DNA from: Solwaraspora sp. WMMD406
GTDB lineage: Bacteria > Actinomycetota > Actinomycetes > Mycobacteriales > Micromonosporaceae
DNA length: 64,000 nt
Assembly (NCBI RefSeq): GCF_029626025.1
Contig: NZ_JARUBF010000001.1
Location: 1,922,001 to 1,986,000, forward strand
Reading direction: 5' to 3'
The position numbers and the translations under genes were made by a program. Shown piece after piece: positions 1 to 64,000 of the stretch (positions within the stretch are counted from its first letter, which is position 1; each line of letters opens with the position of its first letter). The notes below the pieces were generated by a model, which saw nothing but the letters and a program-made list of their open reading frames with translations, was not told where the DNA came from and searched no databases.

Positions 1-1
1 G

Positions 2-460
2 CTTGCCGTACCGCACCTGTCGATCGAGCCCGGCCGGGCCATCGTCGGCCCGGCCGTGGTCACCCTCTACGAGGTCGGCACGGTCAAGGACGTCGACGGC
101 ATCCGCAGCTATGTCAGCGTTGACGGGGGGATGAGCGACAACATCCGTACCGCGCTCTACGACGCCTCCTATTCCGCCACCGTGGCCTCCCGGTCGTCCA
201 CGGCGCCGCCGGTCCTGGCCCGCGTGGTGGGAAAGCACTGTGAGTCCGGGGACATCGTGGTGAAGGATGAATTCCTGCCCGCCGACGTGCAGCCAGGAGA
301 TCTTCTCGCGGTACCCGGTACGGGGGCGTACTGCCGGAGCATGGCGAGCAACTACAACCACGTGCCCCGGCCGCCGGTCGTCGCGGTCCGCGACGGTGTC
401 GCCCGGTTGATCGTCCGCCGGGAGACCGAGGACGATCTGCTGGCCTTGGACGTGGGTTGA
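2..460 (+). CDS. lysA: Diaminopimelate decarboxylase, C-terminal part (cut by window start)
   Basis: PLP-dependent decarboxylation of meso-diaminopimelate to lysine, the last step of lysine synthesis, in the cytosol. The frame is open from base 2, so only the last 152 residues are present. The fragment begins just before the EPGR motif that family members use to bind cofactor and substrate. It then shows the CESGD motif, whose Cys completes the active site of the partner subunit in the dimer, and the GAY segment near the C-terminus. It ends at a TGA 106 bp before hom, in line with the usual actinobacterial lysA-hom-thrC-thrB order. Identification is firm despite truncation. Confidence 0.93.
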
Positions 461-494
461 CGCTTGTCAGAACCGGGCGTACGGGTCGGTCGGC

Positions 495-540
495 GGCTTG
501 GACGTGGGAGAGCGCGCGGCTTGGACGTTGGAGAGCGCGC
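495..540. repeat. 23-bp tandem duplication between lysA and hom
   Basis: Two adjacent 23-bp units (495-517 and 518-540) differ at one base. The 3' end of lysA carries a weaker resemblance (the run CTTGGACGTGGG), so the unit may derive from that coding end. No hairpin or obvious regulatory role. Confidence 0.7.
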
Positions 541-566
541 GGGCGCGATCGTGATGTGGAGTGAGC

Positions 567-1871
567 ATGGGTAAGCCGGTACGACTGGCGTTGCTGGGCT
601 GCGGCACGGTCGGCTCCGAGGTGGTGCGGCTGCTGCACGCGCAGTCGACCGACCTGGCCGCCCGGGTCGGAGCGCCGATCGAGATCGCCGGTATCGCGGT
701 CCGTCGGCCCAACCGGACCCGCGGTGACCTGCCGGTCGACCCGGCGCTGTTCACCACCGACGCGCTCGGGCTGATCAAACGGGACGACGTCGACGTGGTC
801 GTCGAGGTGGTCGGCGGGATCGAACCGGCCCGTACCTGGCTTGTCGAGGCGCTGCGGTCCGGCAAGAGCGCGGTCACCGCCAACAAGTCCCTGCTCGCCG
901 AGGACGGCGGCACCCTGCACGACGCCGCCGCCGAAGGCGGCGCGGACCTCTACTACGAGGCGTCGGTCGCCGGTGCCATCCCGCTGCTGCGCCCGCTGCG
1001 GGAGTCCCTGCACGGCGATTCGATCACGCGGGTCACCGGCATCGTCAACGGCACCACCAACTTCATCCTCTCCGCCATGGACACCACCGGGGCCGGGTTC
1101 GCCGAGGCGTTGGCGGAAGCCACCGAGCTCGGGTACGCCGAGGCCGATCCGACCGCCGACGTGGAAGGCTTCGACGGCGCCGCCAAGGCCGCAATTCTCG
1201 CCTCACTGGCCTTCCACACCCGGGTCGGTGCCGCCGACGTGCACCGGGAAGGCATCACCGAGGTGAGCGCCGCCGACATGGCCAGCGCCAAGGCGATGGG
1301 GGCCACCATCAAGCTGCTCTGCATCGCCGAACGTGGCCTGGGCGCGGCCGGCACCGAATCGGTCAGCGTCCGGGTCCACCCGGCGATGATTCCCCGTACC
1401 CACCCGCTGGCCAGCGTCGGCGACGCGTTCAACGCGGTCTTCGTCGAGGCGGTCGCCGCCGGGCAGTTGATGTTCTACGGCCGGGGAGCCGGCGGCGCGC
1501 CGACCGCCAGCGCGGTCCTCGGCGACATCGTCGCCGTCGCCCGAAACCGCCTCGCGGGGGTACGCGCGGCGAGCGAGTCGGTCTACGCCGATCTGCCGAT
1601 CCGGCCGATGGGTGAGGCGATCACCCGCTACCACATCAGCCTCGACGTGGCCGACCGCGCCGGGGTGCTGGCCGCTGTCGCCGGGGTCTTCGCCCGGCAC
1701 GACGTCTCGATCGCCACGGTGCGCCAGTCCGGCCGGGACGCCGACGCCAGCCTGGTGATCGTCACCCACCGGGCACCGGACGCCGCGCTCGCCGCCACCG
1801 TCGAGGAACTGCGCGGCTTGGACATCGTCCGCTCCATCGCCAGCGTGCTGCGGGTCGAAGGTGGCCAGTAG
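567..1871 (+). CDS. hom: Homoserine dehydrogenase
   Basis: NAD(P)H-dependent reduction of aspartate semialdehyde to homoserine, the branch point to threonine and methionine. The 434-residue protein opens with a Rossmann fold carrying GCGTVG at residues 11-16. The substrate-domain segments ANKSLLAE and GIVNGTTNFIL follow. A C-terminal ACT domain (about 353-430, starting YHISLDVADR) is the usual site of feedback control by threonine. ATG 567 is preferred because TGGAG ends 6 nt upstream; a GTG at 561 would abut the ribosome-binding site. thrC follows after 93 bp, probably in the same transcript. Confidence 0.95.
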   Translation: MGKPVRLALLGCGTVGSEVVRLLHAQSTDLAARVGAPIEIAGIAVRRPNRTRGDLPVDPALFTTDALGLIKRDDVDVVVEVVGGIEPARTWLVEALRSGKSAVTANKSLLAEDGGTLHDAAAEGGADLYYEASVAGAIPLLRPLRESLHGDSITRVTGIVNGTTNFILSAMDTTGAGFAEALAEATELGYAEADPTADVEGFDGAAKAAILASLAFHTRVGAADVHREGITEVSAADMASAKAMGATIKLLCIAERGLGAAGTESVSVRVHPAMIPRTHPLASVGDAFNAVFVEAVAAGQLMFYGRGAGGAPTASAVLGDIVAVARNRLAGVRAASESVYADLPIRPMGEAITRYHISLDVADRAGVLAAVAGVFARHDVSIATVRQSGRDADASLVIVTHRAPDAALAATVEELRGLDIVRSIASVLRVEGGQ

Positions 1872-1964
1872 CTGCCCGTACCCGAACCGTGGGGTGCGGA
1901 GCCTGCCGTACCCGGCGCACCGGGACGGCCGGTACGCTGGGCGCGCTCACCCGAGGAGGTCGTC

Positions 1965-3014
1965 ATGTGGCGTGGCTTGATCGAGGCGTACCGGGACCGG
2001 CTGCCGGTCACCGACGCCACGCCGGTGATCACCCTCTACGAGGGCAACACGCCGTTGCTGCCGGCACCGGTGCTCTCCGCCCGGGTCGGTGCCGACGTCT
2101 ACCTCAAGATCGAGGGGGCCAACCCGACCGGTTCGTTCAAGGACCGGGGCATGACGATGGCCGTGTCCAAGGCCGTCGAGGAGGGCAACAAGGCGATCAT
2201 CTGTGCCTCCACCGGCAACACTAGCGCCTCGGCCGCCGCGTACGCCGCTCGGGCCGGCCTGACCTGCGCGGTGCTCGTACCGCAGGGCAAGATCGCGCTC
2301 GGCAAGCTGGCCCAGGCGCTGGTGCACGGGGCCAAGCTGCTGCAGGTCGACGGCAACTTCGACGACTGTCTGGCGCTGGCGGCCAAGCTCGCCCAGGACT
2401 ACCCGGTGGCCCTGGTCAACTCGGTCAACGTCTTCCGGCTGCACGGTCAGAAGACCGCCGCGTTCGAGATCGTCACCGGGCTCGGTGACGCCCCGGACAT
2501 CCACTGCCTGCCAGTCGGCAACGCCGGCAACATCAGCGCCTACTGGATGGGCTACACCGAGGACGTCGAGGCCGGCAACGCCACCCGTACCCCGAAGATG
2601 TACGGGTTCCAGGCCTCCGGCGCCGCCCCGATCGTCACCGGCGAGGTCGTCCGGCAGCCGTCGACCATCGCCACCGCGATCCGGATCGGCAATCCGGCCA
2701 GCTGGACCAAGGCTCTGGACGCCCGGGACGCCTCGGGCGGGTTGATCGACGCGGTGACCGACCGGGACATTCTCGCCGCGTACCGGCTGCTGGCCCGGGA
2801 GGTCGGGGTCTTCGTCGAACTGGCCAGCGCCGCCAGCGTCGCCGGGCTGTTGCAGGTCGCCGCCGCCGGTAAGGTGCCGGCAGGGGCGAGGGTCGTCTGT
2901 ACGGTCACCGGGCACGGCCTCAAGGACCCCGAGTGGGCGATCTCCACCGCCCCGGCGCCGACCACGATCGGGAACGATCCGCTACTGGCCGCCCGCGCAC
3001 TCGACCTGGCCTGA
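1965..3014 (+). CDS. thrC: Threonine synthase
   Basis: PLP enzyme converting O-phosphohomoserine to threonine. The 349-residue length is typical of the short bacterial class. The PLP lysine is K59 in GSFKDRGM, and the glycine-rich phosphate-binding run GNAGNIS follows in the middle of the protein. A strong ribosome-binding site (GAGGAGG) precedes the ATG. Its last 33 bp overlap tail-to-tail with the MarR gene on the other strand. Its natural partner thrB lies 7.2 kb downstream rather than next door. Confidence 0.95.
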
Positions 3015-3497
3015 CCGCGCCTGGCCCGACCGCCCGCCAGCTGAGCTGTTGGTGTCGGCGGCGTCGGTCTCGGCGGCGGTGACCATCAGGTCGGCCGCGA
3101 CCGCGACCGTCCGCAGGTCGTCGAGCTCCAGCCGGGCGAGGATCCGCGCCTGCCGGTCGGTACCGGCGGTGACGATCGTGTCGATCAGCCGCCGTCCGGG
3201 GCCGGTCAGCTCGACCCGCCGGACCCGCCGGTCCTGTGGGTCTTCCCGGCGGCTGACGAACCGGTGCGCGACGAGTCGGTCGACGATGCCGGTGACGGTG
3301 GCCATCCGGACTCCGAGCACCTGGCTCAGCTCCTGACCCGAGGTGCCGCCGTGCAGGTAGAGCAGGAGCAGTATCTTCAGCTGCGGCACGGTGAGTTGGG
3401 ACTCGAACAGCGGATCGGATCGGTCGGAGGCGAACAGGAGCTGCAACCGGTGGTGGGCCGCCATGATCTGGGCGATCAGTTCGTCCCGCTGGGCCAC
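2982..3497 (-). CDS. MarR-family transcriptional regulator
   Basis: A 171-residue winged-helix regulator. The central segment [17 protein letters not shown]...[23 protein letters not shown] is the helix-turn-helix, and the wing carries the typical charged [16 protein letters not shown] 3497 is chosen because GGGAG lies about 5 nt upstream; a longer version starting at 3575 would run across the operator. It is divergent from the RND pump gene, with a perfect 19-bp palindrome between them, the standard arrangement for a MarR repressor controlling a pump and itself. The ligand is unknown. The C-terminal tail overlaps the end of thrC. Confidence 0.88.
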
Positions 3498-3574
3498 CGG
3501 AGCTCCCTCTGATCGGTCCTCGGTTCGGGCCGGTCGCCCGCCGTGCAGCAGACGGTAACCCAATAACGAAGCCA

Positions 3575-3593
3575 AAGGCTAACTGTTAGCCTT
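3575..3593. promoter_or_regulatory. Palindromic operator between marR-like gene and RND pump
   Basis: AAGGCTAACTGTTAGCCTT is a perfect inverted repeat of two 9-bp arms around a single T. Its length and symmetry fit a MarR dimer site. It lies 77 bp upstream of the regulator start and 59 bp upstream of the pump start, in the only relatively AT-rich stretch of this intergenic region. Confidence 0.75.
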
Positions 3594-3652
3594 GGCCGAA
3601 GTATTCTTCCTTCGAATCCCGCTGCCGGACCCTTTCAGGAGTGAGCCCGCTC

Positions 3653-6600
3653 ATGTCGTTGCTCGCCAGACTCAGCCTCGCCAACCGGGGTCTCGTCGCG
3701 CTCGTCGCCGTCGTGATCACGATGTTCGGCGCCTTCACGATCCCGTCGCTCAAACAGCAGCTGCTGCCCTCACTGGAGTTGCCGGCGGCCTTCGTCAGCG
3801 CGGGCTTCCCCGGCGCCGGCCCGGAAATCGTCGAGGCGCAGGTCACCGAGCCGATCGAGAACGCGATCGCCAGCGTCGCCGAGGTGGAGGAGATCTCCTC
3901 GACGACGAGCGGAGGGTTCGCGACCATCCAGGTCGAGTTCACCTTCGGCGTTGACCTCGAGGGCGCGGTCAACGATCTGCAGACCTCGCTCAGCCGGATC
4001 AGCGGGCAGCTTCCCGACGGCGTCGAGCCGGTGGTCTTCGCCGGCAGCACCGACGACCTGCCGGCGGTGGTCCTCGCCGCCACCGCCGACTCCGGAGACC
4101 CGCTCGAGCTGTCCCGTCAACTCGACGAGATCGTGGTCCCCGAACTGGAAGGGATCGACGGCGTACGGGCCGTGGACGTCACCGGCGCCAGCGAGCAGGT
4201 GATCACCATCACCCCCGACTACGCCGCACTCGCCGCCGCCGGCTTCGACCCCACCGCGATCGCCACCGCGCTGCAGGTCAACGGCGTCACCACTCCGGCC
4301 GGTGCGCTCAGCGACGGTGAGCAGACCCTGACGGTGCAGGTCGGCAACCGGATCGAGAACCTGGACCAGCTCGCCGCGATCTACCTGACCGGACCCGGGC
4401 GGCAGCCGGTCCGCCTGGACGCCGTCGCCGAGATCAGCCAGCAGATCACCCCCGCGACGTCGATCACCCGCACCAACGGCGAGGACAGCCTCGGGATCGC
4501 GGTCACCGCCGGCCCGGACGGCGACGCGGTCGGCATCTCCCACGAGATCCGCGACCGACTCGACGAGCTGGGCGAGGCCACCGGGACCGAGCTGATCGTG
4601 GTGTTCGACCAGGCGCCGTTCGTCGAACGTTCGATCGAGGCGCTCACCACCGAGGGACTCCTCGGCCTGGTGATGGCCGTCCTGGTGATCCTGGTCTTCC
4701 TGCTCTCCATCCGGTCCACGGTGGTGACGGCGGTCTCCATCCCGCTGTCGGTGCTGATCGCGTTGATCGCCCTCTGGGTCGGGGACTACACGCTCAACCT
4801 GCTCACCCTCGGGGCGTTGACGATCTCGGTCGGCCGGGTCGTCGACGACTCGATCGTGGTGCTGGAAAACATCAAACGACATCTCGGGTACGGGGAGGAC
4901 CGGCGTACCGCGATCCTGGTCGGCGTCCGGGAAGTCGCCGGCGCGGTCACCGCCTCCACCCTCGCCACCGTCGCGGTCTTCGCGCCGATCGCGATCGTCG
5001 GCGGCTTCGTCGGTCAGCTCTTCGCGCCGTTCGCGGTGACCGTCACCGTCGCGCTGCTCGCCTCGCTGCTGGTGTCGTTGACCATCATCCCGGTGCTCGC
5101 GTACTGGTTTCTCAAGCCGGCCGCCGTCGGGGAGGACGCCGACGCGGTACGCCGCGACGCCGAAGCCAAGGAACTGCGCAATCCGCTGCAGCGCGGATAC
5201 TTGCCGGTGATCCGGTTCGCCACCACCCGGCGGTGGATCACGGTCGGCATCGGCTTGGCCGTGCTGATCGGCACCTTCGCCCTGAGCAGCCGGCTGGAGA
5301 CGAACTTCATCGACGAGGCCGGTCAGGACACCCTGAGCATGCGGCAAGAGCTGCCGGTCGGCACCAGCCTGGCTGCCGTCGACGCCGCCGCACGCCAGGT
5401 GGAGGACACCCTCGCCGACACCGACGGGATCGAGGCCTACCAGGTCTCGATCGGCAGTAGCAGCAACCCGTTCGCCGGCAGCGGCGGCAACACCACCGCG
5501 AGCTACTCGATCACCCTCACCGAAGGCACCGACAACCTGGCGCTGCAGGACGAGCTGCGGGCCGCGTTCGCCGGCCGTGACTCCCTCGGCGAGATCACCG
5601 TCGGCGGGGCCGGTGGCGGCCCGGGCGGGGGCAGCACCAACCAGCTCCAGGTGATCGTCCAGGCCAACGACCCGGACGACCTGGCCGCGGCCGCCGAGCA
5701 GGTACGCGCGGCGATGGCCGACACCCCGGACGTGGCCGACGTCACCAGCACTCTCGCCGCGGACGCCACCCGGGTGGAGGTACGGATCAACCGGGCCGCC
5801 GCCGCCCGCAGCGGACTCAGCGAGGCCGCCATCGGTCAGATCGTCGCCCAGGCGTTCCGGGGCAGCCCGGTCGGGCAGCTCACCATCGACGGCGAGCGGC
5901 TCAACGTCGTGCTCACCCCGACCGCCCGACTCACCTCGATCGACGAACTACGGGCACTGCCGGTCGGGCCGGTCCTGCTGGGCGACCTGACCGACATCGT
6001 CGAGGTGAGCGGTCCGGTGCAGATCAACCGGGTGGACGGCGAACGCAGCGCCACCGTCACCGGTACGGCCACCGGCTCCAACGTCGGTCAGACCAGCGCG
6101 GAGCTGACCGACCGGCTGGACGCGTTGACGCTGCCGGCTGGCGCCACGTACACCGTCGGTGGGGTCAGCGCCGACCAGGCGGAGGCGTTCGCCGATCTCG
6201 GGCTGGCGCTGCTGGCCGCGATCGCCATCGTCTTCGTGATCATGGTGGCGACGTTCCGGAGCCTGATCCAGCCCCTCATCCTGCTGGTGTCGGTGCCGTT
6301 CGCGGCCACCGGTGCGATCGGCCTGCTGGTGCTCACCGGTACGCCGCTCGGCGTACCGGCGCTGATCGGCGCGTTGATGCTGGTCGGCATCGTGGTGACC
6401 AACGCGATCGTGCTGATGGACCTGATCAACCAGTATCGGGAGCAGGGCATGAGCGTCTCGGACGCGGTGGTCGAAGGTGGCCGGCGCCGGTTGCGCCCCA
6501 TCCTGATGACCGCGATCGCGACCATCTGCGCATTGACCCCGATGGCGCTCGGTCTCACCGGGGTCGCCGGCTTCATCGGTCAGCCGCTGGCGATCGTGGT

Positions 6601-6964
6601 GATCGGTGGGTTGTTCAGCTCCACGCTGCTCACCCTGGTGCTGGTGCCGACCCTCTACAGCCTGGTGGAGGGGGCCAAGGAATGGCTGCGTCGGCGCCGC
6701 CACGGTGGCACCACCGACGAGGGCTCGACCGGCGGGGCGTCCGGAGCGGTGCCGGCGACCGCCGGTGTCGGTGCGGGTGCCGACGGTGCGGGTGCCGGCG
6801 GCGGTGCCGACCGCTCGGGCGGCGGCAACGGTGACCGTCCCTTGTCACGGGTGGCCGCGCCGCCGACCCGGCCCTCCGCCGCGTTGATCGACGGGACCGA
6901 CCAGTTCGAGGTGCTCAAGCTGCCGAAGAGCCGCAAGTCCCCGTTGCCGCCGGCCGACGAGTGA
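3653..6964 (+). CDS. RND-family efflux transporter (AcrB/HAE1 type)
   Basis: A 1,103-residue proton-driven inner-membrane pump. An N-terminal membrane helix is followed by a large extracytoplasmic porter domain. Two sets of membrane helices follow, the first containing GRVVDDSIVVLENI, where the paired aspartates (about 398-399) match the proton-relay Asp pair of AcrB. The last ~90 residues are a low-complexity Gly/Ala cytoplasmic tail. No membrane-fusion or outer-membrane partner is nearby, as expected for a bacterium without an outer membrane. Start: ATG 3653 with AGGAG 12 nt upstream; GTG 3641 directly abuts that AGGAG and is less likely. Probably repressed by the divergent MarR protein. 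Substrate unknown. Confidence 0.92.
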   Translation: MSLLARLSLANRGLVALVAVVITMFGAFTIPSLKQQLLPSLELPAAFVSAGFPGAGPEIVEAQVTEPIENAIASVAEVEEISSTTSGGFATIQVEFTFGVDLEGAVNDLQTSLSRISGQLPDGVEPVVFAGSTDDLPAVVLAATADSGDPLELSRQLDEIVVPELEGIDGVRAVDVTGASEQVITITPDYAALAAAGFDPTAIATALQVNGVTTPAGALSDGEQTLTVQVGNRIENLDQLAAIYLTGPGRQPVRLDAVAEISQQITPATSITRTNGEDSLGIAVTAGPDGDAVGISHEIRDRLDELGEATGTELIVVFDQAPFVERSIEALTTEGLLGLVMAVLVILVFLLSIRSTVVTAVSIPLSVLIALIALWVGDYTLNLLTLGALTISVGRVVDDSIVVLENIKRHLGYGEDRRTAILVGVREVAGAVTASTLATVAVFAPIAIVGGFVGQLFAPFAVTVTVALLASLLVSLTIIPVLAYWFLKPAAVGEDADAVRRDAEAKELRNPLQRGYLPVIRFATTRRWITVGIGLAVLIGTFALSSRLETNFIDEAGQDTLSMRQELPVGTSLAAVDAAARQVEDTLADTDGIEAYQVSIGSSSNPFAGSGGNTTASYSITLTEGTDNLALQDELRAAFAGRDSLGEITVGGAGGGPGGGSTNQLQVIVQANDPDDLAAAAEQVRAAMADTPDVADVTSTLAADATRVEVRINRAAAARSGLSEAAIGQIVAQAFRGSPVGQLTIDGERLNVVLTPTARLTSIDELRALPVGPVLLGDLTDIVEVSGPVQINRVDGERSATVTGTATGSNVGQTSAELTDRLDALTLPAGATYTVGGVSADQAEAFADLGLALLAAIAIVFVIMVATFRSLIQPLILLVSVPFAATGAIGLLVLTGTPLGVPALIGALMLVGIVVTNAIVLMDLINQYREQGMSVSDAVVEGGRRRLRPILMTAIATICALTPMALGLTGVAGFIGQPLAIVVIGGLFSSTLLTLVLVPTLYSLVEGAKEWLRRRRHGGTTDEGSTGGASGAVPATAGVGAGADGAGAGGGADRSGGGNGDRPLSRVAAPPTRPSAALIDGTDQFEVLKLPKSRKSPLPPADE

Positions 6965-7050
6965 GCCGACCGGTTCCCGGTGCCCGCCCCCGGCGGGCAC
7001 CGGGAACCGGCGCTGCCGATGCCGGTCCGGGTTACGCGGCTCGCACCGAC

Positions 7051-7100
7051 TCGGAGTCACGTGAGTCACACCGGTTCGGAGTCACGCGAGTCACACCGGG
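7051..7100. repeat. 25-bp direct tandem repeat upstream of MFS gene
   Basis: Units 7051-7075 and 7076-7100 differ at two positions. Each holds two GAGTCAC half-sites around a CACGTG or CACGCG core, so the pair gives four GAGTCAC copies in 50 bp, ending 37 bp before the MFS start. This looks like a cluster of regulator sites; which protein would bind is unknown. Confidence 0.65.
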
Positions 7101-7137
7101 CACGGTGGCCGGGCATCGATCGGTAGGGTTCCGGTAC

Positions 7138-8376
7138 GTGGCCTCACCGTTAGCGGTCCTTACCGGCAATCGGGACTTCCGGCGTCTGCTCCTGGCCGAA
7201 CTGGTGGTGTTCGGCGCGGACTGGTTCGTGATGGTGCCGCTGCTGGTACTGCTGCCCGAGCTGACCGGTAGTGGTGTCTGGGGTGCGCTGATCCTGGCGG
7301 CCGACACCGGCATCCACGCGCTGCTGTTGCCGTACACCGGCACGGTGGCCGACCGGATCGACCGCCGCAAGATCATGATTGTCGCCAACGCGGCGGCGGT
7401 GCTCGCCGTGCTGGTGCTGCTGGCGGTCCGTACGCCCGGCACCGCCTGGCTGGCGGTGCTGGCCGTCGCCGCGCTCGCGGTCGCCAAGTCGTTCTACTCG
7501 CCGGCCGCCCAGGCGGCGCTGCCGAACCTCGTCTCGCCGGCGGAACTCGCCAGTGCCAACGTCTTCGCCGGCTCCGCCTGGGGCACGATGGCGATCGTCG
7601 GGGCGTCCCTCGGCGGGTTGCTCAGCGCCGCGTTCGGCCCGTACGCCTGTTTCTGGATCGCCGCCGGGGCGCTGCTGGTGGCCGCCGTGGTGACCACGAC
7701 GATCCGGCGGCCGATGCAGACCGCCCGGGAAGAGTCTCAGCCGGTGCCGCGCACCTTCGCCGCGATCGGCGAGGCGTTGCGCTACATCGGTGGTCGTCCG
7801 CAGGTGCTGGCGTTGGTCACCGTGAAGAGCGCGGTCGGCCTCGGCAACGGGGTGCTGACGCTGTTTCCCCTGCTGGCCGGGGTGTACGGGGTCGGAGCGA
7901 TCGGCACCGGCCTGCTGTTCGCCTTCCGTGGCGCCGGCGCGGTGATCGGTCCGCTGTTGATGCGTCCGGTGCTCAACCGGCGGCGCTGGCTGCTCACCGC
8001 GCTGGCCGCGTCGATGTCGGTCTACGGGCTGTCGTACGCGAGCATTTCCCTGGTCACCTGGTTCCCGCTGGTGTTGGCCCTGGTGTTCCTGGCCCACCTG
8101 GGCGGCGGCAGCAACTGGGTGCTGTCGAACTACGCGCTGCAGGCCGCGGTGCCGGACCGGCTGCGCGGCCGGATCTTCGCCACCGACCTGATGCTCGCCA
8201 CCCTGGCGATCTCGGTGAGCCAACTCATCGTCGCCAGTGTGATCGACATCGTGGACAGTCGGATCATCCTGGCCGGCTGCGGACTGGTGACGGTGACGTA
8301 CGCGATCGGCTGGCGGTTCGCCACCCGCCGACTGTCCCTGGCCGCGCCGACTCCGGCTGCCGACGTGCGCGGCTGA
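7138..8376 (+). CDS. Major facilitator superfamily exporter
   Basis: A 412-residue polytopic protein with about 12 hydrophobic helices and the MFS loop motif GTVADRIDRRKIMI after helix 2, resembling the MFS_3/EntS-like exporters. GTG 7138 is used because homology-like sequence (ASPLAVLTGNRDFRRLLLAE) starts there; reading further upstream would translate through the tandem repeats and into the pump stop codon. The ribosome-binding site is weak. It follows the RND pump by 173 bp in the same direction. Substrate cannot be told from sequence. Confidence 0.85.
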   Translation: MASPLAVLTGNRDFRRLLLAELVVFGADWFVMVPLLVLLPELTGSGVWGALILAADTGIHALLLPYTGTVADRIDRRKIMIVANAAAVLAVLVLLAVRTPGTAWLAVLAVAALAVAKSFYSPAAQAALPNLVSPAELASANVFAGSAWGTMAIVGASLGGLLSAAFGPYACFWIAAGALLVAAVVTTTIRRPMQTAREESQPVPRTFAAIGEALRYIGGRPQVLALVTVKSAVGLGNGVLTLFPLLAGVYGVGAIGTGLLFAFRGAGAVIGPLLMRPVLNRRRWLLTALAASMSVYGLSYASISLVTWFPLVLALVFLAHLGGGSNWVLSNYALQAAVPDRLRGRIFATDLMLATLAISVSQLIVASVIDIVDSRIILAGCGLVTVTYAIGWRFATRRLSLAAPTPAADVRG

Positions 8377-8390
8377 TCCGGTTTCCCGCC

Positions 8391-8542
8391 GGTGGTCCGG
8401 TTCCCGGCCGGTGGTCCGGTTCCCGGCCGGTGGTCCGGTTCCCGGCCGGTGGTCCGGTTCCCGGCCGGTGGTCCGGTTCCCGGCCGGTGGTCCGGTTCCC
8501 GGCCGGTGGTCCGGTTCCCGGCCGGTGGTCCGGTTCCCGCCG
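8391..8542. repeat. 19-bp minisatellite (7 perfect units plus degenerate ends)
   Basis: The unit GGTGGTCCGGTTCCCGGCC repeats head to tail without interruption from 8391 to 8523, followed by a variant copy to 8542; a degenerate half unit (8374-8390) overlaps the MFS stop codon. There are no spacers, so it is not a CRISPR array. With a 19-bp period it is not a coding repeat. Copy number is likely to vary between strains. Confidence 0.9.
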
Positions 8543-8568
8543 ATCGTTTTCCCTGATCATCGGGACTG

Positions 8569-8608
8569 TTGCGGAGGTGTGCCACGCTGCTAGCGTAGTG
8601 ATATCACT
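8569..8608 (+). promoter_or_regulatory. Promoter with overlapping palindromic operator for the SPFH-RHH pair
   Basis: TTGCGG (8569-8574) and TAGCGT (8591-8596) are spaced by 16 bp as a -35/-10 pair. The perfect 12-bp palindrome AGTGATATCACT (8597-8608) covers the expected transcription start. A further related half-site, TTGATACT, follows at 8609-8616 before the ribosome-binding site. The placement is that of a repressor site. The ribbon-helix-helix protein encoded two genes on is the natural candidate; this is inference. Confidence 0.6.
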
Positions 8609-8627
8609 TTGATACTGAGGAGAGGTC

Positions 8628-9512
8628 ATGGAACGGGCTGTCTTCCGGGTCTCCGGGTTCCTGGCGATCGTCGCGTCGATCGGGCTGGGGCTGGCCGCGA
8701 CGGTGATCGCGCTGATCGGGGTCGCGGCCAGCGGTGGTGTCGCCACCGCCGACGGCGCGACCTGGATCGCGGCCACCGCCGCCGCGTACGCCGTGGTGGT
8801 GGGGCTGGTCGCCACCGGATTCACGGTGGTCAACCCCAACCAGGCGCAGGTGGTGCAGTTCTTCGGCCGATACCTCGGCTCGATCCGTACCGCCGGTCTG
8901 CACTGGACCTGGCCGCTCACCGCCCGCCGGCGGGTCACCCTACGGGTCCGCAACTTCGAGACCGACCGGCTCAAAGTCGCCGACGCCGACGGCAACCCGG
9001 TCGAGATCGCCGCCGTCGTCGTGTGGCGGGTGGTCGATTCGGCCAACGCCGTCTTCGCCGTCGACGACCACGTCGAGTACGTGGCGGTGCAGGCCGAGGC
9101 GGCAGTACGCCACCTGGCCACCAGCTATCCGTACGAGGCGCACGACAGCGGCCGGTCCAGCCTGCGCGACAGCACGGTGGTCGCCGACGAACTCACCGCC
9201 GAACTGCGCGAACGGGTCGAGTTGGCCGGCGTCGAGGTGCTGGAGTCCCGGGTCACCCACCTCGCGTACGCGCCGGAGATCGCCCAGGCGATGCTTGCAC
9301 GCCAACAGGCCTCGGCGATCGTCGCCGCCCGCTTCCGGATCGTCGAGGGTGCCGTGGGCATGGTCTCCAACGCACTGGAGCGGCTGCGCGACGAACACGT
9401 CATCGAACTCGACGAGGAGCGTAAGGCGCAGATGGTCGCCAACCTGCTGGTGGTGCTCTGCGGCGACCGGGCGGTGCAGCCGGTGGTCAACACCGGGTCG
9501 CTCTATGGGTGA
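8628..9512 (+). CDS. SPFH/band 7 (slipin/stomatin-like) membrane protein
   Basis: A 294-residue protein with two N-terminal hydrophobic helices (about 8-32 and 44-68). An SPFH domain follows, beginning [19 protein letters not shown] and running through the typical [23 protein letters not shown] segment. The C-terminal part is helical, probably an oligomerising coiled coil ([23 protein letters not shown]). SPFH proteins form membrane-associated oligomeric assemblies that organise membrane microdomains. GAGGAGAGG precedes the ATG. The next gene, 15 bp on, is a small DNA-binding protein, so the two are probably co-transcribed. Confidence 0.9.
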
Positions 9513-9527
9513 GGCGGTTGGCGGCTG

Positions 9528-9779
9528 ATGGCCGAACGCAAGAAGGTGCTGCTGCGCCTCGACCCGGCGGTCCACGAGGCCATCGCCAAGTGGGCCGCCG
9601 ACGACCTGCGCAGCGTCAATGCCCAGATCGAGTACGCGTTGCGGCTGGCGCTGCGGGCGGCCGGGAGGCCACCCCGTGCCGGAGCCGGGGGCGCGGCGTC
9701 GGAGGGCGGGTCAGAAACCGGTGGTCGGCCGGCCGCCGGCGGCGTGCCGGGCCAGCACCAGGATCCCGGCGAGGAGTAG
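9528..9779 (+). CDS. Ribbon-helix-helix (Arc-like) DNA-binding protein
   Basis: 83 residues. The first ~45 match an Arc/MetJ fold: a beta strand KKVLLRLDP, then helix VHEAIAKWAADD and helix RSVNAQIEYALRLALRAA. The rest is a Gly/Ala/Pro-rich tail that overlaps the convergent membrane-protein gene by 69 bp. Proteins of this fold dimerise and bind palindromes through the strand. No toxin gene follows; its partner is the SPFH gene. Start ATG 9528 has no clear ribosome-binding site, suggesting translational coupling. A role as autorepressor at 8597-8608 is inferred. Confidence 0.82.
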   Translation: MAERKKVLLRLDPAVHEAIAKWAADDLRSVNAQIEYALRLALRAAGRPPRAGAGGAASEGGSETGGRPAAGGVPGQHQDPGEE

Positions 9780-10094
9780 ACCGAGCCCCACCGCGTCGAG
9801 CAGGGTGACAACGCCCCCGATGGTCGCCGAGATCAGCCCGATCTGGCTCGCCCGGAGACCACCGGAAGCGAGGTACGGCAGACCAGCCGACCAGAGGATC
9901 CCCGCGAACACCGCGACCAGCAGCGTCGCGCAGCCGGCGATCGCCAGCCCACCGCCCCGGCCGGCGAGGGCGCTCCGGCGCGGGGCCAACAGGGTCAGGG
10001 CGACCACCAGGACCACGATGACCGGCAGTCGCATGGCGAACTGGATCGCCAGGTAGCTCGGGCTGATCGGACCACCGCCCAGATCCCACTCCAC
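9711..10094 (-). CDS. Small integral membrane protein of unknown function
   Basis: A 127-residue hydrophobic protein with four likely membrane helices (about 20-40, 47-66, 74-95 and 97-116) and a short charged cytoplasmic loop (APRRSALAGR). GTG 10094 is preceded by AGAGGAG at good spacing. It points toward the RHH gene and overlaps its 3' end. I do not recognise the family. Confidence 0.7.
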   Translation of the reverse strand: MEWDLGGGPISPSYLAIQFAMRLPVIVVLVVALTLLAPRRSALAGRGGGLAIAGCATLLVAVFAGILWSAGLPYLASGGLRASQIGLISATIGGVVTLLDAVGLGLLLAGILVLARHAAGGRPTTGF

Positions 10095-10180
10095 GACTGT
10101 TCGTCTCCTCTGCCGCGCTGACGTCTATGATCACCCGGCACCCTAGCCGGGCGGGTAAAGGCAGGCCCTAGCATGATGCG

Positions 10181-11125
10181 ATGGGTATCAGCTTCGTACC
10201 CGGGCCGGTCACCGTACGGGTCCCGGCCACCAGCGCCAACCTCGGGCCCGGCTTCGACGCGTTGGGCCTGGCGTTGGCTCATCACGACGAGGTGACCGCC
10301 CGCGTGGCGTCGGCCGGCTGCCACGTCGAGGTGACCGGTGAGGGCGCCGGTGAGTTGCCGGACGACGACAGCCATCTCGTGGTCCGGGCGATGTACGAGA
10401 CGTTCGACGAGCTCGGCGGCCGCCCCACGGGTATCCGGCTGAGCTGCGTCAACCGGATTCCGCAGGCACGTGGCCTCGGCTCCTCCTCGGCAGCGATCGT
10501 CGCCGGTGTGCAGTTGGCCCGGGGACTGGTGAGCGACGGCGTCCAACGGTTGGACACGGCGTCGGCGCTGCGGATCGCGGCACGCATCGAGGGTCATCCC
10601 GACAACGTGGCACCCTGTCTGCTTGGTGGTTTCACCATCGCCTGGGTGGAACCGGACGGGGCCCGCGCCGTGTCGCTGCCGGTCTCCGGCGAGGTCCGGG
10701 CGACGGTGTTCGTGCCGACGAGCCGTGGGCTGACCGAAGTCGCCCGAGCGGCGCTGCCCGAACAGGTGCCGCACGCGGACGCGGCGTTCGTGGCTGGCCG
10801 GGCGGCGCTGCTGGTCCACGCGTTGACCACGGAACCGGCGCTGCTGCTGGCCGCCACCGAGGACCGGTTGCACCAGGATTATCGGGCACCGGGGATGCCG
10901 GCGAGCGCCGAACTGGTCGCCGCGCTGCGGGCGGAAGGTGTGGCAGCGGTGATCAGTGGGGCGGGGCCGAGTGTATTGGCGCTCTCCCACGTACCGGATG
11001 ATTTCAGTCCGGGAATGGACTGGCAGGTGCACTCGTTGCTGGTAGACGTTAGCGGTGCGCAGATCGAAGGCGCTATAGTGGGACACGCCGAGCGGGACCC
11101 TGTTGCCGCAGGTCGGATGAGTTGA
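10181..11125 (+). CDS. thrB: Homoserine kinase
   Basis: GHMP-family kinase phosphorylating homoserine to O-phosphohomoserine, the substrate of ThrC. 314 residues. The N-terminal PATSANLGPGFDALG and the ATP-binding loop PQARGLGSSSAAI (about 96-108) are both intact. No Shine-Dalgarno is visible; TAGCAT (10169-10174) lies just far enough upstream that transcription could begin at the ATG itself, so the gene is probably leaderless and driven by its own promoter. That fits its separation from hom-thrC by the accessory block. A TATAGT hexamer near its 3' end may be a promoter for rho. Confidence 0.94.
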   Translation: MGISFVPGPVTVRVPATSANLGPGFDALGLALAHHDEVTARVASAGCHVEVTGEGAGELPDDDSHLVVRAMYETFDELGGRPTGIRLSCVNRIPQARGLGSSSAAIVAGVQLARGLVSDGVQRLDTASALRIAARIEGHPDNVAPCLLGGFTIAWVEPDGARAVSLPVSGEVRATVFVPTSRGLTEVARAALPEQVPHADAAFVAGRAALLVHALTTEPALLLAATEDRLHQDYRAPGMPASAELVAALRAEGVAAVISGAGPSVLALSHVPDDFSPGMDWQVHSLLVDVSGAQIEGAIVGHAERDPVAAGRMS

Positions 11126-11418
11126 CTACGCTCTAGGCCAAGCACAGCCGCGAAGCACGCGATCTCCTGCGGGCGGCGCACCCCCGAAGCTATCGGCGGT
11201 AAGCCCGTCTCACCCCTGCCTAAGGTCTACGCCAAACCGCAGTCTCCACGGATCGCTGCAGACGTCGAGACCTGTTCGCCGATGCTGGCGAGGCGGGATA
11301 CCGGCAGAGCTGCGCGACAGACTCCCGCGACGTGTCACGCGAGGCGGGTGCACCGAGGCCACCCGGCCACCTAGTTCCGCTGACCCGGGTAGCCCGGCCT
11401 ATCGAGGGAAGGAATCCA

Positions 11419-13353
11419 TTGAGCGACACCACCGACGTGACGTCGGATGTCTCCAACGTCGCTGACGACACCGCCGCCGCTCCGGCCCGCCGTCGGCGTT
11501 CCGGCACCGGGCTGTCCGCGATGCTGCTGCCCGAGTTGCAGAGCCTCGCCGCGTCACTCGGCATCTCCGGCACCGCCCGGATGCGCAAGAGCGAGCTGAT
11601 CGCGGCGATCTCCGAGCGCCAGGCCGGGGGCGCTCCGCGTCCGCGCGCCGAGGTCGCAGCAGCGACCGCACCCCCTCGGGAGGAGGTCCGGGCCGAGGTT
11701 CGCGTGGAAGCCGAGCGCCGTGACGGCGCGGCGGAACGTCGCGACGGCGGCGCGACCGAGCGCCGCGACAGCGGCAACGGTGAGCAACTCGCGATCGTCG
11801 AGGAGGCACCGGTACGTGAGCGCGGCACCCGTCGGGGCCGGTCCAGCCGGGCCGCGGCCGCCGCCGCACCCGAGAGCCGGACCGAGTCGACGGAAACGCC
11901 CGCCGCCGCGCCGGAGCAGGGTGACCGGGCCGATCGTGGTGACCGGGCTGACCGTGGTGACCGGGCCGATCGTGGTGACCGGGGCGGCGAGGCGCGTAAC
12001 GGCCGCGACCGGGGTGACCGGGGCCAGCGTGAGGACCGGGGTGACCGGGGCCAGCGTGAGGACCGGGGTGACCGGGGCCAACGCGACATGGACGACGACG
12101 CCGACGGCGACGGTAGCGGCCGGCGGGGACGCCGCAGCCGGTTCCGGGATCGCCGCCGACGGGGCGACCGTGGCGACGGCGCCGAGAGCGGTGGAGGCCG
12201 TGAGCCGCAGGTGTCCGAGGACGACGTGCTCGTTCCGGTCGCCGGCATCCTCGACGTGCTCGACAACTACGCGTTCGTCCGGACCACCGGATACCTGTCC
12301 GGACCGAACGACGTCTACGTGTCCATGTCCCAGGTCAAGAAGTACGGCCTGCGGCGCGGCGACGCGGTCACCGGTGCGGTGCGGGCCACCCGTGAGGGCG
12401 AGCAGCGCCGTGACAAGTACAACCCGCTGGTCCGGCTGGACACCATCAACGGCATGGAGCCGGACGAGGCCCGGCGGCGACCGGAGTTCTACAAGCTCAC
12501 CCCGCTCTACCCGCAGGACCGGCTGCGGCTGGAGACCGAGCCGCACATCCTCACCACCCGGGTCATCGACCTGGTGATGCCGATCGGCAAGGGGCAGCGG
12601 GCACTGATCGTCTCTCCGCCCAAAGCGGGCAAGACGATGGTGCTGCAGGCGATCGCCAACGCGATCACCCACAACAACCCCGAATGTCACCTGATGGTCG
12701 TCCTGGTCGACGAACGTCCGGAAGAGGTCACCGACATGCAGCGGTCGGTGAAGGGCGAGGTCATCGCGGCCACCTTCGACCGGCCGCCGCAGGACCACAC
12801 CACGGTGGCCGAGTTGGCGATCGAGCGGGCCAAGCGGCTGGTCGAGCTCGGCCACGACGTGGTCGTGCTGCTCGACTCGGTGACCCGGCTGGGTCGGTCC
12901 TACAACCTGGCCGCACCGGCCAGCGGCCGGATCATGTCCGGTGGTATCGACTCGACCGCGCTCTACCCGCCGAAGCGTTTCCTCGGTGCCGCCCGCAACA
13001 TCGAAAACGGCGGTTCGCTGACCATCCTGGCCACCGCTCTGGTCGAGACCGGCTCCATGATGGACACCGTCATCTTCGAGGAGTTCAAGGGCACCGGTAA
13101 CGCCGAGCTCAAGCTGGACCGGAAGATCGCCGACAAGCGGGTCTTCCCGGCGATCGACATCCACCCTTCCGGCACCCGTAAGGAGGAGATCCTGCTCGCG
13201 CCGGAGGAACTGGTCATCATTCACAAGTTGCGCAAGGTGCTCCACTCGCTGGACTCGCAGGCCGCGTTGGACCTGCTGCTGGACCGACTCAAGCAGAGCC
13301 GGACCAACATCGAGTTCCTGATGCAGATCGCCAAATCCACTCCGGGGGAGTGA
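11419..13353 (+). CDS. rho: Transcription termination factor Rho
   Basis: Hexameric RNA-dependent ATPase that releases RNA polymerase from transcripts. 644 residues if started at TTG 11419, which has GGAAGGA 6 nt upstream and reads LSDTTDVTSD. A SAP-like N-terminal helix region (about 35-75) is followed by a 150-200 residue Arg/Gly/Asp-rich insertion with repeats of RGDRAD and RGDRGQRED, as in other actinobacterial Rho proteins. The cold-shock-like RNA-binding domain comes next, then the ATPase core with Walker A SPPKAGKT (about 398-406) and Walker B DVVVLLDSVTRLGR. The 293-bp gap after thrB has no gene and is probably a long leader; TTAGCG-N19-TATAGT (11049-11079) inside thrB is a candidate promoter. 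Confidence 0.95.
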   Translation: MSDTTDVTSDVSNVADDTAAAPARRRRSGTGLSAMLLPELQSLAASLGISGTARMRKSELIAAISERQAGGAPRPRAEVAAATAPPREEVRAEVRVEAERRDGAAERRDGGATERRDSGNGEQLAIVEEAPVRERGTRRGRSSRAAAAAAPESRTESTETPAAAPEQGDRADRGDRADRGDRADRGDRGGEARNGRDRGDRGQREDRGDRGQREDRGDRGQRDMDDDADGDGSGRRGRRSRFRDRRRRGDRGDGAESGGGREPQVSEDDVLVPVAGILDVLDNYAFVRTTGYLSGPNDVYVSMSQVKKYGLRRGDAVTGAVRATREGEQRRDKYNPLVRLDTINGMEPDEARRRPEFYKLTPLYPQDRLRLETEPHILTTRVIDLVMPIGKGQRALIVSPPKAGKTMVLQAIANAITHNNPECHLMVVLVDERPEEVTDMQRSVKGEVIAATFDRPPQDHTTVAELAIERAKRLVELGHDVVVLLDSVTRLGRSYNLAAPASGRIMSGGIDSTALYPPKRFLGAARNIENGGSLTILATALVETGSMMDTVIFEEFKGTGNAELKLDRKIADKRVFPAIDIHPSGTRKEEILLAPEELVIIHKLRKVLHSLDSQAALDLLLDRLKQSRTNIEFLMQIAKSTPGE

Positions 13354-13573
13354 TCCCGGGCCGGGAATCGACCGGGTCCGTCGGGCGTTGTGCCCGGCGG
13401 ACTCGGATCACCCGGATCGGACCAGACCTCCGCCCGATACGATCCGACCACACCACCCATGGCAGACTGGTCACCTGGCCAGTGGTTCCGGTTCACGCCC
13501 GAGTCGGGCCGCGTATCGACGCGGTCGATGTCGACGGCGACCCGGCGACCGACGATGAAAGGATCATGCCCCG

Positions 13574-13801
13574 ATGAAGCGCGACACTCACCCGCAGTAC
13601 GTGACGACCGAGGTCACCTGCTCCTGCGGCAACTCCTTCACCACCCGCAGCACCGCTTCCAGCGGCAAGATCCACGTCGAGACCTGCAGCGCGTGCCACC
13701 CGTTCTACACCGGTAAGCAGCGTGTCCTCGACACCGCCGGCCGGGTGGCCAAGTTCCAGCAGAAGTACGCCAAGGCCCAGGCCGCCAAGAAGGCCAAGTA
13801 G
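13574..13801 (+). CDS. rpmE: 50S ribosomal protein L31 (zinc-binding form)
   Basis: 75 residues; starts [10 protein letters not shown] and contains the zinc ribbon CSC...CSAC, so this is the C+ version that binds zinc, the one made when zinc is plentiful. The basic C-terminus ([10 protein letters not shown]) is typical. GAAAGGA lies 10 nt before ATG 13574. The 220 bp after rho hold no other gene. A strong hairpin terminator follows the stop codon. Confidence 0.95.
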
Positions 13802-13808
13802 CTACTCG

Positions 13809-13850
13809 CGCGGCGCCCGCCTCCGACCATGGCCGGAGGCGGGCGCCGCG
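13809..13850 (+). terminator. Strong hairpin terminator after rpmE
   Basis: A perfect 17-bp stem (13809-13825 with 13834-13850) closes an 8-nt loop ACCATGGC. It starts 8 bp after the rpmE stop and has no T-tract, the usual actinobacterial form. Confidence 0.85.
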
Positions 13851-13960
13851 GCGTCTGTCAGGGTCGCTGGTGGTTGGCCGCGCTCAGCGGCGCGGCGGTG
13901 TCGTCGTCGGTGCGGGCGGAGTCCGTATCCTCCCCGCTTGGTATCCACGGAAGGCATCTG

Positions 13961-15049
13961 ATGAGCAGCGAACGTCTGGCCGCGCTTCTCGACGAGTACG
14001 CCGAGCTGGAGAAGCGGTTGGCCGATCCGGCGATTCACGCCGACCAGACCACCGCCCGCCAGGTGGGGCGGCGGTTCGCCGAGCTGGCACCGATCCACAA
14101 GGCCGCCGTCGAGCTGGCACAGGCCCGCGCCGATCTGGTTGCCGCCCGGGAACTCGCTGGCGAGGACGCCGGCTTCGCGGCCGAGGCCGACGAGATCGCC
14201 GCCGCGCTTCCGTCGCTGGAGGCCCGCCTCGCCGAACTGCTCATTCCGCGCGATCCGCACGACGCCAAGGACGTGATCGTCGAGATCAAAGCCGGGGAGG
14301 GCGGCGAGGAATCCGCCCTGTTCGCCGGGGACCTGCTGCGGATGTATCTGCGGTACGCCGAACGCCACGGTTGGCAGGTCGAGGTCATCGACTCGCAGGA
14401 CTCCGATCTGGGTGGGGTCAAGGACGTCTCGCTCGCCGTCAAGTCGCGCGGGGTGCCCGAGGGGGGCAACGGTGTCTGGTCCCGGCTGAAGTGGGAGGGC
14501 GGCGTGCACCGGGTGCAGCGGGTGCCGGTCACCGAGTCCCAGGGCCGGATCCACACCAGCGCCGCCGGAGTCCTGGTGCTCCCCGAAGCCGAGGACGTCG
14601 ACGTCGACGTCGACCCCAACGATCTGCGAATCGACGTGTTCCGCTCGTCCGGCCCAGGTGGACAGTCGGTCAACACGACCGACTCCGCGGTGCGGATCAC
14701 CCATCTTCCGTCCGGCATCGTGGTTTCCTGTCAAAACGAGAAGAGCCAGCTGCAGAACCGGGAACAGGCGATGCGGATCCTGCGGGCCCGGCTGCTCGTC
14801 GCCGCTCGGGAACAGGCCGACGCGGCCGCCTCCGACGTACGTCGAGCGCAGGTGCGTACGGTCGACCGGTCCGAACGGATCCGGACCTACAACTTTCCGC
14901 AGAACCGGATCACCGACCATCGGATCGGCTACACGGCGTACAACCTGGATCTGGCGCTCTCCGGCGAGCTCGACGGTGTCCTCGACGCGCTGGCCGAGGC
15001 GGATCGGGCGGCCCGGCTCGCTGGCGACACCGAGCTGACCCGCCGCTGA
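13961..15049 (+). CDS. prfA: Peptide chain release factor 1
   Basis: Recognises UAA and UAG and triggers peptide release. 362 residues. The stop-codon-reading P-x-T motif is PVT in QRVPVTESQ (about 189-191). The catalytic GGQ is in [16 protein letters not shown] (about 234-236). GGAAGG lies 6 nt before ATG 13961; a longer frame upstream would run through the terminator and is rejected. The enzyme that methylates the GGQ glutamine, PrmC, is encoded nearby. Confidence 0.96.
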
Positions 15050-15103
15050 CCGTTCGTCAGCCCCGCCGCAACGAGCCCCGGTCCTGGATCAGCGGCGATG
15101 CGA

Positions 15104-16660
15104 TCACCGGCCCGGGCGAGCGCGGGCCTTGGCGTCGCGCAGCTCCCGATCGGCGATCTCGAAGGCGGTGCCGAGCGCTTCGCGCAGGCCCGGCCCGGAC
15201 CCGCCGACCTCGGCGTAGCCGACACTCACCCCGACCGGGGTTCCCGGGACGAGGGATTCCCATTCCTCGGCGGCGATCGCGACGGTGATCCGGCGGGCCA
15301 CCTCCGCCGCTTCGACCCGGGTCGCTCGGGGCAACACCACGACGAACTCGTCCCCGCCGTACCGAGCGACGAAGTCCCCTCGGCGCATGACCCGGTTGAC
15401 CACGCCGGCGACCCGCTGCAGCACCAGGTCTCCGGAGTGGTGGCCGTGGATGGTGTTGACCGACGTGAAACCGTCGAGGTCGCAGACCATCACCACCGCG
15501 CGCTCGCCCCGGCCGACCATGTCGGCGACGTAGAGATCGAGTTGACGACGATTGGCCAGCCCGGTCAACGGGTCGGTGAGCGCCTCGCCGGCGTACTGGG
15601 CGGCGGTCCTGCGCATCTCCTCCTGGTCCAGCCGTGCGGCGATGCCGTCCACGTACAGATCACGGAGCCGGTCGTTGCGCCGGGTCGCCAGGCGGAAGGC
15701 GTACCGGTCGGCGCGGTGCGCGGCGGCGTGGTCTCCGGCCCAGGTGTACGCCACGCTGCGCAGCCGGGGCTCCTCGGCGGCGCCCAGGGTCTCGGCGGAG
15801 ACCATCGCCGCTTCCAACCGGACCAGTGCCTCGGCCGGCTTGTCGGCGGCGATCGCCAGACACACCACACCGAGCTGACGCAGGTCACGAGCTCGGGCGC
15901 TGTCGCCGCCGTCGATCATCAGGCGGGCGGCCTCCGGCGCGCCGGAGGGCAGCTGGACCGGCTCACCGAGGGCGGCCAGTCGGGCCAGCGCGTACCCGTA
16001 CGCCACCCGGCTGCTGGGGCGCAGCCGGGCGGCCCGACCGGAGCGGACGAACTTGGCGAGGTCGCTGCCGATGTCCCGGAGCACCCGCAGGCAGCCGTCG
16101 GTGTCGCCGTGGTGGTCGAGAGCGACCGCGTTGCGCAGCCGGATGCCGGGTGCCGCGAAGATCTCCTCCGGAATGCCCGAGGCGTTGCCGAGCTGGCGGG
16201 CGCGCTCGATCGCGCTCAAGGCGTATCCGTGAAAGCTGAGGTAGGAGTAGGCCATTGCCAGGTCGTGCCAGCCCCAGGCGGTTTCCCGGTCGACGTCCGG
16301 GGCGGCGCCGAGCGCGCGGGAGCTCTGCACCAGGTGGGTGACGCAGCGGTCGAAGGCCCCCTGATGGTGGGCGGCGAGTGCGGCCAACGCGTGCAGGTGC
16401 CCGTGCAGGTAGGGCTCGTTGATGTCGCGGGCGGCGTCGAAGGCCCGGTCGACCGCGACCGCGTATTCGGCGGTGCGGCCCAGGTTGAGTAGGGCGGAGA
16501 GTCGTTGCACCAGCGCGTCGGCGCGCACGTACGGGTCGTCGCTGGTCCGGATGACGTGCTCGAACGCGACGCAGGCCTCGGCCGAGCGGCTGCTCTCCAT
16601 CAGCGCGCGGGCGTCCATCAACGCCTGCGCCTGGCCGGTGAGCCGGTCGAGCCAACCCAC
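15104..16660 (-). CDS. Diguanylate cyclase with N-terminal TPR-like region (GGDEF protein)
   Basis: 518 residues, soluble. Residues 1-360 are a chain of helical repeats resembling TPRs; a GGDEF domain occupies about 365-515, starting at the family hallmark DPLTGLANRR. The active-site signature is intact (RYGGDEFVVVLP, about 432-443), so it should condense two GTP into c-di-GMP. The product-inhibition site RxxD (RRGD) sits exactly five residues before GGDEF. There is no membrane segment or sensor domain; the helical repeats presumably bind a partner. GTG 16660 is chosen because GGGAGG lies 6 nt upstream; the TTG two codons earlier would touch it. Divergent from prmC. Confidence 0.92.
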   Translation of the reverse strand: MGWLDRLTGQAQALMDARALMESSRSAEACVAFEHVIRTSDDPYVRADALVQRLSALLNLGRTAEYAVAVDRAFDAARDINEPYLHGHLHALAALAAHHQGAFDRCVTHLVQSSRALGAAPDVDRETAWGWHDLAMAYSYLSFHGYALSAIERARQLGNASGIPEEIFAAPGIRLRNAVALDHHGDTDGCLRVLRDIGSDLAKFVRSGRAARLRPSSRVAYGYALARLAALGEPVQLPSGAPEAARLMIDGGDSARARDLRQLGVVCLAIAADKPAEALVRLEAAMVSAETLGAAEEPRLRSVAYTWAGDHAAAHRADRYAFRLATRRNDRLRDLYVDGIAARLDQEEMRRTAAQYAGEALTDPLTGLANRRQLDLYVADMVGRGERAVVMVCDLDGFTSVNTIHGHHSGDLVLQRVAGVVNRVMRRGDFVARYGGDEFVVVLPRATRVEAAEVARRITVAIAAEEWESLVPGTPVGVSVGYAEVGGSGPGLREALGTAFEIADRELRDAKARARPGR

Positions 16661-16803
16661 GCACAACCTCCCTGAAGTCCGCTGGACCGTGGCGGAGCAC
16701 GCGCCCGAGCGATCCTGGTGCCGTGGTGACCGACACTCTTTGGACGCTTCATGATTATGTCGTGAACCGCTTGCCGGAAAACAGCTCCCAGGAGCCGGAT
16801 CGG

Positions 16804-17661
16804 ATGCCGATATCGACCGTGTTGGCCGCCGCCACGGCGGAACTGACCCGTGCCGGGGTGTCCTCGGCCCGGGTCGACGCGGAGCTGCTCGCCGCCGCTG
16901 TTCTGGGCGTTCCGCGCGGCCGGCTAGCGCTGAGCAGCGGCTTTGATTACATCGATAAAGCTCGATTCGATGAATTCGTGTCCCGGCGCGCGGCCCGCGA
17001 GCCGGTGCAGTACCTCACCGGATCGGCACCGTTTCGTTATCTGGATTTGATGGTCGGTCCGGGAGTGTTCGTGCCCCGCCCGGAAACCGAACTGCTCGCC
17101 GAGGCCGGGATCCGCGAACTGCGCGCCCGGGGCGGTGGCACGCTTGTCGACTTGTGCAGCGGCAGCGGGGCCGTCGCTCTCGCGGTGGCACACGAGGTGC
17201 CGGCGGCGCGGGTACTGGCGGTGGAACGTTCCGAAGCGAGTCTGGACTGGCTGCGCGCCAACGCGCGGCGGCGGGCGGCGGCCGGGGACCGCCCCGTCGA
17301 GGTGGTGTCCGGCGACGTCACCGACCCCGACCTGCTCGCCGAGCTGGCCGCGACCGTCGACGCGGTGCTCTGCAATCCGCCCTACGTGCCGTTGGGCACG
17401 CCGGTGCCGGCGGAAGTGGCCGGACATGACCCGGCGGACGCCGTCTTCGGCGGACCGGACGGGCTGGCGGTGATCCGCCCGGTACGGGAGCGAGCGGCGG
17501 CCCTGCTGCGTCCGGGCGGCCTGCTCGCTGTCGAACACGACGAGAGTCATGCCGACGCCGTCGCCGACCTGCTCGCCACCGGCGGACGGTTCACCGAGGT
17601 CACCGGGCACCAAGACCTGACCGGGCGCCCCCGGTTCGTCACCGCGCTGCGGGCCGGGTGA
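16804..17661 (+). CDS. prmC: Release factor glutamine methyltransferase
   Basis: SAM-dependent N5-methylation of the GGQ glutamine of RF1 and RF2. 285 residues from ATG 16804 (GGAG 9 nt upstream); GTG starts at 16723 or 16762 would add poorly conserved residues. An N-terminal helical release-factor-binding domain is followed by a Rossmann-like fold with DLCSGSGAVALAV for SAM. The catalytic NPPY (LCNPPYVP) is near residue 191. The prfA-prmC-tsaC order is common; here prmC is separated from prfA by the divergent cyclase gene. Confidence 0.93.
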   Translation: MPISTVLAAATAELTRAGVSSARVDAELLAAAVLGVPRGRLALSSGFDYIDKARFDEFVSRRAAREPVQYLTGSAPFRYLDLMVGPGVFVPRPETELLAEAGIRELRARGGGTLVDLCSGSGAVALAVAHEVPAARVLAVERSEASLDWLRANARRRAAAGDRPVEVVSGDVTDPDLLAELAATVDAVLCNPPYVPLGTPVPAEVAGHDPADAVFGGPDGLAVIRPVRERAAALLRPGGLLAVEHDESHADAVADLLATGGRFTEVTGHQDLTGRPRFVTALRAG

Positions 17662-17760
17662 CCGGATGGGCGGGCCGGGTGACCGGATGGGCGGCGGGCT
17701 GGGCGGCGGACCGGGTGACCGGGGCGGCGGATTAGGTGACCGGGGCGGGTGACCGGGGCG
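17655..17760. repeat. Degenerate GGTGACCGG repeats between prmC and tsaC
   Basis: At least five copies of GGTGACCGG separated by 5-20 bp of G-rich sequence, beginning at the prmC stop codon. The same nonamer core recurs in the Arg/Gly/Asp repeat region of rho. No hairpin capacity is evident because the strand is almost entirely purine-rich. Confidence 0.6.
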
Positions 17761-17818
17761 GCAGGGTGGTGATCGGTGCGGATCGTCCAGCGGGCACGTG
17801 GCACACTGGCTCACCGTG

Positions 17819-18463
17819 ATGCTTTATGACTGCCGGTCCGCCGCCGACCGTGACAAAGGCATCGCCGCGGCGATCGAGGCGGTCAAGAACGGCGAGCTGG
17901 TCGTGCTGCCCACCGACACCGTGTACGGCCTCGGCGCCGACGCGTTCACCTCGTACGCGGTCACCGCGCTGCTCAACGCCAAGGGCCGGGGCCGGCAGAT
18001 GCCCCCGCCGGTGTTGGTCGGCTCCCGGCACACCCTCGACGGTCTGGTGCTGATCCTGCCGCAGACCGCCCGTGACCTCGCCGACGCGTTCTGGCCGGGC
18101 GCGTTGACGATGATCGTGGAGCACGCGCCGAGCCTCAACTGGGATCTGGGCGACACCAACGGCACGGTCGCGGTACGGATGCCGCTGCATCCGGTGGCGC
18201 TGGAGGTGCTGCGCGAAACCGGACCGATGGCGGTCTCGTCGGCGAACAAGACCGGCAAGCCCCCGGCGCTCACCGCCGCCGAGGCCCGCGAACAGCTCGG
18301 CTACTCGGTGCGCACCTATCTGGAGGCGGGGCCGTGTCCCGACCCGGTGCCGAGCACCATCGTGGACCTCACCGGGGACGTCCCGAGGGTGGTACGCGAC
18401 GGCGCGATCCCGATCGAGAAGCTCCGCGACGTGGTGCCGGACATCATCGGTACGGAGTCCTGA
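17819..18463 (+). CDS. L-threonylcarbamoyladenylate synthase (Sua5/YciO/YrdC family)
   Basis: Makes threonylcarbamoyl-AMP from threonine, bicarbonate and ATP for the t6A37 modification of ANN-decoding tRNAs. 214 residues from ATG 17819, i.e. the YrdC domain alone without the Sua5 C-terminal extension. Signature segments are PTDTVYGLGADAF near the start, KGRGRQMPPPVLV for substrate binding, and MAVSSANKTGKPP. There is no Shine-Dalgarno; GTG 17816 is an equal alternative. The next gene begins directly after the stop codon, so the two are co-transcribed. Confidence 0.9.
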   Translation: MLYDCRSAADRDKGIAAAIEAVKNGELVVLPTDTVYGLGADAFTSYAVTALLNAKGRGRQMPPPVLVGSRHTLDGLVLILPQTARDLADAFWPGALTMIVEHAPSLNWDLGDTNGTVAVRMPLHPVALEVLRETGPMAVSSANKTGKPPALTAAEAREQLGYSVRTYLEAGPCPDPVPSTIVDLTGDVPRVVRDGAIPIEKLRDVVPDIIGTES

Positions 18464-19093
18464 GTGCCGCCGTTCACCGTGCTCCACGTCTGCATGGGCA
18501 ACATCTGCCGGTCACCGATGGCGGAGCGGCTGTTGGTCATCGCGATGCGCGAGCGGCTGGACCGGTTGTCGCCGGTGACGGCGGCTCCGGCGCGGGCGGC
18601 GGCGGTGGAGGAACTGTTGCACAGCCACAGCGCCGGCACCGGCGGCTGGCACGCCGGGGAGGAGATGAATCCCCCGGCGGCCCGACAGGTGATCGCCCGG
18701 GGCGGTGACGTCGACGGGTTCGCCGCCCGCAAGCTGCGCTCGGACCAGATCGACGCCGCCGACCTGGTCCTCACCGCGACCGCCGATCAGCAGGAGTACG
18801 TGGTGGCACTGCGTCCGGACGCCGCCGCGCGTACCTTCGTGCTCGGCGAGTTCGGCCGTCTGCTGCCGGCGGTCGACGTCGCGGCGCTGCCGCCGGCGAG
18901 CGCCACGCCGGACGAGGTGTACGCCCGGGGAGTGGCGCTCGTCGCGGCGGTCGCCGCCGTGCGCGCCGAGGCGAGCCCGCAGCCCGGCGACGATCTGGAC
19001 GACCCGTGGGGGCGGGGCGATCACACGTTCGCCCGGGTGGCCGACGAGATCGAGGAGACGGTGGGGGCGCTCGGCGCGGCGCTGCTGCCCTGA
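18464..19093 (+). CDS. Low-molecular-weight protein tyrosine phosphatase family protein
   Basis: 209 residues. The phosphate-binding loop CMGNICRS (C10 nucleophile, R16) opens the protein and fits the CX5R rule. A DDPWGRGD segment near the C-terminus supplies the expected catalytic Asp-Pro pair. It is longer than the ~155-residue classic enzymes because of inserts after the loop and in the centre (VTAAPARAAAVEELL). GTG 18464 immediately follows the tsaC stop codon, so translation is probably coupled. The tsaC-phosphatase-atp order is seen in related actinobacteria; its target is unknown. Confidence 0.88.
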   Translation: MPPFTVLHVCMGNICRSPMAERLLVIAMRERLDRLSPVTAAPARAAAVEELLHSHSAGTGGWHAGEEMNPPAARQVIARGGDVDGFAARKLRSDQIDAADLVLTATADQQEYVVALRPDAAARTFVLGEFGRLLPAVDVAALPPASATPDEVYARGVALVAAVAAVRAEASPQPGDDLDDPWGRGDHTFARVADEIEETVGALGAALLP

Positions 19094-19153
19094 GCCGCTG
19101 CCTGATCCGGTGCCCTGGGAGGCCGAGCGGATGGACATGAACGACACCCGGTC

Positions 19154-19573
19154 ATGGTCGGGGCGGCCGCGATGATGCGCGCGCGGCTGCGGCACCTGCC
19201 GGTGCCGCTGGTGGTGTCGGCGGTGCTCCTGGTGGTGCTGACGGCGATCGGTGCCGGGGTGGACGGTGGTGCCGGAGCGGCCGGAGCGGCGGCGGGGACG
19301 CTGCTGGTGGTGGGTAGCTACGTGGCGTCGAGTCTGGCGCTGGCCTGGGCGGATTCGGTACATCCGAAGATGGTGCTCAGTGTGGGGCTGCTCACGTACA
19401 GTCTGAAGTTCTCGGTGCTCGGCGTGGCGGTCTTCGCGGTGGCGGGGTCGGACTGGCCGGGCCAGCGGATGCTGGTGGTGGCGATCGTCGCGGGCACCCT
19501 CGGCTGGATCACGGCGCAGGTCTGGTGGACCTTCCGCGCCCGCATCCCGTACGTCGAAATCGATCCACGATGA
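19154..19573 (+). CDS. Membrane protein upstream of the ATP synthase genes
   Basis: 139 residues with about four membrane helices (15-35, 42-67, 72-95 and 103-123) and a short polar C-terminus. Position and topology suggest an AtpI-like assembly protein for the Fo ring, but I see no decisive motif, so this is inference. Start is uncertain: ATG 19154, 19172 or 19175. It lies 60 bp after the phosphatase. The 255 bp that follow contain no gene and probably hold the atp promoter. Confidence 0.7.
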   Translation: MVGAAAMMRARLRHLPVPLVVSAVLLVVLTAIGAGVDGGAGAAGAAAGTLLVVGSYVASSLALAWADSVHPKMVLSVGLLTYSLKFSVLGVAVFAVAGSDWPGQRMLVVAIVAGTLGWITAQVWWTFRARIPYVEIDPR

Positions 19574-19813
19574 TGTCCGACCGCCGCTGATCCCTCCGCG
19601 TCGGGTAGATCATCCGGGTTCCGGGCCGCTGCCGGCCGGACCGCACGTAGTCGCGACCACGTCGCCGCAACGCCGATCTCGGGCGTGGCGCGGGGACTGG
19701 ATACCGGTGAGCGCGGAAGAGGAGTACCGTGTGCTCCCATCTGAGGTGCCACCGGTCGCCCACACAACGAGGGTTGTGCGGGGGGTGACGCACAGCCTCT
19801 ATCGTTGCCCTGA

Positions 19814-19819
19814 TATGTT
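19814..19819 (+). promoter_or_regulatory. Candidate -10 box of the atp operon
   Basis: TATGTT lies 9 bp before the ATG of the first small atp gene, which has no Shine-Dalgarno, so the transcript may begin at or within a few bases of the start codon. No good -35 is visible. A small inverted repeat, CACAAC-GAGG-GTTGTG, sits upstream at 19763-19778. Confidence 0.4.
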
Positions 19820-19828
19820 TCCGGCGTC

Positions 19829-20044
19829 ATGGCCGGTGAACCACCTTCTGAACCCGCAGGCCCTTCGGGGGCCGACACGGGGTTCGCCGCGCTCGGCTAT
19901 CTACTCGGCGGGATGGCCGTGTGGGGCGGGGCGGGGTGGCTCGTCGACCGTTGGCTGGACCTGCCCAACGTCGGGCTGCTGATCGGACTGATCGGCGGGA
20001 CGGCGGCCGGGGTCTACCTGACCGTTAAGAAGCTGGGCGCGTGA
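19829..20044 (+). CDS. AtpZ/AtpI-family small membrane protein
   Basis: 71 residues: a short polar N-terminus, then two membrane helices (about 20-40 and 46-66) separated by DRWLDLPNVG, the loop typical of the AtpZ/AtpI family (the putative F0F1-ATPase subunit Ca2+/Mg2+ transporter family). Such proteins help assemble the c-ring. It is first in the contiguous atp gene run, 28 bp before atpB. Confidence 0.8.
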   Translation: MAGEPPSEPAGPSGADTGFAALGYLLGGMAVWGGAGWLVDRWLDLPNVGLLIGLIGGTAAGVYLTVKKLGA

Positions 20045-20072
20045 ACCAGGCCCGACCGACGGAGGATGCGCG

Positions 20073-20873
20073 TTGACTGAGCAGCCGACCGTTCTCGCCG
20101 CGGAGTTCCCTCCCGGCGTGGATGCCTTCGACTTCCGCAGCCTGATCCCCGGGCTGGAAGGGACCGCCTGGGCGGCCGCGTTCACCAAGATAACGCTTCT
20201 GCTGTGGATCGCCGCCGCGCTGGTGATGATCTTCTTCCTGGTCACCTACCGCAGCCCGAAGCTGGTGCCGACCAAGGGCCAGTGGCTGGCCGAGGCGGTC
20301 TACGGCATGGTGCGCGACAACATCGCCCGGGACGTGATCGGCAAGGACGGGGTGCGCTTCGCGCCGTACCTCACGGTGTTGTTCTGTTTCATCCTGATCA
20401 ACAACCTCTGGGGCATCGTCCCGTTCGCCCAGATCTCCCCGATGTCGCACATCGCCTTCCCGATGGTGCTCGCGGTCGTCAGCTGGTTGCTGTACATCGG
20501 GCACGGCATCGCCAAGTGGGGCTTCGTCGGCTACGTCAAGCACGTCTGCTGGGTCTCCGGCGCGCCGCTGTGGGTGCAGCCGATCCTGGTGCCGATCGAA
20601 TTCGTCTCCAACCTGATCCTGCGGCCCGTCACGCTTTCCGTCCGGCTTTTCGCCAACATGTTCGCCGGACACATGATCCTGCTGGTCTTCATTCTCGGCG
20701 GCGTGGCGCTGTTCCAGGCCGACAGCTTGTTCATCAAGCCCATCGCCGTCCTGAGCTGGGGCATGGCGATCGTGATGACCTTCTTCGAGTTCGGCATCAT
20801 GATCCTTCAGGCGTACGTCTTCACCCTGCTCAGCGCGACCTACCTGCAGCACTCCCTGGCCGAGTCGCACTGA
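20073..20873 (+). CDS. atpB: ATP synthase Fo subunit a
   Basis: The membrane stator channel for protons. 266 residues with about six helices. The essential arginine that faces the c-ring lies in LSVRLFANMFAGHMI. The TTG start at 20073 has GGAGG 7 nt upstream. The protein ends with the typical FTLLSATYLQHSLAESH. Confidence 0.95.
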   Translation: MTEQPTVLAAEFPPGVDAFDFRSLIPGLEGTAWAAAFTKITLLLWIAAALVMIFFLVTYRSPKLVPTKGQWLAEAVYGMVRDNIARDVIGKDGVRFAPYLTVLFCFILINNLWGIVPFAQISPMSHIAFPMVLAVVSWLLYIGHGIAKWGFVGYVKHVCWVSGAPLWVQPILVPIEFVSNLILRPVTLSVRLFANMFAGHMILLVFILGGVALFQADSLFIKPIAVLSWGMAIVMTFFEFGIMILQAYVFTLLSATYLQHSLAESH

Positions 20874-20984
20874 TCCCGGCCCCCTGATCGGCACACGTTC
20901 GCGGTTCGTTTAGCGGGCGACAACTGAACATTCACCTAAACGTGCGCGTGATGGACACGCGTTCAACGCAGGAGGAAAACAACC

Positions 20985-21194
20985 ATGGAGATCACCGGCA
21001 GCCTGAACGCCATCGGCTACGGCATCGCCGCCCTCGGCCCCGGTATCGGTGTCGGCTTGGTGTTCGCCGCCTACATCCAGGCGACCGCGCGCCAGCCGGA
21101 GAGCGCCGGCCTGACCCGGGTCTACATGTTCATGGGCTTCGCCGTGATCGAGGCGCTGGCCCTGCTCGGTCTGGTGCTCGCGTTCGCGCTCTGA
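20985..21194 (+). CDS. atpE: ATP synthase Fo subunit c
   Basis: 69-residue hairpin of two membrane helices joined by the polar ARQPE loop. The proton-carrying carboxylate is the Glu in GFAVIEALALLG. An unusually strong ribosome-binding site (AGGAGGA) fits the need for multiple copies per enzyme. The 111-bp gap before it has a GTTTAG...CTAAAC inverted repeat (about 20908-20943), which could set translation or mRNA stability. Confidence 0.95.
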   Translation: MEITGSLNAIGYGIAALGPGIGVGLVFAAYIQATARQPESAGLTRVYMFMGFAVIEALALLGLVLAFAL

Positions 21195-21259
21195 CGACCG
21201 GCGTGGTCTGACTCGGTGACCGGCAGCGCGAGCGCCGGTCCGGGCGAAGGGAAGTGTCC

Positions 21260-21802
21260 ATGTACGAAGACGTCACGTACATAGCCGCGGAAGAGGGCGG
21301 GAACATCCTGCTCCCGCCGCTGTCCGAGATCATCGTCGGTCTGATCGCCTTCGGTCTGCTCGTCGCCGTCCTGCTGAAGTTCGTGTTCCCACGGATGGAA
21401 GCGATGTACCAGGCGCGGGTCGAGGCGATCGAGGGCGGCATCAAGCGGGCCGAAGCCGCCCAGGCCGAGGCGAACCAGCTGCTGGAGCAGTACAAGGCAC
21501 AGCTGGCCGAGGCGCGTACCGACGCGGCGCGGATCCGCGACGACGCCCGGGCCGACGCCGAGGGCATCCGGCAGGACATCCTCGCCAAGGCGCGGGAGGA
21601 GTCCGACCGGATCATCGCGGCCGGCAAGGAACAGCTCGCGGCCGAGCGGCAGACCATCATCCGTGAGCTCCGGGCCGAGGTCGGCACCCTCGCGGTCGAC
21701 CTGGCCGGTCGGATCGTCGGGGACGCGCTCGCCGACGAGGCCCGCCGCAAGGGCACCGTCGAGCGGTTCCTGGCCGACCTGGAAAGCACAGGAGCCCGCT
21801 GA
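21260..21802 (+). CDS. atpF: ATP synthase Fo subunit b
   Basis: 180 residues: one N-terminal membrane helix (about 25-45) followed by a long charged coiled coil (AQAEANQLLEQYKAQLAEAR and on) that forms the peripheral stalk with delta. ATG 21260 with GGGA 7 nt upstream is preferred over GTG 21254. Its stop shares one base with the atpH start (TGATG), indicating coupled translation. Confidence 0.93.
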   Translation: MYEDVTYIAAEEGGNILLPPLSEIIVGLIAFGLLVAVLLKFVFPRMEAMYQARVEAIEGGIKRAEAAQAEANQLLEQYKAQLAEARTDAARIRDDARADAEGIRQDILAKAREESDRIIAAGKEQLAAERQTIIRELRAEVGTLAVDLAGRIVGDALADEARRKGTVERFLADLESTGAR

Positions 21803-22626
21803 TGCAGTCCGCCACCAGCCGGGAGTCCTACGCGGCGGTGACCGGCCGCTTGGTCGACTACGTCGCCGGCACCACGCCGGACGCGGTCGCCACCACGGCC
21901 GACGAGATCCTCTCCGTCGTCGACCTGCTGCGTCGCCAGCCCCGGCTCCGGCGGGCGCTGGCCGACCCGGCCCGCCCCGCCGACGACCGGATCGGGCTGC
22001 TGAGGGGCCTACTCACCGGCAAGATCGGTGCGGACGGCGTCGAGCTGCTCAGCGCGGTCGTCGCGGCCCGCTGGTCGGCACCGTCGGAGCTGCTCGACGC
22101 CGCCGAACGACTCGGTGTCGACGCCGCCCTGTCCGGGGCCGAGAGCGCTGGCGAGCTGGCCGAGGTGGAAGACGAGCTGTTCCGCTTCGCCAAGATCGTC
22201 GACGGTGACCCGCAACTGGGCGCCGTGGTGGGCGACGTGACCGTGCCGGCCGACCGGCGGGTCGAGCTGGTCCGCACGCTGCTGACCGGGAAGGCGCTGC
22301 CGGCCACGGTACGCCTGGCCGAGCAGGCGGTACGCGGCTTCGGCGGCCGGTCCGTCGGGGCCGGGTTGAACCGGCTGGTCGAGATGGCCGCGGCGCGGCG
22401 GGACCGACAGGTCGCGCACGTGACGGTCGCCGCACCGCTGACCGAGGCCGAGGAGCAACGGTTGGGCACCACACTGGCCGGAATGTACGGTCGGGAGGTC
22501 TCCGTCAAGTTGACGGTCGACCCTGCCGTACTCGGCGGGATGAGCGTACGGATCGGCTCCGACCTGTACGACGGCACCGTGCGCCGCCGCCTCATCGACA
22601 CCCGTAAGGCGCTCGCCGGGCGCTGA
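21802..22626 (+). CDS. atpH: ATP synthase F1 subunit delta
   Basis: 274 residues, the peripheral-stalk subunit linking b to alpha. It is longer than the ~180-residue E. coli protein, in the actinobacterial range. The conserved C-terminal VKLTVDPAVLGGMSVRIGSD is present. AGGAG lies 7 nt before the ATG, inside the end of atpF. Confidence 0.93.
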   Translation: MQSATSRESYAAVTGRLVDYVAGTTPDAVATTADEILSVVDLLRRQPRLRRALADPARPADDRIGLLRGLLTGKIGADGVELLSAVVAARWSAPSELLDAAERLGVDAALSGAESAGELAEVEDELFRFAKIVDGDPQLGAVVGDVTVPADRRVELVRTLLTGKALPATVRLAEQAVRGFGGRSVGAGLNRLVEMAAARRDRQVAHVTVAAPLTEAEEQRLGTTLAGMYGREVSVKLTVDPAVLGGMSVRIGSDLYDGTVRRRLIDTRKALAGR

Positions 22627-22681
22627 TCCAGTCCATGCCGTCCGGGCTCGTCCCGGCCACTAGACATAGAGGAAGCAGAGG

Positions 22682-24328
22682 ATGGCCGAGCTGACCATCT
22701 CGTCGGACGAGATCCGTGGCGCACTAGAAAGCTACGTCTCCTCCTACACGCCGGAGCTGTCTCGCGAAGAGGTCGGCACCGTGGCGGACGCCGGGGACGG
22801 CATCGCCCACGTCGAGGGCCTGCCCTCGGCGATGGCGAACGAACTGTTGGAATTCGAGGACGGCACGCTGGGCGTGGCGCTCAACCTCGACGTACGCGAC
22901 ATCGGTGTGGTCGTGCTGGGCGACTACGCCGGCATCGAGGAAGGGCAGCGCGTCAAGCGCACCGGCCGGGTGCTCTCCGTACCGGTCGGCGACGCCTTCC
23001 TCGGCCGGGTGGTCAGCGCGCTCGGCGAGCCGATCGACGGCCTCGGCGAGATCGCCAACGAGGGCTTCCGCGAGCTGGAGCTGCAGGCGCCGAACGTGAT
23101 GGCCCGGCAGTCGGTGCACGAGCCGCTGCAGACCGGTATCAAGGCGATCGACGCCATGACCCCGATCGGCCGCGGCCAGCGGCAGCTGATCATCGGCGAC
23201 CGCAAGACCGGCAAGACCACCGTCGCGCTGGACACGATCCTCAACCAGCGGGCCAACTGGGAATCCGGCGACCCGACCAAGCAGGTGCGCTGCATCTACG
23301 TGGCGATCGGGCAGAAGGCCTCCACCATCGCCTCGATCAAGGGCGTGCTGGAGGAGCACGGCGCGATGGAGTACACCACCATCGTCGCCTCGCCCGCCTC
23401 CGACCCGGCCGGCTTCAAATACATCGCGCCGTACACCGGATCGTCGATCGGCCAGCACTGGATGTACGGCGGCAAGCACGTGCTCATCGTCTTCGACGAC
23501 CTGAGCAAGCAGGCCGAGGCGTACCGGGCCGTGTCGCTGCTGCTGCGTCGCCCGCCGGGCCGTGAGGCCTACCCCGGTGACGTCTTCTACCTGCACTCCC
23601 GGCTGCTGGAGCGCTGCGCGAAGCTCTCCGACGAGCTCGGAGCTGGCTCGATGACCGGCCTGCCGATCATCGAGACCAAGGCCAACGACATCTCGGCCTT
23701 CATCCCGACAAACGTCATCTCGATCACCGACGGTCAGATCTTCCTCGAGACCGACCTGTTCAACCAGGGCCAGCGGCCGGCGATCAACGTCGGTACGTCG
23801 GTCTCCCGGGTCGGTGGTGCCGCGCAGGTCAAGCCGATGAAGAAGGTCGCCGGCCGGCTGCGGCTGGACCTGGCCCAGTACCGCGAGCTGGAGGCGTTCT
23901 CCGCGCTCGCCTCCGACCTGGACAAGGCGTCGCGCAACCAGCTGGACCGTGGCGCCCGCCTGGTCGAGCTGCTCAAGCAGGCGAACTACTCGCCGTTCCC
24001 GGTGCAGGAGCAGGTCGTCTCGGTCTGGGCCGGCACCGAGGGCAAGCTCGACGACGTCCCGGTCGGTGACATCCGGCGCTTCGAGGCGGAGTTCCTGGAG
24101 TACCTGCGGCACTCCCACAAGGGCACCTTGGACTCGATCGCCGCGCACAACTGGGACGACGAGATCACCTCGACGCTCGACGGTGCGATCGAGAAGTTCA
24201 AGCAGATGTTCCTGTCCAAGGATCCGGCGCGGGTGATCAACGAGGCGCCGGCCGAGGCCCTGGAAGGCGAGCAGGAGCGCGAGAGCGTCACCCGGTACGT
24301 CGCCGACGCCGACGCCGAGAAAGAGTAA
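22682..24328 (+). CDS. atpA: ATP synthase F1 subunit alpha
   Basis: Non-catalytic nucleotide-binding subunit of the F1 hexamer, 548 residues. Walker A is GDRKTGKT (about 173-180); the [29 protein letters not shown] stretch contains Walker B, and the arginine finger lies in [13 protein letters not shown]-terminal extension past the E. coli end ([18 protein letters not shown]) is typical of actinobacteria. The ribosome-binding site is GAGGAAG; atpG follows after 11 bp. Confidence 0.96.
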
Positions 24329-24339
24329 GGCGGTTCCGG

Positions 24340-26770
<2,431 letters not shown>

Positions 26771-26792
26771 CGCCAGCCGCCGGCACCACGTC

Positions 26793-26825
26793 ACGACCGC
26801 CCCGCCGATCCGGCGGGGCGGTCGT
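26793..26825 (+). terminator. Terminator after atpD
   Basis: A perfect 15-bp stem (26793-26807 with 26811-26825) closes a 3-nt loop ATC and is followed by CGTTT. It should end or strongly attenuate the atp transcript before the LCP and atpC genes. Confidence 0.85.
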
Positions 26826-26869
26826 CGTTTCTCCCCGGTCACCGGCACCCCGGCCTCCCCGGTGACCCT

Positions 26870-26913
26870 GGCAGGCCGGTCACCCCGGCAGGCCGGTCAC
26901 CCCGGCAGGCCGT
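26870..26913. repeat. 17-bp tandem repeat before the LCP gene
   Basis: Two exact copies of GGCAGGCCGGTCACCCC (26870-26886 and 26887-26903) plus a partial third. It lies in the 168-bp gap between the atpD terminator and the LCP gene. Confidence 0.7.
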
Positions 26914-26993
26914 GTCGGGTCATCCCCGGCGGCCGTTTGCGCCCGCCGCTGCCGGGTACCCGGCTGGCTCTGCGGCGGACGGGGGCGGGGTCA

Positions 26994-28124
26994 ATGGCGG
27001 AGTCGAACGAGCCCGGCAACCGACGACCACGACTGAACCGCCCGGAACGCCGGGCGCTGGTCGCCGTACTCGTCGGGTTGCTGCTGGTGGCGGGCTCGGT
27101 GGTGCTGTTGAGCCGGACCGTCGTGGACCGGGCCGTCACCTCGGTGCCCACGGCGGACCTGTTCGGCGACGGCGGCGAAACGGCCGTGCAGGACGACCCG
27201 CTGACCGGGCCGGTGAACCTGCTGCTGGTCGGCATCGACCGACCCGAGAACCAGGCGCACCGGGTACCCCGAGCGGACACGGTGCTGGTGGTGCACGTAC
27301 CGGCCGGACTCGACCGGGCGTACCTGCTCTCGCTGCCCCGCGACCTGCTGGTGGACATCCCGGCCTTCGGGATCAGCGACTATCCCGGCGGTGTCGACCG
27401 GATCAACGCGGCGATGGCGTACGGCAGCCGGGTGCCCGGTGTCGAACTGCCCGACCCGGTGCCGGGTTTCCAACTGCTCGCCGCGACTGTCGCCGCCCGT
27501 ACCGGTGTCGACCGATTCGACGCCGGGGTGATCGTCAACTTCGCCGGACTGGAGCGGCTGGTCGACGCGATCGGCGGCGTACGGCTGCGCATCGACGCCG
27601 ACGTGCGCTCCGCGCACCGGCAACCCGACGGCCGGCCGCGTCCCGCCAATCCGGACGGTCCCGGCTACATCGGCCCGCAGGCCGAGTATCAGCAGGGGGA
27701 GCAGGTGCTCTCCGGCTGGCAGGCGCTGGACTACGTCCGGCAGCGGGAAAGCCTGCCGGACGGTGACTACGGCCGGCAGCGACATCAGCGACAACTGGTC
27801 CGGGCTCTCGCCGAGCAGGTGATGACCCGGGAACTGGTCACCGACCCGGGGCGGCTGACCGCCGTGCTGGACGCCGCCGGCCCTGCGATGGTGGTGGACA
27901 CCCGGGGTCGGTCGCTGCTCGACCTCGCCGTGGGGTTACGGCGGATTCGCGGCGACCGCATCGTCCCGTTGGACCTGCCCGGCGTTGCCGTCACCGGCGG
28001 TGACGGCGCGTATCTCGGCGAGCAGTTCACCGCCGCCGCCGACGACTGCCTCGCGGCGCTGCGCGACGGAACTCTCGACCAGTTCGTGGCGACCCGTCCC
28101 GAACTGGTCGATCGCGCACAGTGA
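26994..28124 (+). CDS. LytR-CpsA-Psr (LCP) family protein
   Basis: 376 residues. A cytoplasmic N-terminus rich in Arg is followed by one membrane helix (about 23-43) and an extracellular LCP domain. LCP enzymes move polyprenyl-phosphate-linked glycopolymers (teichoic acid, arabinogalactan or capsule) onto peptidoglycan. Conserved motifs are present: PRADTVLVVHV, LSLPRDLLVDIP, DRINAAMAYG and the C-terminal ALDYVRQRES...GDYGRQRHQRQ. ATG 26994 is chosen; the upstream frame runs through the tandem repeats. It sits between atpD and atpC with a terminator on the atpD side, so it should have its own promoter. Confidence 0.88.
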   Translation: MAESNEPGNRRPRLNRPERRALVAVLVGLLLVAGSVVLLSRTVVDRAVTSVPTADLFGDGGETAVQDDPLTGPVNLLLVGIDRPENQAHRVPRADTVLVVHVPAGLDRAYLLSLPRDLLVDIPAFGISDYPGGVDRINAAMAYGSRVPGVELPDPVPGFQLLAATVAARTGVDRFDAGVIVNFAGLERLVDAIGGVRLRIDADVRSAHRQPDGRPRPANPDGPGYIGPQAEYQQGEQVLSGWQALDYVRQRESLPDGDYGRQRHQRQLVRALAEQVMTRELVTDPGRLTAVLDAAGPAMVVDTRGRSLLDLAVGLRRIRGDRIVPLDLPGVAVTGGDGAYLGEQFTAAADDCLAALRDGTLDQFVATRPELVDRAQ

Positions 28125-28208
28125 CCGGCTGTGGCCGGCACCCGGCTCTGGTCAGGACGTCCGCCCCGACTAGACTCGTAGACGTCCCCGCCACCAAAGG
28201 AGACCGCG

Positions 28209-28499
28209 TTGGCAAAGCAACTGCACGTCGAACTCGTCGCCGTCGAGCAGATGGTCTGGTCCGGTGAGGCCGAGATGGTCATCGCCCGGACCACCGAGGG
28301 CGAACTCGGCGTTCTGCCCGGCCACGCGCCGATGCTCGGTCAGCTCGCCGAGCCGGGTCAGGTGCGGATCACGCTGCCTGACCGGCAACAGGTCGCCTAC
28401 GACGTCGCTGGCGGATTTCTCTCCGTGACCACCGACGGCGTGACGATCCTCGCCGAGGAAGCCACTCCGGCCGCACCCGCCACCGCGTCCGGCCACTGA
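28209..28499 (+). CDS. atpC: ATP synthase F1 subunit epsilon
   Basis: 96 residues: the N-terminal beta-sandwich ([20 protein letters not shown]...[16 protein letters not shown]) is complete, but the C-terminal helical hairpin that inhibits ATP hydrolysis in E. coli is reduced to a short Ala/Pro/Thr tail, so that form of inhibition is probably absent. TTG 28209 has AAAGGAG 8 nt upstream. It is separated from atpD by 1.5 kb; TGGTCA (28149-28154) and TAGACT (28171-28176) are a weak local promoter candidate. Confidence 0.92.
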
Positions 28500-28511
28500 G
28501 CGGCGGCGTCG

Positions 28512-28949
28512 ATGTCGACCCTGCACTGGTTCGGGATCGGCGTCCTCGTCCTGCTCGCCGCGATCGCGACGCTGATCGTCCGGCGGGCACTGATGGCCCG
28601 GGTACGTGGCACCATCAAACTCAGCTTCCGGGTCAACACCATCGTCGATGGCCGAGGCTGGTCACCCGGATTCGGCCGGTTCGTCGGTGACGAGCTGCGC
28701 TGGTATCGACTGTTCAGCTTCGCGCTGCGTCCCAAACGAGTGCTGTCCCGCCGTGGGCTGGCGGTGGAGAGCCGCCGCAGCCCACGTGGCCAGGAGCGGC
28801 TGGCGTTGCCGCACGACTGGGTGATCCTGCGCTGCACCAGCCACCACGCGCCGGTCGAGATCGCCATGGCCGAGATCACGGTGACCGGGTTCAGCTCGTG
28901 GCTGGAGGCGAGCCTGCCGGGGGAGGACTCCCGCCGGCTGGCGGCCTGA
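28512..28949 (+). CDS. DUF2550 family membrane protein
   Basis: 145 residues with one N-terminal membrane helix (about 5-25) and a soluble domain with LRWYRLFSFALRPKRVLSRRGL, typical of the DUF2550 family that follows atpC in many actinobacteria. The function is unknown. It starts 12 bp after atpC and is probably co-transcribed. Confidence 0.82.
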   Translation: MSTLHWFGIGVLVLLAAIATLIVRRALMARVRGTIKLSFRVNTIVDGRGWSPGFGRFVGDELRWYRLFSFALRPKRVLSRRGLAVESRRSPRGQERLALPHDWVILRCTSHHAPVEIAMAEITVTGFSSWLEASLPGEDSRRLAA

Positions 28950-28980
28950 GCGCCGATCACCGGTCGGTCGGCAGCGCCGA

Positions 28981-29397
28981 TCACTCGTCGGCTACGAGTT
29001 CGACCTCGTAGCCGTACCGGTCGGTCAGATAGCCGGCGTAGGTGTCCGGCCCGCCCGCGTACGGATGCCGGTCGGCGAACAACAGGGACCACCCGTGGTC
29101 CGGCGCGGCCGCGACCAGCTCGTCCACCCGCCGCCGGGGCCCGGCGTGCAACGCCAGGTGGTTGAGCCCCGGCGCGCACCGGTCGTGGACGTCGGCGGTC
29201 AGCGCCGGCGACTGCTCCAGCACCAGGTAGGTGTCGCCGTGGCGCCACGACCGGCCGGCCGGCCACCGCTGGTACGGCTGCCAGCCGAGCTCGGTCAGCA
29301 GCCAGGACCAGCCCGGCTCCGAACCGGCCAGATCAGGCACCCAGAGCTCGATGTGGTGCACACCGCCCAAGGTCAGCGGCCCCCACCGGGTACCCAC
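28981..29397 (-). CDS. VOC (glyoxalase/bleomycin-resistance/dioxygenase) family protein
   Basis: About 138 residues forming one vicinal-oxygen-chelate unit with two beta-alpha-beta-beta-beta modules. Potential metal ligands are His in GVHHIELWVPD, Glu in YLVLEQS, His in LNHLALHAG and Glu in YGYEVELVADE. The substrate is unknown. GTG 29397 lies inside the end of the adenosyltransferase gene (25-bp overlap); starts slightly further in (the GTG before HHIEL) are possible. Probably co-transcribed with and translationally coupled to that gene. Confidence 0.78.
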   Translation of the reverse strand: MGTRWGPLTLGGVHHIELWVPDLAGSEPGWSWLLTELGWQPYQRWPAGRSWRHGDTYLVLEQSPALTADVHDRCAPGLNHLALHAGPRRRVDELVAAAPDHGWSLLFADRHPYAGGPDTYAGYLTDRYGYEVELVADE

Positions 29398-29945
29398 AGC
29401 ACATCGCCGCCCGGGTTCGCCGTTCTCGCCAGGATGAACAGCAAATCCGAGAGACGATTGAGATACTTTGCCGGAAGGGTACTGGTTCGCTGCTGATCGG
29501 CGGACACGAGTGCCCACGCCGCGCGCTCGGCCCGCCGAGCCACGGTCCGTGCCACGTGCAGGAGTGCGGCGCCCGAGGTGCCGCCGGGCAGAACGAAGGA
29601 GTCGAGCTTGGCCAGCCGCGAGTTGTACTCGTCACACCAGCCTTCCAGCCGGGTGACGTACTCCTCGGTCACCCGCAGCGGCGGGTACGCGGGGTCCGGC
29701 TCGATCGGTGTGGCCAGATCGGCGCCGACGTCGAACAGGTCGTTCTGGATGCGGGCCAGGACCGTGGTCAGCGGCTCGTCGAGTCCGCCGAGCGCGATCG
29801 CCACCCCGATGGCGGCGTTGCACTCGTCCACGTCGGCGTACGCGCAGATCCGGGGGTCGGTCTTGGCGACCTGCTCGTTGTTGCTCAGCCTGGTCGTGCC
29901 GGTGTCGCCGGCCTTGGTGTAGATGCGGGTGAGGTGGACGGCCAT
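29373..29945 (-). CDS. pduO: Cob(I)alamin adenosyltransferase, PduO type
   Basis: Transfers the adenosyl group of ATP to cob(I)alamin to make coenzyme B12. 190 residues beginning [20 protein letters not shown], the P-loop-like ATP site of the family. The central [16 protein letters not shown] and C-terminal [18 protein letters not shown] segments are diagnostic. Its ATG (29945-29943) overlaps the presumed murA ATG (29944-29946) on the other strand, so the two promoters must lie within each other's reading frames unless murA starts later. Confidence 0.93.
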
Positions 29946-31437
29946 GAGTGACAGGGTACGGACGACCAGCCGCGCCGGCATCGGCGGCGTGGCATCGGAC
30001 ACCGACGAGGCGCGTGCCGAGGCGCGTCCGGCACTGACCGACGCCGTGGCCGGTGAGCCGGAACTGACCCCGGCCACCCCGACCGAGATGGACGTGATCC
30101 GGGTCGTCGGCGGTGCCCGGCTGGCCGGTTCGGTGCCGGTCGAAGGCGCGAAGAACTCCGCGTTGAAGCTGATGGCGGCCGCGTTGCTGGCCCCGGGCCG
30201 TACGGTGATCAGCAACGTTCCCCGGATCACCGACATCGCGATCATGGGTGAGGTGCTGCGGCGACTCGGCTGCGAGGTGACCTTCGCCGCCGAGTCGGAT
30301 CCGGTCCCCGCGTCGCCGACGGTCTCCCCGGTCCCGGACTCCCTGCCGGTGTCCCGGGCCAGCACGGTGACCATCGACGTGCCGCCGATGCCCGGCTGCG
30401 AAGCCGACTACGACCTCGTACGGCGGCTGCGCGCCTCGATCTGCGTGCTCGGGCCGTTGCTGGCCCGGTGCGGGCAGGTGCGGGTCGCCCATCCCGGCGG
30501 CGACGCGATCGGCTCGCGGGGTCTGGACATGCATGTGGCCGGACTGGCCAGGATGGGTGCCGACATCGCCAACGAGCACGGGTTCGTCATTGCCTCCGCG
30601 CCGCGTGGGCTGCACGGGGCGACCATCTGGTTGGACTTCCCGAGCGTCGGCGCGACCGAGAACCTGGTGATGGCCGCGGTGCTGGCCGACGGGGTGACCG
30701 AGATCGACAACGCGGCCCGGGAACCGGAGATCGTCGACATCTGCACGATGCTCAACCAGATGGGTGCGCAGATCGACGGGGCGGGCAGCGCGACTCTGCG
30801 CATCGAGGGCGTACCCGAGCTGCGTCCGGTGCGCCATGCCACCATCGGGGACCGGATCGTCGGCGGAACCTGGGCGTTCGCGGCCGCGATGACCCAGGGC
30901 GACGTGACCGTACGGGGAGTCAGCTCGACGTTTCTGGAGATCGCCTTGGACAAGGTGGCGACCGCCGGGGGGACCGTCGACACCACCGACGACGGTTTCC
31001 GGGTACGGATGGACCGCCGTCCGCGCGCGGTGGACGTGGTGACCTTGCCGTTTCCCGGCTTCGCCACCGACCTGCTGCCGATGGCGATCGGCCTCGCCTC
31101 GGTCAGCGAGGGTGCCTCGCTGGTGACCGAGAACATCTTCGACGGGCGTTTCATGTTCGTCAACGAGCTGGTCCGGCTCGGCGCCGACATCAAGACCGAC
31201 GGGCATCACGCCGTGGTCCGGGGCCGGGAGCGGCTCTCCGGTGCGCCGGTACGGGCGACCGACATCCGCGCCGGCGCCGGTCTGGTCATCGCCGGGCTCT
31301 GCGCCGACGGCGTCACCGAGATCTCTCACGTGCACCACATCGACCGGGGCTATCCCAACTACGTCGCCGACCTGTGTTCGCTCGGGGTGCAGGTCGAACG
31401 ACTCGCCGCGCCTCAGGAGCCGGCGTACCGAATGTGA
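29944..31437 (+). CDS. murA: UDP-N-acetylglucosamine 1-carboxyvinyltransferase with Asp at the catalytic Cys position
   Basis: First committed step of peptidoglycan synthesis, adding enolpyruvate from PEP to UDP-GlcNAc. 497 residues from ATG 29944; ATG 30088 ([12 protein letters not shown]) would give the usual family length and remove an unconserved 48-residue leader, so it may be the true start. [13 protein letters not shown] carries the conserved Lys-Asn pair. The loop reads [14 protein letters not shown], with Asp where E. coli has Cys115. This is the natural fosfomycin-insensitive form, as in Mycobacterium tuberculosis. A Pro/Ser-rich insertion ([17 protein letters not shown]) lies before the loop. 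Confidence 0.93.
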
Positions 31438-31488
31438 CGTGACGCCGGCCCGGCCTATCGGCGGGCTGGCGGGTCAACACGGTCCGCG

Positions 31489-31540
31489 CGGGTTAGCGGG
31501 TCAGTGGGTTAGCCGGTTTAGCGGGTTTAGCGGGTTAGCG
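31489..31540. repeat. Degenerate GCGGGTTTA repeats before the hydroxyacyl-CoA dehydrogenase gene
   Basis: Six imperfect copies of an 8-9 bp unit (GGGTTAGC or GGTTTAGC) lie in the 170 bp between murA and the next gene. Their T-rich character stands out from the surroundings. Confidence 0.65.
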
Positions 31541-31607
31541 ATCGTTCAGTGCCGCCGGTTAAGGTGCTAGGCATCTGGTGGGATTCGGACGTGGACAGGA
31601 GCGGCAG

Positions 31608-32456
31608 ATGGCGGGTCGGCTGGCAGTGATCGGAGCCGGATTGATGGGGTCGGGGATCGCTCAGGTCGCGGCCCAGGCCGGCTGGCAGGTGACCATGCGC
31701 GACCTCGACGACGCCGCCACCGCGCGGGGCGTCGACGGCATCCGGCGCTCGCTGGACCGGTTCGCCACCAAGGGCACCATCAGCGCCGACGACGTCGAGG
31801 CGGCGTTGAGCCGGATCATCACCACCACCGATCTGGAGGCGGCGGCTGACGCCGACATCGTCGTCGAGGCCGTCTTCGAGCGGATCGAGATCAAGCACGA
31901 GGTGTTCCGGGCGCTGGACAAGATCTGCAAAGCCGACGCGGTCCTGGCCACCAACACGTCGGCGATCCCGGTGACCCAGATCGCCGCCGTCACCGAACGC
32001 CCCGAGTCGGTGGTCGGCACGCACTTCTTCTCCCCGGTGCCGATGATGAAGCTCTGCGAACTGGTTCGCGGCTACAAGACCTCGGACGCGACACTGGCCA
32101 CCGCGAAGGCGTTCGCCGAGGAGATCGGCAAGACCTGTGTGGTGGTCAACCGGGACATCGCCGGCTTCGTCACCACCCGGCTGCTCACCGCCCTCATGGT
32201 GGAAGCGGTCAAGCTCGTCGAGGCGGGCGTCGTCTCCGCCGAGGACCTGGACACCGCCTGCAAGCTCGGGTTCGGGCACGCCATGGGACCGTTGGCGACG
32301 ACCGACCTGACCGGCGCGGACGTGCTGCTCAACGCGGCCCGCAACATCTACACCGACACCGCCGACGAGAAGTTCTTCCCGCCGGAGTTGCTGCAGCGCA
32401 TGGTCGTCGCCGGTGACCTGGGCCGCAAGACCGGCCAGGGCTTCTACAGCTACTGA
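31608..32456 (+). CDS. 3-hydroxybutyryl-CoA / 3-hydroxyacyl-CoA dehydrogenase
   Basis: NAD-dependent oxidation of 3-hydroxyacyl-CoA, used in beta-oxidation or butyrate/PHB metabolism. 282 residues. The Rossmann motif IGAGLMGSGI is at the N-terminus. Catalytic residues are in place: Ser in TNTSAIPV, His in GTHFFSPVPMMKLCELV (with the partner Glu), and Asn in the segment NRDIAGFVTTRLL, where a Thr replaces the more common Asn, a change worth noting. ATG 31608 has AGGAG 7 nt upstream. It is 170 bp after murA and stands alone. Confidence 0.9.
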   Translation: MAGRLAVIGAGLMGSGIAQVAAQAGWQVTMRDLDDAATARGVDGIRRSLDRFATKGTISADDVEAALSRIITTTDLEAAADADIVVEAVFERIEIKHEVFRALDKICKADAVLATNTSAIPVTQIAAVTERPESVVGTHFFSPVPMMKLCELVRGYKTSDATLATAKAFAEEIGKTCVVVNRDIAGFVTTRLLTALMVEAVKLVEAGVVSAEDLDTACKLGFGHAMGPLATTDLTGADVLLNAARNIYTDTADEKFFPPELLQRMVVAGDLGRKTGQGFYSY

Positions 32457-32506
32457 CCATCGGCGCTTCGTGATGCGATGAGGCGGGATCCGGGCCGAGG
32501 AACGCA

Positions 32507-32565
32507 CCGAGGTGAGGCTCATCCACGTCTCGATCGACGGGTGACGTGGATGAGCCTCACCTCGG
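32507..32565. repeat. 59-bp hairpin element, copy 1
   Basis: Perfect 23-bp arms (32507-32529 and 32543-32565) around a 13-nt loop TCGATCGACGGGT. The identical 59 bases, loop included, recur at 34937-34995, and identity stops at the hairpin edges. Here it lies 50 bp after the dehydrogenase stop and 69 bp before the DUF559-like gene. It could act as a terminator for the former, but the exact twin suggests a repeated element. Confidence 0.9.
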
Positions 32566-32634
32566 CGCGACCCACCTGATCCCACCCACCCGGTCCGGTC
32601 GGGTGGGTCGGACCGGTGGGAGCCTGTCGGATCG

Positions 32635-33042
32635 GTGACGGAACCCGCCGTACGGACAGCGGGCGGAGAGACGGCGGGGCAGACTCTGCCGGTGCCCCGC
32701 CCGGCGAAGATCCCACGCGAGCTGAGCTTCGACCCGTTTCGTGGCAGCACGGCGGTGGCGGCCGGCCTGATCACCTGGCGGATGCTCGACGGGCCGGCCT
32801 GGCGTCGCCTCCTTCCGGACGTCTACGTACACGAAGCTTCGTACCTGCCTGACGACCACCGCATGTGGTGCGCCGCTGCCGCTGCCCGCTCGCCGAAGGG
32901 CGCTGCGGTCTGCGGGCTGAGCGCCGCGTACCTGTGGGGGGTGGATCTTCTGCCCTTGGTGCGGGGAGGCGGACCGGCGGTCGCGGTCCAGCTGGCGCTG
33001 CCGAAATCGGCGCGGCCTGATCCGCACCCGATGATCAGCTAC
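32635..33042 (+). pseudogene. DUF559-type protein, N-terminal fragment (disrupted by IS element)
   Basis: About 136 codons from GTG 32635. The segment GSTAVAAGLITWRMLDGPAWRRLLPDVYVH and GLSAAYLWGVDLL resemble the winged-helix N-terminal half of a protein family common in Micromonosporaceae (AbiEi-like N-terminus with a C-terminal DUF559 nuclease-like fold). Family-like sequence ends around ARPDPHPMISY; the frame then runs into the IS element and stops at 33126. A C-terminal piece survives beyond the element. Family assignment is from memory of such proteins, so moderate. Confidence 0.6.
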
Positions 33043-33063
33043 CGGAATGCGGGCCAGTGGTCC

Positions 33064-33088
33064 GGCCTTCAGTCCGGGGGTGAAGGCC
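33064..33088. repeat. Left-end hairpin of the IS element
   Basis: GGCCTTCA (33064-33071) pairs with TGAAGGCC (33081-33088) across a 9-nt loop. It overlaps the tnpA stop codon, a usual place for the subterminal hairpin that TnpA recognises. Confidence 0.7.
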
Positions 33089-33539
33089 CGCGCTGGGAGG
33101 GCCGCCAGGCCCGAGCAGTGCCTTGACCGGGACGGTTCTGCTGCTCGATGTACTGCTTGATGACGCTCAAGGGTGCGCCGCCGACAGACCCGGCGAAGTA
33201 CGAGCCGGACCAGAGTTTGTTGGCCCGGTAGTAGTGGCGCACCAGGTCGGGGAACTCCTGCCGGAGGCGGCGCGAGGAGACCCCTTTGAGGCTGTTGACC
33301 AGCCTGGCCACGGCGACCTTGGGCGGGAAGTTGACCAGCAGGTGGACGTGGTTGTTCTCGCCGTTGAACTCGACCAGTTCGGCCTCGAAGTCGGCGCACA
33401 CGTCTCGCATGATCGCCTCCATCCGGGTCAGGTGCCGGTCGGCGAACACGTTGTGCCGGAACTTCGTCACGAAAACCAAGTGGACATGCATCGCGAAAGT
33501 GCAGTGCCTGCCGGTGCGGATGCCTTGAAGTTCGACCAT
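33069..33539 (-). CDS. tnpA: IS200/IS605 transposase TnpA (Y1 HUH family)
   Basis: 156 residues. The HUH motif is HVHLLVNF, and the catalytic tyrosine is in VIKQYIEQQ near the C-terminus. Other family segments are HLVFVTKFRHNVF and LVNSLKGVSSRRLR. Such enzymes cut and rejoin single-stranded DNA at the element ends. The protein has a longer Arg/Pro-rich tail than the minimal ~140-residue versions. All key residues are present, so it could be active. Confidence 0.93.
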   Translation of the reverse strand: MVELQGIRTGRHCTFAMHVHLVFVTKFRHNVFADRHLTRMEAIMRDVCADFEAELVEFNGENNHVHLLVNFPPKVAVARLVNSLKGVSSRRLRQEFPDLVRHYYRANKLWSGSYFAGSVGGAPLSVIKQYIEQQNRPGQGTARAWRPSQRGPSPPD

Positions 33540-33558
33540 AAACCAACATGATACAGTG

Positions 33559-34797
33559 ATGGTCGTGCAGCTCCGTTACAACTACCGGATCACCCCGGAC
33601 GCCGCCCAGCGCACCGCGCTGGCGCAGGCGTTCGGGTGTGCCCGGGTGGTTTTCAACGACGGACTCAGGCTGCGTCAGCAGGCCCGCGAGGCGGGCGAGA
33701 AGTACATCTCCGACGGCGACCTGTCGAAGTTGGTCATCACAGCGGCCAAGGCCAGCGAGGACCGGGCCTGGCTGGGTGAGGTGTCGGCCGTGGTGTTGCA
33801 GCAGGCCCTCGCCGATCTGAACACCGCGTACCGCAATTTCTTCAACTCGCTGTCCGGCAAACGCCGGGGCCGCAAGGTGGCCCCGCCCCGGTACCGGTCC
33901 CGTAAGGACAACCGGCAGGCGATCCGGTTCACGAAGAACTCCCGGTTCGAGGTCTGTGACAACGGCCGCCTGCGGCTGCCGAAGATCGGCGACGTTGCGG
34001 TGCGCTGGTCGCGCGGCCTGCCGTCGGATCCCACCTCGGTCACCGTGATCAAGGACACGGCAGGCCGGTACTTCGCCTCGTTCGTCGTGCGGATCGGCGA
34101 GGACGAGACGCTGCCGCCGGTCGACTCCGAGATCGGCATCGATCTGGGCCTGACCCACTTCGCGGTCATGTCCGACGGCACGAAGGTGACCGCACCGAAG
34201 TTCCTGCGCCGCGCGGCCCGCAAGCTCAAGCGGTTGCAGCAGGCACTCTCACGCAAGCAGAGGGGCAGCAACCGCCGCAGGAAAGCCGTGATCGAGGTGG
34301 CCCGCGCTCACGCGCGGGTAGCCGACACCCGGCGGGACTGGCAGCACAAGCTGTCCACGACGTTGATCCGTGACAACCAAGCGGTGTACGTCGAGGACCT
34401 GTGCGTTGTTGGTCTCGGCCGGACCCGGCTGGCGAAGTCCGTGCACGATGCGGGCTGGGCCGCCTTCACCCGCATGCTGGAGTACAAGGCGGAGCGGTAC
34501 GGGCGCACCTTCGCCCGGGTGGACCGGTGGCTCCCGTCCACCCGGATGTGCTCCGACTGCGGCCGGATCAACGAGAAGATCGCGCTGAACGTCCGGGAGT
34601 GGGACTGCCCGTGCGGCAGTCACCACGACCGGGACATCAACGCCGCCATCAACATCAAGGCCGCCGGACAGGCGGACTTCAACGACCGTCGAGCGCGGGT
34701 AAGACCAGGGCTTGTCCCGGCACCGCGCAGTGAAGCGGTAACCCACCCGGACGCCGCGTGTTCCACACGCAGCGTTGAGGGAATCCTCGTCCCTTAG
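33559..34797 (+). CDS. tnpB: TnpB RNA-guided nuclease of IS605-type element
   Basis: 412 residues. The RuvC-like catalytic acidic residues are Asp in GIDLGLTHFAV, Glu in YVEDLCVVGL and Asp in DRDINAAINI. A zinc finger lies between the last two (CSDCG...WDCPCG). The N-terminal wedge region begins LRYNYRITPDAAQRTAL. All catalytic residues are intact. TnpB proteins cut DNA next to a short motif using a guide RNA from the element's right end. The stop TAG lies in the loop of the right-end hairpin. ATG 33559 is used; GTG 33556 is possible. Confidence 0.93.
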   Translation: MVVQLRYNYRITPDAAQRTALAQAFGCARVVFNDGLRLRQQAREAGEKYISDGDLSKLVITAAKASEDRAWLGEVSAVVLQQALADLNTAYRNFFNSLSGKRRGRKVAPPRYRSRKDNRQAIRFTKNSRFEVCDNGRLRLPKIGDVAVRWSRGLPSDPTSVTVIKDTAGRYFASFVVRIGEDETLPPVDSEIGIDLGLTHFAVMSDGTKVTAPKFLRRAARKLKRLQQALSRKQRGSNRRRKAVIEVARAHARVADTRRDWQHKLSTTLIRDNQAVYVEDLCVVGLGRTRLAKSVHDAGWAAFTRMLEYKAERYGRTFARVDRWLPSTRMCSDCGRINEKIALNVREWDCPCGSHHDRDINAAINIKAAGQADFNDRRARVRPGLVPAPRSEAVTHPDAACSTRSVEGILVP

Positions 34798-34830
34798 GGC
34801 GAGGAGGATGTCAAAGCAGGCTGGTTGGCT
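34690..34830 (+). ncRNA. Probable TnpB guide RNA (omega/reRNA)
   Basis: In IS605-type elements the guide RNA overlaps the 3' end of tnpB and ends with about 16 nt of flanking host DNA. Here the structured scaffold would include the tnpB 3' end and the right-end hairpin with its bulged T (34785-34804). The guide portion would be AGCAGGCTGGTTGGCT (34815-34830), matching the DUF559 remnant. The 5' boundary is a guess from known examples. Confidence 0.55.
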
Positions 34831-34945
34831 CGCGTTGCGGTTCACGGCGGACGACGTACTCCGGCGAAGCGCGCAATTGACGCGAACGGTCAGGCAGGCG
34901 ATCGCTGATCGTGCCGGCTCGGTGCCCGCGAGCGCGCCGAGGTGA
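34817..34945 (+). pseudogene. DUF559-type protein, C-terminal fragment
   Basis: Forty-two codons before TGA 34943-34945 read QAGWLALRFTADDVLRR and on to AQLTRTVRQAIADRAG, the characteristic end of DUF559-type proteins. Together with the N-terminal piece only about 178 codons remain; the family is usually near 300, so over 100 codons from the middle are missing, and the two pieces are not in register. The stop codon lies inside the left arm of the second 59-bp hairpin. Confidence 0.65.
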
Positions 34946-34995
34946 GGCTCATCCACGTCTCGATCGACGGGTGACGTGGATGAGCCTCACCTCGG
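34937..34995. repeat. 59-bp hairpin element, copy 2 (between two convergent genes)
   Basis: Identical to 32507-32565. Each arm contains the stop codon of the gene pointing at it: TGA 34943-34945 of the DUF559 remnant on the plus strand and TGA 34989-34987 of the DivIVA-type gene on the minus strand. It should work as a two-way terminator. Confidence 0.9.
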
Positions 34996-35449
34996 TGTTC
35001 CGTGGGCGCCGTACGTGGTGCCGGTGCCGGCGCCGGCGCCGGTCCAGGCGGGCAGGTTGATGGTGGTCCGGGTGGTGGCGGTGGCGTGGGCGGCGTTGGC
35101 CTGGCTGGTCTGCCAGCGGCGGAGGGCGTCTTTGATGCGGTCGTTCTGTTCGATGGTGCGGTCGAGTTCGGCGTAGAGGATGCCGAGGTCGTGGGCGACG
35201 CGGTCGAGGAAGGCGGTGACTTCGCCGGGGTCGAGGCCGCGACCCCGGCCGTGGCGGGTGACGGTGGGGAAGTGGTGGGCGCGGATCTGCCAGGGCCGGA
35301 TCGGTCGGTACGCGGTGCGTCGTTGGTTGCGGTGGATGTCGGCGGGTACGCGGTGGACGCCGGTGCCGGCGGGCCATTGGCGGGGTGTTGGTCTTCATCC
35401 GGTGGCGTTGCCAGCGGAGTCGCCATCGTTGCCAGAGTTGCCGGATCAC
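34987..35449 (-). pseudogene. DivIVA-domain protein gene, frameshifted near its N-terminus
   Basis: On the minus strand the frame ending at 34987 reads TAYRPIRPWQIRAHHFPTV, then GRGLDPGEVTAFLDRVAHDLGILYAELDR and IEQNDRIKDALRRWQTSQAN, a DivIVA-type domain with strongly C-ending codons. That frame has no ATG, GTG, TTG or CTG between its upstream TGA (near 35397) and the domain. A good start lies in another frame: GTG 35449-35447 with GGGAGG 5 nt upstream, reading VIRQLWQRWRLRWQRHRMK. A single-base indel near 35340-35390 would join them. Either a recent frameshift or a sequencing error. Short DivIVA proteins of this kind are of unknown function. Confidence 0.6.
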
Positions 35450-35761
35450 GTGGTCCTCCCGTTGGGGGTGTTCGGGTGTGGTGGTGGATGGGGTGGCCCT
35501 GCCCGTTGCCGTTGCGGCGGGGCCACCCCGGCCGCCAATCGCCGCAGCCTTGTTCGGCGGTACGGCGACCAGGGCACATCTGGGGGTCGGGGCGCTCGAC
35601 GGCGTGACTCGCCGACCGCCCCGACCGGAGTGAGCGCCCCGAGCTGCCGTGCAAGGAGGCTCGTCGAACAACTTAGGCGGCTAAGACGCCTAAGTCAACG
35701 AATCCTTGTCGCGGTCATGCGTCTCGTGATCGAATCGGGTTGCCGTGCAAGGAGATGTCAA
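35450..35761. other. Divergent intergenic region between DivIVA-type gene and mini-GntR gene
   Basis: About 310 bp with no gene I can support. Several frames stay open because of base composition, but none has matching codon bias and a start. It contains an inverted repeat at 35671-35695 and two copies of TGCCGTGCAAGGAG (at 35645-35658 and 35742-35755), the second of which is the ribosome-binding site of the GntR gene. Confidence 0.6.
35671..35695. promoter_or_regulatory. Inverted repeat, probable GntR operator
   Basis: ACTTAGGCG (35671-35679) and CGCCTAAGT (35687-35695) are perfect 9-bp arms around GCTAAGA. It is AT-richer than its surroundings and 67 bp upstream of the mini-GntR gene, so a self-regulatory site is likely. 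Confidence 0.6.
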
Positions 35762-36031
35762 TTGGCTACGCCGCCCGACTATGTCCGCATTTCTGATGCT
35801 TACGCCGCCGCGATCGTCAGCGGCCGGCTCAAGCCAGGGGAGAAGCTGCCCTCGATCGCCGAGATGAGCAAGCGCTACACGGTCGGAGCCACGACCATCA
35901 AGATGGTTCTCGTGCGGTTGGAGGCGCGCCGCCTGGTCCGGCGTCACCAGGGCAAAGGCACCTTCGTCGAACCCAGCGAGCGGTGGTTGCTTCCTGACAG
36001 GGATGACGACGAGCCAGAGTTCGAGATCTGA
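35762..36031 (+). CDS. Short GntR-family regulator (winged helix only)
   Basis: 89 residues from TTG 35762 with AAGGAG 8 nt upstream. The whole protein is a GntR winged helix: YAAAIVSGRLKPGEKLPSIAEMSKRYTVGATTIKMVLVRLEARRLVRRHQGKGTFV, followed by an acidic tail (DRDDDEPEFEI). There is no ligand-binding domain, so it may bind DNA constitutively or with a partner. A hairpin GTGCCC-N11-GGGCAC (36042-36064) follows the stop. The 228 bp to the ABC permease hold no other gene. Confidence 0.82.
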   Translation: MATPPDYVRISDAYAAAIVSGRLKPGEKLPSIAEMSKRYTVGATTIKMVLVRLEARRLVRRHQGKGTFVEPSERWLLPDRDDDEPEFEI

Positions 36032-36259
36032 CAGCCGTCCGGTGCCCCTATGCCACCAGGGCACACTTCGAGGTCCAGCTCAAGGCTGAACGCCTGGTGT
36101 ACGGCCGGCGGGTCCAGCGCAGTCGCCAGCGTCGCGCCAGCGCGAGGACTGATCTCGCTGGTAGCCGGGTGCAGGTGCGGCGCGATCCTCGGGGCCTCAC
36201 CCGCTCAGCCAGGGCACCCGAATTGCATGATCAGGTGGGATCGAGGGCAGTTGCGGTGG

Positions 36260-37117
36260 TCAGCCGTCGCGTTTGGTGGTCCAGCGGAACGTGGTCAGGC
36301 AGAGCACCAGGCCGATGACGCACCAGACGCCGAGCACCAGCGCGACCATGCCGAGCTCGAACGAGCCGCCCGGCTCCTGGGTGCCGAAGGACTCCGGCAG
36401 GAACACCGACCGCAGCCCCTGACACATCCACTTGAGCGGAAACAGTGCGGCGATCTGCTGCATCCAGCCGGGCAGCGCGGTGAAGACGAAGAAGACCCCG
36501 GAGGTGAACTGCAGCACCAGGGAGACCGGGGTAGCCACCGCCGAGGCGCCGCGCCCGCTGCGCGCCAGTGACGAGAACGCGATGCCGCAGAGCGTGCAGG
36601 CGGTGATGCCGAGCACCGACACCCAGCCCAGGGTGAACCATTTGACCGCGGTGTCCGGCAGCTGCAGATCGAACAGCAGGGTCGCCACCGCCAGCAGCAG
36701 CACCATCTCGGCGAACCCGATCACCGCCACCATGATGACCTTGCCGGCGAAGTAGACCCACTTCGGCATCGGCGTACCGCGTAGCCGCTTGAGTACGCCC
36801 CGGTCGCGTTCGATCGGGATCTGGATGGCCAGGCTCTGGAAACCGACGGTCATCAGTCCGGTGGCGATCATCCCCGTGATGAAGTACTGGGTGAACCGTA
36901 CGCCGTCGGTGATCTCGCCGGTGAAGATCGACGCGAAGATCAGGATCATGATGACCGGGAAGGCCATCGTGAAGACCACCGATTCGCGGCTGCGCAGGAA
37001 CTGCTTGATCTCCAGCCGGCCCTGTCGCAGCCCGAGCCGCGCGGGGCCGACCCGGACGGCGGCCGACGACGTACCGGCGGGAGCGGCAGGGGTGGTGGGG
37101 GCGGCCGTCGTGCTCAT
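36260..37117 (-). CDS. ABC-2 type transporter permease
   Basis: 285 residues: a Pro/Ala/Thr-rich N-terminus, then six likely membrane helices with the ABC-2 pattern (VVFTMAFPVIMILIFASIFTG; FQSLAIQIPIERDRGVLKRLRGTPMP; FPLKWMCQGLRSVF). Its ATG overlaps the stop of the ATPase gene by 4 bp (ATGA), so the two are translated together. A drug or lipid exporter of the DrrB class is likely; substrate unknown. Confidence 0.9.
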   Translation of the reverse strand: MSTTAAPTTPAAPAGTSSAAVRVGPARLGLRQGRLEIKQFLRSRESVVFTMAFPVIMILIFASIFTGEITDGVRFTQYFITGMIATGLMTVGFQSLAIQIPIERDRGVLKRLRGTPMPKWVYFAGKVIMVAVIGFAEMVLLLAVATLLFDLQLPDTAVKWFTLGWVSVLGITACTLCGIAFSSLARSGRGASAVATPVSLVLQFTSGVFFVFTALPGWMQQIAALFPLKWMCQGLRSVFLPESFGTQEPGGSFELGMVALVLGVWCVIGLVLCLTTFRWTTKRDG

Positions 37118-37974
37118 TTGTGTCCGATCATCCGCAGGTAGACGTCTTCCAGCGTCGGCCGGGTGACGGTCAGGCCGGGGACCTCGCCGTCGAAGCGCGC
37201 GGCGAGGTCGGCGACCAGCGCCGTCGGCGTCGCACTCTCCTCGTGATGTGCAGTCCCGTCGGCGGTACGCCAGGAAACGGTGGCCAGGGCGTCGCGTCGC
37301 CCGCCGAGCTCGGCCGGGGGTGCGATCTCGACGAGTCGACCGGCGGCGATCACGCCGACCCGGTCGGCGAGGGCTTCGGCCTCGTCGAGGTAGTGGGTGG
37401 TCAGCAGGATCGTGGTGCCGGCACCGGCGAGTGACCGGATCAACTCCCAGAATTCCCGTCGCGCCTCGGGGTCGAAGCCGGTGGTCGGCTCGTCGAGGAA
37501 GAGCAGTTCGGGGCGGCCGACGATGCCCAGCGCCACGTCGAGGCGGCGTTTCTGTCCGCCGGAGAGGGTGTGGGTGCGGGCCTTGGCCTTGGCGGAGAGT
37601 CCGACTCGCTCGATCACCGCCGCCGGGTCGGCCGGGGCCGGATAGAAGGCGGCGAAGTGCGCGACGACCTCGCCGACGGTCAGTTCGTCGAACTCGCCGG
37701 TGCCCTGCAGGACGATGCCGATCCGGGAGCGCCACTGCGGCGTACCCGGGTCGGGGTCGACGCCGAGCACCCGGACCTCGCCGGCGTCGCGGCGGCGGTA
37801 GCCCTCCAGGATTTCCACGGTGGTGGTCTTGCCGGCGCCGTTCGGGCCGAGCAGGGCGAAGACCTCGCCGCGTCGCACGGTCAGGTCGACCCCGTCCACC
37901 GCCGGGGATCCGCCGTACGCCTTGCGCAGCCCGCGTACCTCGATCGCCGGCGCGGACGCCGCCTCGTCGCTCAT
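37114..37974 (-). CDS. ABC transporter ATP-binding protein
   Basis: 286 residues. Walker A GPNGAGKTTT, Q-loop IGIVLQGTGEFDEL, signature LSGGQKRRLDVALG, Walker B ELLFLDEPTTGFDP and the H-loop in LLTTHYLDEAEAL are all intact. A C-terminal extension (about 215-286) is typical of DrrA-type exporters. ATG 37974 is the start; it faces away from the GntR-led operon with 145 bp between. Confidence 0.93.
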   Translation of the reverse strand: MSDEAASAPAIEVRGLRKAYGGSPAVDGVDLTVRRGEVFALLGPNGAGKTTTVEILEGYRRRDAGEVRVLGVDPDPGTPQWRSRIGIVLQGTGEFDELTVGEVVAHFAAFYPAPADPAAVIERVGLSAKAKARTHTLSGGQKRRLDVALGIVGRPELLFLDEPTTGFDPEARREFWELIRSLAGAGTTILLTTHYLDEAEALADRVGVIAAGRLVEIAPPAELGGRRDALATVSWRTADGTAHHEESATPTALVADLAARFDGEVPGLTVTRPTLEDVYLRMIGHK

Positions 37975-38075
37975 GGCGTCAACTATCCCCCTGCCGGGGG
38001 AGCGTCCGCGCCGGGGTGTCGCGGTGGTGACAGACGCCGCTGACCGGCTGGACCGCCGGGGTTCGTCGGTGCTAC

Positions 38076-38099
38076 GGTTCATTACACGAGTAACGAACC
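38076..38099. promoter_or_regulatory. Inverted-repeat operator upstream of YtrA-type regulator
   Basis: GGTTCATTAC (38076-38085) and GTAACGAACC (38090-38099) are 10-bp arms with one mismatch around ACGA. It ends 20 bp before the GTG of the regulator gene, the usual position for YtrA-family autorepression. It is also 102 bp from the divergent ABC operon start. Confidence 0.7.
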
Positions 38100-38119
38100 A
38101 ATGAACCAGAGGTGCTCCC

Positions 38120-38506
38120 GTGTTCGATGATCGAAGTCCGATCTATCAGCAGATAGCCGACAAGATCAAAAACGACATCCTGAGCGGGGCGCTGCAGGAG
38201 GGCGAGCAGGTCATGTCCACCAACCAGTACGCCAGCTACTACCGCATCAACCCCGCCACCGCCGCCAAGGGCTTCCACCAGCTCATCGACGAAGGCGTGC
38301 TGTTCAAGAAGCGCGGCATCGGCATGTTCGTCAGCCCTGACGCCCGCGAGACCCTGCGCGGCCAGCGCCGCGACCGGTTCTTCACCGAGGTCGTCGACCC
38401 GATGCTCGCCGAAGCCCGGATCATCGGCATCCCGGTGACCGAGATCGTCGCCCGCATCCAGCAGTCAGGCACCAACATCCAGCAGACCGGGGAGGCACCG
38501 CAATGA
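38120..38506 (+). CDS. GntR-family regulator, YtrA type
   Basis: 128 residues: N-terminal winged helix (PIYQQIADKIKNDILSGALQEGEQVMSTNQYASYYRINPATAAKGFHQLIDEGVLFKKRGIGMFV) and a short helical dimerisation tail, the YtrA subgroup layout. These repress adjacent ABC transporter genes and respond to cell-envelope stress or antibiotics in the known cases. GTG 38120 follows AGAGGTG. The stop overlaps the next ATG (ATGA). Confidence 0.9.
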   Translation: MFDDRSPIYQQIADKIKNDILSGALQEGEQVMSTNQYASYYRINPATAAKGFHQLIDEGVLFKKRGIGMFVSPDARETLRGQRRDRFFTEVVDPMLAEARIIGIPVTEIVARIQQSGTNIQQTGEAPQ

Positions 38507-39402
38507 CCGGCCTGGGCATCGAAACCCGCGACCTCACGATCCGCTACGGCGACACGATCGCCGTCGACTCGCTCGACCTCACCCTCGCCCCCGGCAAGAT
38601 CTACGGCCTGCTCGGGCGCAACGGCTCCGGCAAGACCAGCCTGCTCGCCGTACTGTCCGCCTTCCGCCGCGCCACCAGCGGGACCGTCCGGATCGGCGGC
38701 GCCGACCCGTACGAGAACGCGGCGATCATGTCGCAGATCGCGTTCGTTCGCGACCGGGTCGACGCCCAGGACACCGACCGGGTCGGCTGCATCCTGGACC
38801 TTGCCGCGACGCTGCGGCCCAACTGGGACGCCGACTACGCCAAGCGCCTGGTCGAACGGTTTGACCTGCCGATGCGCAAACGGCTCAACGGACTGAGCCG
38901 GGGCATGAAATCCGCCCTCAGCGTCACCCTCGGACTGGCTGCCCGAGCACCACTGACCATCTTCGACGAGGCCTACCTCGGCCTCGACGCCCCCAGCCGG
39001 TACGCCTTCTACGACGAAGTGCTGGCCGACTACCTGGCCCACCCGCGCACCATCGTGCTCTCCACCCACCTCATCGAAGAGGTCGGCTCGCTGTTCGAGG
39101 AAGTGGTCATCCTGCACCGGGGCCGGCTGGTCGCCCACGAGGAGACCGAGACCCTACGCGCCCGGGGGACCACGGTGACCGGCCCGGCCGCCGCCGTCGA
39201 CGCGTTCGTCGCCGGGCGCACCGTTCTCGGCAGCCAGCAGCTCGGCGGCACCCGCTCCACCACCATTTTCGGCACCGTCGACGACGGCGACCGGGCCGCC
39301 GCCCGTACCACCGGGTTGGAGCTCGGCCCGATCGGGCTGCAGGACCTGTTCGTGCACCTCACCGCTGACGGCGCGGCAGACATCAAGGAGGTACGGCGAT
39401 GA
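38503..39402 (+). CDS. ABC transporter ATP-binding protein, YtrB-like
   Basis: 299 residues. Walker A GRNGSGKTS; the signature is LSRGMKSAL instead of LSGGQ, as is usual next to YtrA-type regulators; Walker B is LTIFDEAYLGLD; the H-loop is in LSTHLIEEV. Overlaps the regulator and the following permease by 4 bp each, so the three are translationally coupled. Confidence 0.9.
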   Translation: MTGLGIETRDLTIRYGDTIAVDSLDLTLAPGKIYGLLGRNGSGKTSLLAVLSAFRRATSGTVRIGGADPYENAAIMSQIAFVRDRVDAQDTDRVGCILDLAATLRPNWDADYAKRLVERFDLPMRKRLNGLSRGMKSALSVTLGLAARAPLTIFDEAYLGLDAPSRYAFYDEVLADYLAHPRTIVLSTHLIEEVGSLFEEVVILHRGRLVAHEETETLRARGTTVTGPAAAVDAFVAGRTVLGSQQLGGTRSTTIFGTVDDGDRAAARTTGLELGPIGLQDLFVHLTADGAADIKEVRR

Positions 39403-40124
39403 GCGCCCCCGCGTGGAAGGTCTGCCGGACGTTGCTGCGCCGGTCGTTGCCGCTGGCCGGCGCCTATTGGGCGATCCTCTACCTGGTCTGGGCCGTGGTG
39501 ATCGGCCTGATCGCGCGATTCGGCACCGTCGAGGCCAGCATGTGGCAGAACATGGGCCTGCAGGCCCCGCGCTGGTTCACCTTCGTCTTCGGCGTCACCG
39601 CTCTCGGCGCCTACCTGCCGATGTTCGTCGCCCAGGGCGTCACCCGACGGGACGCGCTGATCGGTTCCTGGGGTTTCCTGCTGCCGTACGCCGTGGGCTT
39701 CGCCGCCGTCACGACGGTCGGTTTCGGCGTCGAGTACCTCACGTTCGACGCCTTCGGCCTACTCGGCGGGCTGACCGAGCCGTATCCGGTCGGCTCGGCG
39801 GGCGAGGTCGCCGCGCTCTGGCTGGAGTACGGGCTGGTCAACGTCGGCTACACAGCCGCCGGAGCGCTCTGCGCGATCGCCTACCACGTGCTCAATCCCT
39901 GGTGGGCGACGCTGCTGCTGCCGCTGACTCTGTTGCCGGCGTTCGTCGTCGAGCTCGCGTTCCGTACCGAATGGACCGGGGTGGCGTTCGGTCGGCTGCT
40001 CGGCCTCGGCGACGAGGCACACCTCGGCACCGGCACCCTGGCCGCGCTGGCCGCGCTGGCGGTCGCCAGCGCCGTCACCTGGGCGTTGGTCCGGCGACTG
40101 CCGATCAAGAAGATCACCGGCTGA
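39399..40124 (+). CDS. Membrane protein, permease partner of the YtrB-like ATPase
   Basis: 241 residues with about six membrane helices (about 20-40, 58-80, 98-120, 140-165, 168-190 and 210-232). No clear ABC-2 signature, but gene overlap with the ATPase argues that it is the permease. The sequence between helices 4 and 5 (LNPWWATLLLPLTLLP) is the best conserved-looking part. Confidence 0.75.
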   Translation: MSAPAWKVCRTLLRRSLPLAGAYWAILYLVWAVVIGLIARFGTVEASMWQNMGLQAPRWFTFVFGVTALGAYLPMFVAQGVTRRDALIGSWGFLLPYAVGFAAVTTVGFGVEYLTFDAFGLLGGLTEPYPVGSAGEVAALWLEYGLVNVGYTAAGALCAIAYHVLNPWWATLLLPLTLLPAFVVELAFRTEWTGVAFGRLLGLGDEAHLGTGTLAALAALAVASAVTWALVRRLPIKKITG

Positions 40125-40133
40125 GGGGGAACC

Positions 40134-41036
40134 ATGCCCGTCATCGACGTCGAACACCTGCACAAGCGGTACGGCGACCTGGTCGCGGTGGACGACGTGT
40201 CGTTCACCGTCGACGAAGGAGAGATCTTCGGCATCCTCGGCCGCAACGGTGCCGGCAAGACCACCACTGTGGAGTGCGCGCTCGGGTTGCGCCGGCCGGA
40301 CCGGGGCAGCGTACGGGTGCTCGGCCTGGACCCGCAGCGCGACGGTGCCCGACTGCGCCAGCGGCTCGGCGCCCAGCTGCAGGAGAGCCAACTGCCGGAG
40401 CGGATGAAGGTCTGGGAGGCCTTGGAGCTCTACAGCTCCTTCTACCGGCAGCCCGCCGACTGGCGGGAACTGCTCGACCTGCTCGGCCTGTCGGCCCGGC
40501 ACGACGCCCGGTTCGGCCAGCTCTCCGGCGGGCAGAAGCAGCGTCTGTCGGTGGCGCTCGCCCTGGTCGGCGACCCGAAGGTGGCGTTCCTCGACGAACT
40601 CACCACCGGACTGGACCCGGCGGCCCGCCGCGACACCTGGTCGCTGATCGAGTCGGTCCGCAACCGGGGTGTCACCCTGGTCCTGGTCACCCACCTGATG
40701 GAGGAGGCGGAACGGCTCTGTGACCGGGTCGCGGTCATCGACGCCGGTCGGGTGGTCGCCGTGGACACCCCGGCCGGGCTGGCCGCCGGCGTCGACGCCG
40801 GGCAACGGATCCGGTTCGTCGCGGACCGACCACTGGACCTCGCCCTGCTCACCGCGCTGCCGCAGGTCACGTCGGCGACCGTCGACGGACGTGAGGTCGT
40901 CGTCGAAGGCGGCGCGGAGCTGTTCTTCGCCGTCGCCGCGGCGCTGTCCCGGCATGGGGTCACGCCGCGCGAGCTACGCCTGCACCAGGCTACGTTGGAC
41001 GACGCCTTCCTGGCGCTCACCGGAGGTGCCCGATGA
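40134..41036 (+). CDS. ABC transporter ATP-binding protein
   Basis: 300 residues. Walker A GRNGAGKTTT, signature LSGGQKQRLSVAL, Walker B KVAFLDELTTGLDP (DEL in place of the commoner DEP) and H-loop LVTHLMEEAERL. Starts 9 bp after the upstream permease, with GAGGGG as ribosome-binding site, and overlaps the next permease by 4 bp. It is a second, complete exporter in the same operon. Confidence 0.92.
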   Translation: MPVIDVEHLHKRYGDLVAVDDVSFTVDEGEIFGILGRNGAGKTTTVECALGLRRPDRGSVRVLGLDPQRDGARLRQRLGAQLQESQLPERMKVWEALELYSSFYRQPADWRELLDLLGLSARHDARFGQLSGGQKQRLSVALALVGDPKVAFLDELTTGLDPAARRDTWSLIESVRNRGVTLVLVTHLMEEAERLCDRVAVIDAGRVVAVDTPAGLAAGVDAGQRIRFVADRPLDLALLTALPQVTSATVDGREVVVEGGAELFFAVAAALSRHGVTPRELRLHQATLDDAFLALTGGAR

Positions 41037-41776
41037 CCGCGCTGGGTCGGCTCACCGTGATGGAGGCCAAGCTGTTCCTGCGGGATCCGGCGGCCGTGGT
41101 GATGGCACTGGCCTTCCCGATGCTGCTCATCGTCGTGCTGGGCGGGGTGATGCCCGGTTTCCGTACCCCGGTGGCGGAGCTCGCCGGCCTGCGCCCGATC
41201 GACTTCTACCTGCCGGTGGTGGTGGCGCTGGCGGTCGCCACCATCGCGATCAACGCGCTGCCCACGACGATGGCCGCCTACCGCGAGCGGGGCGTGCTGC
41301 GCCGGATGGCCACCACCCCGGTACGCCCGGAGAAGCTGCTCGGCGCCCAGCTGCTGGTCTCCACCGCCGCTACCACCGTCGCGGTCGGTCTGGCCGTCGC
41401 GGCGGCGGCCGTCGTGTTCCGGGTGCCACTGCCGGAGCGTCCGTTGGGTTTTCTCGGTGTCTTTCTGCTCGGCGCGGCGGCCACCTTCGCCGTCGGGTTG
41501 CTGATCGCGGCCCTGGTGCCGACCGGCCGGGCGGCGAACGCCATCAGCATGCTGGTCTACTTCCCGATGCTGTTCTTCGCCGGGGTCTGGACGCCGGGGC
41601 CGATGATGCCCGAGGCGATCCGCCGGATCAGCGACCTCACCCCGTTGGGTGCGCTGAGCCAGGCCATGCAGGCCAGCTGGGCCGGCGATCCGGTTCGCCC
41701 GCTGCACCTGCTGGTGATGGCGGCCTACCTGACGGCCGTCGGGGCGCTGGCCGCTCGCTGGTTCCGCTGGCGGTGA
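41033..41776 (+). CDS. ABC-2 type transporter permease
   Basis: 247 residues, six helices, ABC-2 family pattern (LFLRDPAAVVMALAFPMLLIVVLGGVMP near the start; TTMAAYRERGVLRRMATTPVRPEKLLGAQ in the cytoplasmic loop; ISDLTPLGALSQAMQASW near the end). ATGA overlap with the ATPase gene. Last gene of the GntR-led operon; convergent with the deacetylase gene 53 bp on. Confidence 0.9.
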   Translation: MTALGRLTVMEAKLFLRDPAAVVMALAFPMLLIVVLGGVMPGFRTPVAELAGLRPIDFYLPVVVALAVATIAINALPTTMAAYRERGVLRRMATTPVRPEKLLGAQLLVSTAATTVAVGLAVAAAAVVFRVPLPERPLGFLGVFLLGAAATFAVGLLIAALVPTGRAANAISMLVYFPMLFFAGVWTPGPMMPEAIRRISDLTPLGALSQAMQASWAGDPVRPLHLLVMAAYLTAVGALAARWFRWR

Positions 41777-41829
41777 CCGACGGTGCCGCTCAGTGCGACC
41801 CCCCGGCGTCGCGAACGAACCTGCGGCCG

Positions 41830-42765
41830 CTATCCGGCGAGGACCTCGGACAGGGTCGCCGGGGTCAGGCCACGGTCGCGCAGACCGGCGAGGATGTGCG
41901 GCAACGCCTCGTCGGTCATGGCGGCGTTGGCCTCGGTGACGTGCAGGACCACCACCGAACCCGGCTGCACCCGGGACAGCACCGCGTCGACGATCGGCTG
42001 CCAGGCGGTGGCGAACGGGTCGCCGCTGATCACGTCGCCGTCCACCACGGTCACGCCCAGCGGGGCCAGCGCGGCCAGCGCCGCCCCGTCGTGGCACAGC
42101 CCGGGGAACCGGAAGTAGCGGGTCTGCCGTCCGCCGTACGGCTCGATCACCTCGAACGTCTTCGCCACGTCGGCTGTCATCGCGTTCGCCGGCAGCTGCG
42201 GAAGCCCGTAGCAGTCGGCGGTGAACGCCGAGTGGTCGTACGTATGGTTGGCGAGTTCGAAGCGGGGGTTGCCGGCCAGCCGGCGGGTCAGGTCCGGATA
42301 CTCCTCGACCCACATCCCGGTCAGGAAGAACGTCGCCGGCACCTGCTCGCGTTCCAGCAGTTCGACGATGGCCAGGTTGGCGTACGAGCGCACCTCGCCG
42401 CTGCGCAGGCTGTAGCGCATCCCTTCGGTCATGTCGGCGTCGAAGGTCAACGCGACCAGGTCACCGCCGCGCGGTCCGTGGTCCACCACGGGCGGGCGGG
42501 TACCGGGCCGGGTCGCACCGGGCCGGTCGGTGGGGCGGTCCGGGGGAGCGGGGCTCGGTGACGAGGCGGGCGACGGGCCGGGCGGCGTACCGCCGTCGGT
42601 GCCCGGACCACCGGTCGACGCCGCCGCCGGATCGACGGTGCCGGCCACGGCCGAGGCCGGCACCGACAGCCCGTCTTCGTGGGTGACCAGGCCGACGACG
42701 ATCGCCCCGACGCCGAGTACGGCGACCGCTGTCGCCACCGCCAGTCCCGTCCAACGTGAACCCAC
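41830..42765 (-). CDS. Secreted or anchored polysaccharide deacetylase (CE4 / NodB fold)
   Basis: 311 residues from GTG 42765. An N-terminal signal anchor (about 6-27) is followed by a Pro/Ser/Gly-rich linker (about 35-95) and a NodB domain. Motifs: TFDADM in place of the usual TFDDG, metal histidines in NHTYDH, RFPGLCH in place of R-x-P-Y, and the C-terminal VVVLHVTEAN. Acts outside the membrane on an N-acetylated glycan such as peptidoglycan or an exopolysaccharide. The extra Ala in motif 1 moves the second Asp by one position, so activity is likely but not certain. Confidence 0.88.
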   Translation of the reverse strand: MGSRWTGLAVATAVAVLGVGAIVVGLVTHEDGLSVPASAVAGTVDPAAASTGGPGTDGGTPPGPSPASSPSPAPPDRPTDRPGATRPGTRPPVVDHGPRGGDLVALTFDADMTEGMRYSLRSGEVRSYANLAIVELLEREQVPATFFLTGMWVEEYPDLTRRLAGNPRFELANHTYDHSAFTADCYGLPQLPANAMTADVAKTFEVIEPYGGRQTRYFRFPGLCHDGAALAALAPLGVTVVDGDVISGDPFATAWQPIVDAVLSRVQPGSVVVLHVTEANAAMTDEALPHILAGLRDRGLTPATLSEVLAG

Positions 42766-42885
42766 AGCGGAAATCGTCGCAGGCGCGGCGCGCCGTTGGT
42801 GAACGGGTGCTCGCGTTCCGGCCGTTCGGTGCCGGGCTTCGACGCGTTCAGCCTGTCGCGGATGCCCCGTTCGACCTGATATCGG

Positions 42886-43503
42886 TCAGACCCGGTATCC
42901 GGCGGCCCGGGCGGCTTTGCGTTCCCGGCGGCGGGCCCGCGCCCGGCGGATCAGCAACGGCCCGCCGATCACCAGCACGGCCAGGAAGACCAGCACCAGT
43001 ACGGGCAGCAGGATGGCCACCACCGACATCACCACGCTGGCGACGTCCTCCGCGGTGCTCGCCACCGGAGCACCGGTGCCGGCGGTCGCCGTGTTGATCA
43101 CCGGTCGGGCGGTGGCCTTGAGACCATGCACTCCGAGCGCGATCAGCACCCCGACCAGCACCGGTATCCACTGGTTCGAGGTGAAGAACTCACCCGGGTC
43201 GGTGACGGTCACCGTCTCCGACGACGATCCGGCGCCGAACGCCAACCCACCGGCGGTCGGGCGGACCACCGTCTGCACCACGTCGTTGACGTGGTCCACC
43301 ACCGGCACCTTGTCGGCGACCAGCTCGACGGCGAGCAGCCCGGCCAGGATGGCCAGCACCCAGCCGTTGCTGATCCACTGCCACCCGTCGGGCGGCGTGA
43401 TCAGACTGGTGTAGCGGGCCAACAGCCCCACGGTCAGCAGCGGAATGTACGCGTTGAGCCCCGCGGAGGCGGCCAGCCCGGTCCCGGTCAGCAGTTCGAA
43501 CAC
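42886..43503 (-). CDS. DUF4126 family membrane protein
   Basis: 205 residues with about five hydrophobic segments. The opening TGTGLAASAGLNAYIPLLTVGLLAR and the central VADKVPVVDHVNDVVQTVVRPTAGGLAFG match the DUF4126 family. Ends in a basic tail (RRARARRRERKAARAAG). Function unknown. GTG 43503. Confidence 0.82.
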   Translation of the reverse strand: MFELLTGTGLAASAGLNAYIPLLTVGLLARYTSLITPPDGWQWISNGWVLAILAGLLAVELVADKVPVVDHVNDVVQTVVRPTAGGLAFGAGSSSETVTVTDPGEFFTSNQWIPVLVGVLIALGVHGLKATARPVINTATAGTGAPVASTAEDVASVVMSVVAILLPVLVLVFLAVLVIGGPLLIRRARARRRERKAARAAGYRV

Positions 43504-43573
43504 GTGATCCAGGATGGCACCGGCGCGCCAGCCCCGCGCGGCACCCGTACCCCGCTGCCGCTACCCTCGTCGG

Positions 43574-44230
43574 GTGCGGCTGGTGATTGCGCGATGCTCG
43601 GTGGACTACGTCGGTCGACTCTCGGCGCATCTGCCGACGGCGACCCGGTTGCTGATGGTCAAGGCGGACGGGTCGGTCTCGATCCACGCCGACGACCGGG
43701 CGTACAAGCCGTTGAACTGGATGAGCCCGCCGTGCCGGTTGGAAGAGGCGCCGGGTGTGTGGCGGGTGGTCAACAAGGCCGGCGAGGAGCTGCGGATCAC
43801 GCTGGAGGAGATCTTCCAGGACACCTCGTACGACCTCGGCGTCGACCCCGGCCTGCGCAAGGACGGGGTGGAGGCGCACCTGCAGGAGCTGCTCGCCGCC
43901 AACCCGGGTACCTTCGGCGACGAGTTCACCCTGGTGCGCCGCGAGTACATGACGGCGATCGGGCCGGTGGACCTGCTCTGCCGGGACGGGTCGGCGACGG
44001 TCGCCATCGAGGTGAAACGACGGGGCGAGATCGACGGCGTGGAACAGCTCACCCGCTATCTGGAACTGCTCAACCGGGATCCGCTGCTCTCCCCGGTGCG
44101 CGGCATCTTCGCCGCGCAGGAGATCAAGCCGCAGGCCAGGGTGCTCGCCGAGGACCGGGGCATCCGCTGCGTGGTCGTCGACTACGACAAGCTGCGGGGC
44201 ATCGAACGCGACGAACTCACCCTGTTCTGA
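43574..44230 (+). CDS. nucS: Endonuclease NucS/EndoMS (mismatch-specific)
   Basis: 218 residues. Actinobacteria lack MutS/MutL and use NucS, which cuts both strands at mismatches. N-terminal DNA-binding half contains [16 protein letters not shown]. The C-terminal RecB-like nuclease has its catalytic residues in [10 protein letters not shown] and [22 protein letters not shown]. The last residues ERDELTLF fit a sliding-clamp-binding motif. GTG 43574 lies 6 bp after TACCCT, a -10-like box, so the mRNA is probably leaderless; a longer frame from 43514 has no conservation. Confidence 0.94.
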
Positions 44231-44314
44231 TCTGTCGCCCGCTGTGCCGATCCGCGGTCCCGGTGCCGATCCGTCGGTCGCTGTGCCGGCAGATGGGATC
44301 GGCGCCCGGCCCGG

Positions 44315-45817
44315 CTAGCGCCGTCCGTAGCGTAGCCGGATCGCCGTGACGATCCGGGCCACGTCGGCCGGCGTACGCCGGAACGTCATCGTCGGCAGCA
44401 CGGACGGTGCCCGGCGCTGGGTGATCGCCTTGGCTCGGGCGAACTCCCGCAGACCGTCGTCGCCGTGGATCCGACCGAAGCCGGACTCGCCGATCCCGCC
44501 GAACGGCAACGCGCCGAATCCGACGAAGGTCAGCGCCGAGTTGATCGAGGTCATTCCGGTGCGCATCCGGCGGGCCACCGGGACCGCCCGGCGTCGGCCG
44601 AACACCGAGCCACCCAGGCCGTACCGGCTGTCGTTGGTCCGGGCCAGGGCCTCGTCGATGCCGTCGACCCGGTTGATGACGACCGTGGGTCCGAAGGTCT
44701 CCTCGCGGACGGCGGCCGCGTCCGCCGGCACGTCGACCAGCACCGTCGGACGCACGTACGGCGGCTGTACCGCCGCCGGGCCGCCGAGCACCGCCCGTCC
44801 GCCACGGGCCAGGGCGTCGTCGATGTGTCGCCGGATGATCGCGATCTGGTCAGGCATGGTGATCGGACCGATGTCGTCGGTCGGCGCGGCACCGACGGTC
44901 AGCCGGCTGGCCCGGTCGACCACGGCGGCGACGAACGCGTCGTGCACCGGGGCCAGGGCGTACACCCGCTCGATGCCGATGCAGCTCTGCCCGGCGTTGG
45001 TCATCGCGCCCCAGACGCAGGCGTCGGCCGCCGCGTCGACGTCCGCGTCGTCGTCGACGATCATCGCGTCCTTGCCGCCGGCCTCGATCAGCACCGGGGT
45101 GAGCGTCTCGGCGCAGGCCGCCATCACCGCGCGGCCGGTACGGGGCGAGCCGGTGAACGCGACCTTGTCGACGCCGGCCCGGCAGAGCGCGGCGCCGACG
45201 TCGCCGAGACCGTGCACGATCCCGAGTACGGGATGCTCCGGCACCACCTCGGCGAAGGTGTCGACCAGCCACTGGCCGACCGTCGGGGTGTACTCGCTGG
45301 GTTTGAAGACGACGCTGTTGCCGGCGGCCAGGGCGTACGCGATCGAGCCGACCGGGGTGACCACCGGGTAGTTCCACGGTCCGATGACCGCGACGACGCC
45401 GAGCGGCTGGTACTCCAGGTGACCGCTGAACTCGGCGGTGACCAGCCGGGTGCGGGTACGGCGCGGACCGAGCACCCGTTTGGCGTTGTGCGCGGCCCAG
45501 TCGATGTGCTCGACGGCCGCCGCCACTTCGACGACGCCGTCCGCGACCGGCTTGCCGCCCTCGCGGTGGATCAGGTCGGCCAGTTCGGTCATCCGGTTGG
45601 CCAGCGACCGACGCCAGGCCAGCAGCCGGTCCCGACGTCCGGCCTGGCCCAGCCCCACCCACCAGCGGCTGGCGGTGCGGGCGGCGGCGACCGTGGCGGA
45701 CACCTGATCGGCGTCGGCCACCGGGAACCGGCCCGCTTCGGTGCCGGTCGCCGGATTGGTCGAGACGAGGACGCCGGCGTCGATCACCGGTTGGCCGGGG
45801 ACGTGTACGGCGGTCAT
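44315..45817 (-). CDS. NAD(P)-dependent aldehyde dehydrogenase (succinate-semialdehyde type)
   Basis: 500 residues from ATG 45817, which has AGGAG about 9 nt upstream; ATG 45919 would add 34 unconserved Pro-rich residues. NAD-binding VIGPWNYPV and KVAFTGSPRTGRAVM, catalytic Glu in LIEAGGKDAMIV and catalytic Cys in NAGQSCIGIERV are all present. The closest type is succinate-semialdehyde or general aliphatic aldehyde dehydrogenase; the natural substrate cannot be fixed. TAGACT around 45935 is a candidate -10 box on this strand. Confidence 0.9.
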   Translation of the reverse strand: MTAVHVPGQPVIDAGVLVSTNPATGTEAGRFPVADADQVSATVAAARTASRWWVGLGQAGRRDRLLAWRRSLANRMTELADLIHREGGKPVADGVVEVAAAVEHIDWAAHNAKRVLGPRRTRTRLVTAEFSGHLEYQPLGVVAVIGPWNYPVVTPVGSIAYALAAGNSVVFKPSEYTPTVGQWLVDTFAEVVPEHPVLGIVHGLGDVGAALCRAGVDKVAFTGSPRTGRAVMAACAETLTPVLIEAGGKDAMIVDDDADVDAAADACVWGAMTNAGQSCIGIERVYALAPVHDAFVAAVVDRASRLTVGAAPTDDIGPITMPDQIAIIRRHIDDALARGGRAVLGGPAAVQPPYVRPTVLVDVPADAAAVREETFGPTVVINRVDGIDEALARTNDSRYGLGGSVFGRRRAVPVARRMRTGMTSINSALTFVGFGALPFGGIGESGFGRIHGDDGLREFARAKAITQRRAPSVLPTMTFRRTPADVARIVTAIRLRYGRR

Positions 45818-46183
45818 TTGGTCGAAGCTCCTGACGGCGATCGAGGTCTCGTCGACCGTGGGTGTGGGCCGCCCGGGCGGGATGGGGCCGGCTGGGTCGG
45901 GCGGGTCGGTTCGTGGCATCGTGGTCCGAAGTCTAGACACGAGAAATACTTGCGGGTAGCAAGACTTCGATTCATGGCAATGTATTGGCATGCTTGACCG
46001 CGTGGTGTCGGCGCACGTGTCCGGTCGGCGTCGGGGGGCCGACGAACCGGTGGCGCACTCCTGCCCCGCCTGGCGGGCAACACCGGACGAGGGACCGTGT
46101 CGGTCCACCCGCGCACGATGGCAGGCTGCATCGGGTGACGCGACGTGCGTCGCCACCGAGGGGGGAAGGCGTCATACCAGCAC
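45818..46183. other. Divergent intergenic region between aldehyde dehydrogenase and FHA genes
   Basis: 366 bp without a convincing gene. It includes an AT-rich stretch (45935-46000), the minus-strand -10 candidate above, and a small inverted repeat CTTGC-GGGTA-GCAAG (about 45950-45964). It should hold promoters for both genes. Part of it would be coding if the dehydrogenase began at 45919. Confidence 0.6.
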
Positions 46184-46723
46184 ATGTCCGAACACCAGTC
46201 GCTGTTGCCACTTCTGCAGATGATCAGCGGCCCCACGCCCGGCGCGAGCTACCGGTTGTCTCCGGGCAGTCGGGTCATCGGCCGTGACGCGGATCTGGAC
46301 ATCCAGATCAACGACATCAAGGTCAGCCGGTGTCACGCGGTGATCGACGTCGCGGACGGCCGGGCGATCCTCACCGACCAGGAATCGACCAACGGCACCT
46401 GGGTCAATGATTCCCGGATAGACCGACCGACCGAACTGCGCGACGGGGACCGGATTCGGCTCGGGGGGGCCGAACTCTGCTTCTACGATCCGGCCTCGGC
46501 CCTGACCGATCCGGTCGGCACCCGGATCCCGCGCTCGATGGCGGCGCTGCCGAGTGCTCCGGTCCGGCCGACCACCGGCATGCGGTCGCCGCTGCACGCC
46601 GCCCTGGGCGAGCCGACCCAGGCCATGCGGCCCCGGCGCCGACCGAGTCTGGCCCTGATGGCCGGTCTGATCGGGGTGTTCCTGGTGGGCTGGCTGGCCT
46701 GGCTGGTGGTGGTACTCGCCTGA
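46184..46723 (+). CDS. FHA-domain protein with C-terminal membrane anchor
   Basis: 179 residues. The FHA domain spans about 10-100: SRVIGRDADLDIQINDIKVSRCHAVID carries the GR and S-x-x-H phosphothreonine-binding residues, and DQESTNGTWVND the following TNG motif. After a linker, one hydrophobic helix (LALMAGLIGVFLVGWLAWLVVVLA) ends exactly at the stop codon, so this is a tail-anchored protein with FHA facing the cytoplasm. Probably a docking protein for a Ser/Thr kinase substrate. ATG 46184 is preferred; the ribosome-binding site GGGGGAAGG is 14 nt away. Confidence 0.88.
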   Translation: MSEHQSLLPLLQMISGPTPGASYRLSPGSRVIGRDADLDIQINDIKVSRCHAVIDVADGRAILTDQESTNGTWVNDSRIDRPTELRDGDRIRLGGAELCFYDPASALTDPVGTRIPRSMAALPSAPVRPTTGMRSPLHAALGEPTQAMRPRRRPSLALMAGLIGVFLVGWLAWLVVVLA

Positions 46724-46737
46724 CCACGCTGGCGTGA

Positions 46738-46781
46738 GCCGCTCCGAAGCCGCTCCGAAGCCGCTCCGAAGCCGCGCCGAG
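46738..46781. repeat. 11-bp tandem repeat after the FHA gene
   Basis: Three exact copies of GCCGCTCCGAA (46738-46770) and a fourth degenerate one, starting 15 bp after the FHA stop codon. Not coding. Confidence 0.8.
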
Positions 46782-46936
46782 TGGACGCGCGTAGGGCCGC
46801 GCCGCCGTCGACTTGTACGGTGGCGCGGTGGCCGGCGCGCGTCCATCCGCCGGCCCTGCCCCTGCGTCGGCCGGCCCGCGTTATCTGCCGGACGGTCGGT
46901 GCCGGCGACCAGGCCTGGTAGGAGACGGAGGCGGAC

Positions 46937-48688
46937 GTGAGCCGGGATTTCGACACGGTCGGTGTGGTGGGACTCGGCACCATGGGCGCCGGGATCGTCG
47001 AGGTCTTCGCCCGTAACGGGGTGTCGGTCGTGGCCGTGGAGATCAGCAATTCGGCCCTGGACCGGGGCCGGGGCAACCTCACCACCTCCACCGATCGCGC
47101 GGTCACCCGAGGCAAATTGAGCCCCACCGACCGGGACGCGCTGCACTCCCGGGTCACCTTCGCGGTCGGGCTCGACGCGCTGGGCGACGTCGACCTCGTC
47201 GTCGAGGCGGTACCCGAGCGACTCGACCTCAAGCGGCGGATCTTCACCGAGCTCGACCAGGTGTGCAAGCCCGCCGCGATCCTCGCCACCAACACCTCGT
47301 CGCTGAGCGTCACCGAGATCTCGGTCGCCACCCGCCGACCGGACCAGGTGATCGGGCTGCACTTCTTCAACCCCGCCCCGGTGATGAAGCTGGTCGAGGT
47401 GGTCCGCACCGTGGTCACCGCACCCGGTGTCGTCCACGACGTCGAAGCGCTCTGCGCCCGGCTGGGCAAGGTCGGCGTGACGATCGGCGACCGGGCCGGG
47501 TTCGTCGCCAACGCGCTGCTGTTCGGCTATCTCAACCAGGCGGTGGGCATGGTCGAGGCCGGGTACGCCTCCCGGGAGGACGTCGACCTCGCCGTACGGC
47601 TGGGGTGTGGGCTGCCGATGGGGCCGTTCGCGCTGCTCGACCTCATCGGCCTGGACACCGCGTACGAGATCCTCGACACGATGTACCGCCGGGGTGGGCG
47701 GGACCGCCGACACGCTCCGGCACCGCTGCTCCGGCAGATGGTCACCGCCGGAATGCTCGGACGCAAGTCCGGTGAGGGCTTCTATACCTACGAACGCCCT
47801 GGCTCGGCGGTGGTGGTGCCCGACGACCGGACGCCGGCCGCCGACGGCGTGCCGGCCACGTCGGCCGCACCGGACGCCGACGGCGCACGCGCCACCGTCC
47901 GTACCGTCGGGGTGGTGGGTTCCGGCGCGACGGCCGCCGGACTGGTCGAGGTCTTTCGCCGGGGCGGATTCGACGTCGTCTCGGTGACCCCCGCAGAGGA
48001 CGGCTCCGACCGGCTCGCCCGGTCGACCGCGTGGGAGCAGTTCGCCCGGTCGACCGCGTGGGAGCAACTCGCCGACGTCGATCTCGTCGTCGAAGCCGTG
48101 CCGGACGACCTCGGCGTCAAGCAGGAGATCTTCGCCCGGCTCGACGAGATCTGCCGACCCGGCGTGGTGCTCGCGACCACCACGGCCACGCTGCCGGTGA
48201 TCGACATCGCGATGGCCACCCGCCGGCCGGCGGACGTGCTCGGGCTGCACCTGCCCGGCCCGGCTCCGACGACGCGGCTGGTCGAGGTGGTGCGCACCAT
48301 CCGTACGGGCGGCCCGGCGGTGGAGACCGTCCGAGCGGTCTGCGCCGCGCTGGGAAAGACCGCGGTGATCTGTGGCGACCGGGCCGGCTTCATCGTCAAC
48401 GCCCTGCTGTTCCCGTACCTCAACGACGCGATTCGGATGGTGGCCGGCGGCTACTCGACGCCGGACGACATCGACGCGGCCATGACGCTCGGGTGCGGCT
48501 ACCCGACGGGTCCGTTCGAGCTGCTCGACACCGTCGGGCTGGACCACGCGCTCGGTGTCCAGCAGGCGCTCTACCGCCAGTCGCGTGAACCCGGGCTGGC
48601 GCCGGTGCCGCTGCTGCGCGACCTGGTGACCGCCGGTCGGCTGGGCCGCGAGACCCGACACGGGTTCCGCGACCACCGTGGCGACTGA
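46937..48688 (+). CDS. Two-lobed 3-hydroxyacyl-CoA dehydrogenase, second lobe degenerate
   Basis: 583 residues made of two homologous dehydrogenase units joined by an Ala/Pro/Asp linker (about 288-313). Lobe 1 is complete: VVGLGTMGAGIVEVF for NAD, TNTSSLSV, GLHFFNPAPVMKLVEVV (catalytic His and Glu) and GFVANALLF. Lobe 2 keeps His, Glu and Asn (GLHLPGPAPTTRLVEVV, GFIVNALLF), but TNTS is TTTA, the NAD loop is GSGATAAG and about 25 residues after the second strand are lost. There, a 27-bp tandem duplication encodes ARSTAWEQ twice. NAD binding by lobe 2 is doubtful. GTG 46937. Confidence 0.9.
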   Translation: MSRDFDTVGVVGLGTMGAGIVEVFARNGVSVVAVEISNSALDRGRGNLTTSTDRAVTRGKLSPTDRDALHSRVTFAVGLDALGDVDLVVEAVPERLDLKRRIFTELDQVCKPAAILATNTSSLSVTEISVATRRPDQVIGLHFFNPAPVMKLVEVVRTVVTAPGVVHDVEALCARLGKVGVTIGDRAGFVANALLFGYLNQAVGMVEAGYASREDVDLAVRLGCGLPMGPFALLDLIGLDTAYEILDTMYRRGGRDRRHAPAPLLRQMVTAGMLGRKSGEGFYTYERPGSAVVVPDDRTPAADGVPATSAAPDADGARATVRTVGVVGSGATAAGLVEVFRRGGFDVVSVTPAEDGSDRLARSTAWEQFARSTAWEQLADVDLVVEAVPDDLGVKQEIFARLDEICRPGVVLATTTATLPVIDIAMATRRPADVLGLHLPGPAPTTRLVEVVRTIRTGGPAVETVRAVCAALGKTAVICGDRAGFIVNALLFPYLNDAIRMVAGGYSTPDDIDAAMTLGCGYPTGPFELLDTVGLDHALGVQQALYRQSREPGLAPVPLLRDLVTAGRLGRETRHGFRDHRGD

Positions 48689-48730
48689 GGCGTGCCGGGG
48701 CGTCCACCGCGTCCGCGTACCCTGGGGATC

Positions 48731-49087
48731 ATGAGTCCCCGTCGCAACCGACCGGGCCGCCGGACCGCGAGCGGGCGCGGTGGCCAGGGCCGACCGCAGC
48801 CCGAGCCGGTCGATCCCGAGCGGGTACGCCGAGGAGTGGCCGCCGTACAGGCCTGGAGCGACGGCGACTGGATGGTCCGGGCCATTCCCGCCCCCGCCGC
48901 GACCAAGACGTACCGCTGTCCCGGATGCGTGCAGGAGATCCGGCCCGGCGTGGCGCACGTCGTGGTGTGGCCGGCGGACGGACGAGGCGACCTGACCGAC
49001 CGCCGGCATTGGCATCCCAGCTGTTGGCGCGCCCGGGAAAACCGCACCCCGGCGGTCGAACGCTCCCGCAACGCGCCGCGCTACTGA
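48731..49087 (+). CDS. Small zinc-ribbon protein of unknown function
   Basis: 118 residues from ATG 48731. A basic Arg/Gly/Pro-rich N-terminus (1-35) is followed by a helical part and a zinc-binding core YRCPGC...HWHPSCWRAR (C-x2-C and H-x2-C). Unnamed actinobacterial family; nucleic-acid binding is likely from the basic tail. It precedes the hydrolase gene by 19 bp, so they are likely co-transcribed. Confidence 0.75.
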   Translation: MSPRRNRPGRRTASGRGGQGRPQPEPVDPERVRRGVAAVQAWSDGDWMVRAIPAPAATKTYRCPGCVQEIRPGVAHVVVWPADGRGDLTDRRHWHPSCWRARENRTPAVERSRNAPRY

Positions 49088-49106
49088 TAGATGCGAGACT
49101 GATCCG

Positions 49107-49916
49107 GTGAGCGCCGCGATCCGAGCCATGTCGATCCTGCCCGCCCGGCGTACGGACATCGAGCTGCACACCGCCGACGGGCTGACCCTGGTCGGGGAGT
49201 TGGCGGTGCCGCCGGACCGCCCGCCGGTGGCCACGCTGATCTGCCTGCACCCGTTGCCCACCCACGGCGGGATGATGGACAGCCATGTGCTGCGCAAGGC
49301 GGCCTGGCGGCTGCCTGCGTTGGCCGGACTCGCCGTCCTGCGCTTCAACACCCGGGGCACCAGCAGTGTCCGTGGCACCAGCGAGGGCAGCTTCGACCAC
49401 GCCGAGGGCGAGCGGTTCGACGTCGCGGCGGCCATCGAGTTCGCCGAGTTCGCCGAGCTGCCGCAGCTGTGGTTGCTCGGCTGGTCGTTCGGCACCGATC
49501 TGGTGTTGCGACACGGCTGCGACCCGGCGGTACGCGGTGCCGTCCTGCTCTCGCCGCCGCTGCGGTTCGCCAGCGACGCGGACCTGGCCACTTGGTCGGC
49601 GTCGGGCAAACCGGTCACCGCGCTGGTGCCGGAGTTCGACGACTATCTGCGCCCGGCCGAGGCGGTGGAGCGGTTCGCCGCGATCGATCAGGCCGAGGTG
49701 ATCGGCGTCGACGGCGCCAAACATCTCTGGGTGGGCCAGGCGGAGCGTGTGCTGGACGAGGTAGTCCGCCGGGTCGCGCCGCAGACCCCGGTGCCGTTGC
49801 CGACGACCTGGGACGGCCCGATGGAGTTCGGTGATTCGAGCGCCTACGCCGACCGTACGGTCGCCGCGTTCTCCGACGTCCCGGTCACCGGTCCGGCGCA
49901 GCGCAGCGCGGACTGA
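49107..49916 (+). CDS. Alpha/beta hydrolase
   Basis: 269 residues. Nucleophile elbow GWSFGT (Ser), candidate acid in PEFDDYL, and His in DGAKHLWVG complete a catalytic triad; LHPLPTHGGMMDSHV provides the oxyanion-hole region. It resembles the CocE/YheT-like or dienelactone-type small hydrolases; substrate unknown. GTG 49107 or ATG 49128 (MSILPARRTD) are both possible. Confidence 0.85.
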   Translation: MSAAIRAMSILPARRTDIELHTADGLTLVGELAVPPDRPPVATLICLHPLPTHGGMMDSHVLRKAAWRLPALAGLAVLRFNTRGTSSVRGTSEGSFDHAEGERFDVAAAIEFAEFAELPQLWLLGWSFGTDLVLRHGCDPAVRGAVLLSPPLRFASDADLATWSASGKPVTALVPEFDDYLRPAEAVERFAAIDQAEVIGVDGAKHLWVGQAERVLDEVVRRVAPQTPVPLPTTWDGPMEFGDSSAYADRTVAAFSDVPVTGPAQRSAD

Positions 49917-49977
49917 CCTGATGTGGCTACGACCTGACTCGGCGCGGCGCGGGTCTGGCCGGTCAGCCGGGAGATGA

Positions 49978-50031
49978 GTCGGCCGGGGGTGACGGGTCGG
50001 CCGGGGGTGACGGGTCAGCCGGGGGTGACGG
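49978..50031. repeat. 18-bp tandem repeat at the end of the GT2 gene
   Basis: Three units of GTCGGCCGGGGGTGACGG (49978-49995, 49996-50013, 50014-50031; the last with one change). The third unit includes the stop codon of the minus-strand glycosyltransferase gene, so repeat expansion began at a gene end. Confidence 0.85.
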
Positions 50032-50995
50032 TCGACGGCAGTTCGGTGGTGGGCCGCGCTTCGTCGAAGGGCGGATAGCCGGCGGCCCAGTCGCCTCGGG
50101 CCCGCCAGACGCCGACCCAGTCCACGCCCCGGGAGCGGTCGCGGCCCAGGACGGTCTTTCCGACGGCCCGGATACCGACGCCGGTGACCAGCATCGCCAC
50201 CCCGAGCTTGGCGCGCGTCGGCGACCAGTGCCGGCGCAGGTAGGTCGTCTTGCCGCGCAGGATCCGGATCCGCTGCCCTTCGGAACTGGACGAGGCACCA
50301 CCGACGTGGATCACCTTGGCGTCGGGGGTGACGAGCGGGCGGGCACCGAGCGCGCGGGCCCGGGTGCTCAGGTCGATGTCCTCGCTGTAGAGGAAGAACT
50401 GCGGGTCGAAGCCGCCGAGCCGGCCGAACAGGTCACGGTCGACCAGCAGCATGCAGCCGGAGAGCGCCGGCACCTCGCGGACGCTGCGCCGGTCGTAGTC
50501 GGGCAGCGCTTCCGGGTCGGCCCAGGCGCGTCCCCGGAACGCGGTCGTCAGCCCGCTGGCGAACCCGAAGGTGCTCCACAGGCTGGGCATGCCCCAGCAG
50601 GAGTAGTTGTCGTCGGTGCCGTCCGGGTGCAGCGTCCGGCCGGTGTACAGGCCGTGCCCGGGGTGGCCGTCGGCGAAGGTGACCAGCTGGGTCACCGGAT
50701 CACCGACCGGGACCGTGTCCGGATTGAGGAAGAGCAGGTAGCGACCGGAACTGGCCATGGCGCCGCGGTTGATGCCCCGGCCGAAGCCCACGTTCTCGGT
50801 GAGCCGCAGCAGGCGTACCTGCGGGAAGTTGGCGGCGACGGCATCGGCCGAGCCGTCGCCCGACGCGTTGTCGACGACCACGACCTCCGCCGTGACCTCG
50901 GGGGTCAGGCTGGCGTACAGCTCGGTCAGGCACCGTTGGATCAACTCGGCCGTGTTGTACGAGACGAGGATGATCGACACGTCCGGTCGGTTCAC
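50015..50995 (-). CDS. Family 2 glycosyltransferase (rhamnosyltransferase-like)
   Basis: 326 residues. GT-A fold: VSIILVSYNTAELIQRCL for the nucleotide sugar, EVVVVDNASGDGS, and the metal-binding region LLFLNPDTVPVG; the acceptor region has CMLLVDRDLFGRLGGFDPQFFLYSEDIDLSTRA, where ED is the likely catalytic base area. WbbL-like. GTG 50995 overlaps the stop of the WecG-type gene (GTGA), so they are coupled. A C-terminal stretch binds the membrane at most peripherally. Confidence 0.9.
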   Translation of the reverse strand: MNRPDVSIILVSYNTAELIQRCLTELYASLTPEVTAEVVVVDNASGDGSADAVAANFPQVRLLRLTENVGFGRGINRGAMASSGRYLLFLNPDTVPVGDPVTQLVTFADGHPGHGLYTGRTLHPDGTDDNYSCWGMPSLWSTFGFASGLTTAFRGRAWADPEALPDYDRRSVREVPALSGCMLLVDRDLFGRLGGFDPQFFLYSEDIDLSTRARALGARPLVTPDAKVIHVGGASSSSEGQRIRILRGKTTYLRRHWSPTRAKLGVAMLVTGVGIRAVGKTVLGRDRSRGVDWVGVWRARGDWAAGYPPFDEARPTTELPSTVTPG

Positions 50996-51942
50996 GAGCG
51001 TTTCCCGGTGCCGACCGGATCCCGGTGGTGCGCGGGCGGCGCCGTCCGGGGTGCCGGGATGCGCCGGACCGGCGGCACGGCCGGGGCGGGGGCGGTCCGC
51101 GCGTGGGCGCGACGGCGGAGCCGGTCGCGCACGCTGCCGGCGAGCAGACGCAGGGCGAACGGTACGTCGTGGATCAGGTAGCGGCGGACGAGTCGCTGCG
51201 GTTCGCCGAGGAGCCGGTGCACCCATTCGAGGCCGGTGCGTTGCATCCAGCGGGGTGCCCGCTGGTGTACTCCGGCGACGAAGCCGATCGCCGCGCCGCA
51301 GCCCATGAACCAGGTCCGCGGGAGCAGGGGGCGCAGGCGGGCGATCAGGCGTTCCTGCTTGGGGAAGCCAAGGCCGACGAAGACCAGGTCGGGCCGGGCG
51401 GCGGTGACCTCTGCGCAGATCTGGGCGAGTTGTTCCTCGGAGGTGTCGAAGCCGAACGGTGGGCTCAGCTCGCCGGCGACGGTGAGCCCGGGGAAGCGTT
51501 CGCGCAGTACGGCGGCGGCCAGCCGGGCGGTGCCGGGCTCGCCACCGAGCAGGTAGACCGATCGTCCGTGGTCGCCCAGGGCCGTGGACAGGCTCCAGAT
51601 GAGGTCGGATCCCGGGACCCGGGCCGGCAGTGGGTCACCGGCGATCCGGCTGGCCCAGATGAGAGGAGCGCCGTCGGCCACCACGAGAGATGATGACGCA
51701 ATGTGATTGCGGCATTCCTCTTCGTGATAGGCGCGCCGCAGGATGTCCACGTTGGGGGTGATGATCTGTCCCCCTTGGCCAGCGTCGAGTGCGGCCAGTA
51801 CGCGCTGGATGACGTCTTCTTCGCGAACCGGGTCGAAAGCGACACCACTAAGAGTGACGCGATGCCTATGCACGGTGATGAAGTCCAGATCCTGAGGCAC
51901 AGGAGCACGGTACTCGGCCATCTCGTCAGACGGACGGTCCAT
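50992..51942 (-). CDS. WecG/TagA/CpsF-family glycosyltransferase
   Basis: 316 residues, GT26 family: ITPNVDILRRA, VVADGAPLIWASRIAG...LPARVPGSDLIW and FVGLGFPKQERLIARL are the family motifs. These enzymes add the second sugar (for example ManNAc) to a lipid-linked first sugar. A basic Pro/Arg-rich tail (about 270-316) may attach it to the membrane. Start ATG 51942 or ATG 51921. The GT2 gene at 52019 starts divergently only 76 bp away. Confidence 0.9.
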   Translation of the reverse strand: MDRPSDEMAEYRAPVPQDLDFITVHRHRVTLSGVAFDPVREEDVIQRVLAALDAGQGGQIITPNVDILRRAYHEEECRNHIASSSLVVADGAPLIWASRIAGDPLPARVPGSDLIWSLSTALGDHGRSVYLLGGEPGTARLAAAVLRERFPGLTVAGELSPPFGFDTSEEQLAQICAEVTAARPDLVFVGLGFPKQERLIARLRPLLPRTWFMGCGAAIGFVAGVHQRAPRWMQRTGLEWVHRLLGEPQRLVRRYLIHDVPFALRLLAGSVRDRLRRRAHARTAPAPAVPPVRRIPAPRTAPPAHHRDPVGTGKRS

Positions 51943-52018
51943 CCCGTGTCAGCTAGGCGATAGTGAGGTTGTCCATTCGACTGGTTGCCGGGCCCCCTAC
52001 GGATGGAACCATCGTGCT

Positions 52019-52918
52019 GTGCAGATCACCGTCATCATGCCGGCCTACAACGAAGAAGTGGGGATCGGCGCGGTCTTGCGTGCGATGACCGAATCCCCGG
52101 GTTTCGGGCCCGACATCGAGATCGTCGTCGCCGCCAACGGCTGCACCGACGGTACGGCGGCGGTCGCGCGTTCCCGCGGCGTACGGGTGCTGGAGATCCC
52201 CACCCCGTCGAAGATCGCCGCGCTCAACGCCGCCGACCGGGTGGCCGGTGGCGACGTGCGGGTCTACCTGGACGCGGACATCGAGGTCTCCGCGGACCTG
52301 CTTCGGGCGCTCGCCGCCGCGATCGCGCAACCCGGGGCGGAGGCGGCGACCCCGCGTCCGGTGATCGACGCCTCGGCCAGCAGTTGGCCGGTGCGTTCCT
52401 ATTACGCGATCAATGCCCGCCTCCCGGTCTTCCGTGGACGGCTGTTCGGCCGGGGAGTGATCGCACTTTCTGCCGCTGCCCGTTCACGATTTACCGATTT
52501 TCCGGACATTATCGCGGACGACATGTTTCTCGACGCCGTGGTACGCGCTGACGAGAAGCGGGATGTCGATCTGCCGGTCCGCGTCCTCGCGCCCCGGCGT
52601 ACCGGTGAGTTGATCCGCCGGGTGGCCCGGTCACGCGCCGGCAATGCCGAATTCTGGCATTTCGTGCGCACCGATCCGCGTGGCGCCGAGTTGGCGCTCG
52701 ATCCAGTGCCCGGTTCGAGTCCCTTCTCCTGGTTGCGGCGTGTCGTTCTCTCCTCGCCACAGCTACTTCCCGCAGCGTTCTGTTACGTGGCCGTCACGGC
52801 CGCCGCCGAGCTCAAGCGGCGCTCTCCACGGTGGAACGTCCGATCCGGCTGGGGGCGTACCGAGGCTGGTGACGGCGTGACCGGCTCCGCGCCCGAGGCC
52901 GCCTCCGAACGCGGTTGA
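52019..52918 (+). CDS. Family 2 glycosyltransferase
   Basis: 299 residues. ITVIMPAYNEEVGIGAVLRAM, EIVVAANGCTDGTAAVAR and the metal-binding DADIEVS are the GT2 motifs. FPDIIADDMFLDAV contains a likely catalytic acidic pair. A late hydrophobic segment (SPQLLPAAFCYVAVTAAAEL) may be a membrane helix. GTG 52019 without a clear ribosome-binding site. The 3' end lies in a 24-bp repeat. Confidence 0.88.
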   Translation: MQITVIMPAYNEEVGIGAVLRAMTESPGFGPDIEIVVAANGCTDGTAAVARSRGVRVLEIPTPSKIAALNAADRVAGGDVRVYLDADIEVSADLLRALAAAIAQPGAEAATPRPVIDASASSWPVRSYYAINARLPVFRGRLFGRGVIALSAAARSRFTDFPDIIADDMFLDAVVRADEKRDVDLPVRVLAPRRTGELIRRVARSRAGNAEFWHFVRTDPRGAELALDPVPGSSPFSWLRRVVLSSPQLLPAAFCYVAVTAAAELKRRSPRWNVRSGWGRTEAGDGVTGSAPEAASERG

Positions 52919-52975
52919 CGAGGCCGCTCCGAGTGCGGTCGACAAGTCGTCTCCGAGCGCGGTCGACCCCGCCCG
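52907..52975. repeat. 24-bp imperfect tandem repeat at the end of the GT2 gene
   Basis: About three units resembling GAGTGCGGTCGACAAGTCGT plus four bases, starting inside the last codons of the glycosyltransferase gene (the stop TGA falls in unit 1) and running into the intergenic region. The remaining 210 bp to the next gene show nothing else. Confidence 0.65.
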
Positions 52976-53187
52976 TCGATTTCCGGCCGGCGCGCTCAAG
53001 TCGAGCGGAATTCACCATTGACGCCGTCGCGCGTGGGCGTCCCGCCCTGGTCGCGTTGCCATAAGAGACCATTAAGTTCCTTGGGATGCCCTGCGAGCTG
53101 GGTTACCGTCAGGCTCGGTCCCGCCCGGGCGGCATGATGTGCTGCCCTCGCGAGGGTCGGAGTGCCTGGGGGAGATCTACCAAATAG

Positions 53188-55329
53188 ATGGCAGTTGAAA
53201 GACTTGTCCCGAGAGGCGTACATCGCGTGGTGAGCAAGGACTTTTTCGAGCGGGACGGGGGGCGGGACGACATGCTCCCGGAATCGTCCAGGGATGCTTC
53301 GCCCGGTTCATCGGATTCCCGACGGGCCGCCAAACGGACGGTCGGTCGTCGGCGGCGCCCCACCGGCCTGCGGCGCCCTACCGGCCTGCGGCGCCCTACC
53401 GGCCTGCGGCGCCCTACCGGCCGGCGCGGCCGGCTGGTCATGATCGGGGCCGTCGTCCTCAGCTTCCTGGCCACCGCGGGGGTCGTGGTCACCGCCTCGG
53501 CGGCCAACCAGGAGATCGACGGCTACGCGTTCTTCGCCGAGACCGACGTCTCCCGGGTGCGGGTCGATCCGGACACCCGACCGGTGGAGCTCGGCTTGCG
53601 GTTCACCTCGACCAGTGACGGCACGATCACCGCTGTCCGCTTCCTCAAGGCCAAGGGCGACCGCAGTGCCCACCGGGTCAACGTCTGGGACGGCTTCGGC
53701 ACCAGATTGGCCACCGCGACCCCGAGGCGGGAGTCGCGCTCCGGTTGGCAGCACGTCGCGCTGCCCGAGCCGGTCGCGGTGACCGCCGGTCAGACCTACG
53801 TGGTGTCGTACCACACCGCCCGGTACCGGGCCACGCAGAGCTTCTTCGATCGGCAGCTGACCGCCGGTCCGCTGAGCACCGCCGGAACGGCCGGGGTGTA
53901 CGCGTACGGATCCGGCGGTTTCCCCGAGCAGACCTGGAAATCCAGCAACTACTGGGTCGACCTGGCGTTCCAACCGGCCGAGGAAGGCGGCGGCACCCGG
54001 CCGGACCCGGTGCCGAGCCCGACCGTCTCCGCGTCGCCGACCGCCGCGCCCAGCCCGAGCGCCAGCCCGGCACCCACCACCACGGCGCCGACCCCGTCGC
54101 CGTCGGCCCCCGGTGGCGGCGGTACGCCGGGCGCGCTCGACCTGCCCCGGGTGCCGTGGGAGGGCGGCCCCTCCTACTACGCGAACTTCCCGCAGGCCAA
54201 GGCGTCCGGCTGGAACAACCCTGGCTTCTTCCCGATCGGCGTCTGGTACGAGGGCGTCTACACCCAGGAGGAGATCGACCGCGACAAGGCGGCCGGGCTC
54301 AACACCTACGTGATGCTGACCGACCAGTCGGACGTCTCGCTGATCCGGCGCAACGGCATGTACGCCTTCATCCCGCAACCCTTCAGCAACCGGGGCAACG
54401 AAAGCGTCGGATGGGTCATCGGTGACGAGGCGGACATGTGGGGTGGTCCGGGCAACGGCACCTGGACCGGAAAGTACCCGGGCCAGGGTCAGATCTGCAC
54501 CACCACCCGCGAGGGCTGCGGGCTCGACGTCATGAAGAAGGAGTCGGCCACCGTACCGTCCGGGGACAAGGGCCTGCGGTACGCCAACTACGGCAAGGGC
54601 GTGATGTTCTGGCAGTCGGACAGCGACGCCAGCAAGTTTGTCAACGGGTTCAGCTCGGTGGTCTCGAACGACATCTACTGGTACACCGACCCGCACGTGT
54701 GCACCGCGCCCGCCGAGGGCCCGACGTACGGTGTCAACAAGGACAACTGCCGCCGTGCCGCCAACTACGGACTGACCATGGACCGGATGCGGGAGCTGGA
54801 CGCGATGGACGGCAAGCGCCAGCCGGTGTGGGCCTTCATCGAGGTCGGCCACCCCTTCACCGAGGACTGGGCGCCGACGATCACCGGTGACCAGATCGCT
54901 GGCGCCGTGATGAACTCGCTGATCCACGAGGCCCGAGGCATCCAGTACTTCAACCACAACTTCGGCGGCCCCTGCCACTCGCAGCACGTGCTGCGGGACC
55001 GTTGCGGCGACGCGGTCCGGCCGGCGGTGACCGAGTTGAACAAGCGGGTCACCAGCCTGGCGCCGGTGCTCAACACCCAGTCGTACGCCTGGGAGTTCAA
55101 CAGCGGTCTGGACACCATGCTCAAGGCGCACGACGGGTCGTACTACATCTTCGCGATGCTGAGCCGGGACACCGCGACCGGATCGCACACGCTGGCCCTG
55201 CCGCCCGGCGTGACCGGCAGCAAGGCCGAGGTGCTGTTCGAGAACCGCAGCGTTCCGATCAGCGGGGGAGCGATCAAGGACTCCTTTGCGCAGGAATTCA
55301 CCTACCACATCTACAAGATCACGCCATAG
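53188..55329 (+). CDS. Secreted DUF4082 protein with C-terminal glycoside-hydrolase-like domain
   Basis: 713 residues. Cytoplasmic N-terminus with four RRPTG repeats, a membrane helix or signal (about 83-105), one DUF4082 module (about 110-265: GYAFFAETDVSRVRVDPD ... NYWVDLAFQP) and a Pro/Ser/Thr linker (about 270-312). A ~400-residue domain beginning PWEGGPSYYANFPQ follows; its IGVWYEGVYTQEEI, WVIGDEADMW and WAFIEVGHPF look like a TIM-barrel glycosidase with candidate acidic residues, but I do not recognise the family. Start ATG 53188 with GGGGGAG 13 nt away; GTG 53230 (MSKDFFERDGG) is possible. Same direction as the polymer genes that follow. Confidence 0.75.
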   Translation: MAVERLVPRGVHRVVSKDFFERDGGRDDMLPESSRDASPGSSDSRRAAKRTVGRRRRPTGLRRPTGLRRPTGLRRPTGRRGRLVMIGAVVLSFLATAGVVVTASAANQEIDGYAFFAETDVSRVRVDPDTRPVELGLRFTSTSDGTITAVRFLKAKGDRSAHRVNVWDGFGTRLATATPRRESRSGWQHVALPEPVAVTAGQTYVVSYHTARYRATQSFFDRQLTAGPLSTAGTAGVYAYGSGGFPEQTWKSSNYWVDLAFQPAEEGGGTRPDPVPSPTVSASPTAAPSPSASPAPTTTAPTPSPSAPGGGGTPGALDLPRVPWEGGPSYYANFPQAKASGWNNPGFFPIGVWYEGVYTQEEIDRDKAAGLNTYVMLTDQSDVSLIRRNGMYAFIPQPFSNRGNESVGWVIGDEADMWGGPGNGTWTGKYPGQGQICTTTREGCGLDVMKKESATVPSGDKGLRYANYGKGVMFWQSDSDASKFVNGFSSVVSNDIYWYTDPHVCTAPAEGPTYGVNKDNCRRAANYGLTMDRMRELDAMDGKRQPVWAFIEVGHPFTEDWAPTITGDQIAGAVMNSLIHEARGIQYFNHNFGGPCHSQHVLRDRCGDAVRPAVTELNKRVTSLAPVLNTQSYAWEFNSGLDTMLKAHDGSYYIFAMLSRDTATGSHTLALPPGVTGSKAEVLFENRSVPISGGAIKDSFAQEFTYHIYKITP
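53353..53424. repeat. 18-bp coding repeat (RRPTGL x4)
   Basis: Four tandem units of CGGCGCCCTACCGGCCTG, the first and last with single changes, encode the basic RRPTGL repeats just before the membrane helix. Being in frame, copy-number changes would alter only the length of the positively charged cytoplasmic stretch. Confidence 0.9.
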
Positions 55330-55348
55330 CGGCGGTAACGGTTCGATC

Positions 55349-55389
55349 GATGGGCCGGGTGGACGCAGTTGCCGTCCACTCGGCCCATC
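55349..55389 (+). terminator. Terminator after the first DUF4082 gene
   Basis: A 16-bp stem (55349-55364 with 55374-55389) containing a single G-T pair closes a 9-nt loop GCAGTTGCC. It begins 19 bp after the stop codon. Confidence 0.85.
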
Positions 55390-55722
55390 TCTTGGTCGAC
55401 GAGGCGGCGGTCCTCCCTGTCGGCTTGCCGACCGGGGGCCGCCGTGGAGTCGGATTCCGCGCTGGTCATTGTGGGCCAGCAGAGCACTTTCAGCCGGTGC
55501 GCAAGCACGACGGCGCAGCTCAACGCGGGTCGACCGCTGCTCGATCGGGTGCCGTGGGGTCTGATCGGGGTAGCATCGCAGCCTTGCGGAGCGGGTCCAC
55601 GCGACCGGACACTGGAAGCGTTGGGCGGGTGCCACCCGGCGAAGCTGCGCGTAGCCGCCTCTGCGCTGCCCATACCATGGACTTCAACGCCTAGACCTCG
55701 TCGCCCCGATGGAAGGACAGCA
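55390..55722. other. Intergenic region upstream of the wzz-like gene
   Basis: 333 bp after the terminator without a gene that shows codon bias. GGTAGCAT (about 55569-55576) and CATACCAT (about 55671-55678) are possible -10 boxes. It should contain the promoter of the wzz-wzy pair. Confidence 0.55.
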
Positions 55723-56955
55723 GTGGACTTTTGGGACCTCACCAAACTGCTGTTCAGGCGGTGGTACATCGCGACGCCGTTGCTGTTGATCTCGGTAGCC
55801 GCCGCCGGTTGGACGGGAACGAGTGTCCAACCGGACTATATCGCGACATCGTACGTACAGCTGATCCCGCCGACCGCCGCGAACACGCCGCCGGACGAGG
55901 ACACCCCGGCCTCGCCGCGTAACCCCTGGCTGGAGCTGGGTCTCGGGTCGTTGAGCCGGGCCGCCGCGTTGACCGTCCAGGACCAGGCCGTGCTCAAGCA
56001 GTTGGAAGCGGACGGATTCAGCGAGAACGTGGCGATCACGCTCGACAACCAGCAGCCGATCATGACGATCGAGGTGATCGGGGAGTCCGCGGAGCAGGCC
56101 ACCGAAACGTCCGAGGAGGTCGTCCGGCGACTCGAAGCGAGCGTGGTCGGCCTGCAGGCCGACTACGGCGCGAACGAGGAGAGCTTCATCACCGCCCGGC
56201 GGCTCGACCGCGGTGACAACATCCAGGAGGCCAACTCCAAGGTCAAGCGGGCGATGGTGGCGGTCGGCGGGGTCGGCGTGCTGCTCAGCGCCGCGCTCAC
56301 CATCGGCTTCGACGGGCTGATGCGTCGGCGGCGGCGGGGACCGGCGACCGGCGTACCGGTGAGCACCGGACCTGGTTCCGACGACACCATGAAGCTTCCG
56401 TCGGGCACCGCCGTGGCGACTCCGGAGATCTCGATCCGCTACGCGCCGTCGACCCGGCGTCCGACGAGCACCGACGGTGGACATTCCGGCGGCGTCTACA
56501 GCTCGGGTAGCCGGTCCGAGCGGCCGGACGACGTGCCGTCCGGTGCCCAGGCCAACCGGGGCGGTATTCCCTTCCCACGGGTGGCGGGACGGCCGGCACC
56601 GGGTTCCGGCGCGGGCTCGTCCAGCGTCGGCGCGACCTCCGGCGCGGGTGCTAACCCGGGCGGCGACGCCCGTGGCGGTCCAGGCGGCCCGCCGCGCGGT
56701 GCGGCCGGTGGCGACACCGCCGGTTCCGGGCTGCCGTCGGCGGGCCGGGGCACCGGGCCGCAGCCGGCGGGCGACAAAGCCGGGCAACCCGCCGACTCCG
56801 GCGGCTCGCGGGTGCCGAGGTCCCCGGACGCCGACGAGACCGCGGTGATCAGCGCGGTGCCGGCCGAAGACGCGACGATCATCCTCCCGATTCCTCCGGT
56901 CGGCCGGGACTCCTGGACCTCGGAGGTCTCCGAGAACGGGAGCCGGACGCGGTGA
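55723..56955 (+). CDS. Wzz-like polysaccharide co-polymerase
   Basis: 410 residues from GTG 55723 (GGAAGGAC about 6 nt upstream). Layout of a chain-length regulator: short cytoplasmic N-terminus MDFWDLTKLLFRRWY, membrane helix 1 (about 16-34), extracytoplasmic helical domain to about 185, and membrane helix 2 (MVAVGGVGVLLSAALTIGF). A ~200-residue disordered Gly/Ser/Pro-rich cytoplasmic tail follows. There is no Walker motif, so no fused tyrosine kinase. The stop overlaps the polymerase start by 4 bp (GTGA), so the two act together. Confidence 0.82.
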   Translation: MDFWDLTKLLFRRWYIATPLLLISVAAAGWTGTSVQPDYIATSYVQLIPPTAANTPPDEDTPASPRNPWLELGLGSLSRAAALTVQDQAVLKQLEADGFSENVAITLDNQQPIMTIEVIGESAEQATETSEEVVRRLEASVVGLQADYGANEESFITARRLDRGDNIQEANSKVKRAMVAVGGVGVLLSAALTIGFDGLMRRRRRGPATGVPVSTGPGSDDTMKLPSGTAVATPEISIRYAPSTRRPTSTDGGHSGGVYSSGSRSERPDDVPSGAQANRGGIPFPRVAGRPAPGSGAGSSSVGATSGAGANPGGDARGGPGGPPRGAAGGDTAGSGLPSAGRGTGPQPAGDKAGQPADSGGSRVPRSPDADETAVISAVPAEDATIILPIPPVGRDSWTSEVSENGSRTR

Positions 56956-58325
56956 CCCAGTCCGGGTTGCACCCGGCGGACCTGGAGCCGTCCTGGATCG
57001 GCGAGCGGACGTACGTCACCCGGCGACGGCTGACCCGGATCGACGCGCCGGTGCTGTTGTCGCTGATGATCTGCCTGCTCACCCTGATGCCGGCCCATCT
57101 CATCCTGCCCGGCATGACCGATCTCGGGCGTCCGGCGTTGGTCGTCGCTTTGCTGATGTGGTTCTGGTGGATGACCGCCCGGCTCAACTCCCGGCTCGTA
57201 CTCACCGGCCCGCAGCCGCTGCGCTGGGCGGTGCTCGCGTTCCTGCTGTCGATGCTGCTGTCGTACGCGATCGGGTTTCTGCGCGGGCTGACGATGATGG
57301 AAGCCAACTCGGCCGATCGGTGGATGCTCACGGCGGCGGCGATCTCCGGGGTGATCCTGCTGACCGCCGACGGGATGCCCAACTGGCAGCGGCTCGAAGG
57401 CGTACTGCGGGTCTTCGTCTACTGCTGCGCCTTCGTCGCGGTGATCGGGCTCATCCAGGCGTTCCTCTATCTCGACCTCACCCAGTACATGCGGATTCCC
57501 GGTCTGGAGATGAAGGGCTGGGTGGTCGGGCTGGAGATCCGGGGTGGCGGGGTCCGGGTGCCGAGCACCACCTTCCACTACATCGAGTTCAGCCTGCTGA
57601 TGGCGATGGCGCTGCCGTTCGGCATCCACTTCGCCAGGTTTGCCCAGACCCCTCGGCAGCGTCAGCTGTTCGGCTTCCTGGCCCTGCTGATCGCGGCGGC
57701 GATCCCGGCCACCATGTCCCGTACCGGGTTCGTCGCGCTCGGCATCGTGCTGCTGGTGCTGATGCCGATCTGGGGGTGGCGGATGCGGTACAACATGCTG
57801 GCCCTCGGCGCTGTCATGCTCGCCGGCATGGTGGTCGTCAAGCCAGCCCTGGTCAGCACCATCTCGACGATGTTCCTCGGGGCGAGCAGCGATCCGAGCA
57901 TCACCTCGCGCACCGAGCGGTACGACATGGTCGGCTACTACTTCAACCAGCGGCCCTGGTTCGGTCGCGGCACCGGCACCTGGGTCTCGCCGCAATATCA
58001 GTATCTCGACAATCAATGGCTGGCGTTCGCTCTCACCAACGGAATCATCGGTGTGATCGTGCTCGCCGGCCTGCATCTGAGCGCCATCGCACTCGTCATC
58101 GTCGCCCGGCGTCGCTCGTCGTCAGAGCGCGAACGGCACCTTTGTACGATTCTCATCGCCGTTCAGCTGGTCGCGATCGCCGCTGGGTTCACCTTCGACT
58201 CGCTGAGCTTCAGCACCTACGCGACCGCCATGTCGCTGATGGTCGGCCTCTGTGGTGCGGTGTGGCGACTCAGTCACCCGGCGTTGATGATCCGTACGTC
58301 GACCCCGAGATGGTTCGGGGCCTGA
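56952..58325 (+). CDS. O-antigen polymerase/ligase-like protein (Wzy/WaaL family)
   Basis: 457 residues with about 11 membrane helices and the large extracytoplasmic loop near the end (TSRTERYDMVGYYFNQRPWFGRGTGTW), where the R-x-x-x-W and GxG pattern matches the Wzy_C/O-antigen ligase family. It would polymerise or ligate lipid-linked repeat units outside the membrane. GTG start overlaps the wzz-like gene. Confidence 0.88.
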   Translation: MTQSGLHPADLEPSWIGERTYVTRRRLTRIDAPVLLSLMICLLTLMPAHLILPGMTDLGRPALVVALLMWFWWMTARLNSRLVLTGPQPLRWAVLAFLLSMLLSYAIGFLRGLTMMEANSADRWMLTAAAISGVILLTADGMPNWQRLEGVLRVFVYCCAFVAVIGLIQAFLYLDLTQYMRIPGLEMKGWVVGLEIRGGGVRVPSTTFHYIEFSLLMAMALPFGIHFARFAQTPRQRQLFGFLALLIAAAIPATMSRTGFVALGIVLLVLMPIWGWRMRYNMLALGAVMLAGMVVVKPALVSTISTMFLGASSDPSITSRTERYDMVGYYFNQRPWFGRGTGTWVSPQYQYLDNQWLAFALTNGIIGVIVLAGLHLSAIALVIVARRRSSSERERHLCTILIAVQLVAIAAGFTFDSLSFSTYATAMSLMVGLCGAVWRLSHPALMIRTSTPRWFGA

Positions 58326-58510
58326 GCTGATCCGTCGGCCGCCGACGCCCCTTCGCGTATCCACAGTGGTGTTTCTGACTCCACGTTCAGCGCAATTATC
58401 CATTGATCTCGTTGTCCGTCGGGGTGCGTGATTCCGGACGGTCATGCCCGCCTGTCCGAAGGGCTGATCCCGGCCCGACCGGCGTCGACACAGGCGGTAT
58501 GCATGCCTGG

Positions 58511-58538
58511 TTGTGAGCTGGACTCGCACTGGTAGCGT
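58511..58538 (+). promoter_or_regulatory. Promoter candidate for the large DUF4082 gene
   Basis: TTGTGA (58511-58516), 16-bp spacer, TAGCGT (58533-58538), about 65 bp before the GTG. The -10 is the same TAGCGT used by the SPFH promoter candidate. Confidence 0.5.
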
Positions 58539-58603
58539 CGGCGCTGCCATAGCCCGGGGGACACGCGGGACATCCGCGTCGGGCGGCTCCTGGAGGGAGT
58601 GCA

Positions 58604-61600
58604 GTGAGGGCGGTCGCATCTGTTCTGACCCGCCGGGTCAACCGGCGGATCGGTTCCGTCGCCATGGCGGCGACGCTGTTCGTGAGTCTCGTGGTCGCCA
58701 TGCCCGCTGCGTCGGCGGCCGCTGATCCCTGCGCCCCTCCCGTGAACGTCATCGCCTGTGAGAACAGCAAACCGGGCACGCCGAAGTCGGCCTGGGACAT
58801 CTGGCAGGTCGGTGACCCGACCATTCAGGGTTTCGCCACCGAGATCACCGTCAACGTGGGCGGACAGGTCGGGTTCAAGGTGACCACCGACGCGCCGGGC
58901 TACACCATCAAGATCTACCGCCTCGGCTGGTACGGCGGCGACGGCGCGCGCGAGTGGGCGACCCTGCAGCCGAGCCTGCCGCTGGCCGACAACTCGCCCG
59001 AGGACTGCGTACACGCCCAGGACACCCAGTTGTTCGACTGCGGGACCTGGGAAGTCGGCACCACCTGGAACGTGCCGGTCGACGCGGTCTCCGGCGTCTA
59101 CATCGCCCGGCTGATCCGTTCGGACACCGGCGGCGACAGCCACGTCCCGTTCATCGTCCGCGACGACAGCAGCACCTCCCAGATGGTCTTCCAGACCTCC
59201 GACACCACCTGGCAGGCGTACAACACCTACGGTGGGGCCAGCTTCTACGAGGGCGCGGCACCGGTCAATCGCGCCTACAAGCTCAGCTACAACCGGCCGT
59301 TCGCCACCCGCGCGGTGGGCAACGGACGAGACTATCTGTTCGCCAACGAATACCCGATGATCCGATTCCTGGAACGCAACGGGTACGACGTGAGCTACAT
59401 CAGCGGTCTCGACGCGGACATTCGCGGTGATCTGCTGCTCAACCATCAGGCGTACGTCTCGGTCGGGCACGACGAGTACTGGTCGCCGCAGCAACGGGCC
59501 AACGTCGAAGCCGCCCGCGACGCCGGCGTGCACCTCGCCTTCTTCACCGGCAACGAGGTCTATTGGAAGACCCGCTGGGAAAACAGCGTCGACGGCAACG
59601 GCACGCCGTACCGGACGCTGGTCTGTTACAAGGAGACCTGGGCCGGCGCGGACATCGACCCGACCGACGAATGGACCGGGGTCTGGCGGGATCCGCGGTT
59701 CCCGACCGGCGAGGTGCGCGAGCCGGAGAACTCCCTGGTCGGCAACCTCTACATGGCCAACAACACCGACCTCGCCATGCAGGTCCCGGCAGAACAGGGC
59801 AAGCTGCGCTTCTGGCGCAACAGCGGGGTCGCCGGCCTGACCCCGGGGCAGACCGCCACCCTTGCCCCGCACACAGTCGGCTACGAGTCCAACGAGGACC
59901 TCGACAACGGCTTCCGGCCACCGGGCACCTTCCGGCTGTCCACCACCACCGGCTACACCCCGGAGTACCTCGTCGGCTACGGTCCGGACGTCGAGGAGGG
60001 TGAGACCACCCACCACATGACCCTGTACCGGGCGGCCAGCGGCGCGCTCGTCTTCGGGGCCGGCACCATCCAGTGGTCCTGGGGCCTCGACGCCGTCCAT
60101 GACGGCGGTTCCGGCGCGTCGGCCGACCCGAACATCCAGCAGGCCACCGTCAACCTCTTCGCCGACATGGGCGTCGCGCCGACCACCCCGATGGCCGGGA
60201 TCATGGTCACCGGACCGTCCACCGACGCACTCGCCCCGACCGCCAGCATCACCGCTCCGGTCGACGGCACCGCAGTCGCCCACGGGTCGCTGGTGACCGT
60301 GACCGGTTCGGCGATGGACGCCGGTGGCGGCCTCGTCGCCGGGGTCGAGGTGTCCACCAACGGCGGTGCCACCTGGCATCCCGCCACCACCGGCACCTCC
60401 ACCTGGACCTACCAATTCCACGCCAGCGACACCTCCGCGCACACCCTGCTGGCCCGGGCGGTCGACGACAGCGGAAACCTCGGCGACCCGTCGGCACCGG
60501 TCGGTCTGTCGGTGAACGGCCCCTACACACTGTTCGGTGAGCGGGTACCGGACCACCCGGTGTTCGTCGAGAAGGATCCGCAGACCGGCATCGCCCTGGA
60601 TCCCCAGCCGGAGGTGGAACTCGGCGTACGGTTCACCCCGCAGATCGACGGCCTGATCACCGGGCTGCGGTTCTACAAGGGCGAAGGCAACGTCGGCACC
60701 CACCGGGGCACGCTGTGGACCAACGGCGGCACCGAGCTCGCCTCGGCGACCTTCACCGACGAGAGTGGCACCGGCTGGCAGCAGGTCGGGTTCGCCACGC
60801 CCGTACCGGTCTCGGCCGGCACCAGCTACGTGGCGTCCTATCGGGCGCCGCAGGGCCACTACGCCAGCGACCCGGGCTTCTTCACCACCGATCACCTGTC
60901 CGGGCCACTGATGGCACCCAAGACCGACGGTGCCGTCGGCAACGGCCTCTACCGGTACGACGGCGGGTTCCCCAACCAGTCGTACGGGGGCGCCAACTAC
61001 TACGTCGACGTCACCTTCGTCACGGCGGAGAATGCCCCGCCGTCGGTGTCGACGACCGTACCGACCGGCAACGCGGCGAACGTGCCGACCGACCAGGCGC
61101 CGTCGGCTGTCTTCTCCAAGCCGGTCGACGACGCGACGATCGCGTTCGACCTGGTCGACGGGGACGGCCAGCCGGTGCCCGGCACGGTCGACTACGACGA
61201 GACCGCCCGGCGGGCCACCTTCACGCCGGCCGTACCGCTCGCCGAGGCCACCACGTACACCGCGACCGTGCTGGCCAGCGACGACGTCGGGGTACCGATG
61301 GGCGCGCCGTACTCGTGGTCGTTCACCACCGAGTTCTCCCAGCAGGTGGTAACCCTGTTCGAGACCGACGCCGTACCCGAGGTGACCTCGACCGGCGAGA
61401 ACACTGCGGTCGAGGTGGGGGTCAAGTTCACCCCGGCGGTGGACGGGCAGGTCGTGGGGATGCGGTTCTTCCGGGGGCCGGGTAACACGGGTAGTCAGGT
61501 GGGTCGGTTGTGGCCGGTGGGTGGGGGGAGCCCGTTGGCGGAGGTGACGTTCCCGGAGGGGTCGACGACGGGGTGGCAGTCGGCGGCGTTCGGGCAGCCG

Positions 61601-63313
61601 GTGTCGGTGTCGGCGGGTACGACGTACGTGTTGTCGTACTACGCGCCGAACGGCAACTACGCCTACGACACCGGGTTCTTCAGCTCGGCGCACAGCCGGG
61701 GTCCGCTGAGCGCGCCGAGCGGCGACAACGGCGTCTACACCTACGACGGTGGAATCCCGAGCCTCAGCTACAACTCGGCCAACTACTGGGTCGACCCGTA
61801 CTTCCTGCCCAGCGGTGACCAGCCGACGCCGACCCCCACGCCGACCACCGGTCCCGGTGCGCCGACGGTGACCGCGACCGATCCGGTCGCGGCCGCCGCC
61901 GAGGTCCAGCCGGACACCACGGTGTCGGTGGTCTTCTCCGCCGACACCGGTGACGCGACGATCGAGTTCATGCTGTTCGATTCGACCGACACCCCGGTGC
62001 CCGGCACCGTCGACTACGACGCCTCGACCCGGATGGCCACCTTCACCCCGACCGCCCCGTTGGACCAGATGACCAGTTACACCGCGTCGGTACGGGTCGT
62101 CGTCTCCGGTGGCGCCGCGATGGGCGCACCGTACACCTGGTCGTTCACCACCACGTTCACCGATGAGGTGGTGACCCTGTTGGAGCCGGACGGGCTGCCG
62201 CAGCAGTCGTCCTCCGGGGACAGCACCGCCGTGGAGCTCGGCATGCGGTTCACGCCGGCGGTGGACGGGCAGGTCGTGGGGATGCGGTTCTTCCGGGGGC
62301 CGGGTAACACGGGTAGTCAGGTGGGTCGGTTGTGGCCGGTGGGTGGGGGGAGCCCGTTGGCGGAGGTGACGTTCCCGGAGGGGTCGACGACGGGGTGGCA
62401 GTCGGCGGCGTTCGGGCAGCCGGTGTCGGTGTCGGCGGGTACGACGTATGTGTTGTCGTACTACGCGCCGAACGGCAACTACGCCTTCGACGGCGGGTTC
62501 TTCAGTTCGGCGTACAGCCGGGGTCCGTTGAGCGCACCGGGCGGTGCCAATGGTCTCTACCGCTACGGACCCGGCGGCGGGTTCCCCACCGAGAGCTACA
62601 ACTCGGCCAACTACTGGGTGGATCCGTTGTTCCTGCCGGCCGGCAGTGGCGGCCCGGCACCGGATCCGGACGCCAGCCCGTCGCCGGGCACACCCGGGCC
62701 GTCCCCGGACCCGACGCCGAGCGGTTCGGCCTCGCCGACCGCGTCGCCGTCACCGAGCGCCTCGCCTTCGGCGTCGCCCAGCGCCAGCGCGTCGCCGGAG
62801 CCGACGGCGTCGCCGGGCCCGACCGAGCCGTTGCCGCCGGTGAGCATCTTCGGTCCGGAGGACGTGCCGCAGAGCGCCAGTTGGGCGGACACCGACGCGG
62901 TCGAGGTGGGCGTCCGGTTCCGGGCCGACGTGCCCGGTACGGTCACCGGGGTCCGGTTCTACAAAGGTCCGGGCAACACCGGCACCCATCGTGGTTCGAT
63001 CTGGACCGCCGACGGCGTACGGCTGGCGACCGCCGTGTTCACCGACGAGACGGAGTCGGGCTGGCAGACGGTGACGTTCGACCAGCCGGTGCCGATCCTG
63101 GCCGACACCACCTACGTGGCCTCCTACCACACCTCCGTCGGGCAGTACGCGGTGACGGCGAACCAGTTCGCCACCGAGGAACTCGATCGGGCACCATTGC
63201 ACGTGCTGGTCGGCGGTGGCGCCTACCACTACGACCCGTACGGCTGGGTGTTCCCCGGCTATTCGGTCAATCACAACTACTGGGTGGATGTCGTGTTCAC
63301 GCCTAACTCTTGA
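58604..63313 (+). CDS. Large secreted multidomain protein: DUF6605-like catalytic region, Ig-like domains and four DUF4082 modules
   Basis: 1,569 residues. GTG 58604 has GGAGGGAG 4 nt upstream. Signal peptide 1-40 (ending ASAAADPC). Residues ~45-530 match the N,N-dimethylformamidase beta-subunit-like/DUF6605 region (SAWDIWQVGDPTIQGFATEI, YRLGWYGGDGAR, VGHDEYWSPQQRANVEAARDAGVHLAFFTGNEVYWKTRWE). Ig-like domains lie at ~545-640, ~808-905 and ~1080-1170. DUF4082 modules lie at ~640-805, ~910-1065, ~1170-1335 and ~1425-1569, the last after a Pro/Ser/Ala linker. DUF4082 probably binds glycans; the N-terminal region's reaction is unknown. Likely acts on the polymer made by neighbouring genes. Confidence 0.85.
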   Translation: MRAVASVLTRRVNRRIGSVAMAATLFVSLVVAMPAASAAADPCAPPVNVIACENSKPGTPKSAWDIWQVGDPTIQGFATEITVNVGGQVGFKVTTDAPGYTIKIYRLGWYGGDGAREWATLQPSLPLADNSPEDCVHAQDTQLFDCGTWEVGTTWNVPVDAVSGVYIARLIRSDTGGDSHVPFIVRDDSSTSQMVFQTSDTTWQAYNTYGGASFYEGAAPVNRAYKLSYNRPFATRAVGNGRDYLFANEYPMIRFLERNGYDVSYISGLDADIRGDLLLNHQAYVSVGHDEYWSPQQRANVEAARDAGVHLAFFTGNEVYWKTRWENSVDGNGTPYRTLVCYKETWAGADIDPTDEWTGVWRDPRFPTGEVREPENSLVGNLYMANNTDLAMQVPAEQGKLRFWRNSGVAGLTPGQTATLAPHTVGYESNEDLDNGFRPPGTFRLSTTTGYTPEYLVGYGPDVEEGETTHHMTLYRAASGALVFGAGTIQWSWGLDAVHDGGSGASADPNIQQATVNLFADMGVAPTTPMAGIMVTGPSTDALAPTASITAPVDGTAVAHGSLVTVTGSAMDAGGGLVAGVEVSTNGGATWHPATTGTSTWTYQFHASDTSAHTLLARAVDDSGNLGDPSAPVGLSVNGPYTLFGERVPDHPVFVEKDPQTGIALDPQPEVELGVRFTPQIDGLITGLRFYKGEGNVGTHRGTLWTNGGTELASATFTDESGTGWQQVGFATPVPVSAGTSYVASYRAPQGHYASDPGFFTTDHLSGPLMAPKTDGAVGNGLYRYDGGFPNQSYGGANYYVDVTFVTAENAPPSVSTTVPTGNAANVPTDQAPSAVFSKPVDDATIAFDLVDGDGQPVPGTVDYDETARRATFTPAVPLAEATTYTATVLASDDVGVPMGAPYSWSFTTEFSQQVVTLFETDAVPEVTSTGENTAVEVGVKFTPAVDGQVVGMRFFRGPGNTGSQVGRLWPVGGGSPLAEVTFPEGSTTGWQSAAFGQPVSVSAGTTYVLSYYAPNGNYAYDTGFFSSAHSRGPLSAPSGDNGVYTYDGGIPSLSYNSANYWVDPYFLPSGDQPTPTPTPTTGPGAPTVTATDPVAAAAEVQPDTTVSVVFSADTGDATIEFMLFDSTDTPVPGTVDYDASTRMATFTPTAPLDQMTSYTASVRVVVSGGAAMGAPYTWSFTTTFTDEVVTLLEPDGLPQQSSSGDSTAVELGMRFTPAVDGQVVGMRFFRGPGNTGSQVGRLWPVGGGSPLAEVTFPEGSTTGWQSAAFGQPVSVSAGTTYVLSYYAPNGNYAFDGGFFSSAYSRGPLSAPGGANGLYRYGPGGGFPTESYNSANYWVDPLFLPAGSGGPAPDPDASPSPGTPGPSPDPTPSGSASPTASPSPSASPSASPSASASPEPTASPGPTEPLPPVSIFGPEDVPQSASWADTDAVEVGVRFRADVPGTVTGVRFYKGPGNTGTHRGSIWTADGVRLATAVFTDETESGWQTVTFDQPVPILADTTYVASYHTSVGQYAVTANQFATEELDRAPLHVLVGGGAYHYDPYGWVFPGYSVNHNYWVDVVFTPNS
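61433..61664 (+). repeat. 232-bp near-identical repeat, copy A (in DUF4082 module 2)
   Basis: Identical to 62255-62486 except for one base (61627 C versus T). The block encodes AVDGQVVGMRFFRGPGNTGS and on to the NYA segment. Its codons are GTG/GGG/GGT/TTG/CCG rich, whereas flanking codons mostly end in C. Confidence 0.95.
62255..62486 (+). repeat. 232-bp near-identical repeat, copy B (in DUF4082 module 3)
   Basis: Second copy, 822 bp downstream and in frame. Outside the block, modules 2 and 3 diverge much more, so the identity reflects a recent conversion or duplication event rather than the age of the modules. Confidence 0.95.
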
Positions 63314-63383
63314 AGCTGGTTCCGGTCAGGCCGTTGAATCATCCGCAGGGGTGGCAACTGCCGCCGGCGTCGAAGGGATATCC

Positions 63384-64000
63384 GTGCGCATCCTCACCTG
63401 CCTGCACACGCTCGAGATCGGCGGCACCCAGATCAACGCCATCGAGATCGCGGCGACCGTCGCCCAACTCGGGCACGAGGTGATCATTTACGGTCCGGAC
63501 GGCGAACTGCGGAGCATGATCGACAAGTGGGGACTGGAGTTCGTACCGGCACCCCCGAAGGGGGAGGCGCCCTCGCCGCGTAACGTCGCCGCGATCGCCG
63601 ACGTGGTGCGGCGTCGCGGCATCGACCTGGTGCACGCCTACGAGTGGGCGCCTACCCTGGAGACCGCGTACGGTGCCTACCTGCGCCAGGGCGTCCCGCT
63701 GGTGGTGACGGTGCTCTCCATGGAGGTGCCGGCCTGGGTGCCCCGCCATCTGCCGCTGATCGTCGGCACCGAGCAGATCGCGGCGCAGGAGCGGCCGCAC
63801 CGGGCCGAGGTGCACGTGATCGAGCCACCGATCGACACGACGGCCAACGCCCCGGTGGTGGATCCGGCCGCCGTCGAGGCGGCCCGGCGCGGCCTCGGGG
63901 TGGCCGCCGACGAACTCGCGGTGGTCTCGGTGTCCCGGCTGGTGCCGGAGCTCAAACTGGAAGGGCTGCTCGCCGCCACCCGGGCGATGGGTCGGCTCGA
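63384..64000 (+). CDS. Family 4 glycosyltransferase, N-terminal part (cut by window end)
   Basis: 205 codons from GTG 63384 (GAAGGG 6 nt upstream), open to the window end. MRILTCLHTLEIGGTQINAIEIAATVAQLGHEV is the GT-B N-terminal strand-loop-helix with the G-G-x-x loop. LVHAYEWAPTLETAYGAYLRQGVPLVVTV completes the acceptor domain, and VVSVSRLVPELKLEGLLAATRAMGRL begins the nucleotide-sugar domain where family members read R-x-x-x-x-K. It continues the polysaccharide locus. Confidence 0.88.
   Translation, partial: MRILTCLHTLEIGGTQINAIEIAATVAQLGHEVIIYGPDGELRSMIDKWGLEFVPAPPKGEAPSPRNVAAIADVVRRRGIDLVHAYEWAPTLETAYGAYLRQGVPLVVTVLSMEVPAWVPRHLPLIVGTEQIAAQERPHRAEVHVIEPPIDTTANAPVVDPAAVEAARRGLGVAADELAVVSVSRLVPELKLEGLLAATRAMGRL

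Follow-up and report, generated by a model that had tools for sequence, protein, structure and literature searches.

DUF4082 modules as possible tethers of an amidase-like and a glycosidase-like protein in an actinobacterial exopolysaccharide locus

In the window (the whole stretch of 64,000 nucleotides analysed here, positions 1922001-1986000 of contig C1 in the 7.16-Mb genome G000), an exopolysaccharide locus encodes two secreted-looking proteins, P4 and P7, that carry between them five DUF4082 modules, one glycosidase-like domain and one amidase-like domain. We tentatively propose, giving the whole reading a little less than an even chance, that DUF4082 tethers a secreted amidase and a glycosidase-like enzyme to the polysaccharide of their own locus. 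Once secreted, P7 and P4 would hold the nascent or finished polymer through DUF4082; the four modules of P7, set on Ig-like spacers, would carry an iron-dependent amidase (DMFA2_C, with a two-tyrosine-one-glutamate site) that would de-N-acylate amino-sugar residues once the polymer is exported, and the single module of P4 would carry a glycosidase-like enzyme for chain trimming or release. We infer each step from structure to function in this mechanism, with PelA as a working analogy and not as a homologue. The original prediction had also offered display of the polymer as a role for such proteins, an idea that fits less well than enzyme tethering.

Table 1. Features of the locus, with positions counted within the window
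Feature	Position	Strand	Evidence
GT2 glycosyltransferase	50015..51226	-	PF00535 71.7 bits, cut-off 23.3
WecG/TagA/CpsF family glycosyltransferase	50992..51942	-	PF03808 196 bits; TIGR00696 141.3 bits, cut-off 69
GT2 glycosyltransferase	52019..52918	+	PF00535 65 bits
P4, secreted-looking, 713 aa: signal-like helix, DUF4082, Pro/Ser/Thr linker, glycosidase-like domain	53188..55329	+
DUF4082 module of P4	53557..53958	+	PF13313 162.7 bits
Glycosidase-like domain, P4 321-713 (D413-E414, E552 invariant)	54148..55326	+	Relatives' alignment, low-confidence model
Wzz-like membrane protein, 410 aa	55723..56955	+	Chain-length control by shape only
Wzy_C family polymerase/ligase	56952..58325	+	PF04932 56.7 bits, cut-off 31.7; seven hydrophobic segments
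P7, secreted-looking, 1569 aa	58604..63313	+	Family matches and signal-like helix 16-34
DMFA2_C amidase-like domain of P7	58904..60091	+	PF20254 347.6 bits, cut-off 27, E 1.4e-103
Predicted iron-site codons of P7: Y206 59219, Y215 59246, H289 59468, E291 59474	59219..59476	+
Big_7 Ig-like domain of P7	60236..60448	+	PF17957 34.7 bits
DUF4082 module of P7	60599..61006	+	PF13313 169.2 bits
Big_5 Ig-like domain of P7 (stronger of two matches)	61031..61330	+	PF13205
DUF4082 module of P7	61370..61792	+	PF13313 162.4 bits
DUF4082 module of P7, the one modelled	62195..62620	+	PF13313 170.9 bits; pLDDT 97.3
DUF4082 module of P7	62861..63286	+	PF13313 168.7 bits
GT4 glycosyltransferase, continues beyond window end	63216..64000	+	ORF 63216-64598; PF13692 on part outside window

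The glycosyltransferases and the Wzy-like protein of the original prediction are borne out by scores above the Pfam cut-offs (two GT2 genes, one WecG/TagA/CpsF gene and Wzy_C), and its five DUF4082 modules in two secreted proteins were recovered as five PF13313 matches of 162-171 bits, far above the cut-off of 28.4, in proteins with signal-like N-termini. The polysaccharide locus seems to extend about 14.5 kb past the window end, where GT4 (its gene probably starts some way inside the ORF), a flippase (PF13440, 182.6 bits), GT2, GT4, a second glycosidase-like protein, DUF6492 and an MFS protein are encoded, together with a NeuD-type acetyltransferase fused to DegT, a second DegT, an epimerase/dehydratase and a Gfo/Idh enzyme. 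Wzy_C and flippase genes, which mark a Wzx/Wzy-type locus, are thus both present; no PF02397 initiating sugar-phosphate transferase was found among the scanned ORFs of the window and the downstream part. Before the locus, a single ORF at 46937-48688 holds two tandem 3-hydroxyacyl-CoA dehydrogenase halves (PF02737 and PF00725, two stretches each).

The Wzz-like gene is a putative one, so named for its shape, with an N-terminal hydrophobic stretch (by eye) and one strong later segment (by hydropathy), and its homologue cluster is found in 10 loci, the window included; it matches no Pfam or NCBIfam family, and its homologue in locus L008 has no Pfam match either. Its start is likely GTG 55723 rather than TTG 55369. 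Among the sugar-nucleotide pathway models only the acetyltransferase passes its NCBIfam cut-off (172.5 bits vs 160.8), and the sugar made by these genes is probably, as far as family assignment goes, an N-acetylated amino sugar. The DegT genes suggest amino sugars, and not that N-acyl groups persist in the polymer.

P7 is ordered as signal peptide, DMFA2_C, Big_7, DUF4082, two Big_5-DUF4082 units and a last DUF4082. What had been described as a dimethylformamidase-like region is DMFA2_C (PF20254), with four residues of the N,N-dimethylformamidase (DMFase) active site kept. A profile from 29 of 78 DMFA2_C sequences (alignment A2) found only two kinds of protein in the PDB, both amidases: the DMFase large subunit and N-acetyl-(R)-β-phenylalanine acylase. 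Against DMFase (6lvb) the profile has Y, Y, H and E at the positions of Y399, Y440, H519 and E521, to which Y206, Y215, H289 and E291 of P7 correspond; the Y399 equivalence comes from a weak stretch of alignment (0.2 bits), yet agrees with the acylase alignment. In the available part of the DMFase study (PMC7686228), Y399, Y440 and E521 are the iron ligands and H519 is required, the mutants Y440A, E521A and H519A are inactive, and so is the large subunit without the small one. The four residues are invariant in 78/78 DMFA2_C sequences fused to DUF4082, and they recur in all 8 examined among 16 stand-alone copies; the four-residue site is therefore probably a trait of the DMFA2_C family, and by itself does not indicate a polysaccharide substrate. 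We regard DMFA2_C as likely to be an active iron amidase, as predicted from its residues; that it would cut amides on a polymer is a guess from gene context. P7 has no CE4 polysaccharide deacetylase (PF01522) match at E 0.001. Its PDB sequence matches to sulfite oxidase (in the Ig-like part) and citrate synthase are noise.

At the N-terminus of both P4 and P7 a single hydrophobic segment precedes what by eye is an Ala-rich signal-peptidase-type site, and the two proteins look secreted and unanchored, since no further hydrophobic segment rises above the threshold used. The C-terminal 393 aa of P4 match no Pfam family and no PDB sequence at a threshold as loose as E 10, so that the domain called glycosidase-like in the original prediction lacks a family by sequence; what speaks for it are two glutamates, E414 and E552, invariant in 23/23 aligned relatives (23 of 26 segments, three short ones dropped), and a low-confidence model, for which all 50 PDB matches listed carry titles of glycoside hydrolases or other sugar-active barrel enzymes. 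By analogy we take the two glutamates to be the putative catalytic pair of a possible clan GH-A-like glycoside hydrolase, which would cut glycosidic bonds. PDB sequence matches of the Arg/Pro-rich N-terminus of P4 to HIV envelope are noise. A second glycosidase-like protein of the same locus, without DUF4082, lies 4.6 kb past the window end (L007 4624-6042), and the two copies occur together in G357 and in five genomes of the genus to which the window belongs, one of them the window's own; a relative at L008 1746-3509 has its middle part absent or unrecognised, and alignment A4 holds 5/6 relatives, the broken copy in L008 omitted.

At E 0.001 the genome has no PF13313 match besides the five DUF4082 modules, one of which was modelled as a β-sandwich (pLDDT 97.3). 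The fold search places the model with β-sandwiches, lectin-like ones among them, several of which belong to enzymes that act on polymers: the surface-layer protease Cwp84 supplies the top match with its lectin-like domain, eukaryotic PHR domains come close second, and polyvinyl alcohol esterase, carbohydrate esterases and CBM32 domains follow at lower Z, with SUN domains and virion and chlamydial proteins also present. Some of these (among the PHR, SUN, virion and chlamydial matches) are not known as sugar binders, and a shared fold by itself proves no function for DUF4082. As in a carbohydrate-binding module, a β-sandwich, here known from the model, is attached to an enzyme-like domain, and we suppose that it would bind the polymer of the locus. 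Binding to protein or to the cell wall instead, with the enzymes fixed at the cell surface, agrees with the first two kinds of match and seems to us quite improbable, as domains of polymer-acting enzymes were matched too, albeit at lower Z, and the module is common to proteobacteria and actinobacteria, whose cell walls are unlike.

Candidate WD-40 design proteins, which match DUF4082 via a short repeated motif, were rejected, every stretch being below 7 bits and the predicted fold a sandwich. One DUF4082 protein (L080 9176-12736) exceeds the PHR cut-off as a whole protein, though no single stretch passes, and a common origin of DUF4082 and the eukaryotic PHR domain is possible from likeness of sequence and fold. 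In P7 the tandem Big_5-DUF4082 units (window 61130-61809 and 61952-62637) are 82% identical in DNA over 688 bases, which points to a duplication in the fairly recent past. DUF4082 is elsewhere fused to an ice-binding-like domain (PF11999; L063 8801-10930), to RCC1 repeats (L122, L123) and, on Wzy_C-bearing contigs, to right-handed β-helix domains (L116, L118, L119, L121; Pfam Beta_helix above cut-off in L118 and below it in L119, by eye in L116 and L121), which are perhaps lyases or hydrolases.

Relatives were compared in 81 loci, the best 80 of 363 relatives plus the window, a set biased to P7-like proteins and in which two pairs of loci share one genome each. A DMFA2_C ORF is found in 78 of them, the others being L035 (truncated at a contig end), L080 and L087, and in all 78 the domain stands N-terminal of 1 to 6 DUF4082 copies (alignment A3: 95/279 modules, or 164 after near-duplicate removal). 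Such variation in copy number, the recent duplicates in P7, Ig-like spacers, which are typical of surface proteins, and the RCC1 and ice-binding-like fusions would suit a role for P7 and P4 as structural matrix proteins or adhesins, whose DUF4082 arrays cross-link polymer and whose enzyme-like domains are inactive or minor. We think this rather unlikely in view of the complete conservation of the four DMFase residues (78/78) and of both glycosidase-like glutamates (23/23).

The association of DUF4082 with polymer genes was counted in two samples, which overlap in several named genomes, so that the counts are not mutually independent. Among 148 genomes of the class 21 have a DUF4082 match, 19 of them above cut-off (G035 and G115 were left out of the linkage count), and 0/14 well-known control genomes have one. 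Wzy_C lies within 20 kb of DUF4082 in 12/19 class genomes vs 0.38 expected, in a count using only Wzy_C rows above cut-off (33/38); a thirteenth genome follows at 20.04 kb and two more at 23 kb. Random placement of Wzy_C, by which all chance expectations were derived and which ignores gene clustering, never gave above 5 genomes in 200,000 draws. When DegT is admitted as well (all rows but the three weakest), the figure becomes 16/19, the others being G063, G064 and G079. DUF4082 occurs in 26/101 genomes of the family sample, and with the window's own genome set aside Wzy_C is within 20 kb in 20 of the remaining 25 vs 0.68 expected (representative positions for each DUF4082 cluster, Wzy_C above cut-off, the split match G366 C33 omitted); absent linkage in the fragmented genomes G340 and G426 may reflect contig breaks. 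A Wzy_C list of 50 named genomes was excluded from the counts, its contig numbers not being safely tied to loci and its rows being incomplete. Related species are non-independent: G041, G134 and G144 are one genus, and G371, G397, G416 and G430 share a genus with the window. The fused DMFA2_C-DUF4082 form is present in 13/19 class genomes, a sample independent of P7 similarity.

P7 and P4 might also digest foreign polysaccharides as food, with Wzy nearby through chance or hitch-hiking; polysaccharide degraders commonly have CBM-enzyme fusions, and the stretch past the window end includes one MFS transporter gene. This explanation, already disfavoured, is very improbable, with linkage some thirtyfold above expectation in both samples and with the ORFs scanned in the window and downstream showing no uptake gene other than the MFS one.

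Amino-sugar genes are enriched in the same places: DegT lies within 20 kb of 12/14 DUF4082-fused DMFA2_C vs 3/16 stand-alone copies (pieces of one contig counted once, and including contig-end or split pieces, G020 C2, C171 and G041 C135, that could be fused in the whole contig), and DegT is near Wzy_C in 9/12 cases with DUF4082 vs 5/21 without. These counts bear on the idea that P7 is a secreted DMFase-like amidase for small soluble amides or peptides, scavenging nitrogen and merely parked by DUF4082 in its own slime, which we judge unlikely: judging by their names, both PF20254-type proteins in the PDB use small amides as substrates (for DMFase, the part of PMC7686228 available), and stand-alone DMFA2_C with an identical site exists away from Wzy_C, but the fused form tracks Wzy_C and DegT closely where the stand-alone form does not, and a general scavenger needs no linkage.

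The co-occurrence called for by the original prediction holds in actinobacteria and largely fails in proteobacteria. With taxon groups assigned by hand from record titles, 55/66 actinobacterial loci hold at least three polysaccharide classes in the surrounding 10 kb or so and 63/66 at least one, whereas 0/20 control windows (hand-chosen positions, five in each of four genomes) hold any polysaccharide class and one holds an ABC exporter; classes in the control windows were assigned by blastp to clusters originally built from the DUF4082 loci, a procedure biased towards those loci. Proteobacterial loci have at least one class in 6/11 cases and three or more in 1/11, and 9/11 hold genes for peptidase-containing ABC exporters or HlyD, that is, type I secretion (L042, L050, L058, L066, L070, L071 and L084-L086; the cyanobacterial L068 also has its DMFA2_C-DUF4082 gene beside ABC exporter and/or HlyD genes). 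The exporter-adjoining proteins are probably type I secretion substrates, and it seems that the export route differs between phyla and that the tie to polymer synthesis is actinobacterial. That DUF4082 is exclusive to polysaccharide loci was rejected, since in proteobacteria DUF4082 mostly has type I secretion genes as neighbours; it is also contradicted by G064 and G079, in which a weaker DUF4082 is fused to RCC1 repeats 23 kb from Wzy_C. Alphaproteobacteria, sampled via the Microvirga genome G180, have DUF4082 in 2/142 genomes, G180 being one, a number too small for counting. CE4 deacetylase genes are found no further than 20 kb from DUF4082 in 6/19 class genomes, three of one genus (from 8 rows chosen by eye as closest to DUF4082), and some polymers may be de-N-acetylated with DMFA2_C not always the sole candidate. 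In the window a CE4 polysaccharide deacetylase-like gene is found at 42043-42474 on the - strand, 11.5 kb before P4 and past housekeeping genes. Both the mostly absent polysaccharide neighbours of proteobacterial relatives and the CE4 genes near some loci count against the tethering of enzymes to polymer by DUF4082.

In the literature searched, which lay mostly outside subscription papers and bioRxiv preprints, DUF4082 appears a single time, as a table entry, PF13313 was found nowhere, and dimethylformamidase, polysaccharide and glycosyltransferase together gave no match. Our results suggest that enzyme tethering by DUF4082 is a so far undescribed route of polymer trimming after synthesis, and deacetylation matters for biofilm polymers, according to the parts of three papers available (PMC6307706, PMC7229062, PMC4817252), so a new type of deacetylation enzyme would help work on biofilms and polymers. 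DUF4082, a family of unassigned function, gains a modelled fold, enzyme-like partners and a testable role; an unusual iron amidase becomes a possible tailoring enzyme for bacterial polymers; and the C-terminal domain of P4 marks an unclassified glycosidase-like family. A bolder generalization, conceivable though doubtful, is that DMFase-type iron amidases are a large and so far overlooked class of polysaccharide de-N-acylases that act outside the cell and belong to a family other than CE4/CE18/CE21, clamped on their polymer by DUF4082 arrays, paired with a new glycoside hydrolase family and forming a Gram-positive counterpart of the PelA/PgaB maturation enzymes.

Among known systems, the lectin-like domain of Cwp84 (presumably PF18560) and the PHR domain (PF08005) differ from DUF4082 in sequence, at about 10% identity, and in that DUF4082 is here arrayed on enzymes; CBM32, fucose-binding modules and the CBM of FjoAcXE are weak fold matches only, DUF4082 being a putative binder, and the N-terminal domain of polyvinyl alcohol esterase, with 7% identity, belongs with a synthetic polymer. 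The DMFase large subunit and N-acetyl-(R)-β-phenylalanine acylase resemble P7 in that the profile matches both and the four DMFase residues are kept, but those enzymes use small amides, whereas P7 is secreted-looking, fused to Ig-like domains and DUF4082, and encoded in a polysaccharide locus. PelA, which in the available part of PMC12022489 deacetylates and hydrolyses the Pel polysaccharide, likewise couples a de-N-acylase (CE21) with a glycoside hydrolase outside the cytoplasm, both activities being predicted here; unlike PelA, the present system would divide them between two separate proteins, with DMFA2_C instead of a CE domain and DUF4082 as the tether, and stands in a Wzx/Wzy-type locus rather than a synthase system.
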